Part shown: in pieces, positions 1 through 64,000 of the stretch
Layout of the letters: every line of letters begins with the position of its first letter
Numbering within the stretch: position 1 is the stretch's first letter
Source of the DNA: Fulvivirga sp. M361
GTDB taxonomy: Bacteria; Bacteroidota; Bacteroidia; Cytophagales; Cyclobacteriaceae
NCBI RefSeq assembly: GCF_007097395.1
Contig: NZ_VKDC01000003.1
Span: 1-64,000 of the forward strand
Direction: 5' to 3'
DNA: 64,000 bases
Program-made: the position numbers and the translations under genes
Notes under the pieces: model-generated
What the model saw: only the letters and a program-made list of their open reading frames with translations
What the model was told of the DNA's origin: nothing
Database searches by the model: none

Positions 1-78
1 ATCAATATGTTATTTTCTCAAAGATTATCTGAAATATCTTCAGGGGTGGCTAAACAACTCCTCAGTACATTCTATGTT

Positions 79-1491
79 TTATCTAAAATCAGATTTCTTA
101 ACCCAATGAATAATGCGGGTTAAACTTTTGAATTCAACCTCTTCCCGTTGTTCCCAGGCGCACATTTGGGCCCCGATGACCATAGGTGTTGACTGAAGCT
201 GTATAGGAACAACAGAAGGGGCTTTGGGAAACCAGTTCTCCCACCGCCACATGTTCCACCCATAAATGGTTTTCGGCTCCCATTTCTTTTGATTGACCAC
301 ATAAATGGGTTTCCAGGATGTATTTACAACAGTGTATCCATCTTCCACCAGGTGATTGGGAAGGTACCGGTTGGTTTCAAATTCGTAAACGATAATATCC
401 TTTGGGATCTCTGTTTTTCCTTCTCTTCTGAAACCTTCCCATACACACATTTGTTTTCCCTGTTTTTTAACCATTTCATTTAGCCTTACCAGAAAGTGCC
501 TGTATAGCTCATGTACATCCTTACCCAGCTCGTGTTTTTTCATATACGCTTTGACATCAGGATCCTCTGTGGTTTTGTTAAAAATGGCCTCATCTCCTCC
601 TATATGGAAATAGGGAGAGCTTTTGAAAACAGGAGCAATCTCTGATATGATCTCTTCGAGTGCCTGATACACTTCTTCCTTCCCCATATTGATGATCCAC
701 GGGTTGTCTTTCACATCTTTGAGTGCGAAAATTTCCGGGTAGGCCTTAACAATGGCGCTGGAGTGACCAGGGACATCTATTTCGGGAATGATCACTACTC
801 CCCGCAGTTGCGCATATTGCTCTAACTCTTCCAGTTCCTCAAAAGTGTAATGTCCGCCGGGGGTGGATAATTTGGGGTATTTCCGGGAAGGTAATGTGTA
901 GGATTGATAATCGGTAAAATGTAACTGCAAGTAGTTTGTTTTGTAAAAAGAAGCGAGATCAATTAATTTTTTTATGGTCTCAACACTATGCCAGTTACGG
1001 GCCAGGTCAATCATTAGGCCCCTGTACGTGGCGGAAGGTTGGTCTTTTAATTGTAAAACAGGGAAGTACAACTCGTTATTTTCAGTGAAAGACATTTGAA
1101 GTAAGGTAGTCCGCGCCATGGCCAATGCCTGGAAGCTGCCCCCTGTAACCTCGATTCTGTCCGTCACGTCGATGTGGTATTGGTCTTTGGCCAATTGACG
1201 GTTAATAGAGAATAAAATATCTGCCTGACTATTGGCAATGACAACGTCTAATGAGAAGCCTGTGAGTCGGTTTAACTCGTCGCCAAATACCTTTAATAGC
1301 GGCAGAAGTGTGTCATTTTTACCGGAGATCCTGCTTTGATCAGAAAGTAAAAGTGCTTTATCAGATCGGGTAATTTCTTTGGGAACAGGTATAAGGTCTA
1401 AATCAATTTCAAGGTTTTTACTATTGGGTTTGCTGCATGAAGTCAATAAGACTATGACTGAAAGCGGTAATAGTAGGTTTCTGATGTTCAT
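79..1491 (-). CDS. GH20 beta-N-acetylhexosaminidase lipoprotein, C-terminally shortened
   Basis: Predicted exo-acting beta-N-acetylhexosaminidase that removes terminal beta-GlcNAc/GalNAc. The lipobox LLTSC puts the lipidated Cys at residue 19. An N-terminal GH20b-like domain (about 30-150) precedes a GH20 TIM barrel from about residue 155. The catalytic Asp-Glu pair lies in HIGGDE (D300, E301), and the barrel motifs PEIDVPGHS and MCAWEQ are present. The protein stops about 20 residues after MCAWEQ, whereas the other GH20 of this locus (8407-10692) continues through the last barrel helix and two more domains. All three minus-strand frames hit stops soon after the end, so the tail is lost rather than frameshifted out of sight. 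It is the last enzyme of the leftward PUL. Family assignment is secure; activity is uncertain because of the short C terminus. Confidence 0.88.
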   Translation of the reverse strand: MNIRNLLLPLSVIVLLTSCSKPNSKNLEIDLDLIPVPKEITRSDKALLLSDQSRISGKNDTLLPLLKVFGDELNRLTGFSLDVVIANSQADILFSINRQLAKDQYHIDVTDRIEVTGGSFQALAMARTTLLQMSFTENNELYFPVLQLKDQPSATYRGLMIDLARNWHSVETIKKLIDLASFYKTNYLQLHFTDYQSYTLPSRKYPKLSTPGGHYTFEELEELEQYAQLRGVVIIPEIDVPGHSSAIVKAYPEIFALKDVKDNPWIINMGKEEVYQALEEIISEIAPVFKSSPYFHIGGDEAIFNKTTEDPDVKAYMKKHELGKDVHELYRHFLVRLNEMVKKQGKQMCVWEGFRREGKTEIPKDIIVYEFETNRYLPNHLVEDGYTVVNTSWKPIYVVNQKKWEPKTIYGWNMWRWENWFPKAPSVVPIQLQSTPMVIGAQMCAWEQREEVEFKSLTRIIHWVKKSDFR

Positions 1492-1872
1492 TGGAAAGAC
1501 TGTTTTTAAAAGAAGGCCCCTGAATATTCAACACAAGAGCTTTTTTGTTAAAGTGTTTGATGGTTTATACTTATTGGAGTACCTATTGATTAATTACCGG
1601 GACCAATAACCTGGTATCTGAATGCCCATTAAACGAGGTCAATTTTATCGTAGCTAAGATGAAAAGCATGTTGCGTTTTTCTCTCAAACACTGCAAATAC
1701 CTTTTGCAGTGTTGTATCTCTGTTATTCAATGACATTTTACCTTTTTAATGCACTGTATTTGAGCTGAAATATGCTCACACACCACTATTTGAAGAGACA
1801 AACGAATTAAGATAAATTGTCTCCCGGCAACTTTTATAATTTCTAATACAGCATTGATAATTGTATTATATA

Positions 1873-1880
1873 TATCTTTG
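1873..1880 (+). promoter_or_regulatory. Possible plus-strand promoter (-7 box TATCTTTG)
   Basis: TATCTTTG matches the Bacteroidota -7 consensus TAnnTTTG. An ATTG that could serve as the -33 element ends 16 bp upstream (1853-1856), slightly closer than usual. It points away from the flanking minus-strand genes toward the hairpin at 1967-1994. It would therefore drive a transcript of roughly 100 nt antisense to the PUL direction. Inferred from sequence only. Confidence 0.25.
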
Positions 1881-1966
1881 TTTTTGGTTAAATAATTCAT
1901 TTACCAACGATTGGTATCAATACTTCGTCATTTGGTAGTGTTCTAAGTATCGAAACCTGTCGCAGC

Positions 1967-1994
1967 ATTGGAGGCCGGATTTCCGGCCTCCAAT
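1967..1994. terminator. Strong hairpin, possible bidirectional terminator
   Basis: A perfect 13-bp stem: ATTGGAGGCCGGA (1967-1979) pairs with TCCGGCCTCCAAT (1982-1994) across a 2-nt gap. It is followed on the plus strand by TTCTT only and lacks a U-tract on the minus strand. It may therefore be a terminator or an RNA-stabilising structure. Confidence 0.5.
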
Positions 1995-1997
1995 TTC

Positions 1998-2063
1998 TTA
2001 AGACCAATTCCTGCCTGTTGAAGCTTTACCTGATGGTTGTTTTCCACTTATTTTTTTCTTCAT
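1998..2063 (-). CDS. Candidate 21-residue basic peptide
   Basis: A short ATG-started frame encodes a Lys/Ser/Gly-rich peptide that begins MKKKISGKQPSG and ends GRNWS. Its stop lies 4 bp before the strong hairpin at 1967-1994, as expected for a small gene with its own terminator. There is no recognisable family, ribosome-binding site or -7 box. Chance occurrence is quite possible at this length. Confidence 0.2.
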   Translation of the reverse strand: MKKKISGKQPSGKASTGRNWS

Positions 2064-2209
2064 GGTTATGTTATATCCGATTAAATTCAACCTATTGATC
2101 CGGTTCAATAATAGTATATGGAGTTCCTAGGGCCAATGACTGGGATCAGCCTTTAACCCTCTGATGATCAATTGCCCATTTTCTTATTAGCGTAGTTTAC
2201 CATTGGCAT

Positions 2210-4300
2210 TTATATAAAAGTTACATTTACCTCTTCTTCCTGTGTGATTTTATTTTCTGTAACCACTTCCTTGTTCTGGTCGATGACCCTTACTACTAAT
2301 TGATCACGATTCTCGCGCTTTACTTCGAGGTCAAAATTTTGTCCAAATGCCTGTATATTTCTTAGCGCCATCCGGTCCCAATCCTGTGGCAGCTTTGGTG
2401 AGCATTTAAAACTACTCAGCCCGGTGGGTACTATACCAAACATCCCTTCCGTGAATACACGACAATACAGACCGCTTTCTGCAGAAAGATGGGCCATATC
2501 ACCTTCGGGGTAGGCTTCCACAACATAGGGTACCCGTTTGCCCAAAAGACGTTCTGAAGAAAACTGCATAAGTTTGGAAAGGGATTCTTCTGTCGCTCCG
2601 GCCAGGAATGTGCCCCTCAAAGCATATAAGGTGCCCCGGTCCCAGAATATTTTGGAGATGGCTTCATTGTCAGAGTTTTTCTCTACATGCACTCCATTTT
2701 CTGACCATAGTTTACTGAATAATGCCTCTATCGTAGCTTCCTTTCGATCATGGATCCCCACCACTAGTGGCAGGCATATCCAATGTCTTAAATATTGGTG
2801 CTCTTTATAGTATTTGTAAGTGTCGAGCCCCTCTACAGTAGCTCCAAAATAGCTTTCTATAGCTCTTTTGAGTACACCGGCCTGTTTCTTATAAGCCTCC
2901 AGCTGCTGACTGGGTTTGTTTAGGCTTTGTCCTAAATCCACAGCTAATTGTAAGGCGCCATAAGCGAGCGATGACGTAGAGAGGTTGGCCGTGCCCGTTT
3001 CAATCCTACCTTCCATTTCATCTGACTGGGATTCCACCACCCCTTCCGTATTGGTCTTTCTTCGGCAATATTCCAGGCACCATTCTATCAGTGGCCACAA
3101 TTCTTCGGCAATGGCTGCATCGCCGTTCGCCATAGCAAACTGGGCCGCTCCATAAGCGATCATAGCGGCATCACCACGGTCCAATGGATTGATGGGAGCA
3201 TCTCCTTCCATTTCGAACGAATACCGGATATTCTCATAGGAAGGGCTCATTTCTTTTGCAAAGAGTCTGTAGGTGTTTAAAGAAGCCTCAATGGCTGTTT
3301 CATACCCGACATATGGAAAGAAAGGCCCTACGTACTCTGCCTGATCATTGGCCCAAAATCCACAATAATACCTTCCTCCTCCCGGTGAATGCATCAAACC
3401 CAGTTTCGATTCAAAAATGCTTTCTGATGCCCTGATCTTTGAAAATTCAAACAATGTATTGAGTACGGGTTCCGGTGTTTCCAAAATAAGAGCACTCTTT
3501 ATCTCATTGAGAAAATTTCCTCTTTCCCGGATAGACGCTTTTGTCTTTCTCGCGAGCCCTGCTTCATCGTCAAGTTGCGCACTAATGGTAATAGAGAAAG
3601 TGAGGTGTTTGTTGGCCGGAATGGTGATCCTGGGCGGTGCATCGGATGAAATAGTACGTGTATACTTTCCTTTTAATCCGTAATCCTGTTGTTGAATGAA
3701 GGTCTTCCCGCTTTTGATCTGAATGGGTTCATTCCGTGTATTGGTTACTACCCAGTTTTCTATGAAGAGACGTTGACTCATCGAAGGCATCAATTTTCGG
3801 GTAATTTGTAAACCGTTTTGGGCCTCGTGCACAATGGTAAGGGTTCCGTCAAGTTGAATAGACTCTACCGGACCGGGAACGAGGATCTTATCACCTACCA
3901 GCATTCTGGGAAGAATACTGTCGTCATAAGTATCTTTCAAATACGCTCTGTAAACAAACCATCCGGGATCGGTTTGTTTAATATGGGTACGCAGTTGAGG
4001 GAAAATAATGTGACGGCTCAGTGATAAGCGTTTATCGGTGTCAATGTTGTAACTGATAATACCAGCAACCCTTTTTCCGGCCATTTCAATATTATCGGAA
4101 TGGGGTAGGTTGTAGTCTTTTTTCATGTCCCACGAGATCTGTTGGGGACTCGTGATTTCCCAATGCGACTTATAGTTGTTCTTGTTCTTATTCTGTTCAG
4201 CAGGAGGTGATGACACCGGCGGAGTATCCTTTTTCAGCTTAGAGTGACATCCGGAAAAAACCAGCGTTAAGAATAATAAAGCAATCCATCTCATTTTCAT
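2210..4300 (-). CDS. Six-hairpin (alpha/alpha)6 glycosidase-like lipoprotein
   Basis: A secreted carbohydrate-active enzyme of uncertain family. The lipobox VFSGC (C18) predicts a lipoprotein, followed by a low-complexity linker rich in Pro, Asn and Lys. The N-terminal half (about 60-260) looks like a beta-sandwich. The C-terminal half (about 270-640) has the repeated helical pattern of (alpha/alpha)6 glycosidases, with GFWANDQAEY, RGDAAMIAYGAAQ and VVEAYPEGDMAHLSAES as likely active-site loops rich in Asp and Glu. The tail SPKLPQDWDRMALRNI resembles the end of GH78/GH65-type proteins. It lies 13 bp downstream of the GH37/GH63-like gene and is probably co-transcribed with it. I cannot name the CAZy family or substrate. 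Confidence 0.7.
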   Translation of the reverse strand: MKMRWIALLFLTLVFSGCHSKLKKDTPPVSSPPAEQNKNKNNYKSHWEITSPQQISWDMKKDYNLPHSDNIEMAGKRVAGIISYNIDTDKRLSLSRHIIFPQLRTHIKQTDPGWFVYRAYLKDTYDDSILPRMLVGDKILVPGPVESIQLDGTLTIVHEAQNGLQITRKLMPSMSQRLFIENWVVTNTRNEPIQIKSGKTFIQQQDYGLKGKYTRTISSDAPPRITIPANKHLTFSITISAQLDDEAGLARKTKASIRERGNFLNEIKSALILETPEPVLNTLFEFSKIRASESIFESKLGLMHSPGGGRYYCGFWANDQAEYVGPFFPYVGYETAIEASLNTYRLFAKEMSPSYENIRYSFEMEGDAPINPLDRGDAAMIAYGAAQFAMANGDAAIAEELWPLIEWCLEYCRRKTNTEGVVESQSDEMEGRIETGTANLSTSSLAYGALQLAVDLGQSLNKPSQQLEAYKKQAGVLKRAIESYFGATVEGLDTYKYYKEHQYLRHWICLPLVVGIHDRKEATIEALFSKLWSENGVHVEKNSDNEAISKIFWDRGTLYALRGTFLAGATEESLSKLMQFSSERLLGKRVPYVVEAYPEGDMAHLSAESGLYCRVFTEGMFGIVPTGLSSFKCSPKLPQDWDRMALRNIQAFGQNFDLEVKRENRDQLVVRVIDQNKEVVTENKITQEEEVNVTFI

Positions 4301-4313
4301 TGTGATCGTACGA

Positions 4314-5651
4314 TTAATTTTTGATTTCCAGTAACATCCATTTATCCTCTACGACTCCCTCCAGCAGATTCTGAATGCAAAGATTCCAGCTGATGAAGCC
4401 AACAATGTTCCCATCTTTATCGACATTATCATGACTGGGGGCCAGTGGCGCACCTGTGTCTGCGTGATAATTTTCATGCATGGTATTATATTTTTGGATG
4501 TCATTAAGGAGTAACTCGCCTAAGGTTTTGGCTTGCCAGCGAAGCTCTTGCTCAAAGCCATAATGTTTTAAACCTATGGAATAGATGAAATTAGCGATCG
4601 GCCAAACGGGCCCTTGCCAGTTAGAAAAAGGGATGATGATGTTTTTATTATTATAATCAGGGTCCTGTACTGAAAGGGTTCTGAAACCGTATTTGGCTTT
4701 CATATGCCCGGGATTGATCAAATATTTGGATATCATGGCCTTGCCTTTTTCAGGAGGGGCTATGGCATGCATCAATGGAACAAAGGAGGAATAGCTTACC
4801 CTTTTGTAAAAGTCACCGGTTTCACGGTCTACCGTATAGTAGATCTGATCTTCTTCAGACCAGAGAAACTTATTAATGGCTATTTTCAGATCGTCTGATT
4901 TCTTTTTGTAAAGCTGCGCGTCTTTTGACTTACTTAATCTACTTGCTATGACGGATTGTGCTAAATATTCCCTGCATTGAAGTGCGCTGGCATCCGGCGC
5001 TAAAAAGGAACGTTTGTCATCGGCGAAATAATTCATAGCCACATTATTGTCAGCACCGCTCTGCATACCATTGTCCCAGAAAAACAGACCCGTCAATGAA
5101 TCTTGTTGGGTCTCTTCCCGGTATTTGAGCACTCTTTTCAGTTCTTCATAGTATTCTTCCACCCAGGTATAGTCCCCCAGGCCTTCCGAAGCAGCATATA
5201 CCCCCTGTGAAAGGAATGGTTTCATAGCGAATTTACCAAACAGCAACCGGGGTCCTTTTGTGGTGGCGCCACCTGAAACATATCCTTCCTCATCAATGCC
5301 TTCAATAAGGTTGAGCGCCCAGTATTTCAGGTATTTGGGTTGTCCGATGCTCACGAAATGATTGCCCATGAAAAACCCGTCCCAATCCCACATTTGTTTG
5401 TAAAATCCTGCCGGGATCAGGTAAGGGTATTTCAAATATCCTTCAGCCGGTTGGATCACTTTGGGACGTAGCTCATCGTAGCTGGAAGTAAGATCTTTGA
5501 GTAAGGGGCGGAGATCTTCACTATTGATTTCCTGTGCCGGGTTTTTGTCTTCCGACGGCTGGTTTTCTGTATTCTGACATGCTATTATCATAGTGCATAT
5601 ACCCGATACCAGGAAAATTTTCCTGCTTATACTTATGATGGTTCTATTCAT
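4314..5651 (-). CDS. GH37/GH63-like (trehalase-type) glycosidase lipoprotein
   Basis: A predicted inverting (alpha/alpha)6-barrel exo-glycosidase related to trehalase (GH37) and processing glucosidase/mannosylglycerate hydrolase (GH63). A lipobox-like MIIAC puts the lipidated Cys at residue 25. Clan signatures are QMWDWDGFFMGNHF near residues 86-99, LTGLFFWDNGMQSG in the middle, the NWQGPVWPIANF loop, and MHENYHADTGAPL near the C terminus. The Asp of the middle motif and the Glu of the last motif are the likely catalytic acids. At 445 residues it is a compact member. The context suggests it removes an alpha-linked sugar from PUL-derived oligosaccharides; trehalose itself is unlikely here. Exact specificity is unknown. 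Confidence 0.75.
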   Translation of the reverse strand: MNRTIISISRKIFLVSGICTMIIACQNTENQPSEDKNPAQEINSEDLRPLLKDLTSSYDELRPKVIQPAEGYLKYPYLIPAGFYKQMWDWDGFFMGNHFVSIGQPKYLKYWALNLIEGIDEEGYVSGGATTKGPRLLFGKFAMKPFLSQGVYAASEGLGDYTWVEEYYEELKRVLKYREETQQDSLTGLFFWDNGMQSGADNNVAMNYFADDKRSFLAPDASALQCREYLAQSVIASRLSKSKDAQLYKKKSDDLKIAINKFLWSEEDQIYYTVDRETGDFYKRVSYSSFVPLMHAIAPPEKGKAMISKYLINPGHMKAKYGFRTLSVQDPDYNNKNIIIPFSNWQGPVWPIANFIYSIGLKHYGFEQELRWQAKTLGELLLNDIQKYNTMHENYHADTGAPLAPSHDNVDKDGNIVGFISWNLCIQNLLEGVVEDKWMLLEIKN

Positions 5652-5773
5652 GACGGATAAGTTGTGGTGGTAAAATATTTCATTTTGACTGTTGCTTAGT
5701 AGGTATCTGATCTGTTAACTAGTGGTGGATTTGTTTTATGTTGCTGTTTAAATGAATGCCATTACTACCGTAT

Positions 5774-8368
5774 TCATTTTAGTAATCGGGTTAATGGTCT
5801 GTATCTGCTGTTATCCTTTGACCATTCTTCAATCTGGTTTTGATTTTCTATGTACGTCTGACGAAGCAGCTCATATTCTTTCAGAGCGTTTTTGGCATCT
5901 AGGTTTACTCTCCGCCCTGTTTGAGCAGCGAGAACAAAATTATTGAAAGGGTATTTCCAGTCCGGCCAGTGGTTTTCCCGGGCAAAAAGAAATACCTCTT
6001 TTGATCGTGATATCAAACCTTTAATGCCGCTGACCAATTCAAGGTCATCTTTTTCAAATTCTACCTCTACTACCACTTTATCATACACACTGTATTCGTT
6101 GGTATAGACGACAGCCTCTACCTTCACTCCGTCATACCTCCAGGTTCCTTGTCTTATTTCCCTGGAGAAGGGGAGTTCCTGACCGTTTACAAGAACTTTT
6201 TTAGGTAAATGACTGATAGGAAAGCGCAATTCGTAAGCGCGGTTTAACAACATATTCTCATAGGAGCCTTCTATTTTATCAATGACAACATTAGCTTTTT
6301 TTCCATTGAATTTGGAGCTGACAGACGTATAGGTGTATGCGCCATTTTGGTAGGCTTGCGTATTACCGGCATCATCATAAACTTTAGCTGCTCCGTTAGC
6401 TCCCGGGAAGATATTCAATATCAATGGGTTTACAGGTTTCTCACCGGTGTTGTTCATATCTGGCATCATAGGAATGATCGCTCCGGCTTTTACAAATACA
6501 GGGATCTCCGAAATTGTAAACCGGGCTTCAATTTCTTTGCCGCCATCCAGCAATGTTCCGGAACTCCAATTGATCCATTGACCTTTTGGCAACCAAACTT
6601 TTTTAGTAGAAGCCATTTCACCACCTAAACTATCAATGACAGGGGCGATAATAAGATCATCTCCAAAGTAATATTGGTCTTTGTATTTGTAAGCCAGATC
6701 ATCGTCCGATTCATAGTACATGGGACGGCTCAGGCATACGCCAGAATCATATGCCTTACGCGCCATGGTATAAATATAAGGTATAAGTGAATAGCGTAAT
6801 TTATAGGCATCACGCATGGCGTTGGCATATTCGGGAGGATAAGCCCATGGTCTGCGGTCCATGGCAGGGTGTGCCCAGTAGTGGATCTTTACGATAGGAG
6901 AGAAGATCCCGAACTGTATCCATCGGGTAAAAAGTTCCGGCTCTTCTTTCCCTTTGAAAAACCCTCCGAGATCGTGGCCCCAATATCCCCAACCGACATT
7001 GGAAGAAGTAGCAGTAAAGTAGGGTTGAAATTGAAGGGATTTCCATGTATTGTAGGTGTCTCCTGAAAAACCTATTTGATAACGGTGATTGCCTAATCCT
7101 CCCCAACGATGGTAGATCATAGGACGATCTTTGCCACGCCTTTCCATATCCGTATAGTGAAGATAATTGAGGTAGTAGGTGGGGTTAACCCCGGGAATAT
7201 CCGTGCTGTTCCACTGCTGCCAGTCAAGCCACCAGAAATCCACACCATCGTCTTCCATGGGGTGCAGCACGATATCAAAATAATTCCTGGCAAAAGATTT
7301 ATCCGTAATGTTAAAGGGAATATACTTCTTAGTTGTGGGGTCCACGCCCATGGCACTGGCAAATTCATGGTACATGTCTTCATGAGGCTGAATACCGGAA
7401 GCAGGGTGAAGGTTCATACACGTTTTGATCCCTCGCTTGTCCGTCCAGTCCAAAAACCCCTTAGGGTCAGGAAAATAATTCTGGTTCCAGGAGAACCCGG
7501 TCCAACCAGCCCCCTGTCCGGCCTGGTCTGGTTTTTTGTTTTTGCCGTCATACATTTCCGGAAGGTTTACCACATGCCAATCCATGTCAATCACCAGTAC
7601 ATCTAGTGGAAAGTCGTTTGTTTTATACTCTTCCACTAATTCTTTTAGTTCTTCATCTGTGTATTTCCACCATCGGGACTGCCAGGCTCCAAACGCATAT
7701 TTGGGTGGAAAGGCAACTTTTCCTGCTACCAAAGTGTAGTCGGCTAATGCTTGTTTATAATCGGACCCGTAGGCCATAAAGTACCAGTCTTGCGCCATCT
7801 TTTCGTCGCGTGACATTACCCATGGCCAATCAGAATTATCGAAAACGGGTTTTCCTGTATCGTCGATCAACGTCCATCCTTCGCGGGAAAGGATCCCATC
7901 TTCCAGGGGAGTAGCCCCATCGACCTGATCTAAGGTCCTGGTCGTTCCTTTTAAGTTCCCGTTATTTTTTTTGCCCGGATACCAGTCGATGAGCTTCTTT
8001 TCTGCCTGACCTTCGATGGTTAAATTTGATGTCTTAAAAGATCCTGTTCCAACCTTGTATTTCAGGGTTAACACTTCTGTTTGGATGATCACCCATCCGT
8101 CCTGACGGGATACGGTAAAATCAGGTATAGGTACCTTACGATTTACAAAAACCAAAGAGGCATGATCTTCAAACACTCCGTCTTCGGTCCATTCCATTCG
8201 TATCATACGAGGGGTGAGTACGGTGAACCTGCAATTATCACTAATGACCGTAGCGTTTTCCGGAGTTTCAGGATCATAACTGTTTTTGGCCCCACTTATC
8301 ACCGATGTTTGGAGGATCATTTGGAGAATTAATATCGATACGATGGCTTTCCTGTTAAAAATATTCAT
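5774..8368 (-). CDS. GH31 family alpha-glycosidase
   Basis: Retaining alpha-glycosidase of family GH31 (alpha-glucosidase, alpha-xylosidase or related exo-activity). The chosen ATG gives MNIFNRKAIVSILILQM, a clean signal peptide; the longer frame upstream begins at TTG. Order: N-terminal galactose-mutarotase-like beta-sandwich, then the TIM barrel with the substrate-binding motif VLVIDMDWH, the nucleophile Asp in WWLDWQQW and the acid/base Asp in GFSGDTYNTW, then C-terminal beta domains. After these comes an extra helical segment of about 90 residues rich in Lys, Glu and Asn, which most GH31 enzymes lack. The gene ends 122 bp before the GH37/GH63-like gene and starts just after the GH20 gene. 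Family assignment is firm; substrate is not. Confidence 0.9.
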   Translation of the reverse strand: MNIFNRKAIVSILILQMILQTSVISGAKNSYDPETPENATVISDNCRFTVLTPRMIRMEWTEDGVFEDHASLVFVNRKVPIPDFTVSRQDGWVIIQTEVLTLKYKVGTGSFKTSNLTIEGQAEKKLIDWYPGKKNNGNLKGTTRTLDQVDGATPLEDGILSREGWTLIDDTGKPVFDNSDWPWVMSRDEKMAQDWYFMAYGSDYKQALADYTLVAGKVAFPPKYAFGAWQSRWWKYTDEELKELVEEYKTNDFPLDVLVIDMDWHVVNLPEMYDGKNKKPDQAGQGAGWTGFSWNQNYFPDPKGFLDWTDKRGIKTCMNLHPASGIQPHEDMYHEFASAMGVDPTTKKYIPFNITDKSFARNYFDIVLHPMEDDGVDFWWLDWQQWNSTDIPGVNPTYYLNYLHYTDMERRGKDRPMIYHRWGGLGNHRYQIGFSGDTYNTWKSLQFQPYFTATSSNVGWGYWGHDLGGFFKGKEEPELFTRWIQFGIFSPIVKIHYWAHPAMDRRPWAYPPEYANAMRDAYKLRYSLIPYIYTMARKAYDSGVCLSRPMYYESDDDLAYKYKDQYYFGDDLIIAPVIDSLGGEMASTKKVWLPKGQWINWSSGTLLDGGKEIEARFTISEIPVFVKAGAIIPMMPDMNNTGEKPVNPLILNIFPGANGAAKVYDDAGNTQAYQNGAYTYTSVSSKFNGKKANVVIDKIEGSYENMLLNRAYELRFPISHLPKKVLVNGQELPFSREIRQGTWRYDGVKVEAVVYTNEYSVYDKVVVEVEFEKDDLELVSGIKGLISRSKEVFLFARENHWPDWKYPFNNFVLAAQTGRRVNLDAKNALKEYELLRQTYIENQNQIEEWSKDNSRYRPLTRLLK

Positions 8369-8406
8369 TTCTTCAGCACATTTCATTGGTTGGTTCAAAA
8401 CTTGTT

Positions 8407-10692
8407 TTATTCATACGGTTCACCGTTCAATGGCAAAACCAGGCCTTCAAAGGGTTCAAAGTCCTGCATTTCTGCCGTTTTGTATACAATGCTTAATTGA
8501 TTCTGAATTTGCCTGTAGTAATATTTGATTGAAAATGAGTATTCTCCCTGGCTATGACTCGTGCTAAAAGACTCCGGTTCGTTTTTGAAGTTGTTCCCTT
8601 GTGCGACCAATTTATCGTCAATATATAATTCGGCTAACCCATCCCATGTTTGCAATTGCCATTCATAGGTGCCATCCTTCGGAATTTTTAAGATTCCGGA
8701 TAATTCAACAGCATACTGATTGTAGATCCCCGGAAAACGTGTTTCGATGTGCCCCTTACTTTTGACTTTTGCAAAAAGCTCTCCGTTGATCTTTTCCAGC
8801 CGATCGGTTGTCATTTTACCCGCAAGGCCTTCTCTCATAACATTCAGTTTTGTGAAGTCGGGCATTTCCTTCCAGCCTTTGGTAGGTGCCGGGCCCAAGA
8901 CTGTATAATCATAAGCGGGTTCGATTTTTCGAAAGTATCGCTGTTCAGGAAAGCCGATTTTTTTGCCATCTGCGTCAAAAAGCTGGGCTGTGATAATAGC
9001 GCTTTCATCGATTGAAATGCGCTCGTCATAATCAACGGCTTCTTTCATATCAGGTATTCCCCAATCTGTTGAAGTCATGTATTTAATTTTACCGCTGGTA
9101 CTTGACGTCAGTTTGACTTTTATGATGTCGTCAAATGTCATGTCATCATTATGAAGCAGTTCTTCGGCTTCAATCGAAATAGGTCGGAATAGTTTGTTGT
9201 ACAGGTCATTGGTTTGTGCAAATCGCTGCTGAAAGTCTTCGAGGTCAGGTTCAGTTGTGTAGTTCCACATACGTTCGGATAAAACAGGAACTCTTTCGCG
9301 AAGGACTGGGATTACTTTGTAGTAATTTTGTTCCCAAAAACTGATCTGACCTCCCAGGGTAGATTGATTCGGGGCTATTTCGATATCATCAAACTGATCA
9401 TCCCAGTGGTGCCATTGTGTAATGTCCCATTGATATCCTTTTTCTACGGCAGGGGCAAAGTTCATTGCCCCTACCATATACCATGGCACCCATGTTGAAT
9501 TGACAATGTTATATCCGTTAGCTACCAAACTGTCCGGATGATTATAGGTTGCATTCCAGACGATGACAGTTATGTCACGTGGAATAGATTCTTTACCGGC
9601 GCCTGTCCCATGAAACCCCTCCCATATCACTGATTGCTTCCCGGTGGACTTTACCATGGTATGCATTCGGTTAATGAAGTGACAAAAAAGCTCGTTAGCG
9701 TCTCCGGCCAGGGCTACATCGAGATTATTTTCCTTGCAATAGGTTTGGTATTCAGGAATGTGTTTTATGGCTTCCAGGTATACTTCATCCCCTCCGAAAT
9801 GAATATATGGACTTGTGTAAAAAACTTCGGCCAGGGAGTTAATTATTTTCTCGCAGGCCTGGTAGGTTTCTTCTTTTGCCATGTTGATCACATACAGTGA
9901 TACCGGTTGGTTCGTCTTAGGATCAATACTTCCAAAAACATCCGGGTACTTGCTCCATAGCTGTGTCGAGTGTCCGGGAAGGTCTATTTCGGGAATAATG
10001 GCTACCCCCCGCAACCTGGCGTATTCCACTAAATCTTTGAGTTCTTCAATGGTATAATATTCACGCGAACCATCCTTATTCAATGTCTTGAGGTCCGGAA
10101 AATCATCCATTGGAAAAGTAAATCGTCGATTATCGGAAAGGTGCAGGTGCAGGTACTTTATCTTGTAGAACCATAGCAAGTCGATGGTCTCTTTAATCGT
10201 CTCAACAGGATGCCAAAAGCGAGCAAGGTCAAGCATTACTGATCTATAGTCATAATCAGGTTTGTCATAGACAGATACTCTGGGCAAAACAATTTTGTCC
10301 TTTGAAAGGGTGAAAAGCTGTAAGATGGTTGCGGTGCCCATGGCCAGACCACTGTAATTGGATGCTTCGATCTTAATATTTTCGCAAACGTCTAAATAGT
10401 ATTCTTCTTCTTTGAAACTGTCGTTGAATTCGAGGAGTATATTGTTTTCATCCTGCCCTGCTGTAGTTACATTCAACTTTAGTCCGGATATTTTATGTAT
10501 TTGCCGTGCCAACAAATGGGCTAGAGGCTTGAGTGAATCACTTGAAGCAATTATTTCGGTTTTACCATTGATCTCAAATGTTCCCTGGTTAAACTCATAT
10601 TGCCGTGGCTTTGGGATGATCTTCACATCCGGTGATAGTGAAGGTTTGCATTGCAGCAATAAAAGCAACAAGAAGATGGTGTATCGTTTCAT
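8407..10692 (-). CDS. GH20 beta-N-acetylhexosaminidase lipoprotein with C-terminal PA14-like domain
   Basis: Full-length beta-N-acetylhexosaminidase releasing terminal beta-HexNAc at the cell surface or in the periplasm. LLLLLQC makes it a lipoprotein (C15). Domains: GH20b (about 20-140), TIM barrel (about 145-460) with HFGGDE carrying the catalytic pair D302/E303 and the motif PEIDLPGHS, then a chitobiase-C-like beta domain (about 510-590). The last part (about 620-755) resembles PA14, with YEWQLQTWDGLAELYIDD typical of that carbohydrate-contacting fold. It begins the downstream cluster GH20-GH31-GH37/63-six-hairpin; the gap to GH31 is small, suggesting one transcript. It is the better candidate for the active hexosaminidase of the locus. 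Confidence 0.93.
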   Translation of the reverse strand: MKRYTIFLLLLLLQCKPSLSPDVKIIPKPRQYEFNQGTFEINGKTEIIASSDSLKPLAHLLARQIHKISGLKLNVTTAGQDENNILLEFNDSFKEEEYYLDVCENIKIEASNYSGLAMGTATILQLFTLSKDKIVLPRVSVYDKPDYDYRSVMLDLARFWHPVETIKETIDLLWFYKIKYLHLHLSDNRRFTFPMDDFPDLKTLNKDGSREYYTIEELKDLVEYARLRGVAIIPEIDLPGHSTQLWSKYPDVFGSIDPKTNQPVSLYVINMAKEETYQACEKIINSLAEVFYTSPYIHFGGDEVYLEAIKHIPEYQTYCKENNLDVALAGDANELFCHFINRMHTMVKSTGKQSVIWEGFHGTGAGKESIPRDITVIVWNATYNHPDSLVANGYNIVNSTWVPWYMVGAMNFAPAVEKGYQWDITQWHHWDDQFDDIEIAPNQSTLGGQISFWEQNYYKVIPVLRERVPVLSERMWNYTTEPDLEDFQQRFAQTNDLYNKLFRPISIEAEELLHNDDMTFDDIIKVKLTSSTSGKIKYMTSTDWGIPDMKEAVDYDERISIDESAIITAQLFDADGKKIGFPEQRYFRKIEPAYDYTVLGPAPTKGWKEMPDFTKLNVMREGLAGKMTTDRLEKINGELFAKVKSKGHIETRFPGIYNQYAVELSGILKIPKDGTYEWQLQTWDGLAELYIDDKLVAQGNNFKNEPESFSTSHSQGEYSFSIKYYYRQIQNQLSIVYKTAEMQDFEPFEGLVLPLNGEPYE

Positions 10693-11138
10693 AGGTTTAT
10701 AGTGCTTTTGTGATTAAAAAAGAAAAGTAGCTGCTTTTCTTAGGTAAGCTCAGACTATCAAGCTCGTTATTTTGCAGATCCACGACGTAAAGTCTATGAA
10801 AGTAGCGTGACAAAAATATCCACATGAAAAGGATCAGCTTTTTTACTTCCTTTCTGACATTGAATGAATAAGAATCATACTTTTTAAATAAGGACCTAAA
10901 AGAAATACCGGAGATCAAAACCATCAGTGAAACATCATAGTTTCTTATTTGAGAAAAAATGAAAAGAGACTTCCTATGTTCTAATAGGATCATCAGGCCA
11001 ATAGGTCTTGAGAGGCCCATTCCTCTATTTATTTCAGTACTGTTTTTTAAGTCGATCATATCAGGTAATTCTTCAGCCAAATGGAGGATTCACCTTGTTT
11101 AGCCTCGTATAAAGTGGATTTGTCAAACCGGATAATCA
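10693..11138. other. 446-bp gap with no convincing gene
   Basis: On the minus strand a TTG-started open frame of 127 codons (11080-10697) fills most of the gap, but the translation matches nothing I recognise. A second short frame, beginning ATGATTATCCGG just after the upstream stop, runs 27 codons in another phase. These may be remnants of a decayed gene, or chance open frames. No terminator with a clear U-tract or consensus promoter was seen. Confidence 0.4.
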
Positions 11139-13601
11139 TTATGGTTTATTATCAGATGTCACCATTTTATACATTTCACTTCCAGCTAACAAAAAGGCAC
11201 CAGTTCCATATACATGCCAGTTATCGGGAGTGAATTTGCGGGGGTCGATGCCTTCCGGCTGCACATTTCCTAAGCGTCCGTTGTCATTGACATTATCACA
11301 CAGCGCTGTCCAGGCTTTTTCCACTTTTTGCCGGTGTTTTGTATCGATCAGTCCTCTGTTTACCCCCCATGCCAAAGCATATGCAAAAAAGGCGCTTCCG
11401 CTTACCTCTCCTTTGTCATGGTAATCCGGGTCCAGAAGACTTACTCTCCACAGCCCATCTACTCCTTGCAGCTCTAATATTCTTCCTGCCATTTCTTTGT
11501 ATAGCCTTTCATATTTTTCCCGGGTAGGAAAGTCATTGGGCATCAGGTCCAATATGCGGGCAAGACCAGCGATGACCCACCCATTTCCCCTGGCCCAAAA
11601 GATCTTCTTGCCACTTTCTGATCGTTGCTTGATGAACCGGTCGTCTCTGAACATCAATGAGTCTTCATTGGAATACAAATAGTCAGTTGTGATCCAATAC
11701 ATCTTGTCCATGTAATCAAGGTATTTTTTCTCTCCGGTTTCTTTGGACATACGGGCAAATGATGGAGGTGCCATAAAAAGGGCATCACACCATGTCCACC
11801 ACTCTACGAAATAGGGATTGTTCGCAAAGCTCACATCAGCCATATAGGCCCTTCTGGTGGCTAAATGAATGTCCATGGCCCACTTACTATACCTTATTAT
11901 TTCCGGATCTTTCTGCTGACCATACAGCCATGCCCAGTTAGCAGTGATGGTAAGTTGGTCGGCATAAAATATATTATCTTCCGGTTTCCAACCTGCATAT
12001 TCTCCGATGTTGATCATTTCCTGCTTGTAGCGATCTTCCTGTGTTAGCTCATACAACGCTTGGATTCCAATAAAATAGGTTCCCCAATGCCATTCGAGTA
12101 GTCTTTTGAGATCATAGGGGTTTGCAAATTGCCAATCGGCTGTTTGGCGCATAACATCAATTATCTGTTTTGGCGCTAATGGATCCGTGATAGCAGGGGA
12201 TGGGAGGTCCATTTTAATCGAACTGTGAAAGCGATCCGCCCAATGTGTTTTGGTCCAGGATGCATGACTGTAATTTAGATATTTTGTGTTTTGCATCCAG
12301 ACTACCTGTAGAGGATTGCCTTCTTTGGCCCCACGGACAGCAAATGGACGTACATTATCTTTTTCCGAACCTTTAGTAATAAATTCTGCTTTCCACGATC
12401 GCCCATCATTTTTCGTCGTCCATTTTTCTATTTCGAAGATAGAATCTCGCTTGACTGACAGGTATAATTCATTCGTATTTTCATGGTCTATGTTTATTCC
12501 ACCGGAATAATTGGGTTCAGGCTCTTTTTTACCTTCAGGTGTTTGTGGAAACCAGCCTCCTGAATTGATGAGGTCTCGGTTTAACCACTCCTTTCCTGTC
12601 CATTTGGCGTAGTAGTAGATATGTTTTTCATCTGTTGGGAACCTGGCATAGGCCAAAACGGGATTACCTTTTTCATCTTCTGCTATATCCCAATTCCATG
12701 CTTTGGCTCCTCCTTTTTTCGCGTCATAAACGATGTCCAGCTCTTCTGGCTTTAATGGCAGGTCGGTAATTTTTTTGATGAGTATACCATTAGCCTTATA
12801 AAATGCCCCATTTTGATAATATGTGTAATAAATGCTATTTCCTTTTTCATTGCGGGGATGACCGTCCGTGAATGTAAAATGTATTTTATTATCACCATTA
12901 GAGTAAACCTTAGTATATGGACGTCTGAAAGCGTATATCGGATCTGGCATCAAAAGTATTTGCCCTTTTGTCCATGATTCACCATTATCGTCACTATGTG
13001 AGTATCCGGGCTTACCATCTACACCTCTCCAAAACAAGTATATCCTTCCATTTTCAGCTTTAAGTCGAATAGGGTTGGTGTAAGTGTGTGTGAAGCTGGT
13101 TTTATCACTGACCTTATCTTTCTCATCATTGAGGAAAAGTGATTTGACTTTCGTCCATTTTGAGATGTCTTCAGGATTTTCGGATTTTATAAGATATAAT
13201 GGGTGGGGATGGGGAGAGTCTCCGTAGCCGTGCCTGTTAAAAAAGATCAGGAGCTTTCCTTCTTCATCAAACAGGATGGATGGATTGTCGTGATCATCTA
13301 TTTCGAGGTTTTTCCGGACGATATGTGTATTGATCTGTTTTGTTTCATGATCATAAAAACCTACGGTTATGTTTCCATAGTTATCAATCCAACCGGAATA
13401 AGTTCGCTTATGTTTCCCTTCGTAATAAACGGCCCTTGGGTCAGAAAACCAGCACCACGAACCATTGAATGTAAATGACTTAAATGACTCACTATGTTCT
13501 CCGGTGCCTTTCTTTGGTTTTGCATTGATCAATGGTCCCTGAGCATTAACCGTTGTCACTGCAACCAGGAACATCAGTGACCATACCATCGTATTTTTCA
13601 T
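11139..13601 (-). CDS. BNR/Asp-box propeller fused to GH105 unsaturated-uronyl hydrolase (copy 1)
   Basis: A secreted two-domain enzyme. The signal peptide MKNTMVWSLMFLVAVTTVNA is followed by a BNR_4-type beta-propeller (about 40-470 in the 825-residue frame that starts five codons earlier) with the Asp box SDDNGESW and the family-typical start NGSWCWFSDPRAVYYEG. From about residue 485 an (alpha/alpha)6 GH105 domain follows: the likely catalytic Asp is D611 in WCDALFMAPP, and WARGNGW is the other hallmark. GH105 enzymes hydrate the 4,5-double bond of unsaturated uronides made by polysaccharide lyases. BNR_4 propellers include several uronate-polymer lyase families, so one polypeptide may cut and then trim. 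Next to a close paralogue and the PL8 lyase. Lyase activity of the propeller is inference. Confidence 0.88.
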   Translation of the reverse strand: MKNTMVWSLMFLVAVTTVNAQGPLINAKPKKGTGEHSESFKSFTFNGSWCWFSDPRAVYYEGKHKRTYSGWIDNYGNITVGFYDHETKQINTHIVRKNLEIDDHDNPSILFDEEGKLLIFFNRHGYGDSPHPHPLYLIKSENPEDISKWTKVKSLFLNDEKDKVSDKTSFTHTYTNPIRLKAENGRIYLFWRGVDGKPGYSHSDDNGESWTKGQILLMPDPIYAFRRPYTKVYSNGDNKIHFTFTDGHPRNEKGNSIYYTYYQNGAFYKANGILIKKITDLPLKPEELDIVYDAKKGGAKAWNWDIAEDEKGNPVLAYARFPTDEKHIYYYAKWTGKEWLNRDLINSGGWFPQTPEGKKEPEPNYSGGINIDHENTNELYLSVKRDSIFEIEKWTTKNDGRSWKAEFITKGSEKDNVRPFAVRGAKEGNPLQVVWMQNTKYLNYSHASWTKTHWADRFHSSIKMDLPSPAITDPLAPKQIIDVMRQTADWQFANPYDLKRLLEWHWGTYFIGIQALYELTQEDRYKQEMINIGEYAGWKPEDNIFYADQLTITANWAWLYGQQKDPEIIRYSKWAMDIHLATRRAYMADVSFANNPYFVEWWTWCDALFMAPPSFARMSKETGEKKYLDYMDKMYWITTDYLYSNEDSLMFRDDRFIKQRSESGKKIFWARGNGWVIAGLARILDLMPNDFPTREKYERLYKEMAGRILELQGVDGLWRVSLLDPDYHDKGEVSGSAFFAYALAWGVNRGLIDTKHRQKVEKAWTALCDNVNDNGRLGNVQPEGIDPRKFTPDNWHVYGTGAFLLAGSEMYKMVTSDNKP

Positions 13602-13686
13602 ATATCTAGCTTTCATTTGTTCTTTACTGTCCTTATTTCTTGCCTCTTACCTTTAAGTATTCAAATAGGAGAGTCTTTCTTATCAT

Positions 13687-16149
13687 TTATTTCGATTCTG
13701 CAACCATTTTATGTACTTCCGCCCCTGCCAGTAAAAATGCTCCTGTTGCGTAATTGAATGAGCTATCTTTATTAAAAACAGGGGTCGGGTCAATTCCCTC
13801 CGGTTGTACATTGCCCAAGCGTCCGTTTTCATTGACATTGTTGCAAAGTGCCTTCCATCCCCTCAATACTTGCGGCTTATGTTTTTCATCAAGCAATCCG
13901 TTATTGAGACCCCAGGTCATGGCGTAGATATAAAATGCAGCGCCACTCACTTCGCCTTGGTCCATAAATTCCCGATCCAACAGACTTGCATGCCAAAGCC
14001 CGTCTTCTCTTTGCAGGCTGAGCAATTTGATCATCATTTCGTGATAGAGGTTTTCATATTTAGTTCGGTTAGGATAGTCCTCAGGCATCATATCTAATAT
14101 TTGAGTAAGTCCTCCGGCCACCCAGCCATTTCCTCGTGCCCAAAAGATCTTCTTTCCATTGTCCGAGCGTTTGTCAAAATAGCGATCATCTCTATAGATC
14201 AATGAGTCCTCTTTGGAGTATAAATAGTCTGTGGTTACCCACCACATTTCATCCATATAGTCGAGATACTTTTGCTCCCCGGTTTCCCTGGCCATTCGGG
14301 CAAAGGCCGGTGGAGACATGAAAAGAAAATCACATAAAGACCACCATTCTTCACGGGCCGGGTTATCTGCAAAACGAACATTTGCGTTCCATTTTCTTCG
14401 CATGGCGATATGCACGTCCATAACCCACCTGGCTTGCTCTATCATTTTTGACTCTTTTTCAAGTCCATACAGCCACGCCCAAATTCCTGTATGCACTACG
14501 TTATTACCATCAAAGATCTTGTCATTGGTACGCCAATTCGCGTGCTCACCTACATTGATCATCTCTTGCTTGTAGCGATCTTCTTTTGTCAGTTCATACA
14601 GTGCTTTGACTCCGGTATAGAAAGCTCCGTAGTGCCATTCCAGGATTCTCTCCAGGTCATAAGGGTTGGCAAAATCCCAATCTGCTGTTTGTCGCATGAT
14701 CTCTTCAATCTGACCTGGATCAAACGGATCTGTCATTTTTGGGGAGGTAATATCCATTTTTATTGAACTCTGGAAACGCTCAGACCATTTAATATGCTTT
14801 GTCCAGTTGGCATAACTGTATTCAATGTATTTGGTATTCTGCATCCATAATACCTGAAGCCTGTTATCCTCACCAGCCCCGCGAATAGCAAACGGGCGGA
14901 TATTATCTTTTTCAGAGCCTTTTGTAATAGGGTCTATCTTCCAGTTCTTACCTCCATTTGAGGTGGTCCATTTTTCAATTTCAAAAACAGTTTTTCGCTT
15001 GACCGAAAGATATAATACATTGGTGTTTTCATGGTCAATGTTCATCCCACCGGAGTAATATTGCTGGGACTCTTTTCTACCTTCCGGTGTTTCAGGGAAC
15101 CAGGCTCCCGAATTGACCAGATCGTAATTCTTCCACGCTTTACCGGTCCATCGGGCATAACAATAGATGTGATCTGATGTGGTGGGGAATTTCGTATAGG
15201 CCAGTACCGGATGACCATTTTTATCTTCGGCTATGTCCCAGTTCCAGGCGCGCTCTTTGCTGCTTTTTGCGTCGTAGACCACATCCAATTCTTCCGGTAA
15301 TAAGGGTAACTCATCTATCGTTTTTATTTTCTCCCCACTGGCTTTGTAAAATACTCCGTTTTCGTAATACGTATAATAAATACTGTTTTCCTTTTCCCGG
15401 TCCGGATGGCCGTCAGTAAAGGTGAAGTGTATCCTCTTATCGCCATTGGAATATACTTTGGTATATGGTCGCCTGAAACTATAGATAGGAGCCGGTGTCA
15501 TTAAAATACGACCTTTGGCCCAGGTATTTCCGTTGTCCTCGCTCTGTGAATAGCTCGGCTTTCCGTCTATTCCTCTCCAGAAAAGATAAATCCTTCCATT
15601 CTCAGCTTTTAACCTGACCGGATGGCTATAGTCCTGGGACATAGATGCATTTGGGGTGGGTTTGAGGGCTTCATCGTTTAAGTACAATTCCTGAACATCT
15701 TTCCATGCTGAAATATCTTCAGGGTTTTTGGATTTGATCAGGTAACCCGGCGGCGCTACCGGGGAAGTTCCGTACCCGTGACGGTTGAAGAATACCAGTA
15801 ACTTTCCTTCATCATCAAACAAGATGGAGGGATTGTCATGATCATCTACTTCAAGATTTTCCCTTACAATATGAGTGGCTATCTGCTTTGTCTCGTGGTC
15901 ATAGCTGCCAATTGTAATATTTCCATAATTATCGATCCAACCGGCATAGGTGCGTTTATGCTCTCCTTCGTAATAAACTGCCCTGGGGTCGGTAAACCAG
16001 CACCAGGAGCCATTAAATGTAAGCGACTTAAAGGACTCACTATGTTGACCTGAGGTTTTATTGATCCTTGTTTGTACAAGTTTTGTCTGACCATTAACTT
16101 CTAAACTTGTAATGAAGATAATAATAAGTAATAGGGTGGTATTTTTCAT
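13687..16149 (-). CDS. BNR/Asp-box propeller fused to GH105 unsaturated-uronyl hydrolase (copy 2)
   Basis: Paralogue of the gene at 11139-13601 with the same two-domain layout. The start chosen gives MKNTTLLLIIIFITSLEVNG, matching the signal peptide of its partner; in-frame ATGs exist up to 16200. The propeller retains NGSWCWFTDPRAVYYEG and the Asp box SEDNGNTW. The GH105 half retains the Asp of WSLCDFLFMSPP and the WARGNGW motif. By eye, most aligned positions are identical across both domains, so whole-gene duplication is clear. The gene lies just after PL8, which would supply unsaturated uronides. Divergence near the substrate loops of the hydrolase half (RAYMADVSFANN versus RKWNANVRFADN) suggests they may differ in specificity. 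Confidence 0.88.
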   Translation of the reverse strand: MKNTTLLLIIIFITSLEVNGQTKLVQTRINKTSGQHSESFKSLTFNGSWCWFTDPRAVYYEGEHKRTYAGWIDNYGNITIGSYDHETKQIATHIVRENLEVDDHDNPSILFDDEGKLLVFFNRHGYGTSPVAPPGYLIKSKNPEDISAWKDVQELYLNDEALKPTPNASMSQDYSHPVRLKAENGRIYLFWRGIDGKPSYSQSEDNGNTWAKGRILMTPAPIYSFRRPYTKVYSNGDKRIHFTFTDGHPDREKENSIYYTYYENGVFYKASGEKIKTIDELPLLPEELDVVYDAKSSKERAWNWDIAEDKNGHPVLAYTKFPTTSDHIYCYARWTGKAWKNYDLVNSGAWFPETPEGRKESQQYYSGGMNIDHENTNVLYLSVKRKTVFEIEKWTTSNGGKNWKIDPITKGSEKDNIRPFAIRGAGEDNRLQVLWMQNTKYIEYSYANWTKHIKWSERFQSSIKMDITSPKMTDPFDPGQIEEIMRQTADWDFANPYDLERILEWHYGAFYTGVKALYELTKEDRYKQEMINVGEHANWRTNDKIFDGNNVVHTGIWAWLYGLEKESKMIEQARWVMDVHIAMRRKWNANVRFADNPAREEWWSLCDFLFMSPPAFARMARETGEQKYLDYMDEMWWVTTDYLYSKEDSLIYRDDRYFDKRSDNGKKIFWARGNGWVAGGLTQILDMMPEDYPNRTKYENLYHEMMIKLLSLQREDGLWHASLLDREFMDQGEVSGAAFYIYAMTWGLNNGLLDEKHKPQVLRGWKALCNNVNENGRLGNVQPEGIDPTPVFNKDSSFNYATGAFLLAGAEVHKMVAESK

Positions 16150-16212
16150 TTTGTTCATTTCATAAATGGGTACGTTGGCTGAAGGATGATTCTTTTTCAT
16201 TATCTGCTTTAT

Positions 16213-18348
16213 TTAGTCAAACTCATTTATCGTCACGCTACTTCCTGCATAATCTCCGTCGGGTAGATCGACTACCAGGTTATTCTTCCCTGAAATACCA
16301 ATGTGGAGCTTATTCAATGTGCGTGATGGGTCCGAAGCCGATATGCTTTCTATGGCATCTCCCTTGGTTTTTAGCATGATAATACCCGGTGAATCCAGCG
16401 TTACCCACAAGTCTTTGCCAATTTCTACTTTCCCGGAGGTGTAGAAAACGATCTGGATAATGCCCAGCCCTTTATGTTTTACGGCCTGTAGTTTTGAGGT
16501 ATTGGATAAGATCTCTATATTCCGGTCGGTGTTCAACGCGTCAGGTGTTGTGACCGGAACGACTATATACTGGTAGGTGACATCCTTTGTGTCCATTTTG
16601 CCGGGATACAACCATAAGTTCTCTCCTTGCGGACGTTTACCATGATCAACCCATAGCTTAAAAACATCTTTTTCAACCAGTTCTTTTGGGGAAGTTACCT
16701 GCAGGTTTATGTCAGACCAGCGTCCACTCTCCGTTTTGTTGGTGATGTTTATGTGTGTTGAGCATGGGAATATATAGCCGGTGCCATCATGAAAGACCCA
16801 ACTTACGTTGTCCAGCTTATGGTCTCCTATGTCTATTTTGCTTTTACCATTTGCTTTGGAAACCAGCACATCTCCATTTAGTAGCGTTTGATTAATAGTA
16901 GTGGCTACAGGATATCGGAAATTGTTAGAGGCAATACCTGCCCCCAGACAAACATATTCCTCATCAAAAAAGAACCATGACTTTTTTACTCTTATATGAT
17001 CATGCGGACTGATAAAATCAAATCCGGCAGCTCCGTATAACCCGTCTGTTACGGCCCCTACAAAACTTGTAAGTCCGTCTTTCTGAATTTCATGCTGTGA
17101 TGGTAAACCCGGCTTCTGTAAGACTGTTGTGCCGGGTATTTTTTGCCAATCATAAACGGGCCAAATGTTTAAGTACTCATTCCCTTTGACGGCCAGATGA
17201 TTGGTGCCATCGCCCCTGTGATGATTAAATATACCTTCACCATTATGGGCTAATTCCATATTGCGATTACGAATCGAAAACATTCTTACGGAAGTAAAAA
17301 AGTTTGGGCGCTGGAATGTAAGGAGTTCTGATTGCCAGAAGAATTTACAAAATGAAAGTGTGGGTTTTTCGACGCTGCCTTTTCGAAGGTTTATTATTTC
17401 CAGGATCTCAGGTTTGCGATAGTCGGTTACCTCAAGGAGCGTTTCCATTGTTACCGGTGAGAATATCAATGTGGTTTCTTTTCGTGTGATATCTCTATTG
17501 GCGACACCTTTCTCATCATGTTTGCCATAAACCATCTGTTTACAGATCCCATCCAAATAGTAATCCACCATTAGCTTTATCTTTTCTTCAGAGAATACGT
17601 ATTTGGTGTTGGCGACATGTGCTGCCCACTTGATACAAGCATCACCATAGGGCACTCCGTAGGGTATGGTATTATTTTCTCTGTGAACACGGTGATGGAA
17701 GCTATAATCGGATTGAAGACCTCTATTTCCGGTGGAAAATTTGACTTCACTCTCTATCAGTGTTATAATCCTTTCAAATTTTTCTTCATCTCCGATGAGG
17801 ACGTAGTACTTGGCTTCAATATCGGCTATCCTTATTTTATCGGCACTTGGACGCGCCCAGGGGTTGTCCTGGTTGGCCCTGCTGATGATGGCTTTTACTT
17901 TTTTAAGAACATCCTTATTAATGTCCTTTTCCATAAAAAGAGAAATGGTAACCAGTGTTTTTGGCAGGAAAATAATGTTATGCCACCAGTTATCACTTAT
18001 GAAATCATTTTCACACCAGAATTTTAATGATTTATTGATGCTGTTTTTCAGCTTTTTGTCTTTGTAAAATTCAGAACCCTTTTTGCAGTAGGATAGGGCC
18101 ATTGCCATTAAGTTTTCTACATGATAGCTATGCTCAAAACCTGTAAGGGATACATCTTTGTAGTTTATATCCGGCCAACTGCCATCTTCCTTCATAGTGA
18201 CCATTGCTTTTTTAGTATGCTGATCATTCATATCAGCCTTAAGCAACTCTTTGACGATGTGCTTTTTTATTTTTTGCAAATCGTTTTGACCAAATACCTC
18301 GACTGAAATGGCTACGCAAAAAATCAGACTTAATAATCTAACTATCAT
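16213..18348 (-). CDS. PL8-family polysaccharide lyase
   Basis: Secreted lyase that cleaves uronate-containing polysaccharides by beta-elimination (PL8 includes hyaluronan, chondroitin and xanthan lyases). A signal peptide ends near FGQ (20-21). The N-terminal (alpha/alpha) toroid holds the NWWHN motif (N120) and the stretch DYSFHHR (214-220) with PYGVPYG (229-235), carrying the candidate catalytic Tyr230/Tyr234. The central super-sandwich is marked by SIRNRN, RGDGTNHLAVKGNEYLNIWP and WQKIPGTT (about 358-408). At 711 residues it has the usual length. In chondroitin AC lyases the His sits two residues after SYL/SF (as in LQH); here that position is Arg with two His just before it, marking a divergent subgroup. 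The polymer is unknown; the absence of sulfatases argues against a sulfated one. Confidence 0.9.
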   Translation of the reverse strand: MIVRLLSLIFCVAISVEVFGQNDLQKIKKHIVKELLKADMNDQHTKKAMVTMKEDGSWPDINYKDVSLTGFEHSYHVENLMAMALSYCKKGSEFYKDKKLKNSINKSLKFWCENDFISDNWWHNIIFLPKTLVTISLFMEKDINKDVLKKVKAIISRANQDNPWARPSADKIRIADIEAKYYVLIGDEEKFERIITLIESEVKFSTGNRGLQSDYSFHHRVHRENNTIPYGVPYGDACIKWAAHVANTKYVFSEEKIKLMVDYYLDGICKQMVYGKHDEKGVANRDITRKETTLIFSPVTMETLLEVTDYRKPEILEIINLRKGSVEKPTLSFCKFFWQSELLTFQRPNFFTSVRMFSIRNRNMELAHNGEGIFNHHRGDGTNHLAVKGNEYLNIWPVYDWQKIPGTTVLQKPGLPSQHEIQKDGLTSFVGAVTDGLYGAAGFDFISPHDHIRVKKSWFFFDEEYVCLGAGIASNNFRYPVATTINQTLLNGDVLVSKANGKSKIDIGDHKLDNVSWVFHDGTGYIFPCSTHINITNKTESGRWSDINLQVTSPKELVEKDVFKLWVDHGKRPQGENLWLYPGKMDTKDVTYQYIVVPVTTPDALNTDRNIEILSNTSKLQAVKHKGLGIIQIVFYTSGKVEIGKDLWVTLDSPGIIMLKTKGDAIESISASDPSRTLNKLHIGISGKNNLVVDLPDGDYAGSSVTINEFD

Positions 18349-18465
18349 TTATTCATGTTTTGATGTCTTGCAGTACAAACACAGCTGGTATAATTTTCCA
18401 TTTTGATCATATCCTTTGAGGGATGTTTTTATCAGAATTTCCTGACACATCATTTTTAATAGGTG

Positions 18466-20721
18466 TCAATTGTTTTCATTGAAATAAGACTGATATTCTT
18501 TATTTAATCTTGTAGCCACATCGATTACATCTCCGGTAGGAGCACTTGGATACGCTTCATGGCTTCTGGTCCATTGATAATCCATGGCCCTCACCTCCAG
18601 ATCGTATTTTTTGGGATCGAATGTTTTACCTTCGGATAAAGCCGTTCGCATATGTTGGATCAGTAGTTTCCATCGCGGCAGGTAATATCCTTTGAATAAG
18701 CCATTCCATTGTTTTCCTGCATAATCCCGCAGGTATCCTTCTTTCCAGGGCTGCCAGATGGTGACAATGGTTCTGGCATTCCACTCGTAGTAAGCCGCTT
18801 CCTCTTCATTTTGGGCCCAACCTTTTGCATCTTCCAGCCATTTGCCCAGGAGAAAATTCTCATTGGTGCCTGTAATTTCATCCAGGTCTGTGATCAGTTT
18901 TTCCAGGCTTTTTGCTGCTTTCTCAAAACGCTTCGTGTCTTTTTCCTGGTAAGCCACCGTCAGTTCGTTGATAAACCGGTGGGTCAGACTGCTCAGTAGC
19001 TCACGATAAACGTTAGTCAGGTCGAACCGATAGGTATCCACTGAGGCCAGTTCATCGGCAGACTGTAAGAGCAGGCTGGCTGCTTTTGCGAGTTCTATCG
19101 GTTGAAAGTCCCAGGCAAAAGGGTCTTCTTCGGTGATGGTGAAACTTTTTCTCTGGTGCCTAATGTCTTCTTCGGATTCTTCAAAACGTATGGGCCTTGG
19201 TGTAGTGATCAATGGTGACCACATGGTTCGGGTCCTTGAATAGACAGTATTCAAGAGCCCTTTCCAGGCATCTATAACTTTTTCGCTGTCTGTACCATAT
19301 CTCCGGATAGCATATTTTTCGATCCATTTATCTACATCTACCTGTGATTGATTCCAGGCTTTTTCGAAGATAAAATACTGAACAACAGGGTTGTATCCTA
19401 ACCCTTCCGGAATGACTCCTATGCCTTTGAGGTTGTTTTTGATCTCGCTGTTATAAGCCGCTGTGAAGTTGGTTTGCATTACCGTAAGGTCACCACTCAT
19501 ATTGACTTTCTGGTCTTCATTGCAGATCACGTTCCATATCCATGGCTGTCCATAGAATGCTTCTGTTTTATCCCATGTGGGATTTTTCTCTCCGTAGAGA
19601 TCGAGGACAATGACCTTGTCTTTTGGGACGGCTTCTAAAAACGCACGGCCTCTTTCCGGCGTCCAGAAGTCCTTTTTGAAAAAGAAGAACCAGCCTTGTA
19701 GCACCCAGGTCGCTTCCGGGTCAGCTTTGGCCATGGACTGGTAGACATTACGACTTACCTGGGCTAAGAATTCCGGGTCAGTAGATGGAGGGTCAACTTC
19801 TATGAAGCAATCGGCATCGTAGAGATGGTCAGTGCCGAATAGCTCTGTCTGTTTTTCAATAAAAGCGGTACCAATTTCTTGAAAGAGGGAATCTGTGGGA
19901 TCAAGGAACCATGTGCCGGGTATGCCTGCCCAGTCTTCTATCTGGAATATATTGGCAGTGGGATATAGTTCTTTTAAAGCCTGAGGCACATGTCCGGTAA
20001 AGGCCTGCAAGACTGGCTTCATTCCTAACGAACGCATCCGTTGTAAAACCTTGTTTTGCAATTCTTTCCGCTGATCGATCCAGTTTTGTGGAAGCGGGCC
20101 ACCCAGTCCGTCAATATTGCCCATCCATCCCCATGGAAGGTGGGCAGGTCCCACAAAAAAATCATCAACCTGTTCTTGAGAAAGCCCCAGATCAGTGAGT
20201 ACTTCCTGCCAGACGGCCTCCTGACCGATGGTTGCCAGGGGCATATTTACTCCCATCATAGCCATGTAATCGATCATTTGCTCCCATCGATCCCAATCCC
20301 ACCAGGGCATAGTGTATCCATAGGTACAGTAATTGAACATATATCGATAGTCAAACGGGGTTTCGATCCTTTGTTTTTCGTTTACTTCCGGTAGTTGGGG
20401 CGGTAGGTTTAACTGGTTATAGTTGATAGAGACCTGGGCATTACAATAGTTTTTCAAGTACCAGTTAAGCCCGGAGGAGAGTGCTACGCCACTGGTTCCT
20501 TCTATACGTATTTTGCCGTCAACACTACTGATTTCGAAGAAGTCTTTTCCATTATTCGCTACAGTTTCCTTGAAAATGAACGAACTATTGTGTTCCGGAA
20601 GCATCCTTGCCAGAAGGGCGTAAGCAGCTTGTTCGTAGGGTGTGTTAGGAATCTCTTTTTTTGTATTACAGCTTATTAAAACAAGTAATGCTAAGCAACT
20701 GATGATTCTGTATGCGCCCAT
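18466..20721 (-). CDS. GH89 alpha-N-acetylglucosaminidase lipoprotein
   Basis: Bacterial homologue of human NAGLU, hydrolysing terminal alpha-linked GlcNAc. LVLISC makes Cys18 the lipid anchor. The N-terminal domain (about 25-120) precedes the TIM barrel with highly conserved blocks: MPWWDWDRWEQMIDYMAMMG, WMGNIDGLGGPLP, LGMKPVLQAFTGHVP, and DADCFIEVDPPS holding the first catalytic Glu. PEGLGYNPVVQYFIFEKAW holds the second. The C-terminal helical domain is complete, ending near residue 751. It is the first enzyme gene after susC-susD, about 550 bp downstream of susD and beyond a terminator, so it likely has its own promoter. Its presence means the target glycan carries alpha-GlcNAc. Highly confident family call. 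Confidence 0.95.
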   Translation of the reverse strand: MGAYRIISCLALLVLISCNTKKEIPNTPYEQAAYALLARMLPEHNSSFIFKETVANNGKDFFEISSVDGKIRIEGTSGVALSSGLNWYLKNYCNAQVSINYNQLNLPPQLPEVNEKQRIETPFDYRYMFNYCTYGYTMPWWDWDRWEQMIDYMAMMGVNMPLATIGQEAVWQEVLTDLGLSQEQVDDFFVGPAHLPWGWMGNIDGLGGPLPQNWIDQRKELQNKVLQRMRSLGMKPVLQAFTGHVPQALKELYPTANIFQIEDWAGIPGTWFLDPTDSLFQEIGTAFIEKQTELFGTDHLYDADCFIEVDPPSTDPEFLAQVSRNVYQSMAKADPEATWVLQGWFFFFKKDFWTPERGRAFLEAVPKDKVIVLDLYGEKNPTWDKTEAFYGQPWIWNVICNEDQKVNMSGDLTVMQTNFTAAYNSEIKNNLKGIGVIPEGLGYNPVVQYFIFEKAWNQSQVDVDKWIEKYAIRRYGTDSEKVIDAWKGLLNTVYSRTRTMWSPLITTPRPIRFEESEEDIRHQRKSFTITEEDPFAWDFQPIELAKAASLLLQSADELASVDTYRFDLTNVYRELLSSLTHRFINELTVAYQEKDTKRFEKAAKSLEKLITDLDEITGTNENFLLGKWLEDAKGWAQNEEEAAYYEWNARTIVTIWQPWKEGYLRDYAGKQWNGLFKGYYLPRWKLLIQHMRTALSEGKTFDPKKYDLEVRAMDYQWTRSHEAYPSAPTGDVIDVATRLNKEYQSYFNENN

Positions 20722-21162
20722 GATTATCCTTAAAAATTGTTTAGTGATTATTTAGTTACTTTTTATGTACCGTTACCGGAGTATCTTTTATTTTCATTTT
20801 TATCTTTTAGTAGGACGGATCACTTCGTATTACCGTGTTCATTTTTTTATGTTTTGCATTTAGCATAAAGTATCACTACGTTTTCAGACGTCGGAGACCT
20901 CCGTTGCGTTAGCTGTAGTACTGCTGGTGTGTCATAAACTATTTTTACCACCACCAGCGATAACAAGAATATGGTTTGGTCTGGTCTTATTTCAGACATA
21001 TGCATTGATCTAACAGGTGCTTTAGCCTTTCGAGTAAATACAGTCGTGATATGAATTCATAACTCGTCGTAATCGGAGTATGGTATTTATTAAATCTATA
21101 CTGACCGGCTAACTATTATACTATCCATTGATTAGTAAGCTGTTATTACTCAAAGAATAAAG
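20722..21162. other. Gene-free stretch upstream of GH89
   Basis: Between the susD terminator and the GH89 start no normal gene is visible. A 52-codon minus-strand ATG frame (21005-20847) exists but looks like chance coding. A short palindrome CGGAGACCTCCG lies at 20892-20903. The minus strand carries TACTTTATG near the GH89 side, close to but not matching the TAnnTTTG promoter box. Confidence 0.4.
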
Positions 21163-21197
21163 AAGAAGACTCCTGTAAGCCAGGAATCTTCTTTTTG
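21163..21197. terminator. Terminator after the first susC-susD pair
   Basis: AAGAAGACTCCTG (21163-21175) pairs with CAGGAATCTTCTT (21181-21193) with one mismatch, and U-rich runs follow on both strands. It ends the leftward susC-susD transcript 72 bp past the susD stop. The enzyme genes beyond must be transcribed by readthrough or from another promoter. Confidence 0.75.
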
Positions 21198-21268
21198 ATC
21201 TCTGCCTGGTTTTGAAATGCGCTTGCGACCATCTGTTATATTGGTTTTTAGCAAGCTCAATTCATGGC

Positions 21269-22954
21269 TTAATTATAACCTGGATTTTGCTCCAGTACAG
21301 TTTCCGTGTTTGTTTCTATCTCTCTGAATGGGATTGGAAACAGGTTGTTGAATGGTTGTATGGTTGGACCAGCTGTTGGGTTTGCCATAACAGTCCGCTC
21401 AAATAATAGGTTTAACCTACTTAGGGTCATTCTACGCTGTTCTTCCCAGTTCAGCTCTCTCAATCTTTCATCTAATATGTAGTCGATGTCTACATCTCCT
21501 TCGGCTACGGGGATCGCTCCTGCTCTGTTTCTAAGCATATTGATGTCTGCGGCAGCTAACCCAGTGTTTCCCTGAGCAAGATAAGCTTCAGCTCTGAGCA
21601 GATAAGTTTCTGCGACTCTCATTAAGTACCAGTCTGTATGTGTTTTACCTGCCAGGGGTGATAATTCTCCGGTGGTAGCATCTAAGATAGCGTCAGCAGG
21701 GTGATCATTCTTGGTAGTGATCTTAGTTACATTTGGAAAGAAATCCCGCAAGGTGTCTTGTGCACTCAGACCATCAAACCATGATTGAGGTAAATCACTT
21801 ATATTTTGACCGAAATAAGCAGATCCCGGATTATCTACCATCCAATCTCTTTGAATATTCCTTTCGTGATTTCTCACATCTACATCGAAATTTCCATTGC
21901 CCCAAATGGTATGGGTAAAATATGGAGTAGGTCGTATAAAGCCAACAGGCCTGCCTCCTGCTTGAGTAGTAGGTCCTAAAAATATATCTTCCCCGTCAGG
22001 ATCTTTTAGCACAAAGTAAAGCGGTCCGTAATTTCTCTCATAGGACAGGCCGGCCGTGAAGTTTTCAACAGTAGAACCACCAGGAACATTTGTTTCTGTT
22101 TGTATGACATAAATTCCTTCGGTATTTCCACTGGCTCTGTTTTGATTGTTTCGCTGGAACAGGTCCCAGTAAGGATCTCCATCGTCTGTTGCCCTGTTTC
22201 CAAAACGCGTAGTCATCAGGCTTATATTGGGGTCGTCAATAACAGCCGAAGCAGCAGCAATGGATTTGTCCAAATCACCGGAAGTAATATAGAGTTCTGC
22301 CAATGTATGTAGTGCAGCAGCATTAACTAAACGCCCCTCGTCTTGCGAAGGAATTTCACTTACGTTGGGTAAATTTTCTGCGGCAAACTCCAGGTCTGAG
22401 ATGGCTTGTGCTACAGTGGCTTCTTTCGTATCTCGCACAAAATCTCTTTTGGGGCTGCTAATTTCATCTAATACAATGGGAACCCCGCCATACAAGTTTA
22501 CCAAACAGCGATAAGCATATCCTCGAAAAAAACTTGCTTCAGCTTTGTGTCTCGTCCTTTCATCTTCTGAGTCGTAGTCTATACCATCTAATCTGCCTAG
22601 TATAACATTAGTGTTAAAGATAATGCTGTACATAGCATTCCAGTAATTAGCTACAAAAAAAGAAGTTGGATTAAGGTCAATCGTATAATCCTCCAGAAGA
22701 GGGATTGCCGTACCCCTGGATGACATAGCGAGGTCAGTAGCAGAATGTAAATGGCCGGTAGTAAAGTACTTGCCATCATAAAAATTTCTTATGTTATCAT
22801 AATTCAGAAATAAAGCAGCTTCTATATCTTCAGGCGTTGTGAACGAGTTTTCCGGACTTAAGAAATCAAGCGGTGTCTCGTCCAATATGTCCTCATCGCA
22901 AGCACCTGCAAGAAACAGTATGCCCACCATAATTATATATCTGTATACTTTCAT
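21269..22954 (-). CDS. SusD/RagB family glycan-binding lipoprotein
   Basis: Outer-membrane surface lipoprotein that captures the glycan and works as a lid on the SusC channel. FLAGAC puts the lipidated Cys at residue 19, followed by an acidic DEDI start typical of surface-exported Bacteroidota lipoproteins. The N-terminal SusD helices (SFTTPEDIEAALFLNYDNIR), the TPR-like AEASFFRGYAYRCLVNLYGGVP, and the C-terminal WYLMRVAETYLLRAEAYLAQ and RLRELNWEEQRR are all diagnostic. It ends in EQNPGYN, the normal SusD terminus. The gene starts 12 bp after susC and is clearly co-transcribed. The sequence does not reveal the ligand. Confidence 0.96.
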   Translation of the reverse strand: MKVYRYIIMVGILFLAGACDEDILDETPLDFLSPENSFTTPEDIEAALFLNYDNIRNFYDGKYFTTGHLHSATDLAMSSRGTAIPLLEDYTIDLNPTSFFVANYWNAMYSIIFNTNVILGRLDGIDYDSEDERTRHKAEASFFRGYAYRCLVNLYGGVPIVLDEISSPKRDFVRDTKEATVAQAISDLEFAAENLPNVSEIPSQDEGRLVNAAALHTLAELYITSGDLDKSIAAASAVIDDPNISLMTTRFGNRATDDGDPYWDLFQRNNQNRASGNTEGIYVIQTETNVPGGSTVENFTAGLSYERNYGPLYFVLKDPDGEDIFLGPTTQAGGRPVGFIRPTPYFTHTIWGNGNFDVDVRNHERNIQRDWMVDNPGSAYFGQNISDLPQSWFDGLSAQDTLRDFFPNVTKITTKNDHPADAILDATTGELSPLAGKTHTDWYLMRVAETYLLRAEAYLAQGNTGLAAADINMLRNRAGAIPVAEGDVDIDYILDERLRELNWEEQRRMTLSRLNLLFERTVMANPTAGPTIQPFNNLFPIPFREIETNTETVLEQNPGYN

Positions 22955-22966
22955 AATGTGTAAAAG

Positions 22967-25900
22967 TTAAAAAGTCATGTTTAAACCGAAAGAATAGCTT
23001 CTCAAAACGGGAAAACTACCAGTTGAGAAACCAGCGCCTGTTTCAGGGTCCAGACCTTCCCAGTCGGTCCAGGTCACAAGGTTTTTGGCACTGAAAAACA
23101 ACCTCATGTTATCAATCCCATATTTTTGTAACAGGCTTTCAGAAAAGTTGTATGAAAGATTTACATCCTGTAGTCGTACAAAATTCCTTTGTTGGTAAAT
23201 ATGTGGTTGTGGATTATTAACATTTCTCACACCGGCATATTTGGCGTTAGGGTTTGACGGAGTCCAGAAGTCAAATTCTTTAACGGTATTAAAGTTATTT
23301 ATAACACCGGGTCCCCAGGCAGCTTCTGATCTTACAGGAGTGTTGGCGGCTGTATAACCATCTTTACCACCTTGGATAGAGTTTATAAAGAAGCTGAGTG
23401 TGAATCTTTTGTAAGACACTTCATTATAGATGCTGAATCTATATGCTGGTTCTGCCATGCCCTGGAACGTTCGATCATCTAATGGAGTTATTGCATCATC
23501 GTCATTAAGGTCTCTGAGTCTGTATTGTCCTACGGCGAAACCGGTTGGGATTTCATCATCAATTTGATAAATACCATCAACGACGTAATTATAGACTGCT
23601 CCAATAGACTTTCCGATGAAGAGGTTATCCGTAATCAGATCATCTTCATTGCCATCTCCATCATTATCTGCGCCATTAATACTTACTATTTCATTAGTAT
23701 TTCTGGAATAAACGAAGGTACTTTTCCAAATGAAATCACCTTTTTCAATATTCACGGAAGAAAGTGTAATTTCTATGCCATTATTGTCAATTGCCCCAAT
23801 GTTGGAATTGATATTTGCAAAACCAGTGACTCTGGGTATTTGAATTCCAAATAAGACATCTTCGGTTTGGCTGTTATAGTAGTCAATGGCACCGGTCAAT
23901 CTGTTCCCAAATATTCCGAAATCCAATCCGAGGTTTAACCCGGTGGTGGTTTCCCAACCTATATCGTCATTAGCTAATGATGCAATTCGTTGACCTAATA
24001 CTCCTGATCCTCCATTGCCAAATAAATAGGAGAAACCCGTGTTTACTCTCGCCAGGGTAGCGTATCTCCCCACCGTCCGATTTCCGCTAACACCATAGGA
24101 GGCTCTAAGTTTAACATTATCTATTTTAGGCGATAAATTGGCAAAAAAGTCTTCATTGCTTAAAACCCATGCAAAAGCTGCGGATGGGAAAACTCCGAAT
24201 TTTTTATTTGTGCCAAACCCTGAAAAACCATCTCGTCTTACGCTGAAAGTAGTTACGTATTTGTCTTTGAACTTGTAGTTTAATCTACCTAACTGGTACA
24301 ACGCATTTTCTTCAAAGGCAGCAGAACGCACATCACGTTGATCAGCATCTCCACTTTCCAGGCTATTATAACCCAGGGCCTGATTCAGGAATATCCCGGC
24401 GCGGGCGTCCGACTCATCTCCAATCCTGTTTTCTCTACCATATACCAGGGTCACATCAAAGTTATGATCTTCATTAAATGTCTTCTTATAGGTTATGATA
24501 TTGTCAATCGTTCTATCTCGGAAAACTTCATTGTACTTCCGTGCTGAGCCTCGAAACGTATTTTCGAACTTATTGAAGTTGTAGAACCGGCGGGTTCTAT
24601 AGTTAGTATTGAAATTGAGACGATAGGATAACCCCTCGATAAAAGGTACTTTGACCTCACCATAAAAAGTACCCAATAGATTTAATCGCTCATCCAAATT
24701 GTCAACTTCCAGTGCTGCCAACGGGTTGATGTCATTGCCGAATGGAAATGGGATCAGGTTACCATCTTCGTCATAAGGTGATACTAAGGGTGAATACACT
24801 ATGGCATTTCTTAAATTAGCTGCTTGCCCGGAATAATCACTGGAAGATACCTGGCTTTGCATTCCTAAAGCAAACCAGTCTGTTATATCAGTTTCAAAAT
24901 TCACCCGAAGGTTTACCCTGTCATACGTATCATTTTTTATAAAGCCTTCTTGTTTCGTATATCCGGTGGAGATGTAATAGGAAGTAGCTTCAGTACTGCC
25001 GGCCATACTCATATCGGCATTGTATATAGAACCTGTTTGTGTTACAAGGTCTAACCAATCTGTGTCCGTTCCATTGTTGAAACCTTCTACAACTTCCGGA
25101 ATAGTGTATGCCGTAGATGGATCGTAATTGGGATCTCGCTCTGTAAAGTCAGGTCCTATAAAAGAATTCGGATAATCAAACTGGATGGTTTTTTCGATAT
25201 ATTCTTCCCGGTTTAAAGGCGTTAACATATTTGCCGGTGTTTGGAAAGAATAATAGGTTGAAAAATTAAAAACAGGTTTGGATGCTTTTTTTCCCGTTTT
25301 ACTGGAGATCAATATAACCCCGTTTGCAGCTTGTGATCCATAAATAGCTTTGGCACTGACATCTTTCAATACATCAATGGATTCGATATCATTGGGATTT
25401 AGATCAGTTAAATTACCACGGTAGATTATTCCGTCAAGCACGATCAGAGGATTAGTAGCACCGCCGAAAGTATTCCTACCCCTGATCGTAATAGAAGGTG
25501 CCGCACCTGCTGCAGTAACCTGTCCCACATTTAAACCTGCCACTGTTCCCTGCAGTGATTGAATAATACTCACATTAGGTTGATCTTTAAAGGCGTCAAT
25601 GTTTGCAGAAGCAACTGCTCCCGTTACATCGGCCCTGGTTTGAGTACCATAACCAACTACCACTATTTCAGAAAGCAAAGCGATGTCTGTTTCCATGGCC
25701 ACGTCAATGACACTTTGGCCATTAATGGCTATTTCTTTAATGGCGTACCCTACGAAAGAAAAAACCAATGTCGCCTTACTATCTACCGATAAATTATAGT
25801 TCCCATCTATATCGGTAACCGTACCGTTAGTGGTGCCTTTCTCCAATACACTTACTCCAGGTAGTCCCTCGTTGTTCTCATCTGTGACTGTTCCGGAGAT

Positions 25901-26326
25901 AGTTACTTTCTCAATTACTTCTACGATCTCAACTTTGTCAGCAGATCTTTTTCTTTGTATCTTCTTAACATTGATGTTATTATTGACTTGCTTAAATCGC
26001 AGGCCGCACTTCCTGGACACTTCAATTAATACATCTGAAACCTTGATACTTTGATTGGAAATTGAAATTCTATTATTCAATTCCGATTTCAACTCCGATT
26101 GATCTAAAGAAAATGTAAAGTTGGTTTTTGATTCTATCTCTTTGAAAAGACGGCTAACGGTAGAGTTTTGAACGTTTAGGTCTATTTCAACCTTTTTGAC
26201 ACTAATCGCTTTTTGACCAATAGCATTTCCGGCGATCGCCAGATTTAAGAATAATAATTGGATCAAAAATGCATACAAAGCATACTTTGAACCCATCATA
26301 ATAATTCGTATAAATCTTAATTTCAT
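22967..26326 (-). CDS. SusC/RagA TonB-dependent glycan transporter with STN signalling domain
   Basis: Outer-membrane TonB-dependent importer of oligosaccharides. A signal sequence is followed by an STN (secretin/TonB short N-terminal) domain at about 45-125, which in such proteins contacts FecR to signal substrate. A CarboxypepD_reg-like barrel (VTDENNEGLPGVSVLEKGTT, about 145-220) follows, then the TonB box region and plug (VVVGYGTQTRADVTGAVAS). The beta-barrel ends in the aromatic residue needed for assembly (GLNMTF). The full length of 1119 residues is normal. It pairs with the SusD gene 12 bp downstream and with the upstream FecR and ECF sigma genes, indicating trans-envelope induction of this locus by its own substrate. 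Confidence 0.96.
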   Translation of the reverse strand: MKLRFIRIIMMGSKYALYAFLIQLLFLNLAIAGNAIGQKAISVKKVEIDLNVQNSTVSRLFKEIESKTNFTFSLDQSELKSELNNRISISNQSIKVSDVLIEVSRKCGLRFKQVNNNINVKKIQRKRSADKVEIVEVIEKVTISGTVTDENNEGLPGVSVLEKGTTNGTVTDIDGNYNLSVDSKATLVFSFVGYAIKEIAINGQSVIDVAMETDIALLSEIVVVGYGTQTRADVTGAVASANIDAFKDQPNVSIIQSLQGTVAGLNVGQVTAAGAAPSITIRGRNTFGGATNPLIVLDGIIYRGNLTDLNPNDIESIDVLKDVSAKAIYGSQAANGVILISSKTGKKASKPVFNFSTYYSFQTPANMLTPLNREEYIEKTIQFDYPNSFIGPDFTERDPNYDPSTAYTIPEVVEGFNNGTDTDWLDLVTQTGSIYNADMSMAGSTEATSYYISTGYTKQEGFIKNDTYDRVNLRVNFETDITDWFALGMQSQVSSSDYSGQAANLRNAIVYSPLVSPYDEDGNLIPFPFGNDINPLAALEVDNLDERLNLLGTFYGEVKVPFIEGLSYRLNFNTNYRTRRFYNFNKFENTFRGSARKYNEVFRDRTIDNIITYKKTFNEDHNFDVTLVYGRENRIGDESDARAGIFLNQALGYNSLESGDADQRDVRSAAFEENALYQLGRLNYKFKDKYVTTFSVRRDGFSGFGTNKKFGVFPSAAFAWVLSNEDFFANLSPKIDNVKLRASYGVSGNRTVGRYATLARVNTGFSYLFGNGGSGVLGQRIASLANDDIGWETTTGLNLGLDFGIFGNRLTGAIDYYNSQTEDVLFGIQIPRVTGFANINSNIGAIDNNGIEITLSSVNIEKGDFIWKSTFVYSRNTNEIVSINGADNDGDGNEDDLITDNLFIGKSIGAVYNYVVDGIYQIDDEIPTGFAVGQYRLRDLNDDDAITPLDDRTFQGMAEPAYRFSIYNEVSYKRFTLSFFINSIQGGKDGYTAANTPVRSEAAWGPGVINNFNTVKEFDFWTPSNPNAKYAGVRNVNNPQPHIYQQRNFVRLQDVNLSYNFSESLLQKYGIDNMRLFFSAKNLVTWTDWEGLDPETGAGFSTGSFPVLRSYSFGLNMTF

Positions 26327-26363
26327 ACTTTTACATATAATTAGTTAAACATGTTTTAGCTAT

Positions 26364-26399
26364 TCCCAGGTATTGCATTCCCCAATGACCTGCCTGGGA
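26364..26399 (-). promoter_or_regulatory. Leader hairpin ahead of the first susC
   Basis: TCCCAGG (26364-26370) and CCTGGGA (26393-26399) can pair, as can AGGTATTG (26368-26375) with CAATGACCT (one bulged G). The structure sits 38 bp before the susC start, between the upstream terminator-like hairpin and the gene. A hairpin at the matching place precedes the second susC. A post-transcriptional role is inferred. Confidence 0.5.
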
Positions 26400-26407
26400 G
26401 AATTTTA

Positions 26408-26430
26408 AACCGGCAACCTTGTTGTCGGTT
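26408..26430. terminator. Terminator-like hairpin between fecR and susC (first PUL)
   Basis: AACCGGCAAC and GTTGTCGGTT (26421-26430) form a 10-bp stem with one wobble and a CTT loop. On the minus strand TTTAAAATT follows; on the plus strand a run of T follows. It lies 38 bp beyond the fecR stop and would reduce readthrough into susC. Confidence 0.6.
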
Positions 26431-26468
26431 TTTTTCCTTTAAGTACTATTGTTATACATTGTCGATTA

Positions 26469-27515
26469 TTAAAATTTGATTTTTACAGTATCTTTATGTA
26501 TTTGATATTCAAAGTTTTTAGTGTAGCTAAGGCTTTTTAGTACATTGTCCAGACTCTGGTTGTCGAACTCCGAACTATAGTCCCAGACGCCTTTTTTTCT
26601 TTCGTTTTGGATCTTAAAACTTACTCCATACCATCGTTCGAGCTTTGAGATCACCTCCGTGAATGAAGCGCGTTCAAAAAGGATTACACCATTTTTCCAT
26701 GCCATTGTAGCATTTATATCGGCTTTGCCTTTAATGGATTTTTTATCCCGCTTGTTGTAAAGTAAAAATTCACCGGGATCGAGAAATGCAGCTTCTTGCG
26801 CTTTACTTTGAGCAGTGGGACGTTCTACTTTCACTTTACCTTCAACCAATACGACTTTAGCCGCATTATCTTCTTCAAAGGCTTTAACATTGAAAGCTGT
26901 GCCAAGAGCGGTGACTGACATTTCTCCTGACTCTACTATGAAAGGCCTTTCCCCGTCCTTAACAACATTGAAATAAGCCTCACCCTTTAATTTCACGATT
27001 CTCTTATCGCCTGAAAAGTTGGCAACATATTCAATTGAACTAGCCGAATTCAACCAAACCATGGAGCCATCAGGGAGGAATATCTGAGATTTTCTCCCTG
27101 CCGGATTCTCTTTATAAATTAATGATTTAACCACTACCGGGCTCCCGGTATTAGTGAGGTTATATGACTCGATCAAAAAATAAATACTAACGATCAGTAC
27201 CAGGGAGGCGGCTATTTTGAAAAGTAGTTTTCCGGGAGCTTTATGTTTCCTGAAGTTTGAAGGTGTGTTTTTACTTCCTGAGTTCCTCAGTACAGAGTTC
27301 AATACTTTGTCTTTAACCTCATCTGTGGCTTTAAATTCCTTGAATTCAATATTTTGAACTAATTCCTTGGCTATCAGGAAAGTCTCCTTTTGCTTAGGAT
27401 GATTCTTAAGCCAAATCTGCCAAAATTCATTAGACTCGGGGGTTGGCTCAATAACCCATGATTTGAATTCCGGGTTAAGGATGAAGTCTTCTATGTTATC
27501 GAAATGCTCTTTCAT
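26469..27515 (-). CDS. FecR-family anti-sigma factor
   Basis: Inner-membrane regulator that holds the neighbouring ECF sigma factor until the SusC STN domain signals. Residues 1-90 form the cytoplasmic sigma-binding part. A single transmembrane helix (LLFKIAASLVLIVSIYFLI) lies at about 98-117. The periplasmic FecR domain (KSQIFLPDGSMVWLNSASS through FIVESGEMSVTALGTAFNV) is followed by a DUF4974-type C-terminal domain (LERWYGVSFKI to the end). The ATG two codons into the frame is used; the first is GTG. The gene lies between the sigma factor and susC, the standard order. Confidence 0.93.
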   Translation of the reverse strand: MKEHFDNIEDFILNPEFKSWVIEPTPESNEFWQIWLKNHPKQKETFLIAKELVQNIEFKEFKATDEVKDKVLNSVLRNSGSKNTPSNFRKHKAPGKLLFKIAASLVLIVSIYFLIESYNLTNTGSPVVVKSLIYKENPAGRKSQIFLPDGSMVWLNSASSIEYVANFSGDKRIVKLKGEAYFNVVKDGERPFIVESGEMSVTALGTAFNVKAFEEDNAAKVVLVEGKVKVERPTAQSKAQEAAFLDPGEFLLYNKRDKKSIKGKADINATMAWKNGVILFERASFTEVISKLERWYGVSFKIQNERKKGVWDYSSEFDNQSLDNVLKSLSYTKNFEYQIHKDTVKIKF

Positions 27516-27658
27516 TATCACCTTCTCATTTTCAAGTTCTATGTATAAGAGAGGGAAGTTTTGAAAAAGAAATCACGAAAGATGAAAAATATTTGCACTT
27601 TTTTCTAAAAGGGCAAAATATAGGTCTGATGATTAACTAAGAGGTGTATTGAAGCCGT

Positions 27659-28324
27659 TCAGTTAAAAATGAACGCGGGTATTACTACAAGTAAATGTTT
27701 TTTCAATTCGGAAATAGCGCGGTACATAAGGTTGCGCGTGGCTTGAATATGTGTGAAATCCATCAGTTTTTGTATCTCGGCATAACTCATGTTTTCATAG
27801 TAAAAATAATAAATGGCCTCCCTTTGTCGAGGTGTTAGTTTTTTTATAGACTCGGCAAGTTTTTGTCTTTGCTCTATATGCATCTGACTCTCTATGAGCC
27901 TTTGTTCTATAGAAAAAGTTACTTCGAATGCGGCGTACTCAGGCTGAGGCGAATAAGGTAAATCCTTTCTGCGTTTTTCTAAAAGCTTTATCAGTTTCCT
28001 TTTAAGTGATTTAAATAGATAGAACCGGATTGACGTTTTTATTGTGATCTTTTTGCGTTTTTGGCGCAATTCCACGAAGAGGTCCTGAATAGCGTCTTCT
28101 ACCAACTCCTGTATACATGTAAACTGACATCCATATTGATACAATGCCTGAAAATGTTCATTGTATATGTAAATAAAGCTGGCCTCGTCACCTGATCGGA
28201 ACCTGTTCCACACGTCCGCATCGGGCAAAGTGGCCATGGGGTTTTGGGGCGAATGTAAAAGAACTTCGTCCTCCGGCTTCGAAGAAGTATGCAGTCCGTT
28301 ATTTAATAGTTTTGAATTACCCAT
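27659..28324 (-). CDS. ECF RNA polymerase sigma factor
   Basis: Sigma-70 family ECF factor expected to activate the leftward PUL. Region 2 includes FIYIYNEHFQALYQYGCQF and ELVEDAIQDLFVELRQ; region 4 is the HTH LTPRQREAIYYFYYENMSYAEIQKLM. The C terminus carries a short hydrophobic tail (LLVVIPAFIF). The start is the ATG giving MGNSKLLNNG; the frame extends five codons to a TTG. It is the first gene of the locus and is divergent from the HAD hydrolase across a 435-bp gap. Confidence 0.93.
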   Translation of the reverse strand: MGNSKLLNNGLHTSSKPEDEVLLHSPQNPMATLPDADVWNRFRSGDEASFIYIYNEHFQALYQYGCQFTCIQELVEDAIQDLFVELRQKRKKITIKTSIRFYLFKSLKRKLIKLLEKRRKDLPYSPQPEYAAFEVTFSIEQRLIESQMHIEQRQKLAESIKKLTPRQREAIYYFYYENMSYAEIQKLMDFTHIQATRNLMYRAISELKKHLLVVIPAFIFN

Positions 28325-28759
28325 GTTAATATAGAGCAATTAAATAAACTAATAAAGATCAGATTACCAATTTAATAATTCCCCTTTATCGTTTTTGATG
28401 TCCTTTCTTTAAAACTGATCCAAAAAAATCTCTATTAAATACTAGTTGGTGGTATAGTGAGTTGATTTCCAGAATTTTAAATGAAGAATTGCCGGTAGAC
28501 GGAAATCCTCAGATATGTGAGCGTTGGATAGAGGGAACCATTTGGTAATACAGAATTTTTTCCTTATCTCAATAAGCAGCTTAATAAGTTAAAGGCTTTG
28601 ATTAGTCTGTAACTCATACTTCCTTGAATTGCTTAGCCCTACAAAAAACCAATGATATGAAAATAGTGACAAGTCAAAACATACTAAAACTACCTTTGTT
28701 TTGGGGGTGCGATGTCACATATTTGCCCATAAATAACCAAGTAACAAACATATTAGAAA
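28325..28759. other. 435-bp divergent promoter region
   Basis: Intergenic space between the leftward sigma factor and the rightward HAD gene. A TACCTTTG box for the rightward gene is at 28691-28698. No matching CAAAnnTA box for the leftward sigma gene was seen within the first 150 bp. No small gene or RNA was recognised. Confidence 0.4.
28691..28698 (+). promoter_or_regulatory. Putative -7 promoter box for the HAD/M50 pair
   Basis: TACCTTTG fits the Bacteroidota TAnnTTTG consensus and lies 62 bp before the TTG start of the HAD gene. No clear TTTG -33 element is at the usual spacing. Confidence 0.35.
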
Positions 28760-29380
28760 TTGGAAAAGGCGGGAGTACAAAATATTATCTTTGATCTGGG
28801 AGGTGTGATCATCGGCCTGGACATCTCGCGCACATTGCTGCGACTGGCAGAACTCCTGGACATGCACTTTGATGAAATGTCACGGATATTTTATCAGGAT
28901 GTTCGATTCAAAGAATATGAAACAGGCAATTTGACTGATCAGCAGTTTCGGAATTTTATTAGAACATTAAGTAGTGTCACCATAACGGACGCAGCTATTG
29001 ACGAAGCTTGGAATGCTATGATATTGGACATTCCAAGGGAGCAGATGAATTTGCTCAAAATGCTAAGGTCTGATTATTCCGTTTATTTGCTAAGTAACAC
29101 GAATGCTATTCATCTTGACTACGTAAAAACCAAGCTCCCCGTAGATGAGGCGGACTTGTTTGATGAATTTTTTAACAAAACATATTACTCTCATTTAATA
29201 GGAATGAGAAAACCTGATAATGAGATTTATGAGTATGTTTTGAAAGATCGAAATATGCTGGGCACGGAGACTTTGTTCTTTGATGACAATGCGGACAACA
29301 TTTTGGGCGCCCAGGCCGTTGGTATTCATACTTTTCATGTCAAGGATCTGGCAGACGTTATAACTTATTTTCATGGATAA
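28760..29380 (+). CDS. HAD-superfamily hydrolase (YihX-like)
   Basis: Cytoplasmic HAD phosphatase-like enzyme of the subgroup with a DLGGV motif I. Visible motifs are IIFDLGGVIIGLD (nucleophile Asp), LLSNTN (motif II), GMRKPD (the motif III Lys) and FFDDNADNI (motif IV). The usual second Asp of motif I is Gly, as in YihX-like proteins. The start must be TTG, since a TAG precedes it in frame and motif I begins nine residues in. Its 3' end overlaps the M50 protease gene by 8 bp. Substrate unknown. Confidence 0.85.
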   Translation: MEKAGVQNIIFDLGGVIIGLDISRTLLRLAELLDMHFDEMSRIFYQDVRFKEYETGNLTDQQFRNFIRTLSSVTITDAAIDEAWNAMILDIPREQMNLLKMLRSDYSVYLLSNTNAIHLDYVKTKLPVDEADLFDEFFNKTYYSHLIGMRKPDNEIYEYVLKDRNMLGTETLFFDDNADNILGAQAVGIHTFHVKDLADVITYFHG

Positions 29381-30485
29381 AGACCTTAAGAGGTATCTTG
29401 TACATATCGGATTGTTTCTGGTTACTTTTTTGTCAACCACATTTTCAGGTAGCTTTTTTATAAAAGGTAAAATGTGGGGATACACCGAGTATTCCTGGGA
29501 AGATTTTCTAACAGGAATGCAGTACTCTGTACCTTTTTTACTCATCCTGACGGTCCATGAATTCGGTCATTATTTTACAGCCAGGTATCATAAGATAAAA
29601 ACCACACTTCCGTATTATATTCCATTACCTCCATTCCCAATGCTTATTGGTACTATGGGGGCTGTTATCCGGATCAAGCAGTTTATTAAATCTAAAAAGA
29701 TCCATTTTGATATTGGTTTGGCAGGCCCCCTGGCTGGTTTTACAGTGGCGATAGGATTACTTTTTTACGGATATGCGACCTTACCTCCTGCTGAATACAT
29801 CTATGAGATCCACCCGGAGTACAAAGCGTATGGAGAGAATTATGCAGAACATTTCTACAACAATGATACCTTAATGAATGTGTCGGTAGGTAAGAACCTG
29901 ACTATCCTTTTCTTTGAAAATATGGTTGCTGACCCGGAAAGAGTACCACATCCCAATGAGTTTTTACATTATCCCTATTTGTTTGCCGGATTTTTAGCCT
30001 TGTTTTTTACCGCGTTGAATTTACTTCCCATAGGTCAGCTCGATGGAGGACATGTATTGTACGGTTTGGTAGGCGCCAAGTGGCATTCCAGGATCGCTGT
30101 CACTTTTTTCTTTGGATTACTTTTTTACGCAGGTTTAGGATATGTTACGCCCTTTCAGCCCTATGAGGAGTTGTTGTGGAGCGTGCCATTGTATATCGCA
30201 TTTTTGTTTTTTGCCTTAAAAGGGCTTAAAAAGGATAATCAAACTACTTTCATGTATGCACTGATCATTTTTGCGGTACAGTTTGTCGTTACTATGTTCA
30301 ACCCTGGCATCGAAGGTTTCCAGGGTTGGTTGCTGTTTGGATTATTGATAGGTCGTTTTTTGGGTGTGTACCATCCAAAGTCACCCGAAGAAGAACCGCT
30401 GGATACTAAGCGCGTGATATTGGGGTGGCTAACGCTGATCATTTTTATTATTTCATTCAGTCCGGCCCCTCTGATTGTAAATTAA
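29373..30485 (+). CDS. M50-family (site-2-protease-like) membrane metallopeptidase
   Basis: Polytopic membrane zinc protease. HEFGH at residues 62-66 provides two zinc ligands and the catalytic Glu; LLPIGQLDGGH near residue 225 provides the third ligand Asp. At least six hydrophobic segments are visible, and PLPPFPM following the HExxH helix is typical of this subgroup. No PDZ domain is present. Members often cleave membrane-bound regulators, but no target is evident. It is translationally coupled to the HAD gene and converges with the rhodanese gene, overlapping it by 29 bp at the 3' ends. Confidence 0.88.
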   Translation: MDKDLKRYLVHIGLFLVTFLSTTFSGSFFIKGKMWGYTEYSWEDFLTGMQYSVPFLLILTVHEFGHYFTARYHKIKTTLPYYIPLPPFPMLIGTMGAVIRIKQFIKSKKIHFDIGLAGPLAGFTVAIGLLFYGYATLPPAEYIYEIHPEYKAYGENYAEHFYNNDTLMNVSVGKNLTILFFENMVADPERVPHPNEFLHYPYLFAGFLALFFTALNLLPIGQLDGGHVLYGLVGAKWHSRIAVTFFFGLLFYAGLGYVTPFQPYEELLWSVPLYIAFLFFALKGLKKDNQTTFMYALIIFAVQFVVTMFNPGIEGFQGWLLFGLLIGRFLGVYHPKSPEEEPLDTKRVILGWLTLIIFIISFSPAPLIVN

Positions 30486-30774
30486 AGTAAGCCTCTATCC
30501 CGCCTTCCAGTGATTTCACCTTTGTAAAACCATTTTTCAGCAAAAATTTAGCAGCCTGATGGCTTCTTTTACCACTTTTGCAATGGCATATGATCTCTGC
30601 ATGTTTTAGTTGAGCCAGTTCGTTGATACGATCCGGAATAGAGCACAATGGGACATTTTTAGCTCCTTCAATATTAAACTCTTCGTATTCCCAGGTTTCC
30701 CTAACATCCAATATATATGGTTTTTCTTGATGGGCAACGCGCTGTTTGAGTTCTGCAGGTTTGATGATTTCCAT
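30457..30774 (-). CDS. Rhodanese-like domain protein
   Basis: Small single-domain cytoplasmic rhodanese that may carry sulfane sulfur on Cys. The active-site loop is CHCKSGKRS, and the N-terminal signature PYILDVRETWEYEEFNIEGAKNVP splits as expected into CH2A and substrate-loop regions. Its ATG overlaps the stop of the T9SS gene by one base (TAATG), so it ends the operon ddl-side: PASTA, T9SS protein, rhodanese. The role is unknown. Confidence 0.9.
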   Translation of the reverse strand: MEIIKPAELKQRVAHQEKPYILDVRETWEYEEFNIEGAKNVPLCSIPDRINELAQLKHAEIICHCKSGKRSHQAAKFLLKNGFTKVKSLEGGIEAYFNLQSEGPD

Positions 30775-32696
30775 TAATTTTTGATAATCTTAATAGACCT
30801 GTACTCACTCTCCACCCATATTTGCATGAAATAAATGCCATCAGGAGCATTTAGCAAATCGATTTCAGTAGTTTGGTCCACCAGGGTTTTTTCAAAATTA
30901 ATCTCTCGTGCGTGAATATCAAATATTCGAATGGTTTCTATTCGGGTATTCATATATACCTTACCATCAGTAGGATTAGGGTAGTACTTAATGGTTGTTT
31001 TTGTGAATGGATCATCCACCGAAGTGATCTCACTTGTATCGGGTACTCCAAATACAGGTCGTATCATCAGACTGCCGGTTTCAAGATCTGTTTCAGATTC
31101 CCAGAAACCTTTTGTATTTTCAAAGATCCTATCTATTGTGTTGGTATTCCTATCTAATCCAATCCGCAGATCAGTGTCAACATTTTGTAAATAACCTACG
31201 TAAAACCTACCGCTTAACAACGCTGAATTCCGAAAGGGATAACGTTGGTATTGGTTTATCTTAGTTCCTGTAATGATGAACACCCGTTCTTGTAATATCC
31301 GGTTGCCGGGCTCTCCATTGTTATCTGCCCAGACAATGATGTCGATGGATCTGCCGGCAGGATCTGTATTGATGAAGGGGAAATAAAGGTCCAATGCAGT
31401 TATAGAATCCTGAACACCATTTGGAAGATCAAATTGATAGGCCACCAGGCTTGCAGACTGTTTGAAGCCGGCACCGAATTCTGCAGTGCCGTCATCGTAA
31501 GCGTAGTAGTCAGAAAGCGTGTACCTTGTACGAACCGTATCATTGCTCCTGAAATTAATGGGTCGGTATACCTCAGGTTGATATTCAGGAATGGGCTCGG
31601 CTGGAGACTCAGGTATTGATATTGAATCCATATCGTCAGAGTTGAGAATAAAGCGAAAATCAACATAGATAGAATCGGCGTCCACAAGGAAATCATTGTT
31701 TGCAAAAGGAACATTAACGTCAATTTCTTTGAATTGGTTGGGTATACTCGGACTTTCAGTTGGTTCGGGTACATCTAAGAAGGAACTATTTGTGATGGTA
31801 TCTTCTGCCACAAAGTTTATTACGTCTGTTTCTGTCTCGTAAGAGATTACCTGCTGCTGACCAATCCCTATCCTGTCCAGGTTGAACATACTCAGTGTTG
31901 GATTAGATAAACTGGAGGGTTCAAAATGTTCTTTTGGGATGGCCGTATAGGTATTAAATATTGAGGTAAGCCCTGAGGAGATTGTTCTGTCCGGATAAAA
32001 TATGTCGTTTGGGGTCCTGTTTTTATTCATATAGACATAGTCTATATTCCAGTTATCCCAAAGTCCTGATTGTCTGCCAAAACTTCTGATCCTAAATTGG
32101 AAATTACCCTTAAAGAAGTCAGGGTCATCTAGTCGTAAAATCTCCTGGATGAATGCTCCTGACCGGTTTATCGTCGAGCTACTGGATGGCCATACCTGCA
32201 CCCAAGTAGTATCGACAGATTGTCTGTAGAACTCAACGACCAGGGAATCTCCCTGCCCTTCTTCCGAAACTTCACCAAGGCCGGCAAATTGATAGAAGAA
32301 ACTGAGATATACGTTATCATCCACGGTAAGTGCTGAGAGGTCAATAGGGCAGGAGGTCAGAACATCCGTAGGGCCTTCAGCGCTGGGATTGGAGCTATAT
32401 CCTTTTCCATTAACATCTAATCCGTCAAAAGATGCGACATTAATACTGGGAGGATTTAGTCCAATGTCAGGATTGATTCGTACGTTTTGACTATCCTGCC
32501 ATAATGTGTCACTGGGTACGTCCCTGGAAAAGGAGAAATCATCCCAAAAAGGAAGTTGTACAGGTGCAGTACTTTGCGTTCGTGCGGATTTAGATGTTCT
32601 TTGAGGGGTAGTTTGCTTTACAACAGGACTGACCTTTAACTGGGCCATCAAAAGGCCAGGTAGTAAAATACATCCTATTATCAAAACAGTTCTCAT
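30774..32696 (-). CDS. Secreted protein with T9SS type A sorting domain
   Basis: Cell-surface or secreted protein of unknown activity. The signal peptide is VLIIGCILLPGLLMAQ. A jelly-roll-like region (LPFWDDFSFSRDVPSDTLWQ to about residue 230) resembles adhesin/MAM-like beta domains common in this phylum. The C-terminal 75 residues (KYYPNPTDGKVYM, then LNAPDGIYFMQIW) are a type IX secretion sorting domain. Its start overlaps the PASTA gene by ATGA, so the two are translationally coupled. Confidence 0.85.
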   Translation of the reverse strand: MRTVLIIGCILLPGLLMAQLKVSPVVKQTTPQRTSKSARTQSTAPVQLPFWDDFSFSRDVPSDTLWQDSQNVRINPDIGLNPPSINVASFDGLDVNGKGYSSNPSAEGPTDVLTSCPIDLSALTVDDNVYLSFFYQFAGLGEVSEEGQGDSLVVEFYRQSVDTTWVQVWPSSSSTINRSGAFIQEILRLDDPDFFKGNFQFRIRSFGRQSGLWDNWNIDYVYMNKNRTPNDIFYPDRTISSGLTSIFNTYTAIPKEHFEPSSLSNPTLSMFNLDRIGIGQQQVISYETETDVINFVAEDTITNSSFLDVPEPTESPSIPNQFKEIDVNVPFANNDFLVDADSIYVDFRFILNSDDMDSISIPESPAEPIPEYQPEVYRPINFRSNDTVRTRYTLSDYYAYDDGTAEFGAGFKQSASLVAYQFDLPNGVQDSITALDLYFPFINTDPAGRSIDIIVWADNNGEPGNRILQERVFIITGTKINQYQRYPFRNSALLSGRFYVGYLQNVDTDLRIGLDRNTNTIDRIFENTKGFWESETDLETGSLMIRPVFGVPDTSEITSVDDPFTKTTIKYYPNPTDGKVYMNTRIETIRIFDIHAREINFEKTLVDQTTEIDLLNAPDGIYFMQIWVESEYRSIKIIKN

Positions 32697-33511
32697 TGAT
32701 CTAAACTTCCATCGGTTTCTTCACTCTGGAATAACAACTGGTATAATGAATCCGTTTCCGGTACGATCCATAAATCTACCAGGTCACCCAACTGTACATT
32801 TTGGCCTTCACCCGGATGTTGCTTTATTACAAAAGACTTTTGCTCTGTAGTGTCATTTTCTACTGTGATAATGCCTGTAGCCAGTCTCACACCTTTGATG
32901 TAAAACAGCGCTTCTTCCAATTCCAGCCCAACAAGTTTAGGTGCTTTAAAATTACGGGCTGCGTGGCCGTCACCAGCGATAAGATCTATTACAGACCCTT
33001 TTGGGATCATATCGCCTTCTTTCAAAGATTTACCGTTCCATTTCATATCCAGTACCAAATCAAAAAATGGACTCGGCTTGTAAAGAATCTTACCAGGTTT
33101 GAGTTCTGTGCTTTTTAATACCGCCTCGGCCCCTTTTAATGAAGAAGAACCAATAAGTTGGTGCGGAAAAGGAACGTTTGGTGGAGTCACCCTATTGACC
33201 GAAATAAATATTTTTCTATTCTCTTTGACCTTCGATCCTGGCTTTGGGTATTGTTTCAGGATGGTCAGCGGAGGGTGTTCGTCTGAGTAGGTGCTGTCGT
33301 TGATCTCATAACGTAAATTCCGTTTGGTGATGAAATCATCAATATCCTTCATATTGAGCCCATGAAGGTCAGGAACAGTGATGCTTTCCCCTTTGTTAGT
33401 AACCAGCGGAAGGTAGCTGTAAAAAAACAATAACGTGGCGACTGCCATTACAATAATGACAATGATAATATGTATACCAAAATTTTTGAGCGAACCAGTG
33501 TTGAGTTTCAT
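32693..33511 (-). CDS. Membrane-anchored PASTA-domain protein
   Basis: A short N-terminal cytoplasmic part and one transmembrane helix (about 12-36) precede three PASTA repeats, each about 65-75 residues, beginning VPDLHGLNMKDIDDFI, FPHQLIGSSSLKGAEAVL and APKLVGLELEEALFYI. There is no kinase or transpeptidase domain. PASTA repeats bind peptidoglycan or muropeptides in other bacteria. The gene follows ddl in the same orientation, consistent with a cell-envelope role; the gap is 73 bp and holds its own -7 box. Confidence 0.9.
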   Translation of the reverse strand: MKLNTGSLKNFGIHIIIVIIVMAVATLLFFYSYLPLVTNKGESITVPDLHGLNMKDIDDFITKRNLRYEINDSTYSDEHPPLTILKQYPKPGSKVKENRKIFISVNRVTPPNVPFPHQLIGSSSLKGAEAVLKSTELKPGKILYKPSPFFDLVLDMKWNGKSLKEGDMIPKGSVIDLIAGDGHAARNFKAPKLVGLELEEALFYIKGVRLATGIITVENDTTEQKSFVIKQHPGEGQNVQLGDLVDLWIVPETDSLYQLLFQSEETDGSLDQ

Positions 33512-33534
33512 TATGATACTATGGCTGTAAACGT

Positions 33535-33542
33535 CAAACTTA
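33535..33542 (-). promoter_or_regulatory. Putative -7 box for the PASTA/T9SS/rhodanese operon
   Basis: TAAGTTTG on the minus strand matches TAnnTTTG and lies 24 bp before the PASTA ATG. No strong -33 TTTG was found at ideal spacing. Confidence 0.4.
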
Positions 33543-33584
33543 ATTAAATCTTGTGTACCTTGAAAAATGTTATTTTTTTAAAGG

Positions 33585-34649
33585 TTATGAATAGTCTTTT
33601 TCAATGTGTTTTGAGGCTATGTACTTGTCCTGTGCCATTGTTATAAGTTGAGTGATGAGCTCAGGGAATGATATGCCTCGCTCTTCCCACATCATAGGGA
33701 ACATACTGGAATTGGTAAATCCGGGTATCGTATTTATTTCGTTCACCAGCACCTCATTGTCTTTAGTCAGAAAAAGGTCGACCCTGGCAAAATCATCACA
33801 GTGAAGCGCTTGATAGGCCTGAATAGACAGTTTTTGTATTTTCTGGACGAGGTTATCTTCTAAAACGGCGGGAACCTGCAGTGTTACTGCATTAGGATCA
33901 AGGTACTTCGCTTCGTAAGTATAAAACTCATAGTCCTTGCTTATTATTATTTCGGCCGGTAGTGAAGCATGAGGAGATGTGTTACCCATTACAGAGCATT
34001 CTAATTCACGTCCTTCGATATATTCTTCAAAGAGGACCGAACGGTCAAATTGAAAACACAATTCCATCGCCTCATCAAAATCGTTTTTTGATTTTACTTT
34101 TACCACACCTACGGAAGACCCCAGGTTTGCTGCTTTTGCCATAAAAGGCAACCCTATGTCTTCCGCGATAGTATCAAAACTGAACGTATCTCTATCTTCA
34201 AAATTGCACGAAATGTAGCGACTCACCGGAATATTAGCAGCCTGAAATAACTGTTTACTGGTCAATTTGTTCATAGCAAGCGATGAACCAAGTACACCTG
34301 TACCTACAAAGGGCATATCCATGGCCTGTAGCAACCCCTGGATGCTTCCGTCTTCACCGTCGGTACCATGGAGAACAGGGAAAAAGATGTCAACAGTAAC
34401 CCGTTCATCGCCATTTTGTAAAAAGAAATTACCGGGATCCAGTACCAATGAAAGAGGTTTACAGCCAGTGAAATCACTATCTACTTCTTTTTTTAGATGC
34501 CACTCACCTGTTTTTGAAATACCAATAAGAACGGGTTCAAATTGTGTTTTATCGATCTGTTGGAAAACATTTTTAGCGGAGTTGATAGATATCTGATGTT
34601 CTACTGAACGACCCCCGTAAAGTATAGCTACTTTTTGTTTATCTGCCAT
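33585..34649 (-). CDS. ddl: D-alanine--D-alanine ligase
   Basis: Cytoplasmic ATP-grasp enzyme joining two D-Ala for peptidoglycan. Signatures are VAILYGGRSVEHQISINSA at the N terminus, VLHGTDGEDGSIQGLL, and GSSVGVVKV in the ATP-grasp core. ARVDLFLTKDNEVLVNEINTIPGFT supplies the metal-binding Asp/Glu/Asn. The start MADKQKVAILYGG is preferred because a TATCTTTG promoter box (34671-34678) overlaps the longest ATG in the frame. Next to the PASTA gene. Confidence 0.95.
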   Translation of the reverse strand: MADKQKVAILYGGRSVEHQISINSAKNVFQQIDKTQFEPVLIGISKTGEWHLKKEVDSDFTGCKPLSLVLDPGNFFLQNGDERVTVDIFFPVLHGTDGEDGSIQGLLQAMDMPFVGTGVLGSSLAMNKLTSKQLFQAANIPVSRYISCNFEDRDTFSFDTIAEDIGLPFMAKAANLGSSVGVVKVKSKNDFDEAMELCFQFDRSVLFEEYIEGRELECSVMGNTSPHASLPAEIIISKDYEFYTYEAKYLDPNAVTLQVPAVLEDNLVQKIQKLSIQAYQALHCDDFARVDLFLTKDNEVLVNEINTIPGFTNSSMFPMMWEERGISFPELITQLITMAQDKYIASKHIEKDYS

Positions 34650-34670
34650 TAGCATCTTTTTAGTAGCTTT

Positions 34671-34678
34671 CAAAGATA
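34671..34678 (-). promoter_or_regulatory. Putative -7 box for ddl
   Basis: Minus-strand TATCTTTG fits the TAnnTTTG consensus, with a TTTG about 25 bp farther upstream. It lies 22 bp before the chosen ddl ATG and so helps decide the start. Confidence 0.45.
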
Positions 34679-34706
34679 GTGTAATTACTTATTGCACGAA
34701 ACAAAA

Positions 34707-37685
34707 TTAATTGCCTTTCATTACACGCTGTACATTAGAGAAGGATTGTCCTACTATTTTTACCAGGTAAATGCCTTGTTTTTGCCCGCTTAGATCAAAC
34801 GTGTAGGTTTGATTAAGTGTATTTGGGAAAGAGTTTTCGGAAAGTATATGCCCCAAAGCATCATAAATACCAATCGTTACAACTTCCTTGTTGGGTAAGT
34901 CAAAGAGCAGGTTGAACTGGCCATTGACGGTGGGATTAGGAAAAAGGTTATTTTGAGTATTAATGAAAAAGGGAGTGATAAATATCTGGATATTATCCAC
35001 GTATATAGAGTCACCATTGTCGTTTGTAGATACAAAGGCAGTTCTTACATTTTCCCTGCCAAGATAATCGCTTAGTGAAAGAGTTACGTTTTGATATTGT
35101 GGTCCGGTGGCCCCGGCCCCTTCGGTAACAGTATTTAGATCATCTCCGAACCGATTAAAAGAAGTCAATTCATAGGTTTCCCCACCATCCGCAGATATAA
35201 ACACTGAAAGACCATCATTTTTGCCGGCATCATTTGAGTAAGCGTAGTCAAAATTCAGGTCAGCCTGGGGTACATCGGATAAGTCCAGTGCAGGGCTGAC
35301 CAACCAGTCCTTTTCCCCGATAGCCACATAACTCCCAAGGTCAATAAAAGCTTGCCCATTATCCACTACCCAACCTATATCATTATCAGGGTTAGCCAAT
35401 GTAAATGAATTTTCTGAGGTCGATTCAAAAGCTTCCCTTAAGGGTAGTACGTCAGCATTGTTTGTCACCTCGAAAAATTGTACAATACTATTATTATTGA
35501 GCGTGAAGTCTTCTTCTCCGTTAGGAAGGCCCACTTTGGTGTATAAACGATGTGAACCTACGGAAAGTGTGGGTAACATCCGCTCTACGATGAAACGTTC
35601 GCCGATAGCCAAGGCTAAACTAATCGTTTCTTTTATGGTATCTTGTTGGTCTAAAACGTATTCAAAATTGAAATTCTCCAGGACTAAACTACCGGAATTA
35701 CTGATTTCAAGATTTAAAAGAGGAGAGGTATTAGCGGAGGCTATGGAAGGTGAATGAATAGTTTCCAGATCAATACCAGGTATGGAATCGAGCAACAATT
35801 GCAGATTATCAATGTATAAATTATTCCCAAAACCATTTTTGGCTATCATGGAGAGACGTATGTTATTAAGGCCGGCGTAGCTTCTCAGGTCAATGACCTC
35901 CGTCCTCCAGTCATCAGCACCTGTGGGGATAAAAAAACCGCTGGCTACATCCACAGTTGCAAGTTCTGGAGCCATTTTATAATAAACTGTATCCGCTTCA
36001 AACAAAGGGTCCTCACAATCCTGCGATATAGTTACCAATAGCCCTTCACCTATAACACCCGGAAACATGTCATAGGCCACATCGAAACTAAAAATACTTG
36101 CGCCATCCGTAAAATCAAGTACAGGAGAGGTGAAAAAGTCGTAATCTCCTTCGTTTTCATACCTACTGAACTGTACAAATAATGCCTGGTTAAAGATCTC
36201 ACCATTAGGTGCAGACCTTGTTTGCCAGGTAAGCAGATCATCCGGATTGCGTATGTCCCAGTTGGAGGGAACCCCGGTACTAAAGTCGATGGTAAAACCA
36301 CCTGATAATGCCTCAGGAACTTCTACCTGAATACTTCGAGCATTATTATCCGTGTTATTATCCACACTTCCATTAACATTGAGAATTTCAAACTCAAATA
36401 AATAAGTACTATTAATGGGGAGTGAAATAGGTTGAAAAGTTACATTTTGTATATCAAGAGGTGACAAACTAAAATTTGCCATGACAATTTCCTGCGAAAT
36501 TCCATTTACCGACAGCTCAATTTGTGCGCTGGATAGGGTATTGTTTCCATAGTTGCGAACGTCCAAAACAGGTGTGATCTGTCCGTCACAATTTACCATA
36601 CCTGGTGAGATAATACTGCGGATGCCGAGATCATTGCTTACTATTACAGGTTCGATCGCACCTTTTGAACTCACAAGACTTAACCTTCGTGGGCTATTAT
36701 CCAATACAGTTACCATACGCGTTTTTTGATCTTGCGTGAACAGGTTCATACAGAGATCATCGGTAAATGCCATATAGTTTTGGAACATATCGTCACTGTC
36801 ACAGGTACTGGTTGCCGGGAATGAGCAATTGCCAAGTCCATTGTGATCCTCACTTGATTGTGGAGTGTCCTCACAAAAATCATCCACTCCACAACCTCCA
36901 TCTCCCCAAATATGCCTTAACCCCAGGTAATGCCCTATTTCATGCGTAGTGGTTCGTCCTAAATTATACTGGCTGCGCAAATCAGGGGAAGGAAATTTAT
37001 CCACTGATCCAAAAGACCGGTAGTCTACCACAATACCATCCGTCAGCTCACTGTTACTGGCTGTTGCCAGCCCTCCAATGTTGGAGATGGGAAACTGTGC
37101 ATAGCCCAGAAAATCATCTCCCAGTGCGGTCACCCAAATATTAAGATAATCCGCGCTGGGCCATTGGCTCAATAATTTCAGGTCATAATTATCAATCAGC
37201 AGCCATTCGAACCGGTTACCGTTGACCCTGTTGATACCACTGGTGGCGAGACCCTCAGGGTCTCTCTTTGCCAGGACAAACTCTACCTCTATATCGGCTG
37301 CTACGGGTTGAAATACAGCAGGCGTATTGCTTGCGTCCTCGTTCAATCTTCGGAAATCTTCATTGATCACCTCAATTTGTGAGGCGATTTGTTCATCTGC
37401 AATATTTCTTCCCAGGCCTAATGGCTCACCGTTGTGAATGATATGTACTACCACAGGAATGGTGATCACGGCACTGGTACGTAATGATTTAGGGACTCTT
37501 TTACGTTGTTCTATACGTTCCTTTATCCAATCTTCAAATTGGGATTCATCTTCGCGTACAATATTTCTCTGCTGCAGTAATTCCTGGTATTTTACGGTCC
37601 CACATCGTTGCTGGGCATGTACTAACGAGGAAGTCAGGGTTAAGAAAAAGCCTGTTAGGAACAGGCGTAATACTTTTACGGATAT
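34707..37685 (-). CDS. Secreted M43 (pappalysin-like) metalloprotease with T9SS sorting domain
   Basis: Zinc metalloprotease secreted by T9SS. The catalytic motif THEIGHYLGLRHIWG fits HExxHxxGxxH. It is followed by beta-sandwich repeats (SFDVAYDMFPG, NFDYAYSNDAGK) and the sorting domain LFPNPTVNGQFNLLF to the end. The first canonical start is GTG at 37469, right at the protease domain. The frame stays open upstream and encodes VKVLRLFLTGFFLTLTSSL then VHAQQRCGT, a good signal peptide, plus a short pro-region. No ATG, GTG or TTG precedes that signal, so the given end is the ATA codon that would start it; a CTG lies at 37701-37703. The upstream start is inferred; the protease identity is firm. 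Confidence 0.85.
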   Translation of the reverse strand: MSVKVLRLFLTGFFLTLTSSLVHAQQRCGTVKYQELLQQRNIVREDESQFEDWIKERIEQRKRVPKSLRTSAVITIPVVVHIIHNGEPLGLGRNIADEQIASQIEVINEDFRRLNEDASNTPAVFQPVAADIEVEFVLAKRDPEGLATSGINRVNGNRFEWLLIDNYDLKLLSQWPSADYLNIWVTALGDDFLGYAQFPISNIGGLATASNSELTDGIVVDYRSFGSVDKFPSPDLRSQYNLGRTTTHEIGHYLGLRHIWGDGGCGVDDFCEDTPQSSEDHNGLGNCSFPATSTCDSDDMFQNYMAFTDDLCMNLFTQDQKTRMVTVLDNSPRRLSLVSSKGAIEPVIVSNDLGIRSIISPGMVNCDGQITPVLDVRNYGNNTLSSAQIELSVNGISQEIVMANFSLSPLDIQNVTFQPISLPINSTYLFEFEILNVNGSVDNNTDNNARSIQVEVPEALSGGFTIDFSTGVPSNWDIRNPDDLLTWQTRSAPNGEIFNQALFVQFSRYENEGDYDFFTSPVLDFTDGASIFSFDVAYDMFPGVIGEGLLVTISQDCEDPLFEADTVYYKMAPELATVDVASGFFIPTGADDWRTEVIDLRSYAGLNNIRLSMIAKNGFGNNLYIDNLQLLLDSIPGIDLETIHSPSIASANTSPLLNLEISNSGSLVLENFNFEYVLDQQDTIKETISLALAIGERFIVERMLPTLSVGSHRLYTKVGLPNGEEDFTLNNNSIVQFFEVTNNADVLPLREAFESTSENSFTLANPDNDIGWVVDNGQAFIDLGSYVAIGEKDWLVSPALDLSDVPQADLNFDYAYSNDAGKNDGLSVFISADGGETYELTSFNRFGDDLNTVTEGAGATGPQYQNVTLSLSDYLGRENVRTAFVSTNDNGDSIYVDNIQIFITPFFINTQNNLFPNPTVNGQFNLLFDLPNKEVVTIGIYDALGHILSENSFPNTLNQTYTFDLSGQKQGIYLVKIVGQSFSNVQRVMKGN

Positions 37686-37734
37686 ATTGATTGATGATTC
37701 CAGGCCGGGATATTTTAACAGTTAACGGGAAGTT

Positions 37735-38031
37735 TTACAACATATTGTCGGGAAGCTTGGCATAAGGGTCATCCGGATGAGTGATATTTACGGCCTCTAC
37801 TGCTTTAACCTCCGGAACGGCCTTTCTTATAGCTTCTTCCACTCCGGCCTTCAGTGTCATAGTGGACATAGGGCAGGAACCACAAGCGCCCAATAACTCG
37901 AGTTTGACCGTCATGTCTTCGGATATGTCGATGATCTTTACATTACCTCCATCCGTTTCCAGGTAAGGCCGGATACTATCCAGTGCCTTATCTATCCTAT
38001 CATGTATTTCTTCCCTAAACTGCGCGTCCAT
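37735..38031 (-). CDS. NifU C-terminal-domain iron-sulfur scaffold (Nfu)
   Basis: Small Fe-S cluster carrier with only the Nfu domain. The cluster-binding CxxC is in LLGACGSCPMSTMTLKAGVE. Preceding elements RPYLETDGGNVKIIDI are typical. It lies 10 bp after the Mrp gene, and the two probably work together in Fe-S cluster delivery. Confidence 0.93.
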   Translation of the reverse strand: MDAQFREEIHDRIDKALDSIRPYLETDGGNVKIIDISEDMTVKLELLGACGSCPMSTMTLKAGVEEAIRKAVPEVKAVEAVNITHPDDPYAKLPDNML

Positions 38032-38041
38032 AAGTACTAAG

Positions 38042-39136
38042 TTAAACTTTTATTTCCACAGGTTTGGTCTTTTCCACGGTAGCGTTGCGAATTGCTACCT
38101 GACGGGCCACAGATTCTGCAAGTGATACAAAGGCGGTGGCGGTAGGGCCTTCTTTCATTGCTTCGGGCATTCCGTTGTCTCCGCTCTCACGTATACTCTG
38201 TACCAGAGGGACTTGTCCCAGGAATGGAACATCAAACTTTTCTGACAAATTAAGACCGCCATCTTTACCAAAGATATAATATTTATTTTCAGGAAGTTCT
38301 TCCGGAGTAAAATAGGCCATGTTTTCAATTACACCGAGCACCGGTACATTGATCTGAGGTTGTTTAAACATAGACAACCCCTTTCTGGCATCCGCCAGGG
38401 CCACTTTCTGAGGTGTGGTTACAATCACAGCGCCGGTGACCGGGACAGTTTGAACCAGTGTGAGATGAATGTCGCTTGTGCCGGGAGGCAGGTCGATCAG
38501 CAAATAATCCAGCTCTCCCCATTCAGTGTCTCCTATGAATTGTTTCAAAGCGGAACTGGCCATAGGACCTCTCCAAACCACGGCATTGTCAGCCGGTGCA
38601 AGGAAGCCAATAGAGATCAGTTTTATACCGTACTGTTCTAAGGGTAAGATCTTGTTTTTGCCGTCCACACTTTTTACGCCGGGTTGCTCGTGCTCACAAT
38701 TAAACATCGTAGGCATAGATGGCCCAAAGATATCAGCGTCAATAACCCCTACTTTAGCACCCTCATTAGCTAATGCTACAGCCAGGTTGGCCGTTACCGT
38801 AGACTTGCCGACACCTCCTTTTCCGGAGGCTATAGCGATAATGTTTTTCACACCAGGTAAAAGAGGAGCACTGTCCCTGATGGTGGTAACATTTGAAGTC
38901 ATAACAATATCCACCTTGAGGTCCGGACTAAGGTGTTTATGAATAGCTGCCAGGCAGTCTTTTTTGATTACCTCTTTTAGAGGGCAGGCAGGTGTAGTCA
39001 ATACAACGGTAAACTTTATTGCATCACTAAATACCTCTACATCCTTGATCATATTCAAACTCACCAGGTCTTTTTTGAGGTCCGGGTCATCTACTGTGCT
39101 CAGGGCCTTTAATACATCACTCTCTTTGTAAGCCAT
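38042..39136 (-). CDS. Mrp/ApbC-family P-loop ATPase, Fe-S cluster carrier
   Basis: Cytoplasmic Fe-S cluster carrier. An N-terminal DUF59/MIP18 domain (about 5-85) with the Cys in TTPACPLKEV is followed by the ParA/Mrp P-loop SGKGGVGKST (104-113) and DADIFGPSMP. Near IENMAYFTPEE, where many Mrp proteins have a CxxC pair, this one has none; I believe this is normal in Bacteroidota. It overlaps no other gene and is divergent from dnaG. Confidence 0.92.
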   Translation of the reverse strand: MAYKESDVLKALSTVDDPDLKKDLVSLNMIKDVEVFSDAIKFTVVLTTPACPLKEVIKKDCLAAIHKHLSPDLKVDIVMTSNVTTIRDSAPLLPGVKNIIAIASGKGGVGKSTVTANLAVALANEGAKVGVIDADIFGPSMPTMFNCEHEQPGVKSVDGKNKILPLEQYGIKLISIGFLAPADNAVVWRGPMASSALKQFIGDTEWGELDYLLIDLPPGTSDIHLTLVQTVPVTGAVIVTTPQKVALADARKGLSMFKQPQINVPVLGVIENMAYFTPEELPENKYYIFGKDGGLNLSEKFDVPFLGQVPLVQSIRESGDNGMPEAMKEGPTATAFVSLAESVARQVAIRNATVEKTKPVEIKV

Positions 39137-39347
39137 TTAATTTGCTTTGGTCGATCCTTAAATATGCTGCAATTTAGCTCAATCGTTTGTTTTAAGGAAC
39201 AACTACTGATACAAATAAGTTGTCATTATTTTTCTTTAAATAGCTTGGTCAGTTAAATGACAGGCTAAGTGTGGTTATTATTAACAGTGCATATTCTTTT
39301 TACTTAGCTTTTTAAAAAACAGCTATCTTTACTCAAAAAAATTCGAG

Positions 39348-41264
39348 GTGATTTCGCAGCATACAATCCAGCTTGTAAAAGATAGGATGGACATTGAAGA
39401 AGTAGTGTCCGATTATGTGAGCCTGAAACGCAAAGGCCAGAACCTTTGGGCCTGCTGTCCATTTCATGATGAGAAAACACCTTCTTTCTCCGTCGCCCCG
39501 CACAAGGGGATATACAAATGTTTTGGTTGTGGTAAAGCCGGTGATAGCATTTCATTCATTGAAGAGCATGATGGACTTAACTACCTGGAAGCGATACGTC
39601 ATTTAGCAGGGAAGTACGGTATTGAAATAGAGGAAACAGAGCAGTCTGATGAGCAGATAGAAGCCCAGAATGAAAAGGACAGTCTTTTGATCGTGCTTGG
39701 ATTTGCAAAAGATCATTATAGAAACCTTTTGACCCAAAGTGTAGAAGGCAAATCCATAGGAGGGAGTTATTTCCGTGAGCGTGGCTTCACAGAGCAAATC
39801 ATAGAAAAATTTGAATTAGGATACAGCCTTGATCAGTGGGACGGATTTACCAAAGAGGCACTGAGTAAGGCCTATAGTGAAGACCTGCTGGAAAAGGCCG
39901 GTTTACTGGTAAAAAAAGAAAACGGCAGACAGTATGACCGGTTCAGAGGTAGGGTGATCTTCCCCATTCATAATGTCTCAGGTAAAGTAGTTGCGTTCGG
40001 TGCCCGAACGTTAAAAAAGGAAGACAAACCCAAATACCTGAACTCGCCTGAAAGCGATGTTTACCATAAGAGCAAAGTGCTTTATGGCTTATTTCAAGCA
40101 AAACAAGCCATACGTCAGCATGATAACTGTTACCTCGTAGAAGGCTATACGGATGTCATTTCACTTCACCAGTCAGACATAGAAAATGTTGTAGCTTCTT
40201 CAGGTACTTCGCTTACTACGGATCAGATCAAGCTGATCAGTCGATTCTCTAACAACATCACCGTACTGTTTGATGGAGATGCAGCCGGGCTCAGGGCCTC
40301 ACTGAGAGGTATTGACATGATCCTGGAAGCAGGTATGAATGTTAGGGTAGTAGTATTTCCGGAGGGAGAAGATCCTGACAGTTATTCCAGGAAACTGGGA
40401 ACCACTGCTTTTAATACTTACCTAAACGCGGAATCTCAGGATTTTATTTCTTTTAAAGTTACCCTGTTTGCGAAAGAAGCAGCCAATGATCCTGTGAAAA
40501 AGGCCGATGCTATCAAGGAAGTGATCCAAAGTATCGGTGTAATTCCTGACCCGATCAAAAGGGCGGTGTATCTCAAAGACTCTTCCAAGCTACTGGATAT
40601 GGATGAGTCTCTTTTGGTAGCGGAACTGAATAAACTGCTGATCCAGAAAAGAAGAACGAACCAAAAGAAAGAGGATCGATTAGCGCATGAAACCCCATCT
40701 TCGGAGGTAATTCCTGAGCTCAAGGAAAAAAGTTTTGATCCTGACGATTCCATTGTGGCCCAGGAACGGGAGAGCATACGGTTATTACTTAATTATGGCA
40801 ATGAAGACCTGGAAGAGGATTATAAACTTAAAGACTATTTGATTGAAGAGTTGCGTGAGATTGAATTTATCACACCGATTTTTAAAACAATTTTTGAGAT
40901 CTTCCAGGAGCAACATGCCAGTGGAAATATGATCGACAGTCAGTATTTTATACGAAATGCTTCTAATGAAATAAAAAAAGAGGTGATAGACCTCACAGCT
41001 GTACGAAGAGAAGTGAGTCCGATCTGGACCGATAAGCATCAAATACAAATACCACATGAGCAGGATTTCCTGGATCATACGGTTTATCAAAATATTACCC
41101 GACTGAAGAGAAATATTGTTCAAAAACTGATCGAAGAGAACAAAGAAAACCTTAGAGATGTCACTGATCCTTTAGAAATGGATCGTTTGTTTGAAATACA
41201 AAAGAAGTTGAAGGCCAGTGAGATGGAACTTTCTAAGGTGCTAGGTACAGTGATTCCCAAGTAA
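39348..41264 (+). CDS. dnaG: DNA primase
   Basis: Synthesises RNA primers for replication. The N-terminal zinc-binding domain uses C37, H40, C58 and C61 (CPFHDEKTPSFSV, then CFGCG). A TOPRIM fold follows, with YLVEGYTDVIS (catalytic Glu) and VLFDGDAAG. The C-terminal helicase-binding region is helical. Start is GTG, fitting the usual MIS start of the family; the nearest -7-like box is TATCTTTA at 39324-39331, one base off consensus. Confidence 0.97.
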   Translation: MISQHTIQLVKDRMDIEEVVSDYVSLKRKGQNLWACCPFHDEKTPSFSVAPHKGIYKCFGCGKAGDSISFIEEHDGLNYLEAIRHLAGKYGIEIEETEQSDEQIEAQNEKDSLLIVLGFAKDHYRNLLTQSVEGKSIGGSYFRERGFTEQIIEKFELGYSLDQWDGFTKEALSKAYSEDLLEKAGLLVKKENGRQYDRFRGRVIFPIHNVSGKVVAFGARTLKKEDKPKYLNSPESDVYHKSKVLYGLFQAKQAIRQHDNCYLVEGYTDVISLHQSDIENVVASSGTSLTTDQIKLISRFSNNITVLFDGDAAGLRASLRGIDMILEAGMNVRVVVFPEGEDPDSYSRKLGTTAFNTYLNAESQDFISFKVTLFAKEAANDPVKKADAIKEVIQSIGVIPDPIKRAVYLKDSSKLLDMDESLLVAELNKLLIQKRRTNQKKEDRLAHETPSSEVIPELKEKSFDPDDSIVAQERESIRLLLNYGNEDLEEDYKLKDYLIEELREIEFITPIFKTIFEIFQEQHASGNMIDSQYFIRNASNEIKKEVIDLTAVRREVSPIWTDKHQIQIPHEQDFLDHTVYQNITRLKRNIVQKLIEENKENLRDVTDPLEMDRLFEIQKKLKASEMELSKVLGTVIPK

Positions 41265-41597
41265 TTCAGCATGATTTTGTACGATTGATATTCTTTTTAA
41301 AGGGTAGATAGGTTTAGCTGGTTACATTTAATGTAACTTATGTGTCATAAAGGAGGATAGTCAGTAAAAAAGATCGTTGATTATTTTACGACTCATCTGT
41401 CAAGCAAATACAGCGCTGGAGGTTTGGTACAAAGAAAATCTCAGTTGATCGGTAAGAATTTGAATGATGCAAAACCAGGTTTTTTTTAAGTGCTTATTAT
41501 GTGGATAGCATAAGAGTTGTATTTCACATCAGGATAAATGATCATTGCTTGATAGCCCGGAGGATTGTGGCGGATTGGTTTACCTTTATCATTTGAG
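41265..41597. other. 333-bp upstream region of AraC gene
   Basis: No gene. It contains the perfect dyad described separately at 41321-41337. An AAAACC/GGTTTT mini-hairpin with a one-base loop followed by a T run lies at 41471-41487 and is too small to call a terminator. Confidence 0.4.
41321..41337. promoter_or_regulatory. Perfect dyad GTTACAT-TTA-ATGTAAC, possible operator
   Basis: A 7-bp inverted repeat with a 3-bp spacer lies between dnaG and the AraC-type regulator. Its size and symmetry suit binding by a dimeric transcription factor. AraC proteins usually bind direct repeats, so the ligand may be another regulator. Confidence 0.35.
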
Positions 41598-42455
41598 ATG
41601 ACGCGAGATATTATAGAAATAAATGACTTTATCGTTTTAATTGAACAATCCACTGAAGAAGAAACGATCGTTGATAAGTGTGGTTTCGATGATCAGGTCA
41701 TTGTATTTTCTTTCTATGGGTCAGGAAATGTAGCGCTGAATATTCACTATGGTGATAATACAAGGGCTTTTAACAATACAAAAGGTATTGCTATTTCTTT
41801 TTTTGCCAATGATAAAGTAGAATTTGTTCATAACATATCCAACCAACAGCCATTGCAATGCATTTGTATCGTAACACGTGTCAAAAATCTGGAGGCATTA
41901 CCTAACGAGGAGGGCAAAATATTCTCTGAATACCTGCATCAGTTGGTGAACCCCCAGGATGATTATGTGGAAGGTCCTAACTTTTATATGACCCATGATA
42001 TGCAAAGTGCTGTGGATAAGATCTTCAACACATCCTATACCGGGAAAACCAGGATCATGTTTCTGAGAAGTCAGATAACGGAACTACTGTCGCATTTTTT
42101 TGCATTACTTTCTGACACAGAAGTGGATGGAGTAAAAGAGCGAGACCGGGAAAAAATCTATCAAGCCAAAGAAATACTTACAAACAACATAGAAACACCA
42201 CCCTCTTTAAACGAGCTTTCAAAACTCATTGGCCTTAACAGCTACAAATTAAAAAAGAATTTCAAAGCGCTTTTTGGCATCCCGGTCTTCAAGTACCTCC
42301 AAAATGAGCGCTTAAATAAGGCACATGACTTATTAAGAGATGGTGATACCAGTATCCAGGAAGCTGCATGGAAAGTTGGATATGAAAGTGTGAGCTCTTT
42401 TTCAAATGCCTTCATCAAAAAATTCGGCTTTCGACCAAGTGAGATAAGGAAGTAA
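41598..42455 (+). CDS. AraC-family transcriptional regulator
   Basis: A DNA-binding regulator. The C-terminal double HTH (about residues 185-285) has NELSKLIGLNSYKLKKNFKA and AAWKVGYESVSSFSNAFIKKFG; the N-terminal part is an undefined effector domain. The ATG used gives MTRDIIEIND; the frame extends to a TTG 33 bp earlier. It precedes three genes for small membrane proteins and an NmrA protein, which may be its targets. Confidence 0.9.
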   Translation: MTRDIIEINDFIVLIEQSTEEETIVDKCGFDDQVIVFSFYGSGNVALNIHYGDNTRAFNNTKGIAISFFANDKVEFVHNISNQQPLQCICIVTRVKNLEALPNEEGKIFSEYLHQLVNPQDDYVEGPNFYMTHDMQSAVDKIFNTSYTGKTRIMFLRSQITELLSHFFALLSDTEVDGVKERDREKIYQAKEILTNNIETPPSLNELSKLIGLNSYKLKKNFKALFGIPVFKYLQNERLNKAHDLLRDGDTSIQEAAWKVGYESVSSFSNAFIKKFGFRPSEIRK

Positions 42456-42550
42456 TCCTTTTAGAACAGATCTCCATCCTTTTCGGACAAATGATTGTAT
42501 GCCTATAGCTTCAGCTTTGTAGGGTCAATTATTCAAAAACGAAAAGGACT

Positions 42551-42952
42551 ATGAAAACAACAAGGGCTATTTTATCAGGGACCCTGGTATGGCTATTAGG
42601 CGTTGGTATTTTTACTTTGTCAGACTTTGTAGTGGTATTGCCGGATGCCACATTACAGCAAAATGGTGCGTTATCCATTTTTCTCATCCCGTTCGCTATT
42701 TTGGGTTCTGCCATTTATTATAAAAAGGGACATACTACACATGGGCTTATTGTAGGGGCTATCATGGTGATTACCGCTCTGGTGTTGGATGCCATGCTCA
42801 CCATACCTTTTGTTATTATCCCTAATGGTGGAAGCTATTCATCATTTTTCAGCAGCACGTTCACATGGATTATTGCCCTGGAGTATATGATGATAGTATT
42901 CTTTTACTGGGTAATTAAAGTGAAACCTTTCTATTCCAGATCGGCAAAATGA
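42551..42952 (+). CDS. DUF5367 family membrane protein
   Basis: Four hydrophobic segments (about 9-28, 42-60, 70-90, 102-122) with the KKGHTTHGLIVG loop match my memory of DUF5367. Function unknown. Follows the AraC regulator in the same direction. Confidence 0.75.
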   Translation: MKTTRAILSGTLVWLLGVGIFTLSDFVVVLPDATLQQNGALSIFLIPFAILGSAIYYKKGHTTHGLIVGAIMVITALVLDAMLTIPFVIIPNGGSYSSFFSSTFTWIIALEYMMIVFFYWVIKVKPFYSRSAK

Positions 42953-42997
42953 AGTCATTCATTTCCGCAAATGCACAATAACTTAAATACAAAAGCA

Positions 42998-43513
42998 ATG
43001 GAAAACAACTTTAAGGCACTAATGATGCTATTGACTATTTTGTTAACAGGATTGTCAGCAGGACTTTTCTATGCATGGTCAATATCTGTAATTCCGGGGA
43101 TAAAACGTATTCCTGATAAAAGCTACCTGGAAGCTATTCAAGAGATCAACCGCTCCATTCTTAATCCGTGGTTTTTCATCCTCTTTTTTGGGGCCGCTCT
43201 AATGATGGTATATAGCGCTTATCTCCAATTCAAAACAAACGCATATCTGTCATTTTGGATCAGTCTGTGTGCAGCGGTGATCTATCTCGTAGGAACTGTA
43301 GGGATTACAGCATTTGGAAATGTTCCGTTGAATCAAATGTTGGACCAGGTACAACTCAATATACTCAATACGGGAGACTTGCAGCTCACGAGGCAGGCTT
43401 ACGAAGGTCAATGGAATAGACTCCACACGATAAGGACCTTCTTTTCAGTTGTATCTTTTCTTTTACTGACTGTTCGATACAATGGTCATCAGACGGCAAC
43501 AGATCTTCTTTAG
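42998..43513 (+). CDS. DUF1772 family membrane protein
   Basis: Four predicted membrane helices. The N-terminal GLSAGLFYAWSISVIPGIKR and the later FGNVPLNQML with WNRLHTIRT are typical of DUF1772 (anthrone-oxygenase-related) proteins. Start MENNFKAL chosen over an ATG nine codons earlier because the extra residues are polar and not typical. Function unknown. Confidence 0.85.
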   Translation: MENNFKALMMLLTILLTGLSAGLFYAWSISVIPGIKRIPDKSYLEAIQEINRSILNPWFFILFFGAALMMVYSAYLQFKTNAYLSFWISLCAAVIYLVGTVGITAFGNVPLNQMLDQVQLNILNTGDLQLTRQAYEGQWNRLHTIRTFFSVVSFLLLTVRYNGHQTATDLL

Positions 43514-43610
43514 AGAATTACAGTGCTCTTTGAATAGACTATTTTATAAGATTCTATCCATCTAATGAATCATAAAACACAAGAGTTTAAATTATTTAAA
43601 TAAAACAATT

Positions 43611-44444
43611 ATGGAAAGTAAAAAAGTATTGGTACTTGGAGGAACTGGTAAAACAGGACGTAAAGTAGCCAAAAAATTAACCGACCTTAATCAATCAGTC
43701 CGGATTGGCTCAAGGAATGAAAGCCCGGCATTTGATTGGGAGGCTCCTGAAACATGGGAGGGAGCCCTGGATGGAATGGATGCTGTTTATATCACCTTTC
43801 AACCCGACCTGGCAGTGCCGGGTGCTGTTGAAGCCATTAAAAGGTTTACAGCACAAGCCGTCAGTAGTGGTGTAAAAAAGATGGTATTACTTTCCGGGAG
43901 AGGAGAAAAGGAAGCCGAACTTAGCGAAGAGGTTGTAATAAATGCCGGGGTGGACTGGACGATAGTTAGGGCAGATTGGTTTAACCAGAATTTCAGTGAA
44001 GATTTCTTTTTAGATCCAGTTTTGGCCGGGCATCTCGCCTTGCCCAGGGCAGAGGTACTTGTGCCTTTTGTTGATACAGATGATATTGCTGATGTTGTGG
44101 TGGCTTCACTGCTATACCCTGATCATAACGGTAAGGTCTATGAATTAACAGGGCCACGGTTATTGACCTTTGGAGAGGTGGTTGAAGAAATTTCGAAAGC
44201 TACAGGCAGGGATATTAAATTTCAATCGATCACTATGGAGGCATATACAAAAATGCTTAGTGACTACCAGGTGCCGAAGGATTACATATGGTTAATCAAT
44301 TATCTTTTCACAGAAGTTCTGGATGGCCGCAATTCCAACACTACTGATGACCTGGAACGTGTATTGGGAAGGAAGGCTAAAGATTTTGTGGAATATGTAA
44401 ATGAAACAGCAACCACAGGAGTATGGACCCCTTCTGAGAAATAA
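43611..44444 (+). CDS. NmrA-like NAD(P)-binding protein
   Basis: Atypical short-chain dehydrogenase-like Rossmann protein. GGTGKTGRKVAKKL at residues 10-23 is the dinucleotide loop; no Tyr-x-x-x-Lys catalytic pair is obvious. NmrA-type proteins may act as redox sensors or reductases; the substrate is unknown. A terminator follows (44503-44541), ending the AraC-linked cluster. Confidence 0.87.
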   Translation: MESKKVLVLGGTGKTGRKVAKKLTDLNQSVRIGSRNESPAFDWEAPETWEGALDGMDAVYITFQPDLAVPGAVEAIKRFTAQAVSSGVKKMVLLSGRGEKEAELSEEVVINAGVDWTIVRADWFNQNFSEDFFLDPVLAGHLALPRAEVLVPFVDTDDIADVVVASLLYPDHNGKVYELTGPRLLTFGEVVEEISKATGRDIKFQSITMEAYTKMLSDYQVPKDYIWLINYLFTEVLDGRNSNTTDDLERVLGRKAKDFVEYVNETATTGVWTPSEK

Positions 44445-44502
44445 AGTAATTCCATACAAGTCGGGCTATTGTTTTGACTCCGATAGCAAAAGTGACTGGT
44501 AT

Positions 44503-44541
44503 AGTCAGGCTATTTGACGTCTTGCAAGTGCCTGACTTTTT
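44503..44541 (+). terminator. Terminator after the NmrA-like gene
   Basis: AGTCAGGC (44503-44510) pairs perfectly with GCCTGACT (44530-44537), followed by TTTTT. A 19-nt loop separates the arms. Confidence 0.6.
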
Positions 44542-44691
44542 CTGTTAACTGGCCTCAATACATTCTTCTGGGAGAAGGAAACAAATAAAGATAAAGGCTT
44601 GTCATAGTACTGACAACCGTTCTTTCCAGGCATTTTGCGGGTAAACCTTCTTCTGTTTCCTTCGTTCTTATTGAAAGTTGGCAGGATAAAC

Positions 44692-44720
44692 CTTGATCAC
44701 ATCAAAAAGGCTTATTTTTG
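44692..44720 (+). promoter_or_regulatory. Promoter of the ribBA operon
   Basis: CTTG (44692-44695) and TATTTTTG (44713-44720) are spaced by 17 bp, matching the Bacteroidota -33/-7 pattern. The -7 box ends 18 bp before the ribBA ATG, giving a very short leader. No FMN riboswitch fits in this space. Confidence 0.6.
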
Positions 44721-44738
44721 CGGCAACAAACCGAAAAA

Positions 44739-45965
44739 ATGCAGGAAAATATTAAGTTAAACACTATCCCTGAGGCGTTGGAAGATATCCGCAATGGAAA
44801 AGTGATCATTGTGGTAGACGATGAGGACCGGGAAAATGAAGGAGATTTTATATGTGCAGCAGAATGTATTACTCCTGAAATAGTAAATTTTATGGCCACT
44901 CACGGCAGAGGCCTGATTTGTGTGCCTCTCATTGAAGACCGATGTGAAGAATTAGGACTGGATCTGATGGTGGGCAGGAATACTGCCAGTTTTGAAACAC
45001 CATTTACGGTATCTGTAGACCTTATCGGGGACGGCTGTACAACAGGCATATCGGCACAAGATCGTTTTAAGACGATTAAGGCGCTTGTAAATCCGGAAAC
45101 GGAACCTGAAAAGCTAGGAAAACCCGGTCATATATTCCCTTTAAAAGCTAAAGCCGGTGGCGTGTTAAGACGTGCCGGACATACGGAGGCAGGCATTGAT
45201 TTTGCGCGGATGGCAGGATTCAGACCGGCTGCTGTCCTGGTAGAGATCATGAATGAAGACGGGTCGATGGCCAGGTTACCTGATTTAGTAAAAGTTGCAG
45301 AACGATTTGATCTTAAACTAGTCTCTATTCAAGACTTGATAGCCTACAGGCTTGAAGAGGAAAGCCTTATAGAAAAACGTGTGGAAGATGTACATATGCC
45401 TACTGAATTTGGTGAATTTAAGCTGACAGCCTATGAACAAAAGAATACAGGAGACAATCATCTGGCACTCGTAAAAGGTAGTTGGGATGAGGATGAGCCA
45501 GTGCTTGTCAGAGTACACTCTTCTTGTGTGACAGGCGATATCTTTGGCTCATGCCGATGTGATTGTGGAGGTCAGTTACATAATGCTATGGAAATGGTAG
45601 AGCGTGAGGGAAAAGGAGTGGTGCTTTACATGAACCAGGAAGGTAGAGGGATTGGCTTGGTAAATAAATTGAAGTCTTACAAACTACAGGAAGAAGGGCT
45701 GGATACTGTGGAGGCTAATTTGAAACTGGGTTTTGAGATGGACCAACGGGATTATGGAGTAGGAGCTCAAATATTAAGAGATCTCGGAATTAAGAAGATC
45801 AAGCTGATTTCAAATAACCCAAAGAAAAGAGTAGGACTTATAGGATATGGGCTGGAAATAGTCGATAACCTTCCTATTGAAATAGCGCCCAATAAATACA
45901 ACGAGAAATACCTGAAAACCAAACGGGACAAAATGGGGCATCACATATTAAAAGACGCGGATTAA
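44739..45965 (+). CDS. ribBA: Bifunctional DHBP synthase/GTP cyclohydrolase II
   Basis: Catalyses two riboflavin-pathway entry steps: 3,4-dihydroxy-2-butanone 4-phosphate from ribulose 5-phosphate, and GTP ring opening. The N-terminal RibB half has [12 protein letters not shown] and [16 protein letters not shown]. The C-terminal RibA half has [17 protein letters not shown], with three zinc-binding Cys, and [15 protein letters not shown]. Start [11 protein letters not shown]; the frame reaches 44718 only via a TTG that overlaps the promoter box. Confidence 0.96.
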
Positions 45966-45968
45966 CCA

Positions 45969-46601
45969 ATGAGAACACCCCTTATTATAGTGCTACTTTC
46001 TGTGAGTGGTGTGCTGTTCGGGCAACGGTTCCCCAGCGAACTATGGCACGATGGTTACGTTGTTTTGATAGAAGGAGATACATTAAAAGGTCAGGTTAAA
46101 TATGACCTTGAAACAGACCTTATTCAACATAAATTTGGCCCACAGGAGACCATAAATACCATTACTGCCAGAAGTTTGTCATTTTTTGAAATATTTGACG
46201 GCACGGCTAACCGCTATCGGCAGTTCTATGTATTGCCTTATAATGTTCGCATAGATTATCGTGCGCCGGTGATATTTGAATTAATTTACGAGGGTGAGCA
46301 CCTTACATTGCTGAGTAGGGAAAAGGTAGAATATCAGGTAACGAGCTATCCATATGCTGTAAGTGGTACATACACAAGGTTGACGTTGGTTTATACTTAT
46401 TATTTCTTATCGCCAAACGGTGGAATAGTGATGCATACTGGCAAGAAAAATGACTTACTTTGGAATATGAAAAGGAAATCGCCGCAAATGAAAAAATTTC
46501 TTAAGGAGAATAAGATAAAAGTAGATAGAAGGTCTGACCTTATAAAAGTAGTCAGCTATTACAACAGCCTTTTCGAGAATTCTTCAAGCAGAGTAAACTA
46601 A
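45969..46601 (+). CDS. Secreted protein of unknown function
   Basis: A signal peptide (LIIVLLSVSGVLFGQ) precedes a 190-residue domain starting ELWHDGYVVLIEGDTLKGQV, rich in beta-strand-like stretches. No family recognised. It begins 3 bp after ribBA, and its stop overlaps the surE start by one base, so all three share a transcript. Confidence 0.85.
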   Translation: MRTPLIIVLLSVSGVLFGQRFPSELWHDGYVVLIEGDTLKGQVKYDLETDLIQHKFGPQETINTITARSLSFFEIFDGTANRYRQFYVLPYNVRIDYRAPVIFELIYEGEHLTLLSREKVEYQVTSYPYAVSGTYTRLTLVYTYYFLSPNGGIVMHTGKKNDLLWNMKRKSPQMKKFLKENKIKVDRRSDLIKVVSYYNSLFENSSSRVN

Positions 46602-47371
46602 TGAGTAAACCACTTATTTTGGTGTCTAATGATGATGGCATCACATCCAAAGGTATTCGTGTATTGGTAGAGGCGATGAAAACATTGGGAGATGTTATTG
46701 TCGTGGCACCCGATAGTCCTCAAAGTGGAATGGGGCATGCCATAACCATCGGTAATACCCTGAGACTGGAAGAAACTGATATTTTTAGTGATGTTACAGC
46801 ATATGGATGCTCCGGTACCCCGGCGGATTGTGTGAAGATGGCAAAGCATTTTGTGTTAAAGGAACGTAAGCCTGACCTCGTCGTAAGTGGTATTAACCAT
46901 GGTGCCAATACTTCGATCAGTGTACTTTACAGTGGCACCATGTCGGCAGCTATAGAAGCGGCCCTTGAAGGAATGCCTGCTATAGGTTTTTCCCTTTGTG
47001 ATTACTCTTCTGAAGCAGATTTCAGTCATACCGTAGAGTATGTCTTGAAAATAGCTAAGAATGTGTTGAATAAAGGGCTTACAAAAGGAGTGGCACTTAA
47101 CGTAAACATACCTCCAAAGAGAAACGAGGCGGTAAAAGGAATCAAAGTCTGCCGTCAGGCCAATGCCAAATGGCAAGAGGATTTTGACATGCGATACGAC
47201 CCGTATGGACGCAGGTACTTCTGGTTGGCAGGCAATTTTATCAACCATGATAAAGGAGAAGATAATGACGAATGGGCTATTGCCAATAACTACATTTCAA
47301 TAGTACCCTGTCAATATGATCTCACAGCTTATCACGCTGTTAAACATATCAATGAGGAATGGGATCTTTGA
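46601..47371 (+). CDS. surE: 5'/3'-nucleotidase SurE
   Basis: Metal-dependent nucleoside-monophosphate phosphatase. The LVSNDDGITSKGI start holds the metal-binding Asp pair and Asn; SGTPADCVKM and VSGINHGANTS are the other SurE blocks. Last gene of the ribBA operon. Confidence 0.96.
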   Translation: MSKPLILVSNDDGITSKGIRVLVEAMKTLGDVIVVAPDSPQSGMGHAITIGNTLRLEETDIFSDVTAYGCSGTPADCVKMAKHFVLKERKPDLVVSGINHGANTSISVLYSGTMSAAIEAALEGMPAIGFSLCDYSSEADFSHTVEYVLKIAKNVLNKGLTKGVALNVNIPPKRNEAVKGIKVCRQANAKWQEDFDMRYDPYGRRYFWLAGNFINHDKGEDNDEWAIANNYISIVPCQYDLTAYHAVKHINEEWDL

Positions 47372-47390
47372 TATTCAGGGGTTTACAAGG

Positions 47391-48038
47391 TTAAAACTTG
47401 TATTTCAAATAAACATTTACTGCAGGCACAGTTTGATCAAGTGTTCTTCCGTATCCAGGTATTGCGTATGTATCTACAGGTGAAAATTTATCTCTTTGAT
47501 TCATCACTCTTAATGTAAACTGCCCTCCAACGGCCCACTTTTCATTTTTTAACTTTTTTTCTGAACCCATCACTAATTCAAACCAGTTGGCTTCCAGGTC
47601 TTTTTCACTAAAGCTTACACTATATGTATCGAAAATGTCACTACTGATCTCATACATTCCTTCATCTTCATAAAAAGCCAGGGCATACTTAATGCCTACA
47701 AAAAAAGTATTTGTATTGTCAAATGGGATCAGATAATTCACGCCAATCCTACCATAATAACCCGTGCTTTTATAAGTGCCATTTTCAAAAGCAGTTGCCG
47801 GTTCCAGTGTAGCGTAACCGGCCTGAAAGTTAGGAGCGAGCTTGTTGGACAGTTGAATGGCGATACCCGCTTCCAGTTTGCTCTCAAACTCTGAAAACTG
47901 TGTGATCAACTTTCCATAGTCCAGGTACACCTCCAGGCCTGTATCTATCACCAGTTTGGTAGAATCCTCCTGTGCATTTCCCTTTAAAAATATAAGAGTG
48001 AACAGCAGACTAAAAACGAGCGGTAACAGTGGTTTCAT
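47391..48038 (-). CDS. Outer-membrane beta-barrel-like protein
   Basis: Signal peptide LVFSLLFTLIFLKGNAQ, then alternating strands typical of a small barrel: YGRIGVNYLIP and FVGIKYALAFYED. The protein ends in VYLKYKF, an aromatic C terminus used for barrel assembly. Its start overlaps the preceding lipoprotein gene by 29 bp. It may form a complex with that lipoprotein. Family not named with confidence. Confidence 0.8.
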   Translation of the reverse strand: MKPLLPLVFSLLFTLIFLKGNAQEDSTKLVIDTGLEVYLDYGKLITQFSEFESKLEAGIAIQLSNKLAPNFQAGYATLEPATAFENGTYKSTGYYGRIGVNYLIPFDNTNTFFVGIKYALAFYEDEGMYEISSDIFDTYSVSFSEKDLEANWFELVMGSEKKLKNEKWAVGGQFTLRVMNQRDKFSPVDTYAIPGYGRTLDQTVPAVNVYLKYKF

Positions 48039-48642
48039 TGCTGGTACAAGTAGTAGATGAATCTTGACATATATAAGTGATTTCCAAGCTTTCGCTTATG
48101 ACATCCGTCAGAAATGCTTCGACAATCACGGTTCGCTGTTCCACTACTGTATTACGTTCATAAGTAGCTTTCAGATCATATTGTTGGCCCTCAAGGGAAA
48201 TTTCAAATTCACTTATGTCTTCGGCGGGGTTTAAAGGAATTCTGAAGATCTCCGCACTGTCCGGAGAAGGTATTATCGGGTTTATACCGGCGGGGGAGGA
48301 TATCCCGAATACTCTTACACTGCCGCTTTCGATGTCCGTAACCGTAAGGTTAAATGCTGATTTTGTAGTATTTAACGCTGCTTTTTCCTCATTAAGACTA
48401 TCAATAGTTTCTGTACGATCTATGACACTATCTAATGCCAATATAGCGATGGTGTCATCAATGTCTTTTACTGTCAGGTCTATTTCCTCGATCAATGCAT
48501 TCAATTGGTCAAGGCTGTCACCATTGATGAAAACGATATTTAGAAACGGGTCAATATTATCAATTTCCGGTTCTGTATCCTCACAGGACAGTGCTACTAT
48601 AAGCACACATAAGGATAGAAAGGCAGAAAATTTTAAACTCAT
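48010..48642 (-). CDS. Lipoprotein with coiled-coil segment, unknown function
   Basis: Lipobox LIVALSC (C20) and an acidic following stretch (EDTEPEID). A coiled-coil-like stretch at about 50-90 (NALIEEIDLTVKDIDDTIAI, then DSVIDRTETIDSLNEEKAA) is followed by a beta-rich domain ending CQDSSTTCTSNETTV. The start MSLKFSAFL is chosen because the longer frame starts with TTG inside a TATTTTTG box. It overlaps its partner gene, suggesting linked function. It resembles the Bacteroidota pairing of a small lipoprotein with a small barrel (DUF6452/DUF6048), but I cannot confirm that. Confidence 0.75.
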   Translation of the reverse strand: MSLKFSAFLSLCVLIVALSCEDTEPEIDNIDPFLNIVFINGDSLDQLNALIEEIDLTVKDIDDTIAILALDSVIDRTETIDSLNEEKAALNTTKSAFNLTVTDIESGSVRVFGISSPAGINPIIPSPDSAEIFRIPLNPAEDISEFEISLEGQQYDLKATYERNTVVEQRTVIVEAFLTDVISESLEITYICQDSSTTCTSNETTVTARF

Positions 48643-48657
48643 CTTTATCACAGGCCG

Positions 48658-48665
48658 CAAAAATA
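48658..48665 (-). promoter_or_regulatory. Putative -7 box (TATTTTTG) for the lipoprotein/barrel pair
   Basis: Minus-strand TATTTTTG ends 15 bp before the chosen ATG. A second copy lies at 48704-48711. Neither has a clear -33 partner. Confidence 0.35.
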
Positions 48666-48749
48666 GGAAATGTTACTGACTCGTAAGGACATTTTTCTTT
48701 AAGCAAAAATATGGCCAATTATGAGTGTTTAAAGATGGCTGCAAAAGTG

Positions 48750-51281
48750 CTACTGAGGGTCTACGTTAAACACGATCTTACTTGACTTTAGTGTTTTTTC
48801 CTCCATTAATTCCAGGCGGGCCTCCTGACACACCTGCTTTACTTTTCCCTGGTCGATGCCTGATCGCTCCAGCTTTATTACCAGGTCCATAAGATATTCG
48901 TTCCTGATTTTTGAAATTACCGGTTCTTCCGGGCCTAATACTCGTGAACTTCCCAGTTGGTCTCGTAGCAGATTGGCTAGTTTTTTGGCGGTGACTTCAG
49001 TTTTCTTTTTGTCTTTATTTTTGATGGTAATATGAATGAGGCGGGTAAAAGGCGGATAACGATGATTTTTACGCTCATTGACCTCAGCAGTATAAAAACC
49101 AATGTAATCGTTTTCCATGATCTGCCTGATGACCGGCAGCTCAGTGTTCCTGGCTTGTATCACTACCTGGCCGTTCTTATTTCGTCTTCCTGCCCGACCA
49201 CTTACTTGGGTAGATAGCTGAAAGGTACGTTCAAACGACCTGAAATCAGGAAAATGCAGCATCCGATCGATATCCAGGATACCTACCAGGCTTACCCGGT
49301 CAAAATCAAGACCTTTACTTACCATTTGTGTTCCCACGAGTATATCAATATCTCCTTTCTCAAAATCACCGATAATGGTTTCATAACTGTATTTACTGCG
49401 CGTGGTATCCAGGTCCATGCGCTGTACCTTAGCTGCAGGAAATAATAATTGCAGCTCTTCTTCCAGTTTTTCAGTACCAAAACCCATTGTTTTCAAATCA
49501 GTTGACCCACATGCTTCACATTCTCGAGGAGTGGGTTCTTTGTATCCACAATAATGACAAATGATCTCCTTGCGGTACTGATGGTAAGTGAGACTCACCG
49601 CACAGTTTTGGCATTTAGGTATCCAACCACATTCCTGGCAGGAGATGTAAGGACTGTACCCTCTTCTGTTTTGAAAGATAATGGCTTGTTCTTTACGATC
49701 TAATACATTTTGTATTGCAGTCATTAATACGGATGAGAACTCACCTTTCAGGAGCTTCTTTTTTCGCTCCCGGATCATGTCTGTAACGGTAAAAGCGGGC
49801 AGTTGCGCATCTCCATAGCGTTCCAGTAGTTCCACAAAGCCATACTTACCGGAAGCCGCCAGATAATACGATTCAATGGCCGGTGTAGCAGAACCTAACA
49901 GTACCTTGGCATGCTGGTAATGTGCCATGACCAGCGCTACATCCCTGGCATTGTAACGCGGTGCCGGATCATATTGTTTGTAAGAGGATTCATGCTCTTC
50001 ATCTACAATGATCAGTCCCAGGTTATCAAAAGGTAGAAATATAGCTGATCGTACACCTACTACAAACTGGTAACTTCCGTTGATTACGCCTTGCCAAACT
50101 TCCACACGTTCGTTGTCAGAGAATTTGGAATGATAAACACCCATTTTATCACCAAATACCTTTTTCAGACGTACTACGATTTGTGTGGTAAGTGCTATTT
50201 CAGGTAATAGGTAAAGTGCCTGTGAACCACCTTCCAGGGCATCCTCTATCAGTTTAATGTAGACTTCTGTTTTGCCACTGCCCGTTATTCCATGTAAAAG
50301 TACAGTGTCTTTTTGCGAGAACTGGGCCATTATTTCAGCTTTGACCTTTTCCTGGGTGGACGTAAGCGTTATTTTAGTGAGCTCTGAAGGTTGTTTTGCA
50401 AATCGGGATACTATCACTTCAAATTCTTCCAGAATGCCGTTTTTTACTAACGTCTTAATGGAAGATCCTGACAGCCCTTCTGTTTTGAATCGTTTTTTGT
50501 TTAATCCATCAACATTTAATTCAGGGTTTTGATATACCGGTACATGCTGGAGATAGAAAAGTAACACCTCTTCTTGCTTCGGGCTGGTACTTAATTGATC
50601 AAATACTGTTTCCAATTTACCCTGAAGTATCTTTTGAGCTATTCGTAGACGTGTTTCTTTTTTTGGCTTATATTTTTCACGTACCTCTTCAAAAATTAAA
50701 ATGGTCCCTTTTGATACCAGTGATTTTAGTAAGCTATATATCGTTTTCTGATGTGTTATCTTACTTATGTCTGTATAGGAGAGCTCATCATTTCTGGATA
50801 ATGCTTCGAGTACCAGTAGTTCTTTTTCGCTGAATTCAACAGAAGACTCATACAAGTCAAATTCCGGGTGGAGCTGCACACGGGACTCGCTGCTGAGCTT
50901 TAACCCGGATGGTAAGGCTATGTTCAATACTTCTCCAAGGGTACACATGTAGTAATCAGCCATCCACTGGAACATCTTTATTTGTACCGGGTATATTACC
51001 GGTATCTCATCGAGGAGTTCCAGAATGTACTTGGCTTCATACTTGGCAGGAGGGGTCTCATGAATATCACCGATCACTCCTGTAACAATTTTTCTTGAGC
51101 CAAATTGTACCACTACCCTACAGCCTACCGATACGTGTTCATTCAGTTCAAAAGGCACCCGATATGTAAACATACGCGGTATCGGCACCGGAAGTATAAG
51201 GTCAACAAATAGTGTTAACCTGGTTGTTTCCGTCAGTGTATTGAGCTGTAGCTGCGACAAATGTGCTGGGATAAAATTCAA
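48750..51281 (-). CDS. priA: Primosomal protein N' (replication-restart helicase)
   Basis: Superfamily 2 DNA helicase that reloads the replisome at stalled forks. The DNA-binding N terminus (LFVDLILPVPIPRMFTYRVP) precedes the helicase core with HGITGSGKTEVYIKL (Walker A) and DEEHESSYKQ (motif II). Zinc-binding Cys pairs CQECGWIPKCQNC and CHYCGYKEP follow, then VGTQMVSKGLDF. The first codon of the long frame is TTG within a TATTTTTG box, so the true start may be another TTG seven codons in (51260). Confidence 0.95.
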   Translation of the reverse strand: MNFIPAHLSQLQLNTLTETTRLTLFVDLILPVPIPRMFTYRVPFELNEHVSVGCRVVVQFGSRKIVTGVIGDIHETPPAKYEAKYILELLDEIPVIYPVQIKMFQWMADYYMCTLGEVLNIALPSGLKLSSESRVQLHPEFDLYESSVEFSEKELLVLEALSRNDELSYTDISKITHQKTIYSLLKSLVSKGTILIFEEVREKYKPKKETRLRIAQKILQGKLETVFDQLSTSPKQEEVLLFYLQHVPVYQNPELNVDGLNKKRFKTEGLSGSSIKTLVKNGILEEFEVIVSRFAKQPSELTKITLTSTQEKVKAEIMAQFSQKDTVLLHGITGSGKTEVYIKLIEDALEGGSQALYLLPEIALTTQIVVRLKKVFGDKMGVYHSKFSDNERVEVWQGVINGSYQFVVGVRSAIFLPFDNLGLIIVDEEHESSYKQYDPAPRYNARDVALVMAHYQHAKVLLGSATPAIESYYLAASGKYGFVELLERYGDAQLPAFTVTDMIRERKKKLLKGEFSSVLMTAIQNVLDRKEQAIIFQNRRGYSPYISCQECGWIPKCQNCAVSLTYHQYRKEIICHYCGYKEPTPRECEACGSTDLKTMGFGTEKLEEELQLLFPAAKVQRMDLDTTRSKYSYETIIGDFEKGDIDILVGTQMVSKGLDFDRVSLVGILDIDRMLHFPDFRSFERTFQLSTQVSGRAGRRNKNGQVVIQARNTELPVIRQIMENDYIGFYTAEVNERKNHRYPPFTRLIHITIKNKDKKKTEVTAKKLANLLRDQLGSSRVLGPEEPVISKIRNEYLMDLVIKLERSGIDQGKVKQVCQEARLELMEEKTLKSSKIVFNVDPQ

Positions 51282-51418
51282 AAATAGGAGACCGGCCTTG
51301 AAGAAGAAAACTAAAATGAAATATCTATTCTATGAAATTGCATTTGAGTAATGAAAATACCTTCAATAGCGCAAACTTCGACAGATCAGTACCCTGGGCG
51401 GGAGAACTTTTCTATTAT

Positions 51419-53536
51419 CTATTTCCTCACTTTTTTTAATTGCTTGTAAGCCTCTTCGACTGATGTTACAGGTAACTTACATGTTTTATTATAACATACG
51501 TAAATGGTGGTTTCGCCATTTATGGCATATTTCCCTTTCATCAAAGGAAGGTCACTTTCTTTCAAAGCGCCCATCATGACTTTGTTAGGCAGATATTTTT
51601 TTGAAAATTCCTGTTGTACACGTTGTGCATCAGGGCCTACGATAGATATTTCCGCCGTAGGTGTAGCAAAGTAACCATACAATATACCCCAGTTGGAAAG
51701 GTTGGCTGTTTCGGCTTCCGTTAATTCAGCCATTTTTGATACCATCTTTGACGCCTTACTCTTAAACTCCTCTATGTCATAGATCACCCCTAACTGATAC
51801 AAATTGATAGCCATTTGGGAATTGGAAGCTGGAATGACATTGTCAAACACCTCTTTTTTACGTGCAATGAGCCTTTCCGCACTGTCATCAGTAAAAAAGA
51901 AGAGTCCCTCTGTTTTATCATAAAAATGGTCCAGTACATATTCCGTAAGAGATAACGCCTTCGACAACCATTTTTCTTCGAATGTTACCTGGTAAAGTGC
52001 GGTAAGCCCGTTGATGACAAAGGCATAATCTTCCAGGTAGGCCGGAATAGAAGCTTCTCCGTTTTTGTACGATCGGTAAAGTTGATCGTCTCTTACCATG
52101 TTTTCTAATATAAAATCAGCGTTATCCTTTGCGAGTAAAAGAAATTTTTCATCATTGAATGCACGATGCGCGTCTATCAGCCCTTTCAGCATTAAGCCGT
52201 TCCAACCTGAAAGTATTTTGTCATCCATACCGGGACGAACCCTATCAGACCTGGCGTCCAATAACGTACGTTCAGCGCTTTCCAGCTTTGCTTCCAGCAG
52301 ATCATTATCTATTTTATGTTTTTTGATGAATTTTTCATCAGACATAGTACGTCTCAATATGTTCTTGTCCTCCCAGTTACCTTCGCTGGAAATGTCATAA
52401 TAGTCTTTTACTATAGGCGAAGCCTCACCAAGTAATTGGTCTACTTCCTGTTCATTCCAAACGTAGAACTTGCCTTCTTCACCCTCACTATCGGCATCCA
52501 GCGCAGCATAAAACCCACCTGATGCGTCTAACATTTCACGTTCCAGCCACTGCACGGTTTTATAGACCACTTCCTTATAAAGTTTTTTGCCAGTCACTGT
52601 GTAAGCTTCTGAATAAAGGCTCATTAACTGTCCATTATCGTAAAGCATTTTCTCAAAATGTGGCGCCAGCCACTCGGCGTCAGTAGAATAGCGTGCCCAC
52701 CCGCCGCCTATTTGATCGAATATGCCACCCATGGCTATTTGATCTAAGGTAATTGTTAGCTGTTCCAAAGCTTCAGCATCTTGTGTGTAATGATAATAGT
52801 GCATCAAAAATAACCATATGCCGGGCATAGGGAATTTAGGTGCCCTGTTAAACCCTCCGTATTCGGGATCAAACTTTTTACGGAGCGATTGGAACATTTT
52901 TGATAGCGAAGTTGCCTGAAAGTCAGTATCAGTACCCGTTAATTGATATTTGATCACCTCACTTGTAGCCAAGGCATTGGTCAGATCTCCGGCAGACTTT
53001 TCTATCTCAGAGCGCTTATCGGTAAAGGCTTTGGTCACATTTTCCAATAGTTTTACCCACTGCTGAGGAGGGAAATAGGTCCCTCCGTAGAATGGTTTTT
53101 GATCCGGAGTAAGAAACACATTGAGTGGCCAACCCCCATTTAACCCCATGGCCTGTACAGCATCCATATACACCTGGTCTACATCGGGCCGTTCTTCCCG
53201 GTCTACCTTTATGCATATGAAATTATCATTCATCACAGTCGCTATGCTATCATTTTCAAAAGACTCTCTTTCCATAACATGGCACCAATGACAGGCTGAA
53301 TATCCAATACTCACAATAATAGGTTTATCCTCTTTTTTGGCTTTTTCTAAAGCCTCGTTGCCCCAGGGATACCAGTCTACGGGATTATAGGCATGTTGTA
53401 ATAAGTAAGGGCTGGTACTTTCTATTAACCTGTTGGCTTGGTGTCCATGCGTGTTTTTTTCTGACATCTGGCTTTCCGTTGGGTTGCATCCTGCTACATA
53501 GAATGCTATGGTGAGTAAAATGAAAGGTCGTTTCAT
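51419..53536 (-). CDS. YyaL/SSP411-like thioredoxin-fold lipoprotein
   Basis: Large protein with an N-terminal thioredoxin-like DUF255 domain and a C-terminal (alpha/alpha)6-like region. The redox motif is [32 protein letters not shown] and [11 protein letters not shown] complete the DUF255 signature. Lipobox YVAGC (C17) is unusual since most homologues are cytosolic. The six-hairpin half resembles N-acylglucosamine 2-epimerase/cellobiose epimerase folds. Substrate unknown. It is followed upstream by the GSCFA gene in the same direction. Confidence 0.9.
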
Positions 53537-53548
53537 ACTAGTTGATGA

Positions 53549-54520
53549 TCAAAGCAGTTGAGCCTTGAGCTTATTTAACTCTTCGGTAATATCAAACTTA
53601 TCACTTAATTCAAGGAGTTGTTCTATCGTATGTTGGATAAATTTCTGGTGTCCTTCAGAAGCTATATTAAAAGGTCTGTGATTAAGTGCTTTTTGTACGA
53701 CCGACCATTTTTGTATAAGTTGTAGGGTTTCTTCGTCAAGATAGGCTGCAGTAAACTTGCTCCAGATATAATCCTCTGCGACATCACTGGGATGAAGCAT
53801 GTCCGGTTTGTAAAACCGATAGTCTCTCAGGTCATCTATCATAATCTCATAACTTGGAAAGTAATTGGCGTTCTCGTGTTGCATTATGAATTTATAACAC
53901 GCGGTACGCAGTATTGATTTACTCACCATATTCAACTCCAATGTTTCCTTGAGGTGTCTTACGGGGGATACAGTAAGGATCAGTTTTATTGATGGGTTAA
54001 AGGCATGAAGCTTTTCTTGCAAACGTTTAAAAGCATCTATGATTTTTGCTTCCTCCAAAAGGGACTTTGAAAACTCTCTGGCCGGTACCTTATGGCAGTT
54101 GGAAACTATGGCATTCAGTGTTTCATGTTCATATACCATAGCAGTACCTAGTGTAATGAGCAGATAATCTGCACATTTCAAAAACTCATGCACTTGTGCA
54201 AGTGCCGTTAATATCCTGCTCTTTAATTCTTCCTTATCCGGGCTTGAAAACTGCGAGTGAAAGTCATAATGTGCCCATAGCCCTTGTGTGTTTACAAAAC
54301 CGGACTCAGGAGGGGTTTGCTTGTTTAACGCGTACTCAAGCAGACGAATAATGGAAATAGGATTGTAGGCTGTTCCAAATGGATTGACAAGTACTGAAAA
54401 TTTGTTTTGCCTAAAACGATATCCCATTGCATCCGAGAAACATGACCCTATCGTTAGAATGGAGCTGGAGAAGTTAATTTTTTTCTGTGCGGCAGCCGGA
54501 TTGATCTCTGTGCGAAACAT
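53549..54520 (-). CDS. GSCFA-domain protein
   Basis: A conserved Bacteroidota family. The naming motif is in LTIGSCFSDAMGYR (GSCFS here), and LVNPFGTAYNPISI and FHPSDVAEDYIW-like LHPSDVAEDYIW are typical. The fold is probably SGNH-hydrolase-like. No signal peptide. The function is not established. It lies 12 bp before the YyaL-like gene. Confidence 0.9.
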   Translation of the reverse strand: MFRTEINPAAAQKKINFSSSILTIGSCFSDAMGYRFRQNKFSVLVNPFGTAYNPISIIRLLEYALNKQTPPESGFVNTQGLWAHYDFHSQFSSPDKEELKSRILTALAQVHEFLKCADYLLITLGTAMVYEHETLNAIVSNCHKVPAREFSKSLLEEAKIIDAFKRLQEKLHAFNPSIKLILTVSPVRHLKETLELNMVSKSILRTACYKFIMQHENANYFPSYEIMIDDLRDYRFYKPDMLHPSDVAEDYIWSKFTAAYLDEETLQLIQKWSVVQKALNHRPFNIASEGHQKFIQHTIEQLLELSDKFDITEELNKLKAQLL

Positions 54521-54568
54521 ACCTTAAAAATAGTGAGTTTACATTATGAATAGAGATCAGTGCTAACA

Positions 54569-54602
54569 AAAAAGGTCGTGAAACGAATTCCACGACCTTT
54601 TT
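54569..54602. terminator. Bidirectional terminator after rplI
   Basis: AAAAAGGTCGTG (54569-54580) and CACGACCTTTTT (54591-54602) are perfectly complementary around a 10-nt loop, giving U-tracts on both strands. It ends the leftward ribosomal operon. Confidence 0.88.
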
Positions 54603-54623
54603 CTTTGTAGTGATTTAGGTAAA

Positions 54624-55064
54624 CTACTCCGCTATAACTTTTACAACGATATCGTGTTGTACTTGTCTGTGTAGATCAAGTGTGGCGGTATATTCCCCTA
54701 ATTGCTTTATGCTTGGTAAAGAAATTTTCTTTCTATCAACTTCAAATCCTTTATTCTGAAGTGCAGAAGATACCTGTAAGGTAGTGATAGCTCCAAAGAT
54801 TTTACCACTGTCACCTGCTTTAGTACCTATTTCCAGCGTCAGGCCGCCAATTTTATTGGCTATTTCTTCAGCATCTTTCTGAAGCTTTTCTGCTTTGTGA
54901 GCAGCCTGTTTTATATTCTCAGCGATCTTCTTCTGATTACCGGTATTTGCAATGATGGCAAAACCTTGTGGGATCAGATAATTTCTGCCGTATCCGGGCT
55001 TTACAGATACCGTATCATTTTTGTATCCAAGCCCTTGTATATCTTGCGTTAGTATTACATCCAT
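54624..55064 (-). CDS. rplI: 50S ribosomal protein L9
   Basis: Long two-domain ribosomal protein. The N-terminal signature is VILTQDIQGLGYKNDTVSV and GYGRNYLIPQGFA; a helix links to the C-terminal domain. The start ATG gives MDVILTQ; an upstream TTG is not used. Confidence 0.96.
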   Translation of the reverse strand: MDVILTQDIQGLGYKNDTVSVKPGYGRNYLIPQGFAIIANTGNQKKIAENIKQAAHKAEKLQKDAEEIANKIGGLTLEIGTKAGDSGKIFGAITTLQVSSALQNKGFEVDRKKISLPSIKQLGEYTATLDLHRQVQHDIVVKVIAE

Positions 55065-55076
55065 ATCCGTCAAAGC

Positions 55077-55328
55077 TTATTTTAAAGAATCAGTCACATA
55101 AGGAAGCAATCCTAAGTGTCTTGCTCTTTTTACTGCCTGAGATACTTTCTTTTGGAATTTCAGACTTGTTCCGGTTATCCTGCGAGGTAAGATCTTACCC
55201 TGCTCGTTTACGAACTTCAAAAGGAAGTCAGGATCTTTATAATCAATGTATTTGATGCCGTTTTTCTGAAAACGACAATACTTAGCTCTGTTTTCTCCTC
55301 TGTTTAGAGGCTCATTCATTAATGTCAT
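55077..55328 (-). CDS. rpsR: 30S ribosomal protein S18
   Basis: Small ribosomal protein with [20 protein letters not shown] and [20 protein letters not shown], both hallmarks. Its ATG overlaps the rpsF stop, the normal S6-S18-L9 order. Confidence 0.97.
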
Positions 55329-55693
55329 TTCTTTACAGGCTCCTCCTTAGCTTTTTTATCTTTCTTAAATGCACCTTTTCTTCTTCTTTCGTTGTACTCG
55401 ATAGCGTGCTTATCAAGTGCAGTGGTGAGAAATCTCATTACCGCCTCATCTCGTCTGAATTCTGTCTCCAGTTTGTCAATGGCTTCAGGAACTGCCTTAA
55501 ATTCAAAAAGGTTATAGAACCCGGTGGACTTATGCTGGATAGGATATGCCAGTTTTCTAAGCCCCCAGTTTTCTTCATTGATCATTTCAGCTTTCGCGTC
55601 TTTGAGCACCTGGATGAATTTGTTGACAGTATCCTTCATCTGATCTTCAGACAAAACGGGATTTAAAATGAATACCGTCTCGTAATTTTTCAT
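55325..55693 (-). CDS. rpsF: 30S ribosomal protein S6
   Basis: [20 protein letters not shown] and [18 protein letters not shown] match S6. A basic tail ([20 protein letters not shown]) extends the C terminus. First gene of the S6-S18-L9 operon. Confidence 0.97.
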
Positions 55694-55724
55694 AAGAATA
55701 ATTTTGTTTAAAAATTTTGAGGTG

Positions 55725-55732
55725 CAAATCTA
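55725..55732 (-). promoter_or_regulatory. Putative -7 box for the S6-S18-L9 operon
   Basis: TAGATTTG on the minus strand fits TAnnTTTG and is 32 bp before the rpsF ATG. No strong -33 element is visible. Confidence 0.45.
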
Positions 55733-55886
55733 ATGATATTAGGTAAATAATAAAATCATTCTTCTCGAAATTGAAAAGGTCGGTTAGTGGAATATAGTAT
55801 GAAAGATAAAACGTCAGGCAATTGACATACATTTCTTTACACAATAAATACCGTATCAATTAATAGGTTAAACCGTTAACCGGAAT

Positions 55887-56666
55887 ATGTTTTTGAAATG
55901 GCTGATGATCCTGGGCTTACTTTTTTTAGGACTGATTTTTATGGCATCATGTGATGCGCAATCCATTAAATCATCCTCTGAACCGCCTTCCCATGAACTG
56001 TGGACGTCATTACTTCGGACGCACGTAAAAAGTAACGGGTTAGTGGATTATCAAGGTCTGGTCAAGGACAGAGAAAAATTAGAGCAATACCTGGACCTGC
56101 TGAGCGCTAATGCCCCGGATCCGGATGCCTGGACTGAACAGGAAAAACTTGCTTATTGGATTAACGTGTATAACGCATTTACGATTAAATTAATTGTGGA
56201 TAACTACCCCGTAGAGAGCATTAAGGACCTGCATCCGGTAAATATTCCTTTTGTAAGTTCCGTATGGCAGAAAAAGTTTTTTAAGATCGGAGGTGTCAAT
56301 ATGAATTTGGATCAGGTAGAGCATTCCATTCTGAGAAAGAAATTTGTTGAACCAAGAATACATTTTGCCGTTAACTGTGCTTCGATGTCATGTCCGCCAT
56401 TGAGAAATGAAGCTTTTACGGCTGATGAGTTGGAACATCAACTCACAGAACAGGCGATTAACTTTATTAATGATCCGCTACAGAATGAGATTACAGCAGA
56501 AGAAGTACGTATTTCCAGGATATTTAGCTGGTTTCGACGTGATTTTACGAAAAATGGGTCATTTGAAGACTTTTTAAATATGTATTCAAAATTGAAGGTA
56601 GACAGAGGGGTTGATATAAATTACCTGGATTATGATTGGAAGTTGAATGATGGGAGTAGGGAATAA
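55887..56666 (+). CDS. DUF547 lipoprotein
   Basis: Lipobox FMASC (C22). The DUF547 domain is marked by LAYWINVYNAFTIKLIVDNYP and HFAVNCASMSCPPLRNEAF, which carries the conserved Cys residues of this thiol-protease-like fold. Function unknown. A strong terminator follows within 15 bp. Confidence 0.9.
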   Translation: MFLKWLMILGLLFLGLIFMASCDAQSIKSSSEPPSHELWTSLLRTHVKSNGLVDYQGLVKDREKLEQYLDLLSANAPDPDAWTEQEKLAYWINVYNAFTIKLIVDNYPVESIKDLHPVNIPFVSSVWQKKFFKIGGVNMNLDQVEHSILRKKFVEPRIHFAVNCASMSCPPLRNEAFTADELEHQLTEQAINFINDPLQNEITAEEVRISRIFSWFRRDFTKNGSFEDFLNMYSKLKVDRGVDINYLDYDWKLNDGSRE

Positions 56667-56680
56667 TCAGGTTTTGGTGG

Positions 56681-56711
56681 AATAGCGCAGTTTTTCTGCG
56701 CTATTTTTTTT
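56681..56711 (+). terminator. Intrinsic terminator after the DUF547 gene
   Basis: AATAGCGCAG (56681-56690), TTTTT loop, then CTGCGCTATT and a run of T: a textbook terminator that also insulates the second PUL. Confidence 0.9.
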
Positions 56712-56938
56712 CATTATGCTTATCGGTGGGGCGAATATATTTATGCGCTAATATGGCAAATCGGATCATCGAAACATGCTGATCTACACGTTAATATCTA
56801 TTACTTACCCTTAAACATTACTTCATACGGAAATAACTTTTCATTAACATTTAGATTTAACGCGAAAAGCACTAATTTGAAAAGCTGAACTACCGAATCA
56901 ATTGGTACGACACCATTTCAAACTTAAATGATATTCCT

Positions 56939-57601
56939 TTGGCGGTAAGGAACAGACATCAGGAACAAATTGGGGAATACAGCATAGTCAGTAAAACAGA
57001 GAACCATCCCTTACATTCTTCTGATCAGGAAGTCTGGAAAAGGTTTGTTCAGGGTGACGAACTGGCTTTTGCTCATATCTATCGGTTAAATGTGAACCTG
57101 CTGGTCAACTTTGGCCGCCAATTTACCAATGATCACGAATTGGTGAAAGATGTCATCCAGGATTTGTTTATAAGATTGCGTCATCCTAATACTTCCCAAA
57201 AAGTAGTTAAGATCAAATCATTTCTGTTCAAGTGCTTTTACAGGGACCTGATCAAAAGAATGGATCGGGAGAAAACGTTTGATGATGCTTTTCAGCAAGA
57301 CTCTTTCGCAATTACAATGTCACCGGAACATACTTTGATCAATCAACAGTTAGATTGTTTAAAGCGACATCATTTGAGTGAATCAATTGAAAAACTGTCT
57401 GTCAGACAAAAACAAGCCCTTCTCTTATTTTACTATGAAGACTTTTCCTATAAAGAGATTGCAAGTATTCTGGATATGAAAAGTGTTAAATCTGCCAGGA
57501 AGTTGGTTTACAGGGCTATAAGTAAGTTGAGGTCCGTTATAAACCCGACTTTTTTAAAGGTAATATCCATTATTCTGCTGATATATCCTTTTGGCACTTG
57601 A
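56939..57601 (+). CDS. ECF RNA polymerase sigma factor of the second PUL
   Basis: Region 2 has ELVKDVIQDLFIRLRHP and region 4 has LSVRQKQALLLFYYEDFSYKEIASIL. The C-terminal hydrophobic tail (VISIILLIYPF) mirrors that of the first PUL's sigma factor. No ATG lies in frame ahead of region 2; TTG (56939) is the best start, with a stop upstream. It is followed by FecR, SusC and SusD in one direction. Confidence 0.9.
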   Translation: MAVRNRHQEQIGEYSIVSKTENHPLHSSDQEVWKRFVQGDELAFAHIYRLNVNLLVNFGRQFTNDHELVKDVIQDLFIRLRHPNTSQKVVKIKSFLFKCFYRDLIKRMDREKTFDDAFQQDSFAITMSPEHTLINQQLDCLKRHHLSESIEKLSVRQKQALLLFYYEDFSYKEIASILDMKSVKSARKLVYRAISKLRSVINPTFLKVISIILLIYPFGT

Positions 57602-57703
57602 GCTTCAGCTAAGTGCATTCTACCGCTAATCCTAAAAAAAGAAAAATTTAATTGGGGTCATTCGTTCAAATTATTGCTCATTATTCTGAGCAATGTTGAA
57701 TTT

Positions 57704-58750
57704 ATGAACTACACAGATTACGAGGTCCAAGATTTTCTCAAGGATGAGTCATTCGTTGCATGGGTAAAAAGAAACGATCCTGATCTCAACGATTTCTGGG
57801 AGAAATGGCTGGCTAATAACCCGGAGAAGGCAGCCATTTTAGAAGAAGCGGCACAGATCATAAGGTCCACCCATTACGATAGCGTGCATCAACTGACTTC
57901 GCAAGAATACATCATGTTATATGAAAATGTACTACGTAAATCAGATCTGAATTATAATAAAGAAGAGCGTCGTAAGACAGTACCAATTGGTTTGATCGCA
58001 GCTGCTTCGATAATCTTATCGGTGTTAGTACTTGTCGGTATTTGGAGATCACCCGGATTAAATGAAAGAAAGAGTGTAGTAGTTTATGAATCAGTAATAA
58101 AAGAGAAAAAGACATCCAATGGTCAGAAGCTAAGTTTCAAGTTGCCGGATGGTACCAAAGTTATTTTGAACGCGGCCAGCACCATCTCATATTCTGTCCC
58201 TTTTATGAGAGAAAATCGTGAAGTGAAACTGGAGGGCGAAGCTTTTTTTGATGTCGTGGAAGATAGAAAAAAACCTTTTACAGTGATTACCAGTAACTTT
58301 TCAGCTACTGTTTTAGGAACTTCTTTTAACGTATTTGCCTACCAGAATGAAACCGAACATACCTTATCACTATTGACCGGTAAGGTCAAGGTAGAGAGCC
58401 CCTATGCATCCAATGATGGACCTCAAATACTTGAGCCGGGACATCAGATCAAGTTTGATATTGAATCCAATAATTTCAGCCGGCAAACCTTCAACCCACA
58501 ACTAATAACAGGTTGGAAAGACGGAATAATCACCTTTAAAGATGCTGACTTTGCCAAGGTAATCAGTACACTGGAGCGTTGGTACGGTGTTGAGATTGCT
58601 ATTATAAATGAGAATAAAATGAAAGAGCGGCAGTTTTCAGGCACGTTTGAAAAAAAGAGCCTCGAACATGTGCTTCAGGTACTGAGTTTTTCCGGTGGGT
58701 TTTCTTTTAGCATAAAAGATAAAGCGGTCATTATAGAGTTTTCAGATTAA
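57704..58750 (+). CDS. FecR-family anti-sigma factor of the second PUL
   Basis: Cytoplasmic N-terminus, one transmembrane helix (IGLIAAASIILSVLVLVGIW, about 98-117), FecR domain (KLSFKLPDGTKVILNAAST, then FTVITSNFSATVLGTSFNV) and a DUF4974-like end (LERWYGVEIAII). The start ATG (MNYTDYE) is preferred over TTG 30 bp earlier. Same plan as the FecR at 26469-27515. Confidence 0.93.
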   Translation: MNYTDYEVQDFLKDESFVAWVKRNDPDLNDFWEKWLANNPEKAAILEEAAQIIRSTHYDSVHQLTSQEYIMLYENVLRKSDLNYNKEERRKTVPIGLIAAASIILSVLVLVGIWRSPGLNERKSVVVYESVIKEKKTSNGQKLSFKLPDGTKVILNAASTISYSVPFMRENREVKLEGEAFFDVVEDRKKPFTVITSNFSATVLGTSFNVFAYQNETEHTLSLLTGKVKVESPYASNDGPQILEPGHQIKFDIESNNFSRQTFNPQLITGWKDGIITFKDADFAKVISTLERWYGVEIAIINENKMKERQFSGTFEKKSLEHVLQVLSFSGGFSFSIKDKAVIIEFSD

Positions 58751-58816
58751 CCATAAAATAGTATTAACCAAAACAAAACAAGCTATGCATCAAATAAATA
58801 CCAGTTAGTTGTAAAA

Positions 58817-58842
58817 ACCCGGACTTAGAGCCCGGGTCTTTT
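58817..58842 (+). terminator. Terminator-like hairpin between fecR and susC (second PUL)
   Basis: ACCCGG (58817-58822) pairs with CCGGGT (58832-58837), followed by CTTTT. It lies 66 bp past the fecR stop, the same position as in the first PUL. Confidence 0.65.
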
Positions 58843-58854
58843 CCTAAATCTTAA

Positions 58855-58888
58855 CCGCATTGTTATCGCCAAATAACCTTCAGTGCGG
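58855..58888 (+). promoter_or_regulatory. Leader hairpin just before the second susC
   Basis: CCGCATTG (58855-58862) and CAGTGCGG (58881-58888) pair through one G-U wobble, with TTAT/ATAA able to extend the stem inside. The longest susC start is 12 bp downstream. Its placement mirrors the hairpin at 26364-26399. Confidence 0.5.
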
Positions 58889-58932
58889 CAAGAGATTTCA
58901 TGATCAAATTTTTCATAAAACCACACAAAGAT

Positions 58933-61900
58933 ATGAAACATAGATTTTTACGAGTAATCCTAGAGTCTTTGAAGTTCACATGTTATATTCTAATTATACA
59001 AGCTCTCTTTATTACATCTTTAATGGCATCTAATGCCAATGCTCAAATGAAGAGTGTAAAAGAGGTTTACATTCAGTTGGATCTTAAAAATGCCAGTGTC
59101 ACGGATATTTTTGAAGATATCGAAACAGAAACCAGTTTTAAGTTCCATTTTTTCAAAAGAGACATAAAGAATAACATAAGACTGGATTTTGCAGATGCTA
59201 ATTTGAGTGTTGCAGAAGTACTCTATAAAGTAGCCGAGGCGGCTAATCTAAAATTCCGTCAGGTGAATGAAAATATAGCAGTATCAAGGGATGATAAAAC
59301 TTCAGAGGTCGTATCAGTCATTGAAGTCCTTCCTATAACAGGTACTGTTACGGACGACAAAGGGGAACCTCTGGCAGGTGTAAATGTGGTGGTGAAGGGC
59401 ACCACTATAGGTACTATAACGGATATAAACGGCAATTATTCACTTGAAATCCCGGAGAAAGCTACACTGGTGTTTTCATTTGTAGGTTTATTGACGGAAG
59501 AGGTGGTAGTAGGCACAAATTCGGTAGTTGATGTACGAATGCAGCCCGATGCTAAAACCCTTACGGAAGTTATTGTGGTAGCTTATGGGACTTCTAAGAA
59601 AGGGTCTTTCACAGGTTCAGCTACACAAATCAATTCGGAAGCCCTGGAAGGCAGAGCGCTGACAAACATTACCTCTGCGATCGAAGGTGTTGCCGGTGTC
59701 CAATTTTCGCCTGGTAGTGGCCAGCCGGGATCCACTTCACCCCTGAGAATAAGAGGGTTTGGCTCGGTAAATGCTTCCAGTAGACCACTTTATGTAGTAG
59801 ACGGGATAATATTTTCAGGTAGCCTTTCAAGTATAAACCCCAATGATATAGAAAGTATTACCATATTAAAAGATGCTTCTTCCACAGCGTTGTATGGCTC
59901 TAAAGCCGCCAATGGTGTAGTGTTGCTAACTACCAAGACGGGAAAGTCAGGAAAGCCAAAGTTTTCAGTCAACGTGAGTCAGGGAGTTACTTCCAGGTTT
60001 ATTCCGGAATATGAGCGGGTTAGTGCAGAACAGTACTATCCGTTAATGTGGGAGGCGTTACGAAACAGTTTGTCCATTTCCGGAAATACACCCCAGGCAG
60101 ATGCCAATCAACGAGCTTCTGACGGGATTTTCGATGAATTGGAAACGAATCCCTTTAATGTTCCTAATGATGAGATCGTATTGACCGATGGAACACTTAA
60201 CCCAAATGCACAGCTTTTATACCCGGATGACCTGGACTGGCAAGACCAGTTAACAAGAGGAGGAGCACGTACCAACGTGGACATGTCTTACCAGGGAGGG
60301 TCAGGTAAGAGTAATTATTTTGTATCTATGGGATACCTGAATGATAAAGGTTGGATACTCAATGCTGATTTCGAGAGAATATCAGGTAGGATTAATGTTA
60401 CTACGCAACCAAAGGAGTGGATTAAAACAGGTTTTAACCTTTCCGGTGCTACTTCCAATTCAAATCAGGCTGCTGATGCCGGAAGTACTTCTTTTGTCAA
60501 TCCATTTTTTTCTACCAGAAACATAGCCCCTATATATCCTGTTTTTGAGCATGATCCTGTTACGGGGGAATTTATACTGGATGAAAGAGGCAACCCTATT
60601 TATGACCTTGGAGATAATCGGGTAGGAAATACAAATGGGAGACATGCCATCCAGGAAACTATTCTCAATGTGGATCGTGATAGAATATTTTCCGTATCGG
60701 CCCGTTCGTTTGTTGATCTTTATTTTCTGAAAGACTTCAAATTCACCTTTAATGCCAGTCTTGATAAACGGTTTTTTAATAATGAAGAATTTGACAACCC
60801 AATCGTAGGTGATGGACAACCGGCGGGTAGAGCAGGGCGTGACGCCAGTACACGCACATCTGTGAGTTTCAATCAACTATTGAATTATACTAAAGACTTC
60901 AATAATCACAGTATTTCGATTTTGGCTGGTCATGAAAGTTTTGAATATGAATTCAACCTAATGGAAGGGAACAGACTTCAACTGGTGGCAGAGGGTAACA
61001 CTGAACTAATCAATTTTACCACTACCTCTAACCTAAATTCGAGGACAGACCTGTATACTACAGAGGGGTATCTTGGACGTATAGAGTATGACTACGATGA
61101 TCGTTACTTTTTCTCCAGTTCTTTTCGCAGAGATGGGTCTTCTCGCTTTGACAGGTCCGTTCGCTGGGGTAATTTCTGGTCGGTTGGCGGTGCATGGAGA
61201 ATTGACCAGGAGGCTTTTGCAAGTAACTTTTCAATGGTGGATCTGCTAAAGTTAAGAGCTTCTTACGGGCAGGTAGGAAACGACTCAAATTTATCTGACG
61301 ATCCAGATAATAATGGAATAAGTTTTTATGCCAGTCAGGCGCTTTTTGCATTGAATAATAACAATGCGAGTGAACCGGGAATTCTGTTTGATGCTTTGGA
61401 TGCTCCGGCTTTGGGCTGGGAGGCTAACTCTCAATTTGATGTAGCGCTCGAGTTCGGATTGTTAAACGATAGAATTTCAGGAAGCTTTGAATATTATGAT
61501 CGTATTACAGACAATTTGCTCTTTGAGGTTCCACTTCCATTGTCATACGGAATAGACGATGTGAATAGAAATATCGGTTCAATGTTCAACAGAGGTTTTG
61601 AGGTGAATTTATCAGCAGATGTTATCAGAGGTCGAGGCTTTTCATGGCGACTGAGTGTTAACGCTTCTACCTTGAAAAATGAGTTTACCAAGTTACCCCA
61701 GGATGAAATTATTAATGGCACCAAGAAGCTGGTAGTCGGAGGTTCCATCTATGACTATTGGTTGAGGGATTGGTATGGAGTAGATCCTGAAGATGGGGCA
61801 GCGCTTTACGTGCTTGACCCGGACGTAGATGAGACTGACGCAGCTGTGAGAACGGTCGACGGCGTATTGGTAACTACAGATCAAAATGACGCCAAATTTG

Positions 61901-62403
61901 ACTTTGTAGGTACGGCAGTCCCTGATGTATTTGGAAGTTTCACCAATACCCTTTCTTACAAAGGGGTACGATTAGGCTTCTTATTTACTTACCAGGTTGG
62001 TGGGGAGACATATGATACCAACTTTGCATCACTTATGTCATCTGGTGATTACGGTGATGCCTTGAGTACTGAAATTTTGGGACGTTGGCAGAAGCCGGGT
62101 GACAGAACGGATGTGCCAAGGTTAGATGCTTCTAAAATAGTTCCTTTTGGAGCGGCGTCAGACCGGTGGCTGGTCAGTTCGAGCTACATCTCGCTACGCC
62201 AGATCAATTTATCGTATGACCTGCCTGACAAATACACGGAACTCGTAGGAATGAGTAGTGCGCGTATATATGTTAATGCAGAGAACCTATTCCTACGTAC
62301 CAAAAGAAAAGGGATGGATGTGAATCAGAATTTCAATGGTACCACACAAAACAGGTTTACACCTTCAAGAGTGGTTACTGTGGGCCTCAATGTTGCATTT
62401 TAA
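58933..62403 (+). CDS. SusC/RagA TonB-dependent transporter of the second PUL
   Basis: Start MKHRFLRVIL is aligned with MKLRFIRIIM of the first SusC; an ATG 33 bp earlier is the alternative. STN domain (VYIQLDLKNASVTDIFEDIE), CarboxypepD_reg-like domain (VTDDKGEPLAGVNVVVKGTT), plug (VVAYGTSKKGSFTGSATQI, then NDIESITILKDASSTALYG) and barrel ending in GLNVAF are all present. It is followed after 13 bp by SusD. Confidence 0.96.
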   Translation: MKHRFLRVILESLKFTCYILIIQALFITSLMASNANAQMKSVKEVYIQLDLKNASVTDIFEDIETETSFKFHFFKRDIKNNIRLDFADANLSVAEVLYKVAEAANLKFRQVNENIAVSRDDKTSEVVSVIEVLPITGTVTDDKGEPLAGVNVVVKGTTIGTITDINGNYSLEIPEKATLVFSFVGLLTEEVVVGTNSVVDVRMQPDAKTLTEVIVVAYGTSKKGSFTGSATQINSEALEGRALTNITSAIEGVAGVQFSPGSGQPGSTSPLRIRGFGSVNASSRPLYVVDGIIFSGSLSSINPNDIESITILKDASSTALYGSKAANGVVLLTTKTGKSGKPKFSVNVSQGVTSRFIPEYERVSAEQYYPLMWEALRNSLSISGNTPQADANQRASDGIFDELETNPFNVPNDEIVLTDGTLNPNAQLLYPDDLDWQDQLTRGGARTNVDMSYQGGSGKSNYFVSMGYLNDKGWILNADFERISGRINVTTQPKEWIKTGFNLSGATSNSNQAADAGSTSFVNPFFSTRNIAPIYPVFEHDPVTGEFILDERGNPIYDLGDNRVGNTNGRHAIQETILNVDRDRIFSVSARSFVDLYFLKDFKFTFNASLDKRFFNNEEFDNPIVGDGQPAGRAGRDASTRTSVSFNQLLNYTKDFNNHSISILAGHESFEYEFNLMEGNRLQLVAEGNTELINFTTTSNLNSRTDLYTTEGYLGRIEYDYDDRYFFSSSFRRDGSSRFDRSVRWGNFWSVGGAWRIDQEAFASNFSMVDLLKLRASYGQVGNDSNLSDDPDNNGISFYASQALFALNNNNASEPGILFDALDAPALGWEANSQFDVALEFGLLNDRISGSFEYYDRITDNLLFEVPLPLSYGIDDVNRNIGSMFNRGFEVNLSADVIRGRGFSWRLSVNASTLKNEFTKLPQDEIINGTKKLVVGGSIYDYWLRDWYGVDPEDGAALYVLDPDVDETDAAVRTVDGVLVTTDQNDAKFDFVGTAVPDVFGSFTNTLSYKGVRLGFLFTYQVGGETYDTNFASLMSSGDYGDALSTEILGRWQKPGDRTDVPRLDASKIVPFGAASDRWLVSSSYISLRQINLSYDLPDKYTELVGMSSARIYVNAENLFLRTKRKGMDVNQNFNGTTQNRFTPSRVVTVGLNVAF

Positions 62404-62416
62404 AACGAGTGGAAAA

Positions 62417-63913
62417 ATGAAAAAGAACCTATTAATATATCTTTTAACTATCGCAATGACTGCCACCACTGTTTCTTGCGATGATGAGTTTTTGGACCAA
62501 ACTCCCACGGATGCTGTGGCAGCTGAAAGCGCTACCGCCACTACGGGTAGTCTTTTCCTCATTGTAAATGGTATACATAGATTGATGTATACGCGACAAA
62601 ACTCTAATGGAAGAGGAGGATACTCTGCCATGATGATCCATAATGATGCACTGGGTGAAGACCTCGTGATGAATGCCCGTGCAAATAGTTGGTGGATCAA
62701 TATGGCCAGTTGGAATGATCATACAAATGAAGCGGACAATGATACAAGGCATCCCTGGCGTGTATTATATAAAGTGATCAATAACGCGAATATAATTATT
62801 GAAGGTGCTGAGGGTGCTGTTGGGCCGGAGGAAGAAAGGAATGCTGCCTTAGGGCAGGCCCTGGCCTATCGGGCTTTTGCACATTTTAGAATGGTGCAGT
62901 TGTACGGTGAGCGATATGATCCGTCAGGGGCTAATGAGCAGTTAGGTATTCCTCTGGTGATCACCAAATCGACTAATGCCTCGGAAGGACAGCCACGTGC
63001 CACTGTCGCAGCGGTTTATACGCAAATCAACGAAGATCTGGATGAGGCTATTACACTTCTGGAAGGGTATGATCGTCCCAATACTTCACATATAGATCAG
63101 AGTGTGGCTCAAGGTATGAAAGCAAGGATAGCTTTGGTACAGGGAAATTATGAAGTGGCTTGGGAAATGGCTATAGCGGCGAGAGACGGCTATGAACTTA
63201 TGGATAGTACTACTTACACCTCGGGCTTCAATGATTATACGAATGATGAATGGATGTGGGGTGGATTTTATAACGAAGAACAGGGTTCTGCATTTACTAA
63301 CTTCATGGCATGGATGTCACGTAACTTCAGTTCATCGAATATCAGGGGCAACCCTAAGTCTATCAACAGCACGCTGTATGACATGATCCCAAAAACAGAC
63401 GTCCGTTCAGCGGTTTTTGACCCTACCGGTGAGCACCCGAATTTACCGGCAGGAATTGAGATCAGTTCAAGACATAAGCGTTTTCCATATACTAATCAAA
63501 AGTTTCTTGCTTATGGGACAGGAGATAGCCGGGGGGATGTGCCCTATATGAGAGCGGCGGAGATGTACCTGATAGAGGCTGAGGCAAAAGCAAGGCTGGA
63601 TGAAACCGGTGCGGCCGAGGCTTTGTTTGAATTAGCGGTTAACCGCGACCCGGCCTACACACTATCTTCGAACACCGGTCAGAGTCTTATTGATGAAATA
63701 CTGATCCAAAGGCGCTGGGAGTTATGGGGTGAAGGTTTTCGGTTTAATGATTTAAAGCGCCTGAATGCGCCATTGGACAGGACAGGAGCCAATCACAATG
63801 CTTCTTTAATTAATAATCTATTGGAGATTCCGGCAGGTGACCCGCGTTGGCAGTGGAAAATTCCGCTGGATGAATTGAATGCTAATCCGGCCATTCAATC
63901 CCAAAACCCGTAG
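62417..63913 (+). CDS. SusD/RagB family lipoprotein of the second PUL
   Basis: Start MKKNLLIYLL gives a lipobox with C21 (TTVSC), then an acidic DDEF start. TPR-like AYRAFAHFRMVQLYGERYDP and YMRAAEMYLIEAEAKARLDE with RRWELWGEGFRFNDLKR are SusD hallmarks. It ends NPAIQSQNP. Longer readings overlap susC and are not favoured. Confidence 0.95.
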   Translation: MKKNLLIYLLTIAMTATTVSCDDEFLDQTPTDAVAAESATATTGSLFLIVNGIHRLMYTRQNSNGRGGYSAMMIHNDALGEDLVMNARANSWWINMASWNDHTNEADNDTRHPWRVLYKVINNANIIIEGAEGAVGPEEERNAALGQALAYRAFAHFRMVQLYGERYDPSGANEQLGIPLVITKSTNASEGQPRATVAAVYTQINEDLDEAITLLEGYDRPNTSHIDQSVAQGMKARIALVQGNYEVAWEMAIAARDGYELMDSTTYTSGFNDYTNDEWMWGGFYNEEQGSAFTNFMAWMSRNFSSSNIRGNPKSINSTLYDMIPKTDVRSAVFDPTGEHPNLPAGIEISSRHKRFPYTNQKFLAYGTGDSRGDVPYMRAAEMYLIEAEAKARLDETGAAEALFELAVNRDPAYTLSSNTGQSLIDEILIQRRWELWGEGFRFNDLKRLNAPLDRTGANHNASLINNLLEIPAGDPRWQWKIPLDELNANPAIQSQNP

Positions 63914-63944
63914 ATGCTCACTACACTATAATTGCTCCCTGGAA

Positions 63945-63984
63945 AACAGGCTGCTTCGTAAATTCGAAGTAGCCTGTTTCTTTT
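63945..63984 (+). terminator. Terminator after the second SusD gene
   Basis: AACAGGCTGCTTCG (63945-63958) pairs with CGAAGTAGCCTGTT (63965-63978) with one wobble, then CTTTT. The second regulatory/transport module therefore ends here, and enzyme genes, if any, lie beyond on a separate transcript. Confidence 0.85.
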
Positions 63985-64000
63985 AAGCTAAGTGTTTTTT

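Follow-up and report, generated by a model that had tools for sequence, protein, structure and literature searches.

To our knowledge, the lyases that cut uronate polymers and the unsaturated-uronyl hydrolases are normally separate proteins. A precedent for their successive action is found in Bacteroides plebeius, where the GH105 enzyme BACPLE_00337 is reported to cleave what the GH145/PL42 enzyme BACPLE_00338 produces (PMC8406133). Catalytic roles have been described for the residues of the PL25 and PL42 active sites, and a His-His-Asp triad and a neutralising Arg are given as common to PL42 and to the PL24 ulvan lyases (LOR_107) in the accessible parts of the same two sources (PMC8377490, PMC10951650). 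FoRham1, of family PL42, belongs to the Pfam family BNR_4 (PMC8377490, accessible text), as do the propellers described below. A full-text search of an open-access literature set retrieved papers on the component families and, in the titles and passages covered, found none on a BNR_4-GH105 or other lyase-hydrolase fusion.

We analysed a window of 64,000 nt from Fulvivirga sp. M361 (contig NZ_VKDC01000003.1, positions 1 to 64,000) containing two adjacent fusion genes; coordinates are those of the window and all features given with coordinates are on the minus strand. Each gene probably codes for an exported two-step enzyme, with a propeller uronate lyase and a GH105 trimming half, the trimming being changed in copy 2. 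The support computed here comprises the architecture, the conservation, the predicted fold, the recurrent pairing of the two domains and, for one relative, an unequal constraint on propeller and hydrolase.

Copy 1 (11139..13616, 825 aa) has a signal peptide-like N-terminus, a BNR_4 propeller (residues ~40–470) and a GH105-type hydrolase (~485–820). Copy 2 (13687..16200) shares this architecture, with 837 aa from the ATG at 16200, the start of the open reading frame, or 820 aa from the ATG at 16149; the latter is in frame, corresponds to residue 18, lies immediately before the signal peptide-like stretch and can reasonably be accepted as the start. The Pfam model BNR_4 (PF15892; gathering cut-off 27.3) matched copy 1 with an E of 1.8e-40 (139.5 bits) and copy 2 with 3.3e-41 (141.9 bits), and Glyco_hydro_88 (PF07470; cut-off 26.6) matched C-terminally to it with 2.9e-68 (230.9 bits) and 3.2e-67 (227.5 bits), respectively; the assignment of the hydrolase halves to GH105, and not to GH88, comes from the nearest structures and not from a CAZy model. 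The two adjacent genes thus have, as the preliminary description had it, a common propeller and hydrolase architecture, both on the minus strand and with PF15892 followed by PF07470 in each. The deduced products are 65% identical over their full length, 72% in the propeller and 62% in the hydrolase half. Synonymous differences between the genes are saturated (pS 0.86 in the propeller and 0.84 in the hydrolase), which rules out a recent duplication. A third fusion (copy 3) is found at ~195 kb on the same contig, and contig C35 contains a propeller and a GH105 as an unfused pair of adjacent genes.

The fusions are part of a same-strand PUL that contains genes for an ECF sigma factor and FecR (26469..28339), a SusD + SusC pair (21269..26326), a GH89 alpha-N-acetylglucosaminidase family protein (NAGLU; 18466..20721) and, 12 bases upstream of copy 2, a chondroitinase AC-like PL8 lyase scoring below the NCBIfam cut-off for chondroitinase AC (16213..18348). 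On the other side of the fusions there are genes for a GH20 beta-hexosaminidase family protein (8407..10692), a GH31 family protein (5774..8398), an MGH1-like glycoside hydrolase (PF22422; 4314..5651), a 696-aa protein (2210..4300) and a second GH20 family protein (79..1491). The 696-aa protein, whose start looks lipoprotein-like by eye, has a homologue in the locus of Aureibaculum flavum and gave no convincing match in Pfam or PDB. The PL8, GH89 and GH20 neighbours suggest a uronate/hexosamine polymer as the candidate substrate; the earlier designation of the locus as a uronate-type PUL is therefore right and yet incomplete, since GH89 and GH20 also indicate hexosamine. Ulvan, considered from the matches to 4CE7 and PL25, is held to be an unlikely substrate because there was no sulfatase and no GH106 match among the 13 proteins scanned (79 to 28339), and the sole rhamnosidase match, Bac_rhamnosid6H in the MGH1-like protein, stayed below its cut-off (23.3 bits versus 24.5) and far behind the MGH1 match. 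Against this, an SGSH_C-domain sulfatase is encoded in each of three related loci, L013, L014 and L023.

Single-sequence phmmer searches against solved structures gave no propeller match, at E values of up to 10 for copy 1 and up to 1 for copy 2. A profile built from 16 propellers found its best solved match in the PL25 ulvan lyase 5UAM (E 2.8e-4, over ~110 residues), and paired H109, H129, Y179 and R197 of copy 1 with H123, H143, Y188 and R204 of PL25 at one constant offset; the equivalents of PL25 His123, Tyr188 and Arg204, as well as that of the neighbouring His143, were unchanged in all 16 aligned propellers. Neither phmmer nor this profile matched the propellers to PL42/GH145 chains, and the profile did not match PL24 sequences. 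By single-sequence search, then, the propellers did not qualify as PL25 members, nor by sequence search as PL42 members, in comparisons made outside the CAZy models.

The link with PL42 comes from Joostella, in whose locus (L014) a separate BNR_4 protein is a bona fide PL42 relative (E 8.9e-148 to 4irt, and 2.7e-33 to 8.2e-32 to FoRham1 entries) that pairs with FoRham1 H85, H105, Y150, R166 and Y202 at one constant offset. These five residues share alignment columns with H109 (13290..13292), H129 (13230..13232), Y179 (13080..13082), R197 (13026..13028) and Y234 (12915..12917) of copy 1. H109 is thus the equivalent of the base/acid His (FoRham1 H85, PL25 H123), H129 of the second His (H105, H143), Y179 of FoRham1 Y150 and PL25 Y188, R197 of the carboxylate neutraliser (R166, R204), and Y234 of FoRham1 Y202. 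Copy 2 has H121 (15838..15840) as the equivalent of H109, together with H141, Y191, R209 and Y246. In the propeller alignment, first of 32 sequences and of 36 after adding L034 and L044–L046, all five residues are kept in 34 members, the exceptions being L039, from Aureibaculum marinum, and L041. Four columns are invariant over the 36 propellers, Y179 being the only one of the five among them; leaving out L039 alone there are eight, including four of the five, and leaving out both exceptions there are 10 of 430, with the five catalytic ones among them. At position 107, that of the Asp in the His-His-Asp triad, 4/36 propellers have Asn and L039 has Lys. At the residue level, the lack of a lyase-like pocket that would have spoken against the earlier proposal was not observed.

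The Joostella protein also bears on whether the propeller could act as a hydrolase through a posterior site like that of BT3686 (the GH145 rhamnosidase mode, with His48), as former GH145 proteins are among its nearest folds in the best 50 of 973 Foldseek matches. The Joostella Tyr paired with His48 is aligned with W56 of copy 1, in a stretch that aligns poorly, and this column holds Trp in 33/36 propellers and His in none; an alternative column, 69, chosen by eye from the loop length, holds His in 14/36 and Tyr in 6/36, copy 3 included. We consider such a hydrolase extremely improbable. A role as oligosaccharide dehydratase, in which the propeller would remove water from a terminal uronate in the manner of Formosa P29_PDnc and pass the unsaturated residue to GH105, is also very unlikely: product logic and GH105 partner family are alike in ulvan degradation, as far as the accessible text describes it (PMC8511951), but the mutated P29_PDnc residues (D248, E254, E255, D269, D290, R300, K303 and Y306) bear no obvious resemblance to the His/His/Tyr/Arg/Tyr set, a distinction drawn from the residue lists.

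The structure of the propeller was predicted with moderate confidence (mean pLDDT 75). Among the best 50 of 973 Foldseek matches, the top one was PL25 5uam (1.4e-16), the former GH145 (now PL42) entries 5mum, 4irt, 5mvh and 5mul occupied ranks 5 to 8 (3.9e-14 to 4.4e-13), and the rows after these families were lectins and sialidases, at 1.2e-8 or weaker; the superposition was loose (TM 0.67, rmsd 5.4). Of the lyase families proposed earlier for comparison, PL25 and PL42 were thus compared directly and are the nearest, whereas PL24, like FoRham1, does not appear among those best 50. The idea of a cut-and-trim bifunctional enzyme is accordingly strengthened by the catalytic set of PL42/PL25 at matching positions and by the nearest predicted folds, and is the most probable reading.

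The proximity of lectins in that comparison would agree with a propeller that is a non-catalytic binding module, holding the uronate polymer for the GH105 half, and so would the A. marinum copy. In this protein four of the five lyase residues are lost and only Y179 is kept, the Asp residues at positions 107 and 108 having also disappeared. Compared with A. flavum (L023), its dN is 0.266 in the propeller and 0.036 in the hydrolase, with dS of 0.86 and 0.79, respectively; the dN/dS of 0.31 indicates that the propeller is still under some constraint. Recombination was rejected as the source of this odd propeller: the two halves have similar dS values, and of the pairs computed the one with its A. 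flavum counterpart is still the closest. A binding role is likely for the propeller of that one protein. As a general explanation it is improbable, since the five PL42 catalytic residues occur in 34/36 propellers, in PL25/PL42 columns, and the joint loss of four of them in A. marinum is what would be expected of a single active site.

A propeller-GH105 fusion is present in 13 of 14 fetched loci, with one domain order throughout; these loci were found via two conserved peptides and the sample is biased to close relatives. L009 and L045 carry propeller and GH105 side by side as two genes, one genome has the propeller joined to a Pec_lyase domain, and in Joostella the true PL42 gene adjoins the fusion. 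No GH105 was found within ~1.5 kb for 5/15 closer propellers (at least 36% identical) and 7/7 distant ones. These relatives suggest that the two halves may change or wear down independently. Both could be active independently and on different substrates, the fusion being a convenience for co-expression, a reading that overlaps with that of a two-step enzyme and finds arguments in the separate genes, in the Pec_lyase combination and in the differing rates of the halves in some members. Nevertheless, GH105 is the class acting on the products of such lyases in the accessible text of PMC8406133, and order and pairing recur in the 13 loci; we thus regard independent halves as rather unlikely.

The hydrolase half of copy 1 has Nu_GH105 (4ce7; E 6.2e-79) as its nearest solved relative. 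By comparison with the catalytic residues given for YteR (PMC4528949, accessible text), the catalytic Asp, equivalent to YteR D143, is D611 in copy 1 (11784..11786) and is kept as D624 in copy 2 (14329..14331). The equivalents of Trp211, Trp217 and the intervening Arg are also present (W674/W687, W680/W693 and R676/R689 in copies 1/2). The pocket of copy 2 nevertheless appears to be altered: D553 and W609 of copy 1, the probable equivalents of YteR D88 and W141, are replaced by N566 (14503..14505) and L622 (14335..14337). The D88 position was assigned by a residue count backwards from an LY common to the sequences; phmmer sets YteR D85 at that position. Position 566 is Asp in 18/19 other aligned hydrolase halves, with Asn in the solo GH105 L011, and position 622 is Trp in all 19, in an alignment leaving out L015, cut by a contig end, and L022; RhiN and YesR also carry Asn at position 88, according to the accessible part of PMC4528949. 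Nine columns of the hydrolase alignment are invariant except in copy 2, which has no such singular change in its propeller. The hydrolase motifs reported as intact are therefore so for the catalytic Asp and FWARGNGW of both copies, but apparently not for the pocket of copy 2. The changes fit an altered specificity or a weakened hydrolase; most likely, copy 2 keeps the lyase step and, because its hydrolase pocket is changed, has a different or weaker trimming. A difference between the copies, as in the proposed division of work, would have a concrete basis in the sequence of copy 2.

In the two-step enzyme that we favour, the propeller would be a beta-eliminating uronate lyase with an active site of the PL42/PL25/PL24 type. 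Arg197, aided by His129 and the two Tyr, would neutralise the uronate carboxylate, and His109 would abstract the C5 proton and donate one to the leaving sugar, cleaving the linkage at the uronate O4 and leaving a 4,5-unsaturated uronate. Hydration of this double bond by the GH105 half would follow and free the unsaturated residue, so that the sugar behind it becomes accessible to exo-enzymes of the locus such as GH89 and GH20. We infer the reaction, the order of the steps and the hand-over within the chain from the data above, and export is suggested by signal peptide-like N-termini recognised by eye. Co-translation alone does not prove a hand-over of the product.

We also entertain, tentatively and with some doubt, the broader possibility that these propellers form a new lyase family of their own, distinct from PL24, PL25 and PL42, in single-chain lyase and unsaturated-uronyl-hydrolase enzymes that would act on a GAG-like hexosamine-uronate polymer and not on Rha-GlcA, with paralogues that lose the activity of one half or alter that of the other and so divide the labour in one locus. 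Should the two-step enzyme be borne out, the PL25/PL42 type of active site would extend to hexosaminidase-bearing loci, and a natural single-chain enzyme would show whether the unsaturated end passes directly to the hydrolase, besides being a ready-made tool for dismantling uronate polymers. The A. marinum copy, with four of the five lyase residues gone and the hydrolase kept, and copy 2, with the lyase residues kept and the hydrolase pocket apparently changed, are natural variants for testing each half.

Among known systems, Formosa agariphila P36 (S1_25 sulfatase + GH78) also carries two successive steps on a uronate polysaccharide in one chain; it differs in its enzyme classes and, in the accessible text, has no lyase (PMC8511951). 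The PL25 ulvan lyase PLSV_3936 (5UAM/5UAS) is the best profile match and the best fold match (among the best 50 of 973), with equivalents of its His123, His143, Tyr188 and Arg204, although identity is 17–18% in the Foldseek alignment and our propellers are fused to GH105 in a locus without a sulfatase or an above-cut-off rhamnosidase match. PL42 (former GH145; FoRham1, BT3686, BACPLE_00338) shares the five catalytic residues in aligned columns, whereas the propellers match no PL42 chain by phmmer or profile, unlike the Joostella PL42, which has a match at 8.9e-148. Finally, Nu_GH105 (4CE7) has the catalytic Asp and the FWxRGNGW motif in common with the hydrolase half; its solved chain comprises 370 residues and no propeller, and copy 2 departs from it at the probable D88 and W141 equivalents.

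The two fusion genes lie on the minus strand, separated by 70 bases, at 11139-13616 (copy 1, 825 aa) and 13687-16200 (copy 2, 837 aa), and their products are 65% identical. Both ORFs combine an N-terminal BNR_4 propeller with a C-terminal GH88/105-type domain, each far over its Pfam cut-off, confirming the tandem propeller-GH105 architecture, and its coordinates, of the preliminary description. By eye, both N-termini are signal peptide-like and have no lipobox. Upstream of the pair there are genes for an ECF sigma factor, FecR, SusC, SusD, GH89 and PL8 and, downstream, genes for GH20, GH31, an MGH1-like protein, an unassigned protein and a second GH20, all on the minus strand. The PL8 protein is chondroitinase AC-like (match to 1hm2 at 2.8e-91) and scores under the cut-off of the NCBIfam chondroitinase AC model (380.9 of 1000 bits). 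The unassigned protein of this gene group (2210-4300, 696 aa), with a start that looks lipobox-like by eye, had no Pfam match at 0.001 and no convincing match in a PDB search; an incomplete ORF of the Aureibaculum flavum locus L023 matches it at 46%, and it is possibly an unassigned carbohydrate enzyme. Elsewhere in the window, a Thioredox_DsbH (DUF255) protein (51419-53536, minus strand) has a sub-threshold Glyco_hydro_88 match (23.2 versus 26.6 bits), and a second FecR, SusC and SusD set occupies the opposite end of the window (57674-63913, plus strand).

A phmmer search of solved structures with the whole copy 1 and copy 2 proteins gave no propeller match, returning GH105 structures and weak unrelated chains, the latter also over the hydrolase half. 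Because single sequences found no propeller, the propellers were aligned into a 16-row profile, comprising both copies and 14 loci from a collection of 84,980 species genomes. Its top match was the PL25 ulvan lyase 5UAM (E 2.8e-4), with sialidases as runners-up (E 0.0093). In this alignment, which was built blind to catalysis, H, H, Y and R face chain positions 99, 119, 164 and 180 of 5UAM; with a constant offset of 24 these become 123, 143, 188 and 204, the numbers of the PL25 residues that PMC8377490 names. A second route leads through Joostella atrarenae, where a separate, true PL42 (former GH145) gene (L014, 11565-12878) directly follows the fusion gene. Its product matches 4irt (8.9e-148) and FoRham1 (2.7e-33), and has Tyr where BT3686 has the posterior-site His48. 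Five of its residues face FoRham1 chain positions 87, 107, 152, 168 and 204, corresponding with a single offset of 2 to H85, H105, Y150, R166 and Y202, and the same five share columns with H109, H129, Y179, R197 and Y234 of copy 1. As described in PMC10951650, FoRham1 His85 is the base/acid, Arg166 with His105 and Tyr150 surrounds the carboxylate, Asp83 bridges the histidines, and activity was not detected for Tyr202 mutants.

These five residues are all kept in 34 of 36 aligned propellers, whose identity to the window copies goes down to ca. 26% in BLAST, the PL42 protein being more distant still; the exceptions are those of loci L039 and L041. Without these two, 10 of the 430 columns show no variation, and half of the 10 are the five residues; if L039 is the only one removed, eight columns are invariant, four of the five among them; and with all 36 propellers there are four, with Y179 alone of the five. 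Two positions ahead of the first His, 31 of the 36 have Asp, four have Asn, and L039 has Lys. An AlphaFold2 model of the propeller from the 16-row alignment (mean pLDDT 75, pTM 0.82) was compared by Foldseek with the PDB. PL25 structures took ranks 1-4 (1.4e-16 to 5.2e-16) and the former GH145 proteins BACINT_00347, BACOVA_03493, BACCELL_00856 and BT3686 ranks 5-8 (3.9e-14 to 4.4e-13), with TM-scores by query length of 0.60-0.67 for these eight; lectins and sialidases came behind (1.2e-8 and weaker), and FoRham1 and PL24 were absent among the best 50 of 973 matches. The fold comparison with lyase families that the preliminary description had called for, covering PL24, PL25 and PL42 of the families it named, thus places PL25 and former GH145 (now PL42) first, and its view of the propeller as a uronate lyase is supported at both the residue and the fold level. 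The mechanism should be like that of PL25 and PL42, and the propeller should not be filed by sequence under either family absent CAZy's own models.

For the hydrolase half of copy 1, the closest solved relative is Nu_GH105 (4CE7, E 6.2e-79), followed by 5NOA (1.4e-40); the 4CE7 chain is likewise the top match of copy 2. The catalytic Asp and WxRGNGW are present in all 20 aligned hydrolase halves. In a set of 18 full-length fusions, there are nine hydrolase columns at which copy 2 alone departs from the others (Q496D, A552G, D553N, W609L, A612F, P730R, S741A, A749T and V802N, numbered as in copy 1), and no such propeller column. By comparison, L029, which is the most distant fusion, has 18 such columns in the hydrolase and 21 in the propeller, and nearer relatives have 0 to 4 in the hydrolase (L014 four, the third fusion of this genome three, copy 1 two). 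The Flavivirga fusion L013 is 77% identical to copy 2 in the propeller and 64% in the hydrolase, versus 75% in both halves for copy 1. W609 is equivalent to YteR W141, and D553 to YteR D88 by an ungapped count back from a shared LY motif; phmmer instead placed YteR D85 there. Since Asn also occupies this column in one stand-alone GH105 of the 20-row alignment (L011, 654-1811), and RhiN and YesR, according to PMC4528949, have Asn at the D88-equivalent and yet are active, the copy 2 hydrolase need not be dead despite D553N. Of the proposal that the two copies may split the work by linkage, the division of labour itself stands in part: it would have, at the sequence level, a concrete basis in the lone hydrolase changes of copy 2.

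The two halves can come under different constraint, as in a second fusion of Aureibaculum marinum (L039, placed in this species because contig coordinates and identities agree with locus L011), in which four of the five residues are replaced, both His, Arg and the second Tyr having become L, R, N and Q, and the first Tyr is kept. In the comparison with its A. flavum counterpart in L023, the propeller has a dS of 0.86 and a dN of 0.266, the hydrolase a dS of 0.79 and a dN of 0.036; the similar dS and unequal dN indicate that the halves are roughly alike in age and that the loss of constraint is confined to the propeller. Much of the propeller's constraint is gone together with the active site, with that on the hydrolase retained. 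Of 27 columns without variation across 29 rows of the family, L039 keeps 15, including W344, P424 and W440. Being one protein from one genome, L039 illustrates such a dissection of the halves and is an example, not a proof.

The fusion occurs in 13 of the 14 loci from the collection, in a search seeded by two conserved peptides and therefore favouring close relatives; L012 and L023 share one contig, and L015 is cut inside the hydrolase by a contig end. Only in L022 is it absent: there the gene stops behind the propeller, ca. 300 bases short of its contig end. The propeller family is rare, being found in 13 of 395 sampled phylum genomes (E 1e-30) and seven of 395 class genomes (E 1e-60), counts that overlap and both include the window's own genome. 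Of 15 closer propellers in these genomes (at least 36% identity to copy 1), eight are fused to a hydrolase, two adjoin one as separate genes (L009, on another contig of the window's genome, and L045) and five have none within ca. 1.5 kb, as is the case for all seven distant propellers. One of those five (L031, 358-3645, 1095 aa) is fused to Pec_lyase (PF09492), not GH105. Two tandem unfused propellers (L030/L040) lie near a PSCyt1/PSCyt2 protein, in a context unlike the other loci. Unfused enzymes acting in turn are described in PMC8406133 for BACPLE_00338 (GH145/PL42) and BACPLE_00337 (GH105). Taken as a cut-and-trim enzyme, each fusion would be bifunctional, a reading that we consider the likeliest and fairly probable.

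The Aureibaculum, Flavivirga and Joostella loci contain varying subsets of relatives of the window's SusC/D, PL8, GH89, GH20 and MGH1 genes, along with an SGSH_C-domain sulfatase (L013, L014 and L023), DUF2264 (L013 and L023) and a heparinase II/III protein (A. flavum L023). The third fusion of the window's genome adjoins a glucosamine-6-phosphate isomerase/PIG-L protein, both domains, the latter a deacetylase, being encoded by one ORF (L007, 2935-4854). The L009 cluster (85-12214), in which the unfused propeller/GH105 pair is accompanied by an alpha-L-fucosidase, a sulfatase and a beta-helix protein, perhaps serves another substrate. For the fusions, the neighbouring genes point to a polymer with hexosamine and uronate. 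The PL25, PL24 and PL42 enzymes of the literature consulted cut Rha-GlcA bonds.
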